23,676 bases of DNA, from IMG/VR virus record IMGVR_UViG_3300017769_000132, positions 1-23,676 of that record; one strand, 5' to 3'. The position numbers and the translations under genes were made by a program. The notes beneath the pieces were generated by a model. That model did not search any database. It worked only from the letters and a program-made list of their open reading frames with translations, and had not been told where the DNA came from. Of this stretch, positions 1 through 23,676 are shown piece after piece (position 1 is the first letter of the stretch; every line of letters starts with the position of its first letter). The DNA comes from a virus.

Positions 1-1
1 T

Positions 2-76
2 GAATCAGTTACTTTAGTTTGGAATAGTACTATTGGTTGGGTTGCAACTTCAGTTCAAGGTGCAACAATAGCGTAA
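2..76 (+). CDS. C-terminal end of an upstream virion protein (partial)
   Basis: An open frame enters from the left edge and gives 24 residues ending WVATSVQGATIA before TAA at 74-76. Short beta-rich, Thr/Val/Ala-rich ends like this are common in phage capsid and tail proteins, and all neighbours downstream are virion genes, so a structural protein is likely. The start and most of the gene lie outside the window, so the family cannot be named. The hairpin just after the stop fits the end of a transcription unit. Confidence 0.5.
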   Translation, partial: ESVTLVWNSTIGWVATSVQGATIA

Positions 77-88
77 TAATTAATTTAG

Positions 89-108
89 TGTGGGGCTTTG
101 GCCCCACA
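89..108 (+). terminator. Intergenic hairpin, possible factor-independent terminator
   Basis: An 8-bp perfect stem (TGTGGGGC pairing with GCCCCACA) closes a four-base TTTG loop. It is the most GC-rich spot in a very AT-rich stretch and sits between a stop codon and the next ribosome-binding site. The following bases (tattaattt) are T-rich but not a clean T run. It could be a terminator, a partial terminator that sets the ratio of capsid to tail transcripts, or an RNA-stabilising 3' hairpin. Confidence 0.55.
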
Positions 109-117
109 TATTAATTT

Positions 118-123
118 AAGGAG
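118..123 (+). promoter_or_regulatory. Ribosome-binding site for the gene at 133
   Basis: AAGGAG lies 9 bases before the ATG at 133. It supports this start over later in-frame ATGs. Confidence 0.7.
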
Positions 124-132
124 ATTAAAAAT

Positions 133-462
133 ATGTCAATAACATCAAAAGTTAGACAATCGGTAGTTCTTACAGCTGACGGTCAGGTACAAAAATTAAT
201 TGCTGGATCAGCAGCTAATATTGGAAGTGCAAACATTTTATCTGTATTTGCTCAAGCTAGTAATACTGATGCTGAAGTTAAACTTTACAATGAAGCAGAT
301 AGTTCTAAAACAGCAGGCAAATTAATATTTCATGGTAAGTTTGGTACAGCAGCTAATCATGTTCATGAATTTAAAATACCAGCAGCTGGTATATATGCCT
401 CTGATGGAGTGTACGCAGATCTAACTAACGTAGATTTTTTTTACATAATCGGAACATTTTAG
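133..462 (+). CDS. Small beta-rich virion protein (decoration or connector-region candidate)
   Basis: The 109-residue protein has no Cys, no signal peptide and no membrane segment. Alternating hydrophobic stretches and many Ala, Ser, Thr and Gly residues suggest a small all-beta domain. It follows a strong ribosome-binding site and precedes the connector gene by 9 bases, a usual place for a minor capsid decoration or head-completion protein. The 111-residue product at 17468 has a similar size and composition, but I see no clear alignment between the two. I do not recognise a named family; the structural role is inferred from context. Confidence 0.6.
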   Translation: MSITSKVRQSVVLTADGQVQKLIAGSAANIGSANILSVFAQASNTDAEVKLYNEADSSKTAGKLIFHGKFGTAANHVHEFKIPAAGIYASDGVYADLTNVDFFYIIGTF

Positions 463-471
463 AGGTAGCCA

Positions 472-1275
472 ATGGCTAATACTACTTCACAGTCCTATAG
501 TTTTGACCAGGACTTTTCAATTGATGAAATTATAGCTGACGCATACGAGCGTCTAGGTTTAGTAGGCACAGCTGGTCATCAAATTAAAACTGCAAGAAGA
601 TCTTTAAACGTTCTTTTTCAAGAATGGGGTAATAGAGGAATACATTTTTGGGAAGTAGGAAATACTAATATTAATTTAGTAGCAGGTTCAACAACTAACG
701 TTGATGCTACAGCTGAAGGGTCTGGTATATATACTTTTTATAGAAATTCTACAGATGTGCCTGGAGGTGGAGAACCACCACAAGCTACAACTGTTCCAAC
801 AGCTAACGTTTACGGTATCACAGATATTTTAAATGTGTCTTATAGACAAAATTACAATACAACAAATCAAGCAGATACAGGATTAACAAAAGTTGCAAGA
901 GATGCATATGCTGCAACAGCAAATAAAGCATCTAACGGAACACCTTCACAATTTTGGGTACAAAGATTTATTGAAAAAGTTACACTTACAATTTATCCAT
1001 TACCTAACGCAACTGCAGCAGGAAACTTTCTTAGTGTTTATTATGTTAAAAGAATTCAAGATGCAGGAGCTTATACTAACGCAAGTGATACACCTTTTAG
1101 ATTTATACCATGTATGATTTCAGGATTATCATATTATTTATCTATGAAGTTTGCACCACAAAGAACACAGGAGATGAAGTTGTTGTACGAAGATGAATTA
1201 GCTAGAGCATTATCAGAAGATGGTTCTGCAGCTAGCACATTTATTACTCCGAAAACATACTATCCAAATATATAA
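472..1275 (+). CDS. Head-tail connector / tail accessory factor, P22 gp4-like (predicted)
   Basis: In this 267-residue protein, residues about 16-62 form a helical start of the pattern [I]-DEII-x-A-x-ERLG-(x)n-ARRSLN-x-(x)5-W. Phage P22 gp4-type adaptor proteins start in the same way; these bind under the portal and close the packaged capsid. A Thr/Asn-rich beta region follows, then a C-terminal helical region (about 210-250) with YLSMKFA and LLYEDELARAL. The family is known from marine podovirus-like genomes, where it lies with the other tail genes as here. The stop shares one base with the next start (TAATG), which points to coupled translation. The adaptor call rests on N-terminal pattern and position. 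Confidence 0.6.
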   Translation: MANTTSQSYSFDQDFSIDEIIADAYERLGLVGTAGHQIKTARRSLNVLFQEWGNRGIHFWEVGNTNINLVAGSTTNVDATAEGSGIYTFYRNSTDVPGGGEPPQATTVPTANVYGITDILNVSYRQNYNTTNQADTGLTKVARDAYAATANKASNGTPSQFWVQRFIEKVTLTIYPLPNATAAGNFLSVYYVKRIQDAGAYTNASDTPFRFIPCMISGLSYYLSMKFAPQRTQEMKLLYEDELARALSEDGSAASTFITPKTYYPNI

Positions 1276-2072
1276 TGGCTAGATTCGCAAAAGGTAGTAG
1301 AGCATTAATGATCTCTGACAGATCAGGAGCAGCATTTCCATATAGAGAAATGGTGCAAGAATGGACGGGTGCGTGGGTACACAATTCTGAGTTTGAAGCT
1401 AAACAACCACAATTAGAACCACATCCTGTAGGAGCTGACCCACAAGGTTTAATGCATGCAAGACCTGCAAGAGTAGAATTTGCAGTGCAGGATATTTTAC
1501 CTGACAATCCATTTACAACAAATTCTAATACAACTTTAAATGTTTCTTTTCCTTCTAATCAAATTAATGAAGGAGAAACTCATGTAAGATTTCAAGCAGT
1601 TAAGTCAACAGTTGGTGGTGTTGCTATATCTACTCTAGAATTAGAAACTACTTTAAATGGTGCTATTAATGATACTGTTAATACAGTTATTTTAAATGAT
1701 GCTTCAGAATTTCCAACATCAGGATATATTGTTATTGAAAAAATAAATGCAACTAGTGGCGCTTATGAAAACGAAACTATTCAATACGCAGGTAAAGCTG
1801 GAAATAATTTAACAGGATGCACACGTGGGACATCAGCACCATATAGAGGAAAAGTATTAGCTAATACTCCTGCTAAATCTCACGATAATGGAGCTAAAGT
1901 ATTTGGATCTCGTTTAGCAACAGCGATTGGAACGACAGAACAAACAGGAGCTCAACCTGCTACAAGAACAATTTATAATTCTCTTACTGTTCCTTTAGTA
2001 AGTGCAGCAGCTAGTTCAGAAACAGGAGGCGGTTTTCAGTGTACAATTGGACCCGTTAATGATAGAGGTTAA
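1275..2072 (+). CDS. Conserved marine-phage virion protein carrying a shared beta domain
   Basis: The 265-residue protein opens with MARFAKGSRALMISDRSG and then FPYREMVQEW, an N-terminus I know from many cyanophage and pelagiphage structural proteins of undefined role. Residues about 132-210 hold a small beta module: NDT..TV.LNDAS.FP.SG.I.IE, then YAGK, then LTGCTRGT and a His/Gly-Ala-containing end. A close match to this module is in the 738-residue tail protein at 15088. It starts on the last base of the preceding stop (TAATG) and ends two bases before the next ATG. A virion-surface or tail-associated role is inferred; no enzymatic motif is seen. Confidence 0.6.
   Translation: MARFAKGSRALMISDRSGAAFPYREMVQEWTGAWVHNSEFEAKQPQLEPHPVGADPQGLMHARPARVEFAVQDILPDNPFTTNSNTTLNVSFPSNQINEGETHVRFQAVKSTVGGVAISTLELETTLNGAINDTVNTVILNDASEFPTSGYIVIEKINATSGAYENETIQYAGKAGNNLTGCTRGTSAPYRGKVLANTPAKSHDNGAKVFGSRLATAIGTTEQTGAQPATRTIYNSLTVPLVSAAASSETGGGFQCTIGPVNDRG
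1668..1904 (+). repeat. Protein-level repeat module, copy 1 (in the gene at 1275)
   Basis: Residues about 132-210 share the order 'T.V.....FP..G.I.....E.I.Y.G......TG.TRGT.A..H..GA.V' with residues about 235-296 of the protein at 15088. The match is at protein level; the DNA is diverged. Confidence 0.55.
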
Positions 2073-2074
2073 TT

Positions 2075-2809
2075 ATGGCTGGATACACTTACGCAGAATT
2101 AACTGATGATATTAGAAATTACACAGAAGTAGATGCTAATGTATTTACAGCAGCTGTTATTAATAGATTTATAGAAAACGCAGAATTTAGAATTAATTTA
2201 GATTGTCCTATGGACTCTGACAGGATTCAAGCACAAGCACAATTTGTTGCAAATTTTAATACAATTACAATGCCTAAAAAAACATTATTTGTTAGAGGTA
2301 TACAAGTATTTAATTCAACAACAGCTATTACAGAACAAGGTGTGTGGTTAGAAAGACGTGACCAAACCTTTATATCGGAATATGTAGGTGAAGCAACCGG
2401 ACCAGAAGGAGGACAGACTGGTCAAGATGTAAAAGGTTTACCTAAATATTATGCTATGTTTGGGGGTGCTACAACAGGAGCAAACACTACTACATCAGGT
2501 GCTGTTTATATAGGTCCTACTCCAGATCAAAACTATCAATATATTATTCATTATAATGCTATGCCAAACGGTTTAGAGACCGATACAGGAGGAACTTACA
2601 TAAGTAATTACTTTCCTCAAGGACTCTTATATGCATGTTTAGTGGAGGCATTTATGTTTTTAAAAGGTCCACAAGATATGTTGACACTATATGAAAATAA
2701 GTATAAAACTTCTTTACAATCGTTTGCAGCGATGCAGATTGGAAGAAGAAGAAGAGACGATTACACGGATGGAACAATAAGAATACCAATCGAGTCAGCG
2801 CCTCAGTAA
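2075..2809 (+). CDS. Tail adaptor-type virion protein (predicted)
   Basis: In this 244-residue protein, the N-terminus (YTYAELTDDIRNYTEVDANVF, then VINRFIENAEFRI) is helical and resembles phage adaptor or tail-tube-associated proteins in which a short helical bundle reads 'ELT.DI......................F...AE.RI'. The middle is beta-rich (FVRGIQVF, GAVYIGPTP, YIIHYNAMP). A C-terminal helix (about 195-235) carries YENKYKTSLQSFA, followed by an Arg-rich stretch (GRRRRDD). Homologues are frequent in marine phage genomes, next to the proteins also found here. It follows the previous gene after two bases (TAATTATG). Adaptor or tail tube is the best guess. Confidence 0.5.
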   Translation: MAGYTYAELTDDIRNYTEVDANVFTAAVINRFIENAEFRINLDCPMDSDRIQAQAQFVANFNTITMPKKTLFVRGIQVFNSTTAITEQGVWLERRDQTFISEYVGEATGPEGGQTGQDVKGLPKYYAMFGGATTGANTTTSGAVYIGPTPDQNYQYIIHYNAMPNGLETDTGGTYISNYFPQGLLYACLVEAFMFLKGPQDMLTLYENKYKTSLQSFAAMQIGRRRRDDYTDGTIRIPIESAPQ

Positions 2810-2825
2810 TTAGGAGAAAAAAATT

Positions 2826-3326
2826 ATGACAATAACATCGGCAATAGCAAACTCATTCAAAGTAGAGATCCTACAAGGCGGACACAATTTTAATGACGCA
2901 AGTGGAGCACCAACAGGTAACACATTTAAAATTGCATTATATTCTAGTGACTCAGCAACATTAAGTAAATCAACTACAGCATATACTGCACCCGCAGATG
3001 CAACGGCTGATCCAACAAACACTTATGAAGTAACCACAACATCTTCTGGATACACAGGCGGTGGAAATACTTTAGTAGCATCAGCAGATCCAGTTTTATC
3101 TGGCGATACAGCATGTGTTAAATTTAATACTACTACGTGGGGATCATCAGCTTCATTTACAGCAAGAGGATGTTTGATTTATAATACAACTTCAATAACA
3201 GGTTTCACTGCTAACAGAGCAGTATGTGCAATTAATTTTGGTGCAGATAAAACTGTAACAACTGGAACTTTTACAATTCAATTCCCAGCTCAAACAGCAG
3301 GTAACGCAATCGTTCAGATAGCATAG
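2826..3326 (+). CDS. Conserved small virion protein, beta-rich
   Basis: The 166-residue protein begins MTITSAIANSFKVEILQGGH. The sequence then runs TFKIALYSSDSATL, TYEVTTTSSGYTGGG, and CLIYNTTS before NRAVCAINFG. This is the layout of a phage protein family often seen in tail gene clusters of marine phages and prophages, without a settled function. No catalytic motif, signal peptide or membrane segment is visible. An AGGAG ribosome-binding site (2812-2816) supports the start. The next gene follows after 13 bases with its own GGGAG. It is probably a tail or decoration component. Confidence 0.55.
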   Translation: MTITSAIANSFKVEILQGGHNFNDASGAPTGNTFKIALYSSDSATLSKSTTAYTAPADATADPTNTYEVTTTSSGYTGGGNTLVASADPVLSGDTACVKFNTTTWGSSASFTARGCLIYNTTSITGFTANRAVCAINFGADKTVTTGTFTIQFPAQTAGNAIVQIA

Positions 3327-3339
3327 GGAGTAAGTCCTT

Positions 3340-3648
3340 ATGTCGGCAATCCGAACATTTACAGTCACAGTAGCCAACCCAGGCTCTGGTAATAGATATT
3401 ATATAGATGGTGTTTTACAGGAAACGGTAAACCTTGCAGAAGGTTATACTTATGTATTTAATTATCCTGCTGGTCATCCTTTTAAATTTTCGACTACTTC
3501 AGATGGAACACATTCAGGCGGAGTAGAGTATACGACAGGAGTAACACATAACAGTTCTACTAAAGTTACAATAGTTGTAGCAGATAGCGCACCACAACTT
3601 TATTATTATTGTTCTCTTCACCCATACATGGGTGGCCAAGCAAATACA
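3340..3648 (+). other. Cupredoxin-like domain coding region
   Basis: The domain covers residues 1-103. The candidate copper ligands are His46, Cys91, His94 and Met97. The surrounding strands (TFTVTVAN, YTYVFNYP, KVTIVVADSA) alternate as in a Greek-key sandwich. Confidence 0.5.
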
Positions 3649-4536
3649 GTATCTTCTGATTCTTGGGGTATGTTAAATTATGGGCATAATACTTGGGGCA
3701 GTCAAGATGACGTAGTAATTACTCTTACAGGATTATCAACAACAGCTGCCGTAGGAACACCAACAGCGTTTCATGAAACAGGTTGGGGTGCTGACACATG
3801 GGGATTTGAAGGTTGGGGTGGAGCAAATACCATAATAACTTTACCTGGTTTAACCGCGACTACAGCCGTAGGAGATTTAACTGCTGTAATAAGACCAGGT
3901 TGGGGTACGTTAAACTGGGGTGAAAATAGTTGGGGTGATGTTGAAGGAACAGAATTTACTTTAAATGGTTTAAGTTTAACAACAAATGTTGGAGAGCTTG
4001 CACCAGAAGATGTTGTAGGTTTAACAGGTTTAACAGCTACTACTACATTAAATTCTTTATCATCCATTACAACAGATGCTACATTTACGTTGTCTGGTTT
4101 AAGCGCAACTTCTACTGAAGGACTACTTACAACTGATGATCATTCAGTAGGTTTAGTAGGACTATCAGCAACAACTGCTGTTGGAACTATTATTCCAGAT
4201 AATGTAATGGGCTTAACTGCATTAACTGCTCTTCAAACTAACGTAGGATCGTTTACCATATCTTCAGATCCAGTTACGGCTTTAACAGGAATAAGTGCTT
4301 CCACTACTTTAGGAACTGTTACTTCTTCACCGGTTACTATGGTAACCCTTACAGGTCAGTCTTTAACCTCTGCACTAGGCACAGTAACTACGATACAGGA
4401 AACTAATGCCTCTTTAGTAGGTCTAGGATTATCTGCTACAATAACATTAAATAATGTAGGAATATCATTTCCAGGTACATACGGAAGAATTATACCTAAA
4501 ACAAGCACAGGGTATACTAAGATAAATCCAGCATAA
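3340..4536 (+). CDS. Tail repeat protein with N-terminal cupredoxin-like domain
   Basis: This 398-residue protein has three parts. Residues 1-103 look like a cupredoxin-type beta sandwich: His46 in NYPAGHPFKFS, then Cys91, His94 and Met97 in YYYCSLHPYMGG. The order H...C-x2-H-x2-M matches type 1 copper ligands. Residues about 108-200 hold Trp-Gly-rich turns (NTWG, GWGADTWGFEGWGG, GWGTLNWGENSWG). From about 130 to 373 a 'GL(S/T)ATT..VG' unit recurs ten times, each separated by acidic or Thr-rich linkers. The C-terminus is basic. Marine phages commonly carry similar N-termini in tail-fibre-region proteins. Host-binding spike or fibre is inferred; copper binding is a prediction. The gene ends just before an internal promoter. 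Confidence 0.6.
   Translation: MSAIRTFTVTVANPGSGNRYYIDGVLQETVNLAEGYTYVFNYPAGHPFKFSTTSDGTHSGGVEYTTGVTHNSSTKVTIVVADSAPQLYYYCSLHPYMGGQANTVSSDSWGMLNYGHNTWGSQDDVVITLTGLSTTAAVGTPTAFHETGWGADTWGFEGWGGANTIITLPGLTATTAVGDLTAVIRPGWGTLNWGENSWGDVEGTEFTLNGLSLTTNVGELAPEDVVGLTGLTATTTLNSLSSITTDATFTLSGLSATSTEGLLTTDDHSVGLVGLSATTAVGTIIPDNVMGLTALTALQTNVGSFTISSDPVTALTGISASTTLGTVTSSPVTMVTLTGQSLTSALGTVTTIQETNASLVGLGLSATITLNNVGISFPGTYGRIIPKTSTGYTKINPA
3730..4458 (+). repeat. Ten degenerate 'GLSATT..VG' protein repeats
   Basis: Units start near residues 131, 170, 210, 230, 253, 273, 293, 316, 338 and 360 of the gene at 3340, about 20-40 residues apart. They share Gly-Leu-Ser/Thr-x-Thr-Thr followed by Val/Leu-Gly. The DNA is not a clean tandem repeat, so the repetition is old or kept by selection on the protein. 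A beta-solenoid or string of small strands on a fibre shaft is plausible. Confidence 0.6.
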
Positions 4537-4542
4537 TTATGT

Positions 4543-4571
4543 TTGACTTAAAACTATATAACAAGTATAAA
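4543..4571 (+). promoter_or_regulatory. Near-consensus sigma70-type promoter upstream of tail-fibre genes
   Basis: TTGACT at 4543-4548 and TATAAA at 4566-4571 are exactly 17 bases apart, each one base off the bacterial consensus. They sit in the 58-base gap between the genes at 3340 and 4595. Transcription would begin near 4578, shortly before the AGGAG at 4582-4586 and the ATG at 4595. This would allow the fibre/adhesin genes 4595-7293 to be expressed apart from the upstream tail genes. Confidence 0.6.
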
Positions 4572-4594
4572 TACAACAATTAGGAGATTAATAA

Positions 4595-5830
4595 ATGACA
4601 TCAGCATACACACCTCTTGGCGTAGAGTTAATGGTAACCGGCGAAAACGCTGGTACTTGGGGAACAAAAACAAATACAAATTTAAGTATCATTGAGCAGA
4701 TCTCTGGTGGATATATATCACAAGCTATTGCAGGATCAGGAACTACAGGATTTTCTAAAACTGATGGTGGAACAGGATCAGTTGTTGCAACAAGAGTTAT
4801 AGAATTTACAGGTGCTCTTACAGGATCAAGAATTGTTACATTTCCAGTTTTAACAGAAAATTTTTATTTAATTAAAAACACGACTACAAACGCAGAAACA
4901 TTACAACTTAAAGCAGCTTCAGGTTCAGGTGCAACAGTTACTTGGGCAACAGATGATAAAGGTTGGAAACTAGTTTATTTTGATGGTGTATCAACTAACA
5001 CTGGTGTTTATGATGTAGGTTTTGGCGATGGTGATGTAACTCTTACGGGAACACAAACTTTAACAAACAAAACTTTAACTAGCCCTAAAATTGGTACTAA
5101 TATTTTAGATACAGGCGGAAACGAATTAATTAATATTACTGCAACAGGTTCAGCAGTTAATGAATTTACAATTGCAAATGCTGCAACAGGTAATGCACCA
5201 ACTCTTTCAGCAACGGGAGAAACTAATGTTGGTATAAATATTAAACCAAAAGGAACTGGAGAAACAGTTTTTGGAACAGGTGCTGCCGCAGCGACACTTA
5301 CTACAAGTGGTGCTCATGACCTTGTCTTAGACACTAATTCTGGAACAAATTCTGGAAGTATTACTATTACAGATGCAGCTGATGGTGCTATTAGTTTAAC
5401 ACCAAACGGACTTGGAAGAGTAACTCTTGGTGCTGGTTCTATTCAAAACTTAGTTGAAAAAGCTACGGTATCAGCTACAGCAGCTACAGGAACAATTAAC
5501 TACGATGTTATAACACAAGCAGTTTTATACTACACATCTGCAGCAGCAGGTAACTTTACTCTTAACATAAGAGGAGATGGTTCAAATGCATTAAACGCAA
5601 TTATGGCTACAGGTCAGTCAATTAGTATTGTTTTTGCTGTAACATGCACAGGAACACCTTATTACAATTCTGCAGTAACCATTGATGGCGGTGCTATCAC
5701 TCCTGAATGGCAAGGCGGAGCTGCTCCAACAGCAGGAAATGCTAACTCTGTAGATATATATACATATACAATATTTAAAACTGGAGATGCTACATTTACA
5801 GCGTTTGCATCGCAAACACAGTTTGCGTAA
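4595..5830 (+). CDS. Tail-fibre-type structural protein
   Basis: In this 411-residue protein, residues 9-36 (GVELMVTGENAGTWG, then TNTNLSIIEQ) match the start of a tail-fibre/structural family common in marine phages ('LELM.TGENAGTWG..TN.NL..LE'). A beta domain (about 40-140) includes LVYFDGV. Residues 149-165 carry TLTGTQTLTNKTLTSP, a motif found in many phage fibres that often marks the neck of a trimeric shaft. The rest is Thr/Gly/Asn-rich beta structure (ITITDAADGAISLTPNG and similar). AGGAG at 4582-4586 supports the start, and a strong promoter lies just upstream. The role in host recognition is inferred from family and neighbours. Confidence 0.7.
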   Translation: MTSAYTPLGVELMVTGENAGTWGTKTNTNLSIIEQISGGYISQAIAGSGTTGFSKTDGGTGSVVATRVIEFTGALTGSRIVTFPVLTENFYLIKNTTTNAETLQLKAASGSGATVTWATDDKGWKLVYFDGVSTNTGVYDVGFGDGDVTLTGTQTLTNKTLTSPKIGTNILDTGGNELINITATGSAVNEFTIANAATGNAPTLSATGETNVGINIKPKGTGETVFGTGAAAATLTTSGAHDLVLDTNSGTNSGSITITDAADGAISLTPNGLGRVTLGAGSIQNLVEKATVSATAATGTINYDVITQAVLYYTSAAAGNFTLNIRGDGSNALNAIMATGQSISIVFAVTCTGTPYYNSAVTIDGGAITPEWQGGAAPTAGNANSVDIYTYTIFKTGDATFTAFASQTQFA

Positions 5831-5836
5831 TAAATT

Positions 5837-5844
5837 AGGAGGAG
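5837..5844 (+). promoter_or_regulatory. Strong ribosome-binding site for the glycine-rich adhesin
   Basis: AGGAGGAG lies seven bases before the ATG at 5852, closer to consensus than most others in the window. It suggests high translation of the adhesin gene. Confidence 0.7.
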
Positions 5845-5851
5845 AAAGATA

Positions 5852-6856
5852 ATGCCAATATTAGGATCAAGAGGGGCAGCGTCAGTAAAAGCTTTTGGTT
5901 TCACAGGCGGACCTGCAAAAGGTTTAATTAACGCTACAGGTGGAACTATTACTTGTGATGGTGATTATAGAATTCACACATTTACAGGGCCAGGAACTTT
6001 TTGTGTAGCCTGTATCTGTGCGTGTGTACCTGCTCCAACAAGAAAAGTTGATTATTTAATTTTAGGCGGTGGTGGCGCCGGAGGCCAAACAGGTAGATCT
6101 GGTGGCGGCGGAGCTGGAGGTTTTAGAGAATCTCACGAAGTTCCAATCTCTGGATCATACACAGCAAGTCCGGTAGCAACATCTAATTCTCAAACAATCG
6201 CAGCAGGAGGATATCCTATTGCAGTCGGTTCAGGTGGATCACCTGCTAACCCACCAACAGTTGCTCCAAACACAACAGCGTTTGGAATTTCTACAACTGG
6301 AGGAGGACAAGGAGCTCAAGAATGGAATCCAGGACAACGTCCAGGAGGAACAGGTGGATCTGGAGGCGGCGGTGGAAACGAAGCCGGTTCAGCGTCAAAC
6401 TCTGCTGGAAGTGGTAATGCTGGAGGATATTCTCCACCTGAAGGAAATCCAGGCGGTGGTGGAAGTGGAAGTCCCGGGGGACCGTGGTACGGAGCTGGAG
6501 GCGGAGGCGGCGGTGCTGCAACGTCAGGTTCTGGAGCACCCTCTTCTTTTAAAGGTGGTAATGGTGGTGTAGGTCACGGAACAGCAATTAGTCCCGAAGA
6601 CGGAACACCAGGACCCGATGGAGCATTAAGATATTTTTCCGGTGGCGGTGGTGGTAAATCACAAGCTGCTTGTGTACCTACTCCTATACGAGGAACAGGA
6701 GGATACGGAGGTGGCGGAGGCCAACCTGGTTCTCAAGTTTGTGGTATGAGTCCAGTATGTGTCGCTGTACCTGTAGGTGAAGATGGAACAGGTGGCGGAG
6801 CAGCATTTGGAACAGGCGCTGCAGGCGCTGTAATTATAAGGTATAAATTTAAATAA
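5852..6856 (+). CDS. Glycine-rich tail adhesin-like protein
   Basis: This 334-residue protein has an N-terminal part (GGTITCDGDYRIHTFTGPG, about 30-48) and a VDYLILGGGGAGG strand that match a marine-phage family whose usual form is 'GG..T..G.Y..H.FT..GTF....' followed by 'V.YL.V.GGGGGG'. Residues about 72-320 are dominated by Gly tracts with scattered Pro (RPGG, PPEGNPGGGG, DGTPGPDG). Such Gly-rich regions can fold as bundled polyglycine-II helices, as known for the T4-like phage S16 adhesin. Odd points are a Cys cluster, FCVACICAC (about 50-58), and more Cys at about 276 and 300-306. It probably tips or decorates the fibre. It overlaps the next gene by one base. Confidence 0.65.
   Translation: MPILGSRGAASVKAFGFTGGPAKGLINATGGTITCDGDYRIHTFTGPGTFCVACICACVPAPTRKVDYLILGGGGAGGQTGRSGGGGAGGFRESHEVPISGSYTASPVATSNSQTIAAGGYPIAVGSGGSPANPPTVAPNTTAFGISTTGGGQGAQEWNPGQRPGGTGGSGGGGGNEAGSASNSAGSGNAGGYSPPEGNPGGGGSGSPGGPWYGAGGGGGGAATSGSGAPSSFKGGNGGVGHGTAISPEDGTPGPDGALRYFSGGGGGKSQAACVPTPIRGTGGYGGGGGQPGSQVCGMSPVCVAVPVGEDGTGGGAAFGTGAAGAVIIRYKFK
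6065..6811 (+). repeat. Polyglycine-rich coding tract
   Basis: This covers residues about 72-320 of the adhesin-like protein. Gly runs of three to five recur with Ser, Ala, Pro and Asn between them. The DNA is GGA/GGT/GGC-rich and therefore much higher in GC than the surroundings, which is explained by the amino acids encoded. Confidence 0.7.
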
Positions 6857-7293
6857 TGGCTAACTTTGCAAAAATAGATGACAACAACGTTGTTCTTACT
6901 GTATTACATGTAGACGATAAAGACTGTCTAGATGAAAATGGAAATGAATCTGAAGCAGTGGGTCAAGCTTATTTAGAAAAGCATAATAATTGGCCAGCTA
7001 ATAAATGGATTCAAACTTCAAGAAATACTATTCATGGAGTACATGCATTAGGCGGAACTCCTTTTAGAGGACACTTTGCTGGAATAGGTTTTACATGGGA
7101 TTTAGAAAACCAACAATTTTTTCCACCCAAACCAAATTATCCATCTTGGATAAAAAATTTAACTATATCAGATTGGGAATCTCCAGCTGGACCTAAGCCA
7201 GAACAAACTGAAGCTATGGATACAGACAATACACAATGGGTTTGGAGTGAAGAAAACCAAGCTTGGGAAGTTGTAGATAGCTCTACTCTTTAA
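6856..7293 (+). CDS. Conserved fibre-associated protein of marine phages
   Basis: The 145-residue protein opens MANFAKIDDNNVVLTVLHVD, followed by DENGNESEAVGQAYLE, KWIQTS, then FAGIGFTWD and FFPPKPNYPSW. Its C-terminus has two Trp-containing strands (QWVWSEENQAWEVV). This order is characteristic of a small family found beside tail fibres in cyanophages and pelagiphages, usually 'MA.FA.LD..N.V..V..V'; the function is not settled. A chaperone or minor fibre part is possible. It overlaps the adhesin stop (TAATG). Its own stop overlaps by 4 bases the stop of the convergent gene on the minus strand, with no terminator hairpin visible. Confidence 0.65.
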   Translation: MANFAKIDDNNVVLTVLHVDDKDCLDENGNESEAVGQAYLEKHNNWPANKWIQTSRNTIHGVHALGGTPFRGHFAGIGFTWDLENQQFFPPKPNYPSWIKNLTISDWESPAGPKPEQTEAMDTDNTQWVWSEENQAWEVVDSSTL

Positions 7294-7829
7294 TAACAAA
7301 CATCACCAGCATTAACATACGTCAAAGTCTGAATATAATTTAGATGAGAATTATTTTTGTTTTCAATATAATATGATAGCGTAGCTGGAAACATAACAAA
7401 TTTATTTGTTTTTAAATCTACCGTCCAGGTTTTATTTTTTTTTCTATTATCATCGTATGTAATAATTATTTTACAACTACCTGGATCTATTTCTACTCCA
7501 TACAAACACACCCAATCAGGAGAAGCTTTAAGATTAAAAGGATTTACTTCAAGTATAGGTTTTGATATTTCATTTCTTTCATAATATTTAGCATAAGGAT
7601 GATGTCCATCTCCTCTAGTAATAAGATAGTTATGGTCAACATGCATATATTCTCTTATAAAAGTTTCAAGTCTATCTCTTGTTTTATAAAATTTATCCTG
7701 AACATCTTCATAGTAATGTGAAATAGTTATGTGTTTAACCATTTCATCTTTTTCAATATGCCATTCTTTAGGCATATTTACATCACCTACAAATAAAGGG
7801 GTATCTGTTAATATGTGTTTTTTAATCAT
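7290..7829 (-). CDS. Degenerate double-stranded beta-helix (2OG-oxygenase-like) protein
   Basis: In this 179-residue protein the C-terminal half reads like the core of phage 2OG-Fe(II) oxygenases: DWVCLYGVEI (about 105-114), CKIIITYDDN, TWTVDLKTNKFVMFPATLSYYI (about 134-155, in two strands), then a last strand IQTLTYV. The FPATL turn is normally followed by the distal iron-binding His; here the residues are Ser-Tyr-Tyr. No HxD is found at the expected place before the GVEI strand. So it is probably a non-catalytic or altered-metal relative, perhaps a partner of the active enzymes. It is the last gene of the minus arm and overlaps the carbamoyltransferase by 8 bases. The fold call is moderate. 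Confidence 0.4.
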   Translation of the reverse strand: MIKKHILTDTPLFVGDVNMPKEWHIEKDEMVKHITISHYYEDVQDKFYKTRDRLETFIREYMHVDHNYLITRGDGHHPYAKYYERNEISKPILEVNPFNLKASPDWVCLYGVEIDPGSCKIIITYDDNRKKNKTWTVDLKTNKFVMFPATLSYYIENKNNSHLNYIQTLTYVNAGDVCY

Positions 7830-9453
7830 CTTTCATCACAATCTTTTCTTCATCTACAAAATATATAGCATCTAACGAACTATTTTTCAATGTCAGTAAT
7901 GCATCTTCTTGAGTCTGAACTAAGGCTTCTCCTGCTAAATTAAAACTGGTGTTTAATAATACCGGACATTTTGTATCCACATAAAATTGTTTTAATAATT
8001 TATATAAAAAACCTTCAGAAACTGTTTGTACTCTGCATGTATTATCTACATGCACAACTCCAGGAATTTTAATTTTAGGTAAAACATTAAAATTTATTGT
8101 CATGTAAGGACTTTCTTTTAGGTCTAAAGTTTCAAAATATTTTTTAAATTCAGTTTTTAAAACAACTCCTGCAAAAGGTCTGTACCATTCTCTTTTTTTA
8201 ATATTGTTAACAATTTGTTTAGCATCAGAGTGTCTTGGATCAAATAATATACTTCTATGTCCCAATGCTCTAGGTCCTGCTTCAGGGTTTCCTTCAAATA
8301 TTGCTACACTTTTTTTATCTGCTAGTAGTTTAGATATTTCTTTTATATTAGATTTTTTACCTATCTTTAATTTTTCTTTTTTATAGTAGTGGTAAAAATT
8401 ATCTGTACATGGATGTACAAGTTTTTTAGTCTCTTCTTTATATTTCAACATTGCGGCCCCTATAGGTACACCTGTATCATCTGCAACTGGTTCAAAATAA
8501 AAATTAACATTTGGTAAGTTTTTTAAATAAAAATTATTAGCTACTACATTTAAAGCGTAACCTCCCACCATACAAACATTTTTAATACCTGTGCTTTTTA
8601 CATATTTTTTTATTAAACGTAAAGATTGTTCCTGTGTTTCTGTTTGTACTAACCTAGCTTTATCTGCATAAAAATTATAATTAGTTTTATTAATGTCTTT
8701 GGTTATAGAGTTTTCACAATTATAAAAACACACACTATCATCTTTTAAAAAACTAAATTTATTTGAATCAGGTATGTTGTTTACAAAAAGTTTTTCATTA
8801 TTAAGTTTTTTTCCATAGGAAGCAAGTCCCATTGTTTTGCCGTTTTCTAAAACATGTTGACCAATTAAAGTAGTAGCAGCTTCGTACACTCTAGTAATAC
8901 CTAATGAATTATTAGAAGAAATATCGCAGTCAGGATAATATTGTTTTAATGAATTTAAAATATTATATTTTTGAGATTCTTTATTTAATTCTAACCAAAA
9001 GTTTTTTGAAATACATTCAAGTTTATTTTTATTTGCTACAAAAACACTTTCACTTTCTCTAGCCACAGATTGTCCATCTTTAAAAAAAATGCTTCCATTT
9101 CTATCTATTACAAAAACTAAAGTTTTTTTAAATTTACTATTATGATAAGCTAAACTAGCATGACATTTGTGATGTAACAAAGAAGAATAATTTTCCATTT
9201 CTATATTAAATTTTTTATTAACATAGTTTCTCCACACATGTTCTATGTCTGGCTCACAGTTAGAGGGAGTTAAATAAAGCACATGATCTACTTTACCTAA
9301 CTTTAAATTTTCATATAGCTCCATGGATTTAAAAGGATGTTTGTCTCTTTTCTTACGAGTCAATCTTTCTTCTTTACAAAAAAATTCTATCTTACCATTT
9401 AACAAACTACATACTGCACTATCGTGTGCAATATTAAATGCTAGAATTCTCAT
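7822..9453 (-). CDS. O-carbamoyltransferase, NodU/CmcH/TobZ family
   Basis: With the ATG at 9453 the protein is 543 residues, a usual length for the family. These enzymes make a carbamoyl-adenylate from carbamoyl phosphate and ATP and pass the carbamoyl group to a hydroxyl. The N-terminal Kae1-like domain shows HHKCHASLAYH (about 94-104, with the HxxxH metal site), FVIDRNGS, MGLASYGK (about 208), VGGYALNVVANN (about 296) and PVADDTGVPIGAAML. The C-terminal domain shows AGPRALGHRSIL (about 392-403), YRPFAG, RVQTV and LLNTSFNLAGEALV. All main signatures are present, so it is probably active. A TTG six bases upstream is possible, but the ATG overlaps the preceding stop as TAATG and is preferred. 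Substrate unknown. Confidence 0.9.
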   Translation of the reverse strand: MRILAFNIAHDSAVCSLLNGKIEFFCKEERLTRKKRDKHPFKSMELYENLKLGKVDHVLYLTPSNCEPDIEHVWRNYVNKKFNIEMENYSSLLHHKCHASLAYHNSKFKKTLVFVIDRNGSIFFKDGQSVARESESVFVANKNKLECISKNFWLELNKESQKYNILNSLKQYYPDCDISSNNSLGITRVYEAATTLIGQHVLENGKTMGLASYGKKLNNEKLFVNNIPDSNKFSFLKDDSVCFYNCENSITKDINKTNYNFYADKARLVQTETQEQSLRLIKKYVKSTGIKNVCMVGGYALNVVANNFYLKNLPNVNFYFEPVADDTGVPIGAAMLKYKEETKKLVHPCTDNFYHYYKKEKLKIGKKSNIKEISKLLADKKSVAIFEGNPEAGPRALGHRSILFDPRHSDAKQIVNNIKKREWYRPFAGVVLKTEFKKYFETLDLKESPYMTINFNVLPKIKIPGVVHVDNTCRVQTVSEGFLYKLLKQFYVDTKCPVLLNTSFNLAGEALVQTQEDALLTLKNSSLDAIYFVDEEKIVMKDD

Positions 9454-10085
9454 TACCAATTTTTTTTATTTTTAAACCAGAACGGTAGACCAACGTGAGG
9501 TCTTTTATCAAACATGTTGTCCTTAGCACCTTTACGTTTTGCATTATTATAGTGAAAGAAAATTTGAACACAGTCTTCTTTTCCTTTGAAGGGTTCTCTC
9601 CAATGTTCTAAATCTTCTCCTTTGTAAACCAACATATCTCCAACTTTTAAATTTATTTTTTTTCCTTTCATTCCTTCTTTTCCAGAAGGTTCAATATAAA
9701 TAGGCCAAGGGTCACCCCCTAAGTAAAGTGTTGTAGATATCTCACAACTAAATCTGTCTTTGTGTCTTTTAAGAATATCTCCTGTTTTATAAGATCTTAG
9801 AAAAGTGTAGTTTGGATATAGTTTTAAACCCGTAGCTTTTTCCATAAGAGGTTGAAGCTTTAACATTAAAGTTTCCATAGGAATATCTGCATAAGCAACA
9901 AAAGTGTTTGGAACTTGTTTGTCTCCCCATCTTCCAAATGCTGTTTCCATGGGAGATATGTATTGACGATTTCGCATAGTTGTAAAACATTGTTTTTTTA
10001 CTACGACATAGTTATATAAAAATAAAGCTAGTTCCTTAGAAACAGCTTTTTTAATAACAATGTATTTGTCTTTTTTAAAACTCAT
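9453..10085 (-). CDS. 2OG-Fe(II) oxygenase, prolyl-4-hydroxylase-like
   Basis: Residues about 89-180 of this 210-residue protein form the double-stranded beta-helix: YPNYTFLRSYKTGDILKRHKD with the HxD pair His108 and Asp110, the ISTTLYLGG strand, VGDMLVYKGEDLEHW with the distal His161, and CVQIFFHYN as the last strand. Basic residues Lys167/Lys169 or Arg163 could hold the 2OG carboxylate. The N-terminus (MSFKKDKYIVIKKAVSKELA) matches a marine-phage P4H-like family I know. It would hydroxylate a protein or small molecule using 2-oxoglutarate and O2; substrate unknown. It overlaps the upstream gene by ATGA and the carbamoyltransferase by TAATG, so the three are translationally linked. Confidence 0.8.
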   Translation of the reverse strand: MSFKKDKYIVIKKAVSKELALFLYNYVVVKKQCFTTMRNRQYISPMETAFGRWGDKQVPNTFVAYADIPMETLMLKLQPLMEKATGLKLYPNYTFLRSYKTGDILKRHKDRFSCEISTTLYLGGDPWPIYIEPSGKEGMKGKKINLKVGDMLVYKGEDLEHWREPFKGKEDCVQIFFHYNNAKRKGAKDNMFDKRPHVGLPFWFKNKKNW

Positions 10086-10684
10086 GAAAAATACCTAACA
10101 GGATGTTTTAATTTAATATTTGCTGCCATACTTATTCTTGTACCTTTACTTTTAAAAGAGTTTACTACATGACGAAGATTAGCTGGGAATATATACATAT
10201 CCCCTTCTACTGGTTTTGCTTCTACATCTGTTATACAATGTGGTCTGTCTTCTCCGTAAATAAATTTAATACCACCGGGTCCGGCTGTGTCTCGACCTAC
10301 GTAATCATCACTTTCTTTTTTTAAAGAATCAGGAATTTGTAAATATAGTACACAAGAAAAATCACCATCATGTGTATGTGGTGGATTAGAATCACCTGCT
10401 TTCATAATATTTACCCAACAGTACTCAACAATGTAATCTTTACTTGGCAAGGTTGTGTTATAGTAATGTTCATAAAAATTAAAATAACTGTTAAATTGTT
10501 TTTCAACATTTTTTTTAAATTCTTTTATATCATAAGAATAAGTTTCATTAATATGAGAAGCTAAATGTTTATTGTAATTATATTCTTTTTTAATTTTTTT
10601 AAGCATGTCTTTATACTTATCTACTTTTGTTTTAAATAGTAGTGGACCAAAATAAAAAAACCTATTTTGTTGTTCACTAGACAT
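10082..10684 (-). CDS. 2OG-Fe(II) oxygenase-like protein (PF13759-like family)
   Basis: I start this gene at the ATG of MSSEQQNRFF (10684), giving 200 residues. It overlaps the upstream stop by 8 bases; the 18 extra residues of the longer frame lie inside the upstream gene. Core features are YCWVNIMKAGDSN, then PPHTHDGDFSCVLYL (His103/His105, the ligand-bearing turn of this family), GDMYIFPANLRHVV (distal His172) and RISMAANIKL (Arg183, 11 residues on, for 2OG). A 16-residue acidic/aromatic N-terminal stretch (FFYFGPLLFKTKVD) is also typical. Phages often encode such proteins without known substrate. Probably active; the exact first-ligand pair is uncertain. Confidence 0.7.
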   Translation of the reverse strand: MSSEQQNRFFYFGPLLFKTKVDKYKDMLKKIKKEYNYNKHLASHINETYSYDIKEFKKNVEKQFNSYFNFYEHYYNTTLPSKDYIVEYCWVNIMKAGDSNPPHTHDGDFSCVLYLQIPDSLKKESDDYVGRDTAGPGGIKFIYGEDRPHCITDVEAKPVEGDMYIFPANLRHVVNSFKSKGTRISMAANIKLKHPVRYFS

Positions 10685-11336
10685 GTTCCTGCTTTCTAAC
10701 TGCCTGAAGATTAAAGTGTATAAATCTAAAAGGATCAATACCCAGATCTACTGAAAACTCATGTTCAAGATAAGCCGGAAAAAGTATAAGGGTTCCAGGT
10801 TTTGGTCTATAGTGAATAGATCCGCTACCCATTGAAACTTCGTTAGGATTTTTTAATGGTAACATTGACATCGTTTTAGCAACTCTAGGATCTTTAAGTA
10901 TTGGATGAGAAGTATGCTCAGAGCTTTTTAAAAAATAGAAACCACTAATATGGTTATCATAATGTATATGAGCGTTATGATATCCCGCACCTTTTTTTGA
11001 AAATTCTTGTACCCACATTTCAGTCCACGTCATGTCATAAGTAGTCATGTCATAACCTAAGTGATCCATTATTTCTAATGATCTTCTTTCAACATATCCT
11101 TGAATGTCAGCAAATGCAGGAAGACCAACTAAAGGCCCGGAGTGATGAGTCATGCCTAGATCTCCAATTTTTTTACCAAGAGCTTTATCTCTCTCTTTAC
11201 TTAATATTTTATTTTTTCCTTTTGCATATTTTATATGCGGTTCTGACGCTTCATTTAATTTGTCTAATAATTCTGGTAACTGAGTTACATAGACTGGTGT
11301 TTGAAAGTATGTTTCAAAATGTATATTTTCGTTCAT
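10677..11336 (-). CDS. 2OG-Fe(II) oxygenase-like protein (PF13759-like family)
   Basis: In this 219-residue protein the core reads WTEMWVQEFSKKGAGYH, AHIHYDNHISGFYFLK (His123, His125 on the ligand turn), PGTLILFPAYLEHEF (distal His192) and FRFIHFNL (Arg204, 12 residues on). 'H.H....SG.YYL ... G.L.LFP..L.H' is the signature of this putative 2OG-Fe(II) oxygenase family. The N-terminal FETYFQTPVYVTQL also fits ('lF.TPvy..'). It starts within the ATGA overlap with the upstream gene and has a good AGGAGG six bases ahead, inside that gene. It is a paralogue-type neighbour of the gene at 10082, but the two are strongly diverged. Confidence 0.75.
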   Translation of the reverse strand: MNENIHFETYFQTPVYVTQLPELLDKLNEASEPHIKYAKGKNKILSKERDKALGKKIGDLGMTHHSGPLVGLPAFADIQGYVERRSLEIMDHLGYDMTTYDMTWTEMWVQEFSKKGAGYHNAHIHYDNHISGFYFLKSSEHTSHPILKDPRVAKTMSMLPLKNPNEVSMGSGSIHYRPKPGTLILFPAYLEHEFSVDLGIDPFRFIHFNLQAVRKQEHV

Positions 11337-11956
11337 CTAAATGGACCTCCTAAATTCCATATTACTAATGAGTATCTTGTACCCTTAGTTACTGGTTTTA
11401 CTCTATGCCAAAGAAAACTTGGAAATATAATAATTGTTCCTTTAGGAACATCGGATAAAGTAATTATATTTTTTTTATTTGTATTAGTCGGGTTAGCTAT
11501 GTTTATTTCTAATTCTCCTCCTTGGTAATCTTCGGGATTAGATAAAGAACAAGTTACAGATAACTTTCTTATTTTGTTATGTTTTTCTAATTCGTTTGGA
11601 GCTTTATAAGGTTTTTTCCAAGAATCTACATGCCAAGTATAGTGTTGATTAAGTTGATATTTAGTAAACTGACAAGCCTCGCTATAGTCCCATTCAAAAT
11701 TCCAATTAGCATCTTTGTTAGCTTGGTTTATATAGGGGTGTATTTCTCTGTATATCCAAGAACCATCCATCCATATAATATTAGAATCTCGTGTTTTTTT
11801 TAAATCTTTTATAGCCTTAATATTTGTAGAATGAGGTTTATGATTACCCGTCCAACCTAATAGCTCTTCTTTAGTTTTAGAATGTTCAATTAAATCATCA
11901 CAAAACTTAGGTGTTAAGACCGATTTAAATACCCAACAATAGTTTTCTAGTTCCAT
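11333..11956 (-). CDS. 2OG-Fe(II) oxygenase, PHD/PiuC-like
   Basis: In this 207-residue protein all expected active-site residues are in place. YTWHVDSW gives His109 and Asp111, RKLSVTCSLSNPEDYQGGELEI is the conserved strand-turn of PHD-type enzymes (in two parts), KGTIIIFPSFLWHRV gives His184, and Arg194 lies exactly 10 residues later (GTRYSLVIW). The N-terminal NYCWVFKSVLTPKFCDDLI is the usual helical cap. It is the first gene of the minus arm, 58 bases from the divergent plus arm. The start is preceded only by a weak GAAAGAG. It is the clearest of the seven oxygenases; PHD-type enzymes hydroxylate Pro or other residues, but the substrate here is unknown. Confidence 0.85.
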   Translation of the reverse strand: MELENYCWVFKSVLTPKFCDDLIEHSKTKEELLGWTGNHKPHSTNIKAIKDLKKTRDSNIIWMDGSWIYREIHPYINQANKDANWNFEWDYSEACQFTKYQLNQHYTWHVDSWKKPYKAPNELEKHNKIRKLSVTCSLSNPEDYQGGELEINIANPTNTNKKNIITLSDVPKGTIIIFPSFLWHRVKPVTKGTRYSLVIWNLGGPFR

Positions 11957-11979
11957 GTCTCTTTCATTTTTTTAGTTTT

Positions 11980-12006
11980 ATTATCACAAAAATAATATAT
12001 ATTCAA
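11980..12006 (-). promoter_or_regulatory. Possible minus-arm promoter in the divergent intergenic gap
   Basis: Read on the minus strand, TTGAAT and GATAAT are 15 bases apart, with a TG upstream of the -10 as in extended -10 promoters. The spacing is short, so this is tentative. The 58-base gap 11957-12014 must also hold the plus-arm start signals. The run aataatatatatt (11991-12003) is a weak -10 candidate on the plus strand, and no clear ribosome-binding site precedes the ATG at 12015. Confidence 0.35.
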
Positions 12007-12014
12007 GATCTAGA

Positions 12015-12344
12015 ATGACCATATTAGAAAGATTTGAAAGGTATTTAACTAACGTAGAGCGACCCACTAAACAAAGCTCTTGGAATATTGCAGGTATTCT
12101 AAAAGATAAAAATGCTTTTTTTAAATTTGATGTTAGGGATCTTACTAAAGCTTCTAATAATAGAGGTTTTAAAAAAGGAAGTTTAAAAAGTAAAGCTGAC
12201 AAAATGGTATTTGAGTTTAAAGATCAATGGGTTATTTTAGATATGGAAGAGCTGAATGAATACGTAAAGAATAGCGAAAGTAAAGATTTTGAGTTAGGGG
12301 AAATTATACCTAAACTTGATTGGAATATGCTTATAATAAAATGA
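12015..12344 (+). CDS. Small conserved marine-phage protein, function unknown
   Basis: This 109-residue, charged, soluble protein has FERYLTNVERPTKQSSWNIA, FFKFDVRDLTKASN, then KADKMVFEFKDQWVILDMEE (about 60-79) and a last stretch ending PKLDWNMLIIK. The 'KADKMV.E..DQWVILD.EEL..Y..' pattern is one I recall from cyanophage and pelagiphage hypotheticals, often near structural genes. I do not know a function. It leads the plus arm, so it is made first and could be a regulator, adaptor or scaffold for the enzymes that follow. The ATG has no good ribosome-binding site. Its TGA overlaps the next ATG (ATGA). Confidence 0.6.
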   Translation: MTILERFERYLTNVERPTKQSSWNIAGILKDKNAFFKFDVRDLTKASNNRGFKKGSLKSKADKMVFEFKDQWVILDMEELNEYVKNSESKDFELGEIIPKLDWNMLIIK

Positions 12345-12883
12345 AATTATTTTATAAAGAAGATAAAGATTTTTTATCACCAGAAGATAAACATACTTTA
12401 GATGAAATTACTCTACATGGATTCTTTCCTTTTTATTTACAAAAAAATACTATTGGAAAAGATAACAAACATTTTTTAAGTCACATTATTGTAGGCAGAA
12501 TAGAACAAAGAAAGAAAAATGATAAAGGTATTAACTCTAAATATGCAGATTTTTTTATAAAAATATTAAATCAATTTTGTAATAAAAATAAAATTAAATA
12601 TAAAAACATATTAAGATATTCTCTTAATGTAGCTTTTTATGATGGAGCAGATAAATCTGGAACACATGTTGATCATGACTTTCCACACAAACAATTGATT
12701 ATTTATCTAAATGATCCTATGGATATAAATTCACATACAGTTCTTTTAAATAAAAAAGAAGATAAGATTATAAAAAGAATTACTCCTGAAAAATTTAAAG
12801 GAGTTTGTTTTAACCAGTGTCCTCATTATATGGTTTACCCTAAAAGAGGTCACAGAATAATTGCAATAGCAACGTTTAATTAA
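12341..12883 (+). CDS. 2OG-Fe(II) oxygenase-like protein
   Basis: With the ATG at 12341 (ATGA overlap with the previous stop) it has 180 residues; a longer TTG-initiated frame from 12320 is less likely. Active-site residues are visible. SLNVAFYDGADKSGTHVDHD gives His109 and Asp111, followed by QLIIYLND. FNQCPHYMVYPKRGHR gives His162, with Arg172 exactly 10 residues on, and IIAIATF is the final strand. The N-terminal part (about 1-90) is Lys/Asn-rich and not recognisable. It belongs to the same broad superfamily as the minus-arm enzymes but is not close to any of them. The substrate is unknown; the next gene begins one base after its stop. Confidence 0.75.
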   Translation: MKLFYKEDKDFLSPEDKHTLDEITLHGFFPFYLQKNTIGKDNKHFLSHIIVGRIEQRKKNDKGINSKYADFFIKILNQFCNKNKIKYKNILRYSLNVAFYDGADKSGTHVDHDFPHKQLIIYLNDPMDINSHTVLLNKKEDKIIKRITPEKFKGVCFNQCPHYMVYPKRGHRIIAIATFN

Positions 12884-12884
12884 T

Positions 12885-13991
12885 ATGAAGATAACTATTT
12901 TAGGAAGAGGAAACGCTGGATGTATTTCTGCAATGCATTTTGCTCATTTTAAAAAACAATTAAATACAAAAATAGATATAGAACTTATCTATGACTCTAG
13001 TATTCCTCCAGTACCTACTGGTCAAGGAACTACGTTAAGTTTTCCAGAAAGATTGTTTGAAAATTTTGGAGCAAGTTACTTAACTAATTTTCCCTATACA
13101 ATTAAAACAGGTATTATGTATGAAAACTTTGGTAAGAAAAATAAAAAAATTTATCACAATTTTCCTTTAGGAACTTATGCTTTACACTTTGAACCTAAAC
13201 AATTTCAAGACTATGTGTGTAACAATTTAAAAATTAATTTTAAAGAAACAGATGAAAACATACATAACTTAGATAGTATTGATTCTGACTATATAATAGA
13301 TTGTAGAGGAACACCTAAAAATCTAGATAACTATGATAAATTACACAATCCTTTAAACACTGCATTATTGGGTAGTCTTCCTAAAAAAGAAAATGATGTG
13401 TTATGGACCAGATCTATCGCCCACAACAATGGTTGGTGTTTTTATATTCCTTTACCTCAAAAAACTTCTCTAGGTTATTTATTCAACAAAAATATTACTA
13501 GTGTTGTAGATGCCAAAAAAGATTTTAAAAAAACTTTTAAAGTTACTGATGCAAAAGAATTTAGTTTTAATCAATACGTAGCAAAAGAACCTATAATAGA
13601 TAACAGGGTTTTATTAAATGGAAACAGGCTTTTCTTTTTAGAACCGTTAGAAGCTACAGCCATGGGAATGTATATACAAACTGCTAGGTTTTATTATGAC
13701 TATATATTTAATAATACTAGTAAATATCAAACAGGTTTAAATATTAAAGATCATGTTAATAAAGTACAAAATTTTATATTGTGGCATTATGCAAACGGTT
13801 CTACTTATAAATCTAAGTTTTGGAATCATGCTAAAAATATTTGGGATGAAAACAAAGATGAAGATTTTTTAAAACTTTTAAAAATTATAAAAGGAATGAC
13901 AAAAGAAGATATAGAAAATAGTGTACATACTTCTTTTAAATATGCTCAATGGAAAGAATGGAATCTTAAATTATGGCAAGATCAAGTATAG
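12885..13991 (+). CDS. Flavin-dependent (tryptophan-)halogenase-like protein
   Basis: The 368-residue protein is shorter than PrnA-type enzymes (about 530). Residues 1-17 (ITILGRGNAGCISA) form the GxGxxG FAD-binding fold. VPTGQGTTLSFPERLF (about 43-58) and TIKTGIMYENF (Lys74, matching the catalytic Lys region of PrnA-type halogenases) follow. NGWCFYIPLPQKTSLGY (about 183-198) aligns with the halogenase WxWxIP signature but has Phe186 for the second Trp. FFLEPLEATAMGMY (about 250-263, Glu256) aligns with the catalytic Glu/chloride loop. It could halogenate an indole or other electron-rich ring, or be a relative with another oxidation. A flavin reductase partner is not seen. Similar genes occur in marine phages. 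Confidence 0.75.
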   Translation: MKITILGRGNAGCISAMHFAHFKKQLNTKIDIELIYDSSIPPVPTGQGTTLSFPERLFENFGASYLTNFPYTIKTGIMYENFGKKNKKIYHNFPLGTYALHFEPKQFQDYVCNNLKINFKETDENIHNLDSIDSDYIIDCRGTPKNLDNYDKLHNPLNTALLGSLPKKENDVLWTRSIAHNNGWCFYIPLPQKTSLGYLFNKNITSVVDAKKDFKKTFKVTDAKEFSFNQYVAKEPIIDNRVLLNGNRLFFLEPLEATAMGMYIQTARFYYDYIFNNTSKYQTGLNIKDHVNKVQNFILWHYANGSTYKSKFWNHAKNIWDENKDEDFLKLLKIIKGMTKEDIENSVHTSFKYAQWKEWNLKLWQDQV

Positions 13992-14461
13992 AAATAATAG
14001 ATAATTTTTTACCGATAGATGTATTTAAAGATATACAGAAAAAAGCAATGGAGTTGCCCTACTTCTATACCCCTAATATTACATTTGAAAACAAAGAAGA
14101 TTATAATTTTTATTTAACTCATGTAGTGTATAATGACCATGCTCCTAATAGTCCTTTCTTTCAAGACATAAAAGTAATTATAGATAAAATAGGAAAAGAT
14201 TTATTTTTAAAAAGAATTAAAGTTAATTTTTATCCTAGAACAAATAAACTTATTGTTCATGATAAACACAGAGATAATAAAAAATCTCATAAAGGAGCTT
14301 TATTTTCTTTAAACACCTGTAATGGGGGAACTTACATTGGAGATAAATTTATTAACTCTGTAGAAAATAGAATGCTGTTTTTTGATCCAAGTAAATTTCA
14401 CCGCAGCACTAACTGTACTGATCAACGTGCAAGGTTTAATATTAATTTTAATTACTTTTAA
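13973..14461 (+). CDS. Small 2OG-Fe(II) oxygenase-like protein
   Basis: This 162-residue protein is compact for the superfamily. RIKVNFYPRTNKLIVHDKHRD ends the first ligand turn (His99-x-Asp101). Then come GALFSLNTCNGGTYIGD, RMLFFDPSKFHRS (distal His143) and RARFNINFNYF (Arg152 or Arg154, 9-11 residues on). The short N-terminus (IEIIDNFLPIDVFKDIQ) is a normal helical cap. It overlaps the halogenase-like gene by 19 bases, a strong sign of linked expression. This is a plausible direct partner of the halogenase-like enzyme. Confidence 0.7.
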   Translation: MARSSIEIIDNFLPIDVFKDIQKKAMELPYFYTPNITFENKEDYNFYLTHVVYNDHAPNSPFFQDIKVIIDKIGKDLFLKRIKVNFYPRTNKLIVHDKHRDNKKSHKGALFSLNTCNGGTYIGDKFINSVENRMLFFDPSKFHRSTNCTDQRARFNINFNYF

Positions 14462-14464
14462 CAT

Positions 14465-15070
14465 ATGATTCATAATTTATTTCCTACCCCTATCTATCAA
14501 GCAGATTTAAAAGAACCTATTTCAAATAAAATTTTAAATAATAAAGTTGTGTATAAAGAAAATAAAGGCAACAAAACTAGTGAGAATAATTATATTTTAG
14601 AACAACCTTTGTATTTAAATTTAAAAAAAGAATGCCAGTCCCACCTAGAAGAATATTACAAAACAATTATAAATACAAAAAATAATGTAACTCCTTATAT
14701 TACGCAATCTTGGTTAAATGAAACTAAAGAAAAAGGATATCATCACACACATAACCATCCCAATAGTATTATATCTGGTGTGGTATATTTTAATGCTGAT
14801 CCTAACAAAGATAGTATCAGAATATACAAACCTAAAATAGGACAGGATTATTCTTTACAATTTTTAATGTATCCTAAAGAATACAATGCATGGAATTCTC
14901 ATGATTTTGTACTTCCAGTAAGGTCCAATTCAATTATATTATTTTCTTCTTATTTATCACATTCCGTAGATACTAAGAATTCTCCTAATATTAGGACTAG
15001 TTTGGCTTTCAATAGTTTTGTAAAAGGTGTAATAGGTGATCAAGTTAATCTAGATTTATTACAAATATAA
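14465..15070 (+). CDS. 2OG-Fe(II) oxygenase-like protein (PF13759-like family)
   Basis: In this 201-residue protein, the start NLFPTPIYQADL fits the family ('lF.TPiy'). TQSWLNETKEKGYHHTHNHP (His96, His98 on the ligand turn), IISGVVYFN, SNSIILFSSYLSHSV (distal His166) and RTSLAFNSF (Arg177, 11 residues on) complete the signature. It is the third PF13759-like member of the cassette, after those at 10082 and 10677. It starts 3 bases after the previous stop, with a weak ribosome-binding site. It is the last cassette gene; the structural run resumes 17 bases later. Confidence 0.75.
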   Translation: MIHNLFPTPIYQADLKEPISNKILNNKVVYKENKGNKTSENNYILEQPLYLNLKKECQSHLEEYYKTIINTKNNVTPYITQSWLNETKEKGYHHTHNHPNSIISGVVYFNADPNKDSIRIYKPKIGQDYSLQFLMYPKEYNAWNSHDFVLPVRSNSIILFSSYLSHSVDTKNSPNIRTSLAFNSFVKGVIGDQVNLDLLQI

Positions 15071-15087
15071 CTATATAGTGTGATATT

Positions 15088-17304
15088 ATGCTACAAAAAT
15101 TAGGATTTTTACCAGGTTTTAATAAACAAGTTACATCTACCGGCGCTGAATCACAGTGGACAGGTGGTACAAATGTTCGTTTTAGATATGGCACACCTGA
15201 AAAAATAGGTGGTTGGTCTCAATTAGGGAACAGTAAACTAACTGGCGCAGCTAGGGGTTTACATCACATGGTAAATAAAACAGGTATTAAGTACTCTCTT
15301 ATCGGCACTAATAGAATTTTATACGTTTATACAGGAGGTGTTTATTATGATATACACCCTTTAGTTAATCCATTAGGTACAACTATTACAAATGGATTTA
15401 GCACAACTAACGGTTCACCTGTAGTAACTATTACTTTTCCAGCAGCACATAATTTTGAAACTGGTGACATTATATTATTTGGTGATGCTAGTACATTTGT
15501 TGCTATTACGGGATCTAATTTTGTTGCTGCAGATTTTGCTGATAAAAAATTTATGGTAACAGCAGTATCTGGAACAGCATTAACTATTACAATGCCTAGT
15601 AATGAAACAGGGGGAGGAGCAACTACTTCTGGAGGAATAACTTATTTTCAATATTATCATGTAGGACCACCTGATCAGGTTGGAGTATTTGGATGGGGTA
15701 TATCTCAGTACGGGGGAACAGCAAGTAGTCCTCAAACTACTACACTAGTTGGAGCATTAAATAATGATGCGTTTGGAACTGGGGGAACAGGAACTACAAT
15801 TAATGTAGCAAGCACAGCTAACTTTCCAACAGCAGGAACAAATTATATACAAGTAGGAACAGAAGAAATATCTTACACAGGAGTAACAGCTACAAGTTTT
15901 ACCGGAATTACTAGAGCAGTTAGAGGAACCACTAGAGCTTCGCATCTTAATGGTGCAACCGTAACTGATCATAGTAATTATTCTGGATGGGGTCAAGCAG
16001 CAGCGACCACGGATAAAGTTGCAGAACCTGGTATGTGGTCTTTAGACAATTTAGGAAGCACTGCTATTGCATTAATATTTAATGGTGAATGTTTTGAATG
16101 GAACTCAGATCTAACTAATGCTGTAAGAACAAGAGCAACAATTATATCTGGTGCACCAACTGCATCTAGAGATATGTTAGTATCTACACCCGATCGTCAC
16201 TTAGTTTTCTTTGGCACTGAAACAACTATTGGAGATAAATCTTCACAAGATGATATGTTTATAAGATTCTCGTCTCAAGAAAACATTAATGAGTATACAC
16301 CCACAGCTGAAAATAGTGCTGGCACACAAAGACTGGCCGCTGGATCACGGATCATGGGTGCTAAACTTGGTAGAAATGCACTTTACGTTTGGACAGATAC
16401 GGCTTTATTTACTATGCGTTTTGTTGGAACTCCATTTACATTTGCTTATGAACAAGTTGGTACTAACTGTGGATTGATTGGTAGGAATGCAGCTGTTGAA
16501 GTTGACGGAGCTGCGTATTGGATGTCTGATAATGGTTTTTTTAGATACACCGGTAAACTAGAATCTATGGACTGTTTGGTTGAAGATTATGTCTATGACA
16601 ATTTAAACACAACATCTAATCAAATGGTTTATGCGGGTATTAATAACTTGTTTGGTGAAGTTACTTGGTTTTATCCAGAGTCTGGTTCTAATATAAATAC
16701 ACAATCAGTTACTTATAGTTATTTAGATTCTACAGCTAAACGACCTATTTGGTTTGTAAATGCGAGTAGTTTATTTATTAGAACTACTTGGCAGGATTCT
16801 GCTGTGTTTGGTTTACCACATGCAACTCAATACGATGCAGGTGATGATGACTCATTTGATGTAGAAGGTAATACAGAAGGAATTACTTATTACTATGAAC
16901 ATGAAACAGGAGTTAATCAAATAAGAGGAGGAGTAACAACAGCTATTCCAGCTAACATTACCTCTGGTGATTATGATATTACACAAAAAGTTGTAAGAGG
17001 AGCAGCTACTAACATGGCTGATCTTAGAGGAGATGGAGAAAACATTATGAGAGTAAGTAGAATTATACCTGACTTTATAAATCAACAAGGAAATTCTATT
17101 ATACAATTAGATTTAAGAAACTATCCAAACGATGCAGCTGCTAGTTCATCATTAGGTCCTTTTACAATTTCTTCTACTACAACAAAAGTTGACACACGTG
17201 CAAGAGCAAGATCAATAGCTCTTACAATATCCAACACTGCAGTAGATACTAGTTGGAAATTAGGTACGTTTAGATTAGATATACATGCTGGAGGAAGAAG
17301 ATAA
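15088..17304 (+). CDS. Tail nozzle / packaged-DNA-stabilisation protein, P22 gp10-like (predicted)
   Basis: The 738-residue protein begins LGFLPGFNKQVTSTGAESQW, then GGTNVRFRYGTPEKIGGW. This opening is common to large tail proteins of marine podovirus-like phages and resembles P22 gp10-type tail-hub proteins. About residues 100-170 and 235-296 are inserted beta modules; the second is shared with the protein at 1275. A beta-propeller-like middle follows (WSLDNLGSTAIALIFNGECF; ALYVWTDTALFTMRFVG; GAAYWMSDNGFFRYTG). The end, RARARSIALTISN then SWKLGTFRLDIHAGG, is highly typical of the family. The ribosome-binding site is weak. Its stop overlaps the next ATG (TAATG). Confidence 0.65.
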   Translation: MLQKLGFLPGFNKQVTSTGAESQWTGGTNVRFRYGTPEKIGGWSQLGNSKLTGAARGLHHMVNKTGIKYSLIGTNRILYVYTGGVYYDIHPLVNPLGTTITNGFSTTNGSPVVTITFPAAHNFETGDIILFGDASTFVAITGSNFVAADFADKKFMVTAVSGTALTITMPSNETGGGATTSGGITYFQYYHVGPPDQVGVFGWGISQYGGTASSPQTTTLVGALNNDAFGTGGTGTTINVASTANFPTAGTNYIQVGTEEISYTGVTATSFTGITRAVRGTTRASHLNGATVTDHSNYSGWGQAAATTDKVAEPGMWSLDNLGSTAIALIFNGECFEWNSDLTNAVRTRATIISGAPTASRDMLVSTPDRHLVFFGTETTIGDKSSQDDMFIRFSSQENINEYTPTAENSAGTQRLAAGSRIMGAKLGRNALYVWTDTALFTMRFVGTPFTFAYEQVGTNCGLIGRNAAVEVDGAAYWMSDNGFFRYTGKLESMDCLVEDYVYDNLNTTSNQMVYAGINNLFGEVTWFYPESGSNINTQSVTYSYLDSTAKRPIWFVNASSLFIRTTWQDSAVFGLPHATQYDAGDDDSFDVEGNTEGITYYYEHETGVNQIRGGVTTAIPANITSGDYDITQKVVRGAATNMADLRGDGENIMRVSRIIPDFINQQGNSIIQLDLRNYPNDAAASSSLGPFTISSTTTKVDTRARARSIALTISNTAVDTSWKLGTFRLDIHAGGRR
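15790..15975 (+). repeat. Protein-level repeat module, copy 2 (in the gene at 15088)
   Basis: Residues about 235-296: TTINVASTANFPTAG, then EEISYTGVTATSFTGITRA and HLNGATV. It matches the module at 1668-1904 in order and spacing. Probably an immunoglobulin-like or small beta insertion on the virion surface. Confidence 0.55.
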
Positions 17305-17468
17305 TGGCAAAAATAGTACAATCATTAACTAGAGCAAGTTCTGAATATGATCAAGATGTATCACAATCGTTAGTTAGAGATTTAGATGCAGTGTTAGAAA
17401 AATTAAATAGTACATTTCAAGAAGAATTAAAACAGGAGATAGAAGCTAGAAGTTTCTTTTTAGATTAA
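17304..17468 (+). CDS. Short conserved phage protein (54 residues)
   Basis: The reading frame is below common length cut-offs but well supported. It starts with ATG overlapping the previous TAA (TAATG) and its own TAA overlaps the next ATG in the same way. The product starts MAKIVQSLTRASSEYDQDVS, followed by SLVRDLDAVLEKLNSTF, and is mostly one or two amphipathic helices. I know near-identical layouts from marine phages at this same place after the large tail protein. The function is unknown; a small structural or assembly protein is likely. Confidence 0.75.
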   Translation: MAKIVQSLTRASSEYDQDVSQSLVRDLDAVLEKLNSTFQEELKQEIEARSFFLD

Positions 17469-17803
17469 TGGCAGTAGTAAACCAATATAAATTTAAAGGT
17501 ATAGATAATAATACTAGTGGTAGTGCACTTACACCACTGGGTGCTAGTATTCCTGCAGTCAATGAAACAATAGTTATCAAATCAATACTTGTTACATCAG
17601 CAGGTACACCAGTTATTACTGTTACTAACAACAGTATTACAGCTATTAAATCTGCACAATTAACAGCAAACACAACAGCAGAATTATTAACCCAACCGCT
17701 AATAGTAGAAGGTGGTACATCTTTTACAATACAATCAAGCACAACAGATTCGTTTGATGTAGCTATTAGCTACTTAAACATTAAGAAAGAGGTAACAACA
17801 TAA
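17468..17803 (+). CDS. Small beta-rich virion protein
   Basis: The 111-residue protein is rich in Thr, Val, Ile and Ser, with repeated short strands (TIVIKSILVTSAGTPVITV; FTIQSSTTDSFDVAISYLNI). There is no Cys, membrane segment or catalytic motif. It lies inside a chain of four genes joined by one-base TAATG overlaps, so it is translated with its neighbours. Size and fold suggest a decoration or fibre-attachment protein, similar in kind to the product at 133. Not a named family to me. Confidence 0.6.
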   Translation: MAVVNQYKFKGIDNNTSGSALTPLGASIPAVNETIVIKSILVTSAGTPVITVTNNSITAIKSAQLTANTTAELLTQPLIVEGGTSFTIQSSTTDSFDVAISYLNIKKEVTT

Positions 17804-17982
17804 TGGAAGATATACCAATAATAACACCAGACAAAATAATAACAACTATTAAAAACAAACAAACAGGTGAAGTCTACGAGACTGAAGAAGCATTAAAAGC
17901 TGCAAATATACCTGAAGAAGATGTGCAAAGAGATGTAACAGTTATCATGCCACCTCTTGATTTAATAGGAAAAACAAAGTAA
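17803..17982 (+). CDS. Short conserved phage protein (59 residues)
   Basis: The frame runs from an ATG overlapping the previous TAA to TAA at 17980-17982. The product has IPIITPDKIITTIKNKQTG, then EVYETEEALKAANIP and EEDVQRDVTVIMPPLD. This pattern (ITP.KI.T.IKNKQTG ... RDV.V..P.L) is one I recall from marine phages, in the same small-gene cluster. It is acidic and soluble. The function is unknown. The strong ribosome-binding site that follows starts a new translation unit. Confidence 0.75.
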   Translation: MEDIPIITPDKIITTIKNKQTGEVYETEEALKAANIPEEDVQRDVTVIMPPLDLIGKTK

Positions 17983-17990
17983 AAGGAGGT
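17983..17990 (+). promoter_or_regulatory. Strong ribosome-binding site for the gene at 17994
   Basis: AAGGAGGT matches the full anti-Shine-Dalgarno consensus and lies 3 bases from the ATG at 17994 (a short spacer). If that spacer is too short, the in-frame ATG at 18012 (residue 7) could be used. Confidence 0.6.
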
Positions 17991-17993
17991 ACT

Positions 17994-18386
17994 ATGGAAG
18001 AAAAAATTTCAATGAACGAATCGATACAAGCTGGAGCACCTGACATCAAGTATAGTGGTGGTGATATTAGAATGGGTAGACAAGAACCCAATGATCAAAG
18101 CATGCAAATTGCGGCAGAAATATGGTCACAAATGGAGCCAGAACAAAAAGTACAGTTTCAAAGTTTTGAAGCTTTTTTTGAAAGTGGTATTTGGAAACAA
18201 ATTTTACAACAGTTGCAACAAGATCAATCAGGAATCCAATCTCAAGCTCCAGGAATGATGATGAGCGAGAATGTTAACATGCAGGAACAAATGCCTGGTG
18301 GCGGAATAGCTGATGTTGACATGAGAGAAAAAGTTGCAATGGCAGCCAACGGTGGTTTGATGGGTCTCTATAACAGAGGGATGTAA
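17994..18386 (+). CDS. Met/Gln-rich protein of the ejection-gene cluster
   Basis: This 130-residue protein has many Met and Gln residues. A helical middle (about 36-78, IAAEIWSQMEPEQKVQFQSF and ILQQLQQDQSG) is followed by a flexible Gly/Met-rich end. Its C-terminus ANGGLMGLYNRGM carries the GG(L/I)M motif also found in the proteins at 18389 and 21048. No enzyme motif. The next gene follows after two bases. A small internal virion or scaffold-type protein is the best guess from neighbours. Confidence 0.5.
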   Translation: MEEKISMNESIQAGAPDIKYSGGDIRMGRQEPNDQSMQIAAEIWSQMEPEQKVQFQSFEAFFESGIWKQILQQLQQDQSGIQSQAPGMMMSENVNMQEQMPGGGIADVDMREKVAMAANGGLMGLYNRGM

Positions 18387-18388
18387 TT

Positions 18389-20116
18389 ATGGCCCGAAAT
18401 TTTATGGCGGATTACGATCCGGCTAATACGACAGGTTGGAAAAACACAGGACAAGTAGAAACACGTCAATCAGATGGAAGCACTAAAACTTCGTTTGATC
18501 GTAATCCCGATAGTAATCCAAGTTATAATCCACAAGCTCCTAAAGGAAAACCACAATCATTTAATGCAGGTAAAAAACAAAAACCATTTCAAAAAGCATT
18601 CGATGTTGCTGGTTCAGTATTTGATTTTGGAAAAAATTACGTAAGAAATAGAAAAAAAGGATTATATAATATTATTGGAAATAATCCTAAAAACGAACTT
18701 CAATTTTTATCAAAATTAAAAAGGACTGATCGTGCAAAATACGATACCTTACCACAAAATTTAAAAAACTTATTAGAGGCTACAGAATTTGGATATTCAA
18801 ATAGTTTACCTTTTGAAGAGAAATCTGTTTCTTACAAAGATTTTCCTAAATTTTCTTTTGACGATTTTGAATCTTTAACACAATTTGATGATGGTGCTTT
18901 TGCACAGTATGCAAGAGACATAGGTTCACCTGGATTATCTGTTTCGGGAGATATGAGTCAAGTTGGTATAAAATCTATTCGAAGAGATCAATTTGGAAAC
19001 CCTGTTAAAGACATGTTTGGAAACACTCTTTTTAATTATGCAGATGTTGGAGGAGATGGTGAGGGCCAAAATTTATTACCTCTTAATTATGGTGCTGCAC
19101 CTGTTGAAGAAGAAAAAGAAACACAAGAATTTACATTTGATCCATCACGTTTTGGTGCTGGTGCAGAAGCAGCAGATGTAAGAAGAGCTTCTTATGTATT
19201 TAATCAAGGTGGTAGAGTGCCAAGAAATATGGGCGGCATCATGAGTACTATACCAAGACAAGGATATTTTTTAGGTAAAATAGTTAAAGGTGTTAAGAAA
19301 GTTGTAGGCGGTGTAGCCGATGCAGCAGGAAAAGTTTTAAAAAGTGATGTAGGTAAGATGGCATTACTAGCAGCCGGTACATACTATGCAGGTGGTGGTA
19401 ATTTATTTGGTATGCAAAGAGCTACTGATTTAGGTAAATTTTCTTTTGGACAAATACCAGGTGCTAGTTTTTTAATGGGTGGTGGTAAGGATGGTAAATA
19501 TGATGGTGTTTTTAATCCATTCAAAGTAGGAGCTTTGGGCCTAGGAGCATTGAGTTTATTTGGTAATAAAGCTGAACCAAACGAAGATAATTTTAGTGAC
19601 AGAGGAGGAAGACTTCCTGATTTTATAACAGGAGGAACAGGAACACCTGCGCAATTAAGAGCAAACATACAATCTGCTGTAGAAGAAGCTGATGGAGATC
19701 CAATTAAACTAGCTGCAATAGATCAAAAATATAATTACATGTTAAACCTAGTAGATAATAGACCTTACAAAAACTATGCACTATTTGGTGGTGGTGGTAG
19801 AGTTCCGGCTCAAGAAGGAGGACTTATGAACCTTGGAGGCATGGAAAAAGATTATAGAGCTGAAGGTGGATTTGTACCAATAGGTAAACAAGAAAAAGCA
19901 GACGATGTACCTGCAAGACTAAGTGTAAATGAATTTGTATTTACAGCTGACGCTGTTAGAAATGCTGGCGGTGGAGACATTGATAAAGGTGCAGAAGTTA
20001 TGGAAAACATGATGAAAAATTTAGAAAATGGTGGTAGAGTATCCGAGGAAACACAAGGAAACACTGGCGCTCAAGAGATGTTTAGTGTATCAGAGAGAAT
20101 AGGAGAAGTAATTTAA
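18389..20116 (+). CDS. Probable internal/ejection virion protein with GGRVP motifs
   Basis: The 575-residue protein has a basic, disordered N-terminus (1-90) and a charged middle. Then comes GGRVPRNMGGIMSTIPRQGY (about 274-293) and a Gly/Ala hydrophobic part (GKIVKGVKKVVGGVADAAGK, MALLAAGTYYAGGG, VGALGLGALSLFG, about 296-392) that could enter a membrane. The C-terminal module (about 490-551: FVPIGKQEKADDVPARLS, NEFVFTADAVRNAGGGDIDK) is widespread in marine phages. GGR(V/L)(P/S) occurs at about 274, 406, 469 and 548. A role in genome ejection is inferred from composition and position before other Gly/Gln-rich genes. It overlaps the next gene by one base. Confidence 0.55.
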   Translation: MARNFMADYDPANTTGWKNTGQVETRQSDGSTKTSFDRNPDSNPSYNPQAPKGKPQSFNAGKKQKPFQKAFDVAGSVFDFGKNYVRNRKKGLYNIIGNNPKNELQFLSKLKRTDRAKYDTLPQNLKNLLEATEFGYSNSLPFEEKSVSYKDFPKFSFDDFESLTQFDDGAFAQYARDIGSPGLSVSGDMSQVGIKSIRRDQFGNPVKDMFGNTLFNYADVGGDGEGQNLLPLNYGAAPVEEEKETQEFTFDPSRFGAGAEAADVRRASYVFNQGGRVPRNMGGIMSTIPRQGYFLGKIVKGVKKVVGGVADAAGKVLKSDVGKMALLAAGTYYAGGGNLFGMQRATDLGKFSFGQIPGASFLMGGGKDGKYDGVFNPFKVGALGLGALSLFGNKAEPNEDNFSDRGGRLPDFITGGTGTPAQLRANIQSAVEEADGDPIKLAAIDQKYNYMLNLVDNRPYKNYALFGGGGRVPAQEGGLMNLGGMEKDYRAEGGFVPIGKQEKADDVPARLSVNEFVFTADAVRNAGGGDIDKGAEVMENMMKNLENGGRVSEETQGNTGAQEMFSVSERIGEVI

Positions 20117-21048
20117 TGGCAATAACAGAAACACGTAGTTTACCACCACAATTTGTAGAAGATCTAGGTAAAGATTATGCTGCACAATTAACGGGTTTAA
20201 CTAGTCAAAAATTAAATACAAAAGATTTTCAGCCAATGGTTGCTGGTCAAGATCAGGCAACTAAAGATGCATACTCAAGAGCTACAACACAAGGTCAAGG
20301 TATAGGAGCATACGCACCGTACTTACAATCGGCTGGACAGTATCAAACCGGTACAGGAACGTTTGCAGGTCAACCTACAAACATGATGGGTTCACAAGAT
20401 TATTTACAATCTCAAGGAGCTATGTCAGGTCCACAAGCTTATCAACAATTTATGTCTCCATATCAACAAGATGTAATTGATGCAACAATGGATCAGTTTG
20501 ATAAACAAGCTCAAGCAGGTATAACTAATATAGGTTTAGGCGCAGCACAGTCTGGTAATTTAGGTGGTGGTAGAGAAGGTGTTATGAGAGCACAATATCA
20601 AAATCAATCAGATATGAATAGAGCACAACTTCAAGCACAATTATTAAATCAAGGTTTTGGTCAAGCACAGGCTCAAGCTAATCAAGCATTTAATCAACAA
20701 GGACAATTATTTTCAGGATCACAACAACTAGGAGCTGATCAACAAAGAATGGCTCAACTAGTTCCAGGTTTACAAGGGACAGATATTTCAACATTGGGTC
20801 AAGCTGGGCGCGACCAACAATTATTTGAACAATCTGTTCTTGATCAACAAAGAGAAGCAAACAGAATGGCAGCTTACGAACCATACGAAAGACTTGGTTA
20901 CTTGGGTGCCGGTATGGGTAATGTTATGGGTGCTGGCATGGGTCAATACACTTCTACAGTTACACCTAATCAATCGCCGTTGCAGCAGGCGTTAGGAATA
21001 GCTTCATTAGGATTAGGAGCATACAAAGGACTCAAGGATATTTTTTAA
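20116..21048 (+). CDS. Gln-rich conserved marine-phage virion protein (ejection-protein candidate)
   Basis: The 310-residue protein matches a family I know from pelagiphages and cyanophages: SLPPQFVEDLGKDYAAQLTG at the start; a central GPQAYQQFMSPYQQDVIDAT (about 104-123); GGGREGVMRAQYQNQSDMNR (about 158-177); long Gln/Ala helices (about 178-250); and QREANRMAAYEPYERLGYLG (about 244-263). The C-terminus is Gly-rich and hydrophobic. The helical, Gln/Ala-rich layout resembles podovirus ejection proteins such as P22 gp7/gp20 in composition only. It starts and ends in TAATG overlaps, so it is co-translated with both neighbours. The function is not settled. Confidence 0.6.
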   Translation: MAITETRSLPPQFVEDLGKDYAAQLTGLTSQKLNTKDFQPMVAGQDQATKDAYSRATTQGQGIGAYAPYLQSAGQYQTGTGTFAGQPTNMMGSQDYLQSQGAMSGPQAYQQFMSPYQQDVIDATMDQFDKQAQAGITNIGLGAAQSGNLGGGREGVMRAQYQNQSDMNRAQLQAQLLNQGFGQAQAQANQAFNQQGQLFSGSQQLGADQQRMAQLVPGLQGTDISTLGQAGRDQQLFEQSVLDQQREANRMAAYEPYERLGYLGAGMGNVMGAGMGQYTSTVTPNQSPLQQALGIASLGLGAYKGLKDIF

Positions 21049-21959
21049 TGTTTAATAAAACTTTAAATAGACCGATGTTTAGACGTGGCGGTAGAGCTAG
21101 CGGCGGCATCATGACTGGTGTTGACCGACAAGGTTATGCTGGTGACGATGGGCAATCAACTGTTGTACAAGATGATCCAATGAAAGACATTGGAAAAAAA
21201 GTAACTGACAGAGTAAATATTATAGAAGGTTTAACACCTAAATATCCTTACAAAGGATCTGATTTTTTTATGGGACTAGGTGCTAATATTTTAGCAGCCC
21301 CTGGTGGACAACCTATATTTCAAACAATAGGTCAAGCAGGGCAAGGACCTTTACAAAATTTAATGAAACAAAACATGGCTGAGTACGGTAATAAAAGAGA
21401 TACCGTTATGCAAGTGTTTAAACAATTAAGTGATGAAGACAAAGATGCTATGATTAATAGAGCCGAAGCCATGGTTAAAGCTGACCCTGAAAGATTTCCT
21501 GGTGGAGTTAAAGATGCATTAAAAGTTTTACTTCCAACGTTTAGAAAAGATCAAAGTCCTCAAGAGACTGAGAGAGAAGAAAATATACGAGCAGAAAACA
21601 CAAAACAATCTGCTATTGAAGCAATTAAAAGTCAATACAAAAATAGCTCATCTTTTTCAGAAGGAATTAGTGATCCAGATGCTATAACACTATACAATTT
21701 TCAAAAAAATATAGCCGAAAAAAAATATAAAATTTATCATGACCCTAATCAACTTTTTATTCAAGACGATGAAGTTGGTAGAAAACCAAGAGATAATATT
21801 GACAAGAGATTAGTTATTAAAGACTACAACCCTGAACAATCCGATTACATAGATGGTAGAATTTATGTAGATTTTATAACTGAAACAGCTTACGTTAAAC
21901 AAGGACAATATTTTATTCCATACGAAGATTACATATCGGAAACAATTAAAACAGATTAG
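21048..21959 (+). CDS. Conserved phage protein with N-terminal GGR...GGIM...RQGY motif
   Basis: The 303-residue protein opens MFNKTLNRPMFRRGGRASGG, then IMTGVDRQGY (residues 1-30). This matches an N-terminal tag seen in marine phage proteins, and the motif is shared with residues about 274-292 of the protein at 18389. Residues about 70-170 are helical (NLMKQNMAEYGNKRDTVMQV; DEDKDAMINRAEAMVKADPE). The C-terminal 100 residues are charged and aromatic, mixed alpha/beta. No enzyme motif is recognised. It ends 8 bases before the next ATG, with AGGAGG (21958-21963) spanning its stop. Virion-internal role inferred from neighbours. Confidence 0.55.
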   Translation: MFNKTLNRPMFRRGGRASGGIMTGVDRQGYAGDDGQSTVVQDDPMKDIGKKVTDRVNIIEGLTPKYPYKGSDFFMGLGANILAAPGGQPIFQTIGQAGQGPLQNLMKQNMAEYGNKRDTVMQVFKQLSDEDKDAMINRAEAMVKADPERFPGGVKDALKVLLPTFRKDQSPQETEREENIRAENTKQSAIEAIKSQYKNSSSFSEGISDPDAITLYNFQKNIAEKKYKIYHDPNQLFIQDDEVGRKPRDNIDKRLVIKDYNPEQSDYIDGRIYVDFITETAYVKQGQYFIPYEDYISETIKTD

Positions 21960-21967
21960 GAGGCTAA

Positions 21968-23676
21968 ATGGTATTTGGATTTGACCCTCGTAAACTTGTC
22001 GAAGAAGATCAAGAAGATAAAAAGAAAGAAGTTAAAGAAGCTGTTGAAAAGACATTAAGCTTTGAAGAGGAAGCAGAAAAGAATGAAGCTTTCATGCGTA
22101 AACAAAGCACTATCTCAGACGCATTTGATACTGCATTTAAAACATTAAGAGAGTTTCAATTTAAAAAAAAATATGGCGAAGATGCATACATTGACGAAAA
22201 GTTAAAAGAAGATCCAGAATACAGAGACCCTAGAAAATTTTCTGATGCCGAAAACAAAGAATACTTTCGTGGAGAAATGGAGAGCATGCGTGGTATTATG
22301 GAAGGTGTTGGATATGATTTTAAAACAGGTAATACAATCTATCCTGAAGATGATAAACTAAACGAAAATCAAAAGAAATTTTTTAAAAAAGGTAAATATG
22401 CAACACTTGCAAGTGAAGCAGGTGAAACTGATAAAGAAGACACACCTACATTTAAAACTGTTCAAGGAGATGATGCATTTATTTACACTGAATCAAAAGG
22501 CATACCTTTTGAAAATGAAGTAGGTATAACAGAGTCTATTATATCTGGTGTTGGTTCTGGTGCAATTAAAATACCAAAAGGTTTTATTAACCTTGGAGCA
22601 ATGGTTATGGATTATTTTGGTAAGGAAGGAATTCCTGTAGATCAAAGTAAAGTTGCACAGTTAGAAAACTGGTGGGACAAAACTATGTTTGGTATGATTG
22701 AAAAAGAATTAGATAGTAAAGCTAAAGAAAGAGCAATTGGTAGAATTACAGAATCATTGGTACAATTATATGGTGGTTGGAAAGCGGTGGGATCTGCTGG
22801 TGCTAAAGTAACCGACAAAGCTTTTGAAATGTATAACAAAGCTACATCTGCAATAAAAAAGAAAAAATATTTAAGAACTGCTGGTAACAAAGATGGTTAC
22901 AAGCTAGCTAAAGAAGTAGAAAAATGGAATAAACTTTCAGGTAAACAAAAATTTGTAGGACTGTTTGTAGGTGGTGGTGTTACAGGTGGTGTGGTTTACG
23001 ATGCAGAAAACATAGGTACTTTTGGTGATATATTTTTTGACGAAGGTGAGCTTACAGCATTAGATAGGGATGGTAGACGAACAGCCAAAGATGATGCTAT
23101 GAGAATGTTGTATAACAAATTAAAATTTTCAGGCGAAATGGGTTTTCCAATTATACCAACTGTGGTAGGTGCAGGCAAAGTTGCTAAAAGTATATTAGAT
23201 GCAAACGTTAAAAGAGCAGGACAAGCAACAAAGTTTGACAAGTTTGTAGAAAAATATTTTGCAAGACCATTAAGATCTAGAGGACCTTTTCCTGAAGAAC
23301 AATTTCAAGGTATGCAAAGATTAGAAGGTAAAAAATCTTCTGCTAACTTATTATCAACAGACTATCTTAAAAATATAGACGAGATTACAAAACAAATATC
23401 TAAATACTCACAATCAGCAGCCAATACTTCTGGTATGAGTACAGAATTATCTGATTTAATTATAAAATTAATTAATAGAGGTAACTTAGGAATTAAAAAT
23501 GGTAGAGTTGTAGTAAAAGGTTTTGATGATGCATCATTAGATACTTTTTGGACTGACATAACTAAAAAATTAAATGTAAAACCTGGAGACGCAACAAAAT
23601 TAATTGATGAGTTAATGAACGTACACACATCATGGGCTCAGTTTCTTAATGCAGTATTAAAAGGTAAAAACTTAAA
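21968..23676 (+). CDS. Large virion-associated protein, N-terminal part (runs off the right edge)
   Basis: The frame is open from ATG 21968 (AGGAGG at 21958-21963) to the end, giving 569 codons so far. The first 150 residues are highly charged and helical (KKEVKEAVEKTLSFEEEAEK). Near residues 185-215 an amphipathic stretch ends in IPKGFINLGAMVMDYFG. Around residues 324-338 a Gly-rich hydrophobic segment (FVGLFVGGGVTGGVV) looks able to enter a membrane. Later parts carry ARPLRSRGPFPEEQFQGMQR, a pattern I recall from large pelagiphage virion proteins. No lysozyme or peptidase motif is seen in this part. A large ejection protein is the best guess. Confidence 0.6.
   Translation, partial: MVFGFDPRKLVEEDQEDKKKEVKEAVEKTLSFEEEAEKNEAFMRKQSTISDAFDTAFKTLREFQFKKKYGEDAYIDEKLKEDPEYRDPRKFSDAENKEYFRGEMESMRGIMEGVGYDFKTGNTIYPEDDKLNENQKKFFKKGKYATLASEAGETDKEDTPTFKTVQGDDAFIYTESKGIPFENEVGITESIISGVGSGAIKIPKGFINLGAMVMDYFGKEGIPVDQSKVAQLENWWDKTMFGMIEKELDSKAKERAIGRITESLVQLYGGWKAVGSAGAKVTDKAFEMYNKATSAIKKKKYLRTAGNKDGYKLAKEVEKWNKLSGKQKFVGLFVGGGVTGGVVYDAENIGTFGDIFFDEGELTALDRDGRRTAKDDAMRMLYNKLKFSGEMGFPIIPTVVGAGKVAKSILDANVKRAGQATKFDKFVEKYFARPLRSRGPFPEEQFQGMQRLEGKKSSANLLSTDYLKNIDEITKQISKYSQSAANTSGMSTELSDLIIKLINRGNLGIKNGRVVVKGFDDASLDTFWTDITKKLNVKPGDATKLIDELMNVHTSWAQFLNAVLKGKNL

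Follow-up and report, generated by a model that had tools for sequence, protein, structure and literature searches.

The window, a 23,676-nucleotide stretch of viral DNA (IMG/VR record IMGVR_UViG_3300017769_000132), carries inside its tail gene cluster a cassette of eleven genes. In our moderately confident reading, the cassette represents one variant of a highly variable island, whose enzymes form a modular set for the post-translational modification of the Gly-rich adhesin made by the phage itself. The genes lie at 7290–15070 in two divergent arms, six on the minus strand (7290–11956) and five on the plus strand (12015–15070), with structural genes on either side; all the open reading frames listed in the preliminary description are present. 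This island lies between the Gly-rich fibre gene and the tail gene TP. It is AT-richer (GC 26–31%) than the flanks (33–49%), and the low dN/dS of its genes against relatives (mostly 0.06–0.27, one value of 0.39) indicates that they are real. The features are as follows.

4595..5830, plus strand: s7, tail fibre with a conserved N-terminal region, on the 5' side of the site
5852..6856, plus strand: s8, Gly-rich fibre, adhesin-like, Gly_rich_2-like (PF21722), with 8 Cys; the proposed substrate (Cys contexts)
6856..7293, plus strand: s9, small fibre-associated protein (PHROG 7759), whose similarity tracks island content
7290..7829, minus strand: g1, pseudo-oxygenase, 2OG fold without the metal triad (alignment, AF2, Foldseek)
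7822..9459, minus strand: g2, putative O-carbamoyltransferase of the NodU/TobZ type (Pfam; PDB relatives 7xb6, TobZ)
9453..10085, minus strand: g3, prolyl-4-hydroxylase (P4H)-fold oxygenase, PHROG 2954, H108xD110..H161 (triad and fold)
10082..10738, minus strand: g4, 2OG-FeII_Oxy_5/TIGR02466 type, H121xH123..H190..R201 in the listed ORF (profiles, alignment)
10677..11336, minus strand: g5, TIGR02466-type oxygenase, H123xH125..H192..R204, which goes with Cys-bearing Gly-rich fibres
11333..11956, minus strand: g6, PKHD/PiuC-like 2OG oxygenase, PHROG 61, H109xD111..H184..R194 (profiles, alignment)
12015..12344, plus strand: g7, small conserved protein (17-sequence alignment)
12320..12883, plus strand: g8, 2OG-type oxygenase, PHROG 274, H116xD118..H169..R179 in the listed ORF (PHROG, alignment)
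12885..13991, plus strand: g9, flavin-dependent halogenase (Trp_halogenase PF04820, E 1.8e-29; catalytic Lys and Glu)
13973..14461, plus strand: g10, 2OG-type oxygenase, PHROG 274, H99xD101..H143..R154 (PHROG, alignment)
14465..15070, plus strand: g11, 2OG-FeII_Oxy_5/TIGR02466 type, H96xH98..H166..R177 (profiles, alignment)
15088..17304, plus strand: TP, conserved tail protein (PHROG 3287), the 3' boundary of the site

The starts of g2, g4 and g8 are probably the internal ATGs at 9453, 10684 and 12341, respectively. Judged by its tail genes, with s2–s5, s9 and TP in an order common with the isolates HTVC023P and HTVC027P, the window is a fragment of an HTVC023P-type pelagiphage, in agreement with the marine-phage origin proposed earlier; the host assignment is presumptive. 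Phages of this type are very common in the ocean. No near-DNA relatives of the window are present among the GenBank phages.

Seven genes are intact and match 2OG-FeII_Oxy_5, 2OG-FeII_Oxy_3 or the corresponding PHROGs in Pfam and PHROG profile searches. All seven have a conserved metal site, as the preliminary description suggested, but the canonical HxD motif is found in four: the HxD..H triad of g3, g6, g8 and g10 occurs in 100% of the aligned homologues of each gene, while g4, g5 and g11 lack HxD..H and feature HxH..H and a conserved Arg. HxH is also seen in the solved relatives 3bvc and 2rg4. By their sequences, g4, g5 and g11 appear to be TIGR02466/2OG-FeII_Oxy_5 relatives with putative metal and cosubstrate use. 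The g1 gene is indeed a degenerate relative: its predicted structure has the 2OG fold (AF2 pLDDT 89.1; Foldseek matches to PHD2 and 3bvc with E about 2e-5), and across 31 aligned sequences no His or Arg of the metal triad or the 2OG-binding position is conserved.

The published label of PHROG 2954, ferrochelatase, is contradicted for g3 by both the triad and the fold, and is wrong. The triad is kept in 41/41 homologues, and the predicted structure is a double-stranded beta-helix (AF2 pLDDT 92.8). A sequence search of PDB yielded only spurious matches, so folds were compared instead; the best Foldseek match is the Pseudomonas putida P4H 4j25 (E 1e-8, probability 1.0). Ferrochelatase is absent from the Pfam and NCBIfam matches of g3 and from its best 50 PDB folds.

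Profile matches agree with the earlier assignment of a NodU/CmcH/TobZ carbamoyltransferase (g2), a halogenase-like gene (g9) and a gene of no recognised family (g7). In g2 both Carbam_trans domains exceed the cut-off (PF02543, 71 bits; PF16861, 174 bits, E 2.5e-51). The catalytic Lys (TIKTGI) and Glu (EPLEAT) of g9 are kept, TIK aligning with TIK and EPLEAT with EPLEST of a solved halogenase, and presumably are equivalent to K79 and E346 of PrnA. The WxWxIP motif is represented by WCFYIP, with the second Trp replaced; since WxWxIP or its variants are missing from some flavin halogenases (PMC8407142), g9 may nevertheless function as a halogenase. No Pfam or PHROG profile matches g7 above the cut-off, and a gallidermin-like hit (E 0.015, under the cut-off) was taken as chance.

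We compared 72 distinct islands occupying this site. Oxygenases are present in 72/72, on average 5.3 per island, whereas the halogenase and the carbamoyltransferase each occur in a minority (12 and 10 islands, respectively). The two occur together in four islands, marginally above chance (p=0.055), and these four include the window and L004, which are closely related to each other. L007 and L008 lack the carbamoyltransferase but keep nearly all the rest of the cassette, in L006 a different carbamoyltransferase lies at another place, L009–L013 and L016–L022 have halogenase relatives outside the island, and some islands contain sulfotransferases. Thus, the set of tailoring genes in the preliminary description stands, but its dedicated oxygenase–halogenase–carbamoyltransferase pathway does not: the components reassort among relatives, and the scattering and mutual independence that were to speak against it are partly observed.

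The Gly-rich fibre precedes the island in 59/72 cases. The s8 protein matches Gly_rich_2 over the whole domain at 18.4 bits (E 0.0024), under the cut-off of 24.3; relatives include fibres that are clear members of PF21722, e.g. that of L074 (71.7 bits, E 1e-19). Island content correlates with fibre similarity (partial Mantel r=0.27, p=0.006) and with s9 similarity (r=0.35, p=0.002) when TP similarity is controlled; the correlation with TP similarity, fibre controlled, is not significant, although TP is equally adjacent. In L004 and L008 the segment of s8, s9 and the cassette is mostly 62–91% identical, and TP only 46%; the fibre and the island have been transferred jointly, as a block, between different tails.

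The linkage to the Gly-rich fibre is found in several phage groups. Our second sample comprised 24 other marine myophage genomes with 21 Gly_rich_2 clusters, and the expectations came from a circular-shift null that ignores the clustering of tail modules and the relatedness of the genomes. With these reservations, 14 of the 21 clusters have at least three oxygenase genes within 8 kb (expected 3.0, p=2e-4). Four have a halogenase no further than 1.5 kb away (expected 0.45, p=6e-4), and five have a carbamoyltransferase no further than 3 kb away (expected 0.79, p=8e-4). Some observations count against modification of the adhesin: four phages have a tail-collar fibre, no Gly-rich protein, and yet oxygenases at the same site, and the g3 relative of P-SSM7 and Syn30 adjoins dam and clamp-loader genes.

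Enzyme content matches the residues of the fibre. The top two of 360 enzyme-by-residue tests are g5 with Cys (p=1e-9) and g3 with Pro (p=3e-5). At least three Cys are found in 18/20 fibres with g5 and in 1/39 without it (p=5e-12), while s7, s9 and TP show no such difference between g5-positive and g5-negative phages. On the TP tree, 13/14 independent pairs are concordant for g5 and Cys (p=0.0018), and further loci give 6/6 versus 1/9 (p=0.0014). Pro-Pro occurs in 40/49 fibres with g3 and in 0/10 without it, 7/7 pairs on the TP tree being concordant (p=0.016); in isolate genomes, the Pro content of the fibre is 5.9% versus 2.9% depending on g3 proximity (p=2.5e-4). PPxG, considered as the prolyl target, is present in 26/49 g3-positive fibres of the lineage and absent from myophage fibres, hence general Pro content is the better statement. 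On the fibre tree, each of the two matches has three supported independent contrasts, all concordant and not significant; it may be, then, that fibre and enzyme genes are related only through inheritance as a block.

The other enzymes yield less. A halogenase–His match is suggestive in two sets (p=6e-4 and p=0.004), is unsupported on the TP tree, and remains a lead only. The Trp and Tyr content of fibres in this lineage is the same with or without the halogenase, which, like the failed His match, counts against modification of the adhesin; the Trp-rich WG repeats of s6 were rejected as its substrate, being likewise present in both cases. Oxygenase number is unrelated to fibre length or K/Y content, and the carbamoyltransferase shows no convincing match to fibre residues.

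The main competitor, still unlikely, is a cargo hot spot: the conserved flanks (the s7 N-terminus and TP) would permit exchange of any DNA, and the enzymes would ride beside the fibre while serving other ends. The scarcity of fibre-tree contrasts is in its favour, as are the closest TP pairs, which have almost no island genes in common, and the dS between the window and L003, which climbs from g1 towards TP and so fits recombination breakpoints. It leaves unexplained why the fibre differs in residue content when s7, s9 and TP do not, and why myophages, whose tail architecture is different, have the same type of fibre next to the same types of enzyme.

It is rather improbable that the enzymes modify the host surface, glycans or outer-membrane proteins, perhaps as a barrier to superinfection or to keep progeny from adsorbing to debris. 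Co-variation with the fibre would then arise because both concern the receptor, but no tie would be expected between the identity of the enzymes and the Cys and Pro content of the fibre itself, whereas such a tie is observed. The island does adjoin a receptor-binding gene, some islands have sulfotransferases, and NodU-type carbamoyltransferases act on hydroxyls of small molecules and sugars (TobZ and PDB relatives); the core oxygenases are similar to protein hydroxylases (P4H, PHD2, PiuC), although the fold includes small-molecule enzymes too.

Auxiliary metabolism, in which the genes would alter the host's metabolism of 2-oxoglutarate, iron or haem in line with the literature on marine phage 2OG genes, is very unlikely. 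A 2OG/nitrogen role has been proposed for cyanophages (PMC3037559), the g3 type is taken for a ferrochelatase in PMC9599517 and PMC11561400, and host iron uptake is up during HTVC027P infection (PMC12753301). However, g3 is not a ferrochelatase, higher iron uptake equally fits supply of Fe(II) to the island enzymes, and the many diverse oxygenases beside a single fibre gene are easier to reconcile with specific substrates than with turnover of 2OG in bulk. We give hardly any credence to modification of the phage DNA, or to a fixed pathway making a small compound that is halogenated and carbamoylated: the enzymes are of natural-product tailoring types and the viral halogenase VirX1 uses small aromatics as substrates (PMC8407142), but no scaffold-building genes are seen in the window, the halogenase and carbamoyltransferase are optional, and the published DNA-hypermodification genes of this phage type are thymidylate-synthase-like and located elsewhere (PMC9599517).

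Hence, of the targets listed in the preliminary description, the fibre protein is the only one with specific support, from co-transfer, recurrence in other phage groups and enzyme–residue matching; DNA, host glycans and a small molecule gained none here. If the adhesin is the substrate, s8 would be the receptor-binding protein or part of it. Its modification by the island enzymes would take place as the virion is assembled, and each enzyme would have its own kind of side chain, with prolines hydroxylated by g3 and cysteines the target of g5. The remaining oxygenases, together with the halogenase, carbamoyltransferase or sulfotransferase where present, would act on further residues or newly made hydroxyls, with g1 maybe a non-catalytic partner. 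Phages would exchange fibre and enzymes jointly by recombination in the conserved flanks, so that the chemistry of the adhesin would shift along with host-binding specificity; the phage could benefit from a change in binding or stability, or by escaping changes in the receptor.

More tentatively, several marine phage families may tailor their Gly-rich receptor-binding proteins by a code that is exchangeable and works residue by residue, enzyme types being matched to adhesin residues, though we would not yet rely on this. The pairs would be P4H-like enzymes with Pro, HxH oxygenases with Cys, flavin halogenases perhaps with His, and carbamoyl- and sulfotransferases with hydroxyls; adhesin chemistry beyond the 20 amino acids would evolve with host range.

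If the fibre is modified, a long-unexplained marine viral gene set, whose oxygenases have so far been treated as metabolic, gains a concrete role, phages use extended amino-acid chemistry in host recognition, and the published ferrochelatase annotation and the iron/haem reasoning dependent on it need correcting. The enzyme–residue matches give exact mass-spectrometry predictions for existing isolates, among which HTVC023P and HTVC033P have both g3 and g5.

Mimivirus L230 and the chlorella-virus P4H are viral hydroxylases thought to modify Gly/Pro-containing viral protein, as in prolyl and lysyl hydroxylation of collagen. Unlike collagen, Gly_rich_2 is not a Gly-X-Y repeat, and the islands combine and exchange several types of enzyme that are unrelated to one another. 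By resemblance, s8 may be likened to gp38, the PGII tail-fibre-tip adhesin of S16, T2 and PP01, for which we know of no tailoring enzymes. Both are Gly-rich, fibre-associated and variable (PMC12892980). The g9 protein is a detectable relative of the phage flavin halogenase VirX1 (PDB 6qgm; PMC8407142), differing in length (368 versus 531 aa) and in having WCFYIP. Titles and abstracts, with the subscription literature mostly outside our scope, contained no precedent for hydroxylation of phage fibres or tail tailoring by oxygenases or halogenases.

In PMC9599517 and PMC11561400, the 2OG oxygenases and the 'ferrochelatase' of HTVC023P-type pelagiphages are described as auxiliary metabolic genes, and no link to the fibre is made in the sections consulted. 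These are the same gene types in the same phage group (PHROG 61 and PHROG 2954, at the same site in HTVC023P and HTVC027P), but our analysis makes g3 an oxygenase with the P4H fold and the site a fibre-tied island, and we propose a protein substrate. The marine T4-like phages have 2OG oxygenase, prnA and carbamoyltransferase genes, enzyme families common to the window island, for which roles in nitrogen metabolism and DNA repair have been proposed (PMC3037559). They differ in being myophages and in having oxygenases at other sites too, but in S-SM1, S-RSM4, S-CAM8, P-RSM4, S-SSM5 and S-RIM44 runs of these enzymes adjoin a fibre gene and a Gly-rich gene, as in the window.

The window is a 23,676-base IMG/VR fragment of an HTVC023P-type pelagiphage. 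Its tail protein (TP) and structural gene s4 match the isolates HTVC027P, HTVC023P and phage 023Pt_psg01, and the gene order around the site is common to the window and these phages. Eleven genes in two divergent arms (g1–g6 and g7–g11) lie between TP and the fibre genes s7–s9 (tail fibre, Gly-rich adhesin-like fibre and small fibre-associated protein, respectively), confirming the cassette as a whole as observed in the preliminary description. In homologue alignments, HxD..H residues are conserved in g3, g6, g8 and g10, and HxH..H together with an Arg in g4, g5 and g11. For g1, the metal triad was not found among the conserved residues of homologues, but the AF2 model (pLDDT 89) still matched 2OG enzymes. 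The carbamoyltransferase g2 retains both domains; the halogenase g9 retains the Lys and Glu expected for the family, with WCFYIP replacing WxWxIP. The dN/dS values of the island genes are mostly 0.06–0.27 (a single value is 0.39), hence the genes are under purifying selection. The structural gene s6 (3340–4536) contains eight repeated WG motifs; WG repeats are seen in its homologues from most relatives, regardless of the halogenase.

Relatives were gathered via the halogenase, TP, s7, the HTVC023P TP and the carbamoyltransferase; ORFs were called, and families were assigned by HMMs built in this analysis. The s7-to-TP span yielded 72 distinct gene strings (islands), a count that, like those below, depends on our ORF calls and HMM thresholds; sampling sites are partly shared by seven loci sets. 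No island lacks an oxygenase (mean 5.3, up to 11 per island); g6 is present in 65 and g3 in 58, the latter never without g6 (p=2e-6). Sulfotransferases occur in five islands and methyltransferases in two. The preliminary description suggested a dedicated hydroxylase–halogenase–carbamoyltransferase pathway; a fixed set of this kind is not supported, as the halogenase is present in 12 islands, the carbamoyltransferase in 10, and both in four (p=0.055). Relatives of the window halogenase also lie outside the island, either upstream of s2 or on the far side of TP (L009–L013, L016–L022). Phages with a tail-collar fibre and no Gly-rich fibre (L081, L091, L102, L106) have antisense oxygenases of other family combinations at the same site. 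Many relatives (e.g. L036, L074, L091) carry a second variable gene of about 190–445 aa downstream of TP, before t2; the window has none there.

The g3 gene requires a separate comment.

9453–10085, minus strand: g3, PHROG 2954, labelled 'ferrochelatase'

Genes of this type are taken as ferrochelatase in PMC9599517 and PMC11561400. The AF2 model of g3 (38-sequence input alignment, pLDDT 92.8) has prolyl-4-hydroxylases as its top PDB folds (P. putida P4H 4j25 and 4iw3, E 1e-8; PHD2), no ferrochelatase is among the best 50 folds listed, and H108, D110 and H161 are invariant in the homologue alignment. Fold and metal triad thus contradict the label used in published pelagiphage work. PHROG 274, 'DNA endonuclease V', likewise takes in HxD..H oxygenase-type genes (g8, g10). 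In P-SSM7 (L291) and Syn30 (L292), a g3 relative is situated between dam and clamp-loader genes, distant from any fibre, possibly reflecting a different role of the family. A search of 84,980 genomes of bacteria and archaea matched g3 almost only in phage-like contigs within marine SAGs or MAGs (L298–L308); only L303, L309 and L310 seem to be of another kind.

Of the 72 islands, 59 follow a Gly-rich fibre gene. Island genes are almost unshared between the closest TP pairs, and the window, L004 and L008 have the cassette, s8 and s9 in common, mostly at 62–91% identity, with TP only 46% identical. In partial Mantel tests, island content is associated with the fibre (r=0.27, p=0.006) and with s9 (r=0.35, p=0.002) after TP, and no tie to TP is seen after the fibre. 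Exchange anchored in the conserved flanks could also produce this co-variation of island and fibre.

The enzymes of an island go with the residues of its fibre. When enzyme families were tested against the amino-acid make-up of the Gly-rich fibre across the 59 islands (360 tests), g5–Cys ranked first (2.06% vs 0.24% Cys, p=1e-9) and g3–Pro second (6.7% vs 3.4% Pro, p=3e-5); both survive the Bonferroni correction. At least three Cys are found in 18/20 fibres with g5 and 1/39 without it, and Pro-Pro in 40/49 with g3 and 0/10 without it. No Cys difference between g5-positive and g5-negative islands was observed for s7, s9 or TP. The Cys contexts vary from fibre to fibre, hence these residues do not represent a single inherited motif. 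Independent pairs on the TP tree, a tree unlinked to island content, are concordant in 13 of 14 cases for g5–Cys (p=0.0018) and in 7 of 7 for g3–Pro-Pro (p=0.016); the fibre tree provides just three supported pairs for each, concordant or undecided and not significant. Further loci repeat the g5 association with at least three Cys (6/6 vs 1/9, p=0.0014). Among 20 isolate genomes, Pro content differs by the presence of g3 within 7 kb (5.9% vs 2.9%, p=2.5e-4), a cut-off picked once positions had been seen; at 12 kb, p=0.019. The small protein g7 (12015–12344) is present in 11 of the 72 islands, and fibres are Pro-richer in its presence (p=6e-4, one of the 360 tests).

An oxygenase run adjoining a Gly-rich gene is also found in HTVC033P, HTVC008M, Mosig, S-CAM8, S-SM1 and S-RSM4; in all but the first, this gene is the sole match to Gly_rich_2 (PF21722) genome-wide. 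In 24 myophage genomes, at least three oxygenase genes lie within 8 kb of 14/21 Gly_rich_2 clusters (3.0 expected, circular shift, p=2e-4), a halogenase within 1.5 kb of 4/21 (p=6e-4) and a carbamoyltransferase within 3 kb of 5/21 (p=8e-4), these p-values being guides only, since it was enzyme hits that first led to these genomes, the genomes are mutually related, and the distance cut-offs are our own. Cyanophage halogenases are situated 0.5–1.2 kb from Gly_rich_2 genes in S-RIM44, P-TIM40, syn9 and S-CREM1 (L290, L338, L339, L342). The proteins encoded by these Gly_rich_2 genes are His-rich (3.2–5.2%), a possible halogenase–histidine match. In HTVC008M (L107), the halogenase is about 8 kb away.

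The simplest account is a modular enzyme set modifying the Gly-rich adhesin. Fibre proteins were among the targets suggested initially; this choice is backed by several independent computations and is unproven. Given the prolyl-4-hydroxylase fold and the residue match, g3 would act on Pro of the adhesin; g5, with an HxH..H site unusual within the 2OG superfamily, may act on Cys, judging by the residue match alone. Host iron uptake is raised during HTVC027P infection (PMC12753301), which would suit Fe(II) enzymes and is no evidence for the substrate. In T2-type phages, Gly-rich proteins at the fibre tip bind receptors with hypervariable loops carried by a PGII lattice (PMC12892980), and by analogy s8 may bind its receptors in the same way.

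Follow-up and report, generated by a model that had tools for sequence, protein, structure and literature searches.

A compact, mostly viral clade of halogenase-like flavoenzymes with a changed tryptophan motif, with a member in the tail-side oxygenase island of a putative pelagiphage

The DNA analysed here, referred to below as the window, is a stretch of 23,676 nucleotides from a virus (IMG/VR record IMGVR_UViG_3300017769_000132, positions 1 to 23,676). An island composed of a carbamoyltransferase gene, seven oxygenase-type genes and the gene of a flavoenzyme lies between tail genes ending at 7293 and the structural gene starting at 15088 (Table 1). At the left end of its minus-strand operon, a protein of 179 aa (7290-7829, minus strand) gave no Pfam or PHROG match at 1e-3; relatives of this protein recur beside oxygenases in other loci.

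Table 1. Genes of the island and of its two edges.
Feature	Coordinates	Strand	Basis and remarks
Glycine-rich tail protein; may be a substrate	5852..6856	+	Near left island edge; Pfam match below cut-off
Nol/NodU-like carbamoyltransferase	7822..9459	-	Pfam, PHROG
2OG-Fe(II)-oxygenase-type; PHROG label 'ferrochelatase'	9453..10085	-	Family alignment, invariant HxD...HxR
2OG-Fe(II) oxygenase	10082..10738	-	PF13759
2OG-Fe(II) oxygenase	10677..11336	-	PF13759
2OG-Fe(II) oxygenase	11333..11956	-	PF13640
2OG-Fe(II)-oxygenase-like; PHROG label 'DNA endonuclease V'	12320..12883	+	HxD kept; directly upstream, ends one base before flavoenzyme ATG
Compact halogenase-like flavoenzyme	12885..13991	+	368 aa, ATG to end of stop; motifs, PF04820, PHROG, model fold, alignment
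2OG-Fe(II)-oxygenase-like; PHROG label 'DNA endonuclease V'	13973..14461	+	HxD...H...R; directly downstream, 19-base overlap
2OG-Fe(II) oxygenase	14465..15070	+	PF13759
Virion structural protein	15088..17304	+	Right island edge; relatives; anchor for comparing relatives

With proteins of 023Pt_psg01, HTVC027P and HTVC023P, the structural protein at the right edge shares 39-45% identity. By this measure the window resembles a relative of the HTVC023P-type pelagiphages, with a related structural gene and an oxygenase island in the same place; in HTVC023P and 023Pt_psg01, oxygenase genes lie directly upstream of the related structural gene. The host is probably a SAR11 bacterium. Using the structural gene as an anchor, we obtained 79 loci, of which 31 had at least 5 kb upstream. 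At least one oxygenase relative was present in 30 of these 31 loci and at least three in 26, whereas any match to the flavoenzyme was found in three and a strong match in one (L141, same contig as L004). Of 88 viral loci with the flavoenzyme, 54 contained at least one oxygenase relative, and one or more relatives of the window's tail genes occurred in 69. In 36 loci a relative of an oxygenase or of the carbamoyltransferase lay no more than 250 bases away; neither oxygenase nor tail-gene relatives were present in 16. The oxygenase island is therefore steady among relatives, and the flavoenzyme is an optional member of it. Long phage flavin-dependent halogenases (FDHs) keep similar company, with 2OG oxygenases and carbamoyltransferases beside the long gene of S-SSM7, and 2OG oxygenases near the long FDH genes of P-RSM6, Sf-CH11 and P-SSM2.

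Four of the seven oxygenase-type genes match Pfam 2OG-Fe(II) families. In the family labelled 'ferrochelatase', residues H108, D110, H161 and R163 are invariant in 18 of 18 rows; in the 'endonuclease V' family, H99 and D101 are invariant, H143 and R154 are kept in at least 90% of 18 rows, and 6 of the 18 members match PF13640 (best 5.9e-6). Searched against solved structures, the group profile of the former gave a Tet-like dioxygenase at a non-significant E of 0.072 and that of the latter no match. In a survey of HTVC023P-type phages, the neighbouring oxygenases are taken to be partners of a ferrochelatase (section 7 of PMC9599517). For the family of the window's 9453-10085 gene the alignment does not support a ferrochelatase, and what was published as a 'ferrochelatase plus oxygenase partnership' may, judging from the conserved residues, consist of two oxygenases. 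Genes in a like position in HTVC023P-type phages also carry the label 'ferrochelatase'.

The flavoenzyme matches the Pfam family Trp_halogenase (PF04820; E 1.8e-29, 103.3 bits against a cut-off of 21) and phrog_2928 'tryptophan halogenase' (E 6.8e-68). Its FAD site, GxGxxG, is present as GxGxAG at residues 7-12 (G7-R-G9-N-A-G12), and a profile alignment places K74 on the catalytic Lys (K79) and E256 on the catalytic Glu (E346) of PrnA. The initial annotation, which likened these three elements to those of FDHs, thus had both the correspondence and the residue numbers right. The signature that it had read as W-C-F-Y-I-P, with Phe for the second Trp, is indeed found at W184-C-F186-Y-I-P189, and W184 and F186 fall on the WxW positions of PrnA in the profile alignment. 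The flavoenzyme consequently lacks WxWxIP, a motif that certain FDHs, Bmp5 for example, are also described as lacking (PMC8407142). Its segment 251-259 reads F251-L-E-P-L-E256-A-T-A259. The motif FX[DE]PX[EFL], given as an FDH motif (PMC8407142), occurs there as FLEPLE (251-256), and the tunnel motif Fx.Px.Sx.G, reported in all active FDHs (PMC8407142), is changed at two positions, with A257 where it has Ser and A259 where it has Gly; Ala at 257 is also found in 9 of the 31 Trp rows of the 140-row alignment described below. In the VGE motif, Gln (Q47) takes the place of Glu, at the same position that is altered in the aligned PyrH E46Q structure. Other residues of note are N201, Y231, R241 and N245-G-N247.

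A single-sequence structure prediction was useless (pLDDT 37.8), and an AlphaFold2 model built from a 66-row alignment was used instead (mean pLDDT 93.6, pTM 0.91). VIA-align was run with this model on Foldseek's best 1000 chains. Solved FDHs were the top matches and covered model residues 1-368: AbeH (Z 38.6, rmsd 2.9, 352 aligned), SttH (Z 38.5, rmsd 2.9, 351 aligned), PrnA (2ard; Z 34.9, rmsd 2.8, 354 aligned), MibH (Z 33.6, rmsd 3.0, 358 aligned) and VirX1 (Z 30.2, rmsd 2.9, 345 aligned). The comparison with crystal structures such as PrnA and viral halogenases, proposed in the initial annotation, therefore yields superposition over the whole length. The QhpG entry 7CTQ was not among the best 50 VIA-align rows, a placing that carries no weight. 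Sequence searches against solved structures gave a best E of 1.5e-12 with the single query and 5.8e-35 with a profile. In BFVD, two proteins clearly outranked the rest, one of 464 aa (the length of the long form in HTVC008M) and the other a phage 'flavin-dependent halogenase' of 393 aa.

The flavoenzyme, estimated beforehand to be about 160 residues shorter than PrnA-type enzymes, is 170 aa shorter than the 538-aa chain of PrnA, and the loss is located at two places. In the middle, residues 87-129 face PrnA 91-205 in the profile alignment, a loss of about 90 residues; at the C terminus, model residue 368 aligns to PrnA 467 of 538, and the last 70 or so residues are absent. The tryptophan-binding cap region is missing. 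Neither published form of the Trp4 motif (PrnA 443-461) could be read in residues 330-368. Trp4 is described as a substrate-binding motif needed for Trp and missing in the non-Trp group C, and MHal2-4, without Trp4, are reported to act on indole and not on Trp (PMC8269204).

To follow position 186 among homologues, we aligned 110 rows: the query, 23 viral relatives collected with patterns outside the motif, 11 relatives from phage records and 75 rows from scans. This position is Phe in 104 rows, Trp in five and a gap in one, in a set partly selected for Phe: one of the pair of patterns used in the two scans contains the Phe, and rows L038-L110 are no independent evidence for it. The unbiased sets confirm that the Phe is kept, as the initial annotation had asked, in 22 of 22 viral loci that cover the position (L025 ends earlier) and in 8 of 11 phage records, these 11 having been fetched out of 35; the three records with Trp are HTVC008M (464 aa), S-SRM01 (485 aa) and Campylobacter phage CP21 (399 aa). 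Position 74 is Lys in 107 of 107 covering rows (110 in all), and position 256 is Glu in 106 rows, Gln in three and a gap in one.

Addition of 30 long or cellular rows produced a 140-row alignment with 105 Phe, 31 Trp and four neither; two of the 31 Trp rows are duplicates (L111/L202 and L112/L203 are the same genes). No letter at 186 was available for L231 (unresolved frame) and L025, and 2 of the 17 cellular loci examined contained no ORF bearing the motif. Several residues of the flavoenzyme separate Phe rows from Trp rows: Asn247 (104/105 versus 1/31), Asn201 (103/105 versus 2/31), Tyr231 (102/105 versus 0/31), Arg241 (101/105 versus 0/31) and Gln47 (92/105 versus 0/31, the Trp rows having 28 Glu and 3 gaps). 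Phe186 is not an isolated change and goes along with changes at no fewer than five other clade-specific positions. The Trp is kept in the longer phage FDHs, among them VirX1, and in almost all cellular ones. Even in the long clade the second Trp can be replaced, since L211 (a genome in a gammaproteobacterial sample) has Phe in an otherwise long-clade enzyme and the second long gene of P-TIM40 (L237b) has Tyr.

For a maximum-likelihood tree, L015, L024, L025, L111, L112, L231 and L240 were dropped and rows at least 70% alike were thinned to 75. The 46 Phe rows split from the 29 others (27 Trp, L211 and the Tyr row) with a branch support of 100/100. Phe at 186 is thus the fixed mark of an old, deeply split, compact (about 360-410 aa) and mostly viral clade. 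The cyanophage S-SSM7 carries one gene of each kind, compact and long. The compact clade is abundant in marine viruses, with at least 587 relatives in the pattern scan. The compact form is seldom found in cells: a scan of one genome per species (84,980 species) found 10 relatives, most of them on contigs of metagenome-assembled genomes, and the clade profile matched 13 of 274 genomes of one class, where by score the compact form was present only in the BD1-7 genome at the centre of the set (431 bits versus at most 93 for the rest).

The closest known relatives are the short cyanophage genes annotated 'tryptophan halogenase' (prnA, T4-GC 212) in Sf-CH8, S-ShM2, S-MS29, S-SSM7, P-TIM40 and S-SCSM1, which share the clade, the length class, W-x-F, N-G-N and the Lys. 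They are 24-38% identical to the query over the match (22-38% across 35 records) and differ in their gene surroundings; in the short forms of S-SSM7 and P-TIM40, Gln replaces Glu256. The table of Sullivan et al. 2010 lists genes of 1104-1167 bp and of 1437-1593 bp together as T4-GC 212 (PMC3037559), and a review counts a halogenase-like gene in 20 of 153 cyanophages (PMC10452541). VirX1 of cyanophage Syn10 (PDB 6qgm), known for its open site (PMC8407142), is viral and has the same fold and the same Lys and Glu positions, but belongs to the long clade, with GWVWNVP containing both Trp, ESNG in the tunnel motif and 507 aa as annotated. The free-tryptophan halogenases PrnA, PyrH, SttH and AbeH match the fold over the whole length (Z about 34-39), yet keep both motif Trp, about 90 more internal residues and the tryptophan-binding cap. 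BrvH and other group C FDHs are, like the query, described as devoid of Trp4, with an open substrate site (PMC5945002, PMC8269204); BrvH differs in being full length with WxWxIP intact (PMC5945002). The lanthipeptide tryptophan halogenase MibH (PDB 5uao) matches in fold and offers, by its entry title, a precedent for a peptide substrate, but it is of the long type with a 541-aa chain.

Starting from the observed fold, motifs, clade and gene neighbourhood, we infer cofactor use, halide use and substrate as follows, a reading to which we give slightly better than even chances. The compact clade would be a mostly viral FDH branch of FADH2/O2 enzymes that relay hypohalous acid via Lys74, in a reshaped site, to an aromatic other than tryptophan, which may be protein-bound. 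A flavin reductase, presumably the host's, would supply FADH2; none is encoded in the window, as had been remarked (0 PF01613 matches), but the window is a linear fragment, so this absence says little. With O2 the flavoenzyme would form C4a-hydroperoxyflavin, and a halide, the bromide or chloride of sea water, would be oxidised to hypohalous acid. The latter would pass to Lys74 and, with Glu256, be delivered to an electron-rich aromatic ring. It is the Lys and Glu, kept (almost) without exception in an FDH fold, that argue for hypohalous-acid chemistry; the loss of WxWxIP and Fx.Px.Sx.G and the Glu to Gln change at 47 count against a plain halogenase, and the presence of FX[DE]PX[EFL] counts for one. 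Since the flavoenzyme lacks the tryptophan-binding cap and about 90 internal residues, its acceptor is probably larger or more exposed than free tryptophan; it may be an aromatic residue in a tail protein on which the 2OG oxygenases next door also act. Only the position of the gene suggests a protein substrate, and the 16 of 88 loci with neither oxygenase nor tail-gene relatives weigh against a tail protein. It is conceivable, though unlikely, that the clade represents viral protein-modifying enzymes which halogenate or oxidise an aromatic of their own tail protein, while the 2OG oxygenases of the island hydroxylate it and the carbamoyltransferase caps the hydroxyls, the receptor-binding tip being varied in this way. 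To our knowledge, a halogenated virion protein, if found, would be a first.

The initial annotation took the loss of the Trp pair as a sign that the protein may act on a different substrate, which the missing cap region favours, or perform another oxidation. The latter deduction is weakened by QhpG. The Trp pair as a block on oxygenation is a proposal (PMC10696468, PMC8407142), and QhpG, an enzyme of FDH-like fold with a protein-bound aromatic substrate, is described as a proven monooxygenase that hydroxylates peptidyl Trp; Trp181 and Trp183 lie in its counterpart of the HOCl tunnel, and the W183F mutant has lost nearly all activity (PMC7876137). Since QhpG keeps both Trp and yet is a monooxygenase, the pair cannot be the only switch between halogenation and oxygenation, and the Phe by itself does not predict oxygenation. 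A QhpG-like monooxygenase, in which a peptidyl aromatic meets the hydroperoxyflavin in the channel and is hydroxylated without halide, is nevertheless a real rival, if a rather improbable one. It would accommodate the second Trp to Phe, the Ser and Gly to Ala changes in the tunnel motif, the Gln at 47 and the oxygenase-type neighbours, and QhpG sets the example of a similar fold hydroxylating Trp within a protein (PMC7876137). The Phe of the compact clade is, on the other hand, not the state of QhpG, in which W183F is nearly dead (PMC7876137). The QhpG model NF049967 is weakly matched by 21 of 66 clade members (E <= 1e-3), but these matches are at superfamily level (best E 1.5e-6): the model matches everywhere below its cut-off, in 14 of 14 control genomes and in 184 of 185 others. 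Kinship of the compact clade with the QhpG family was rejected, as the model matches control genomes as well; the query gave no match to NCBIfam, this model included, at 1e-3 and stays below the model's cut-off of 240 bits. The conservation of Lys74 without exception also speaks against a monooxygenase; we know of no role for this Lys in hydroxylation.

An enzyme that halogenates a free small molecule (indole-, phenol- or pyrrole-like), serving an auxiliary pathway against host or competitors with the tail site as a cargo hot spot, seems improbable to us. VirX1, which is reported to iodinate many small aromatics (PMC8407142), would be its model; the optional presence of the flavoenzyme at the tail site fits it, as do the cyanophage homologues that adjoin other functions (major head, talC, gp33, thymidylate synthase). 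Against it stand the neighbours themselves, oxygenase-type genes and a carbamoyltransferase in a nearly constant island, and nothing in the window was recognised as a gene for making a small aromatic. Two lost FDH motifs would also suit a relative that has decayed or is non-catalytic and is retained to bind FAD or for a structural role. This is very improbable, being contradicted by open frames and a fixed Lys and Glu over more than 100 rows, and by dN/dS values of 0.095-0.127 against five relatives, which place the gene under purifying selection.

Members of the compact clade are already known, having been annotated 'tryptophan halogenase' in cyanophages since 2010. Our literature search returned, among the matches listed, no assay of a compact member and no paper on the clade as such, and the main text of the HTVC023P-type survey contains 0 occurrences of halogenase (PMC9599517). 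What is added here is that the clade is set apart, that a package of residues changes with it, and that its gene is an optional component of an oxygenase island beside tail genes. Its members are commonly filed as 'tryptophan halogenase' while being devoid of two FDH signature motifs and of the tryptophan-binding cap. They provide a natural experiment on whether the choice between halogenation and oxygenation depends on the second Trp of WxWxIP, for which S-SSM7, carrying both forms, offers a matched pair. The island also raises the idea of chemical modification of phage tail proteins.

Some additional observations concern tail genes and other FDH-like genes. The tail protein at 3340-4536 (plus strand) has repeated WG-rich stretches and matches phrog_708 (baseplate wedge) in part; inspection by eye also shows a cupredoxin-like C-S-L-H-P-Y-M. 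This Trp-rich protein was considered as a substrate and rejected, its Trp content being unlinked to the flavoenzyme (median per 100 aa of 2.14 in 11 loci with the flavoenzyme versus 2.60 in 21 without). In Actinomycetia phage DSL-LC01 (L240 1-4139), a gene annotated 'tryptophan halogenase' adjoins a glycosyltransferase, with a collagen triple helix repeat protein close by; the pattern used for the Trp motif had no match in this gene, and its motif was not recognised. The gene immediately after VirX1 in Syn10 (L229 3499-5091), annotated 'hypothetical protein', encodes a second FDH-like enzyme of 530 aa with GWVWNIP and EPLESTG, and tandem FDH genes are also present in P-RSM6 and P-TIM40. Finally, a BD1-7 clade bacterium harbours a compact W-x-F copy (L107 4682-5788) on a 121-kb contig, where the neighbouring genes look cellular by eye, making it a rare non-viral member.
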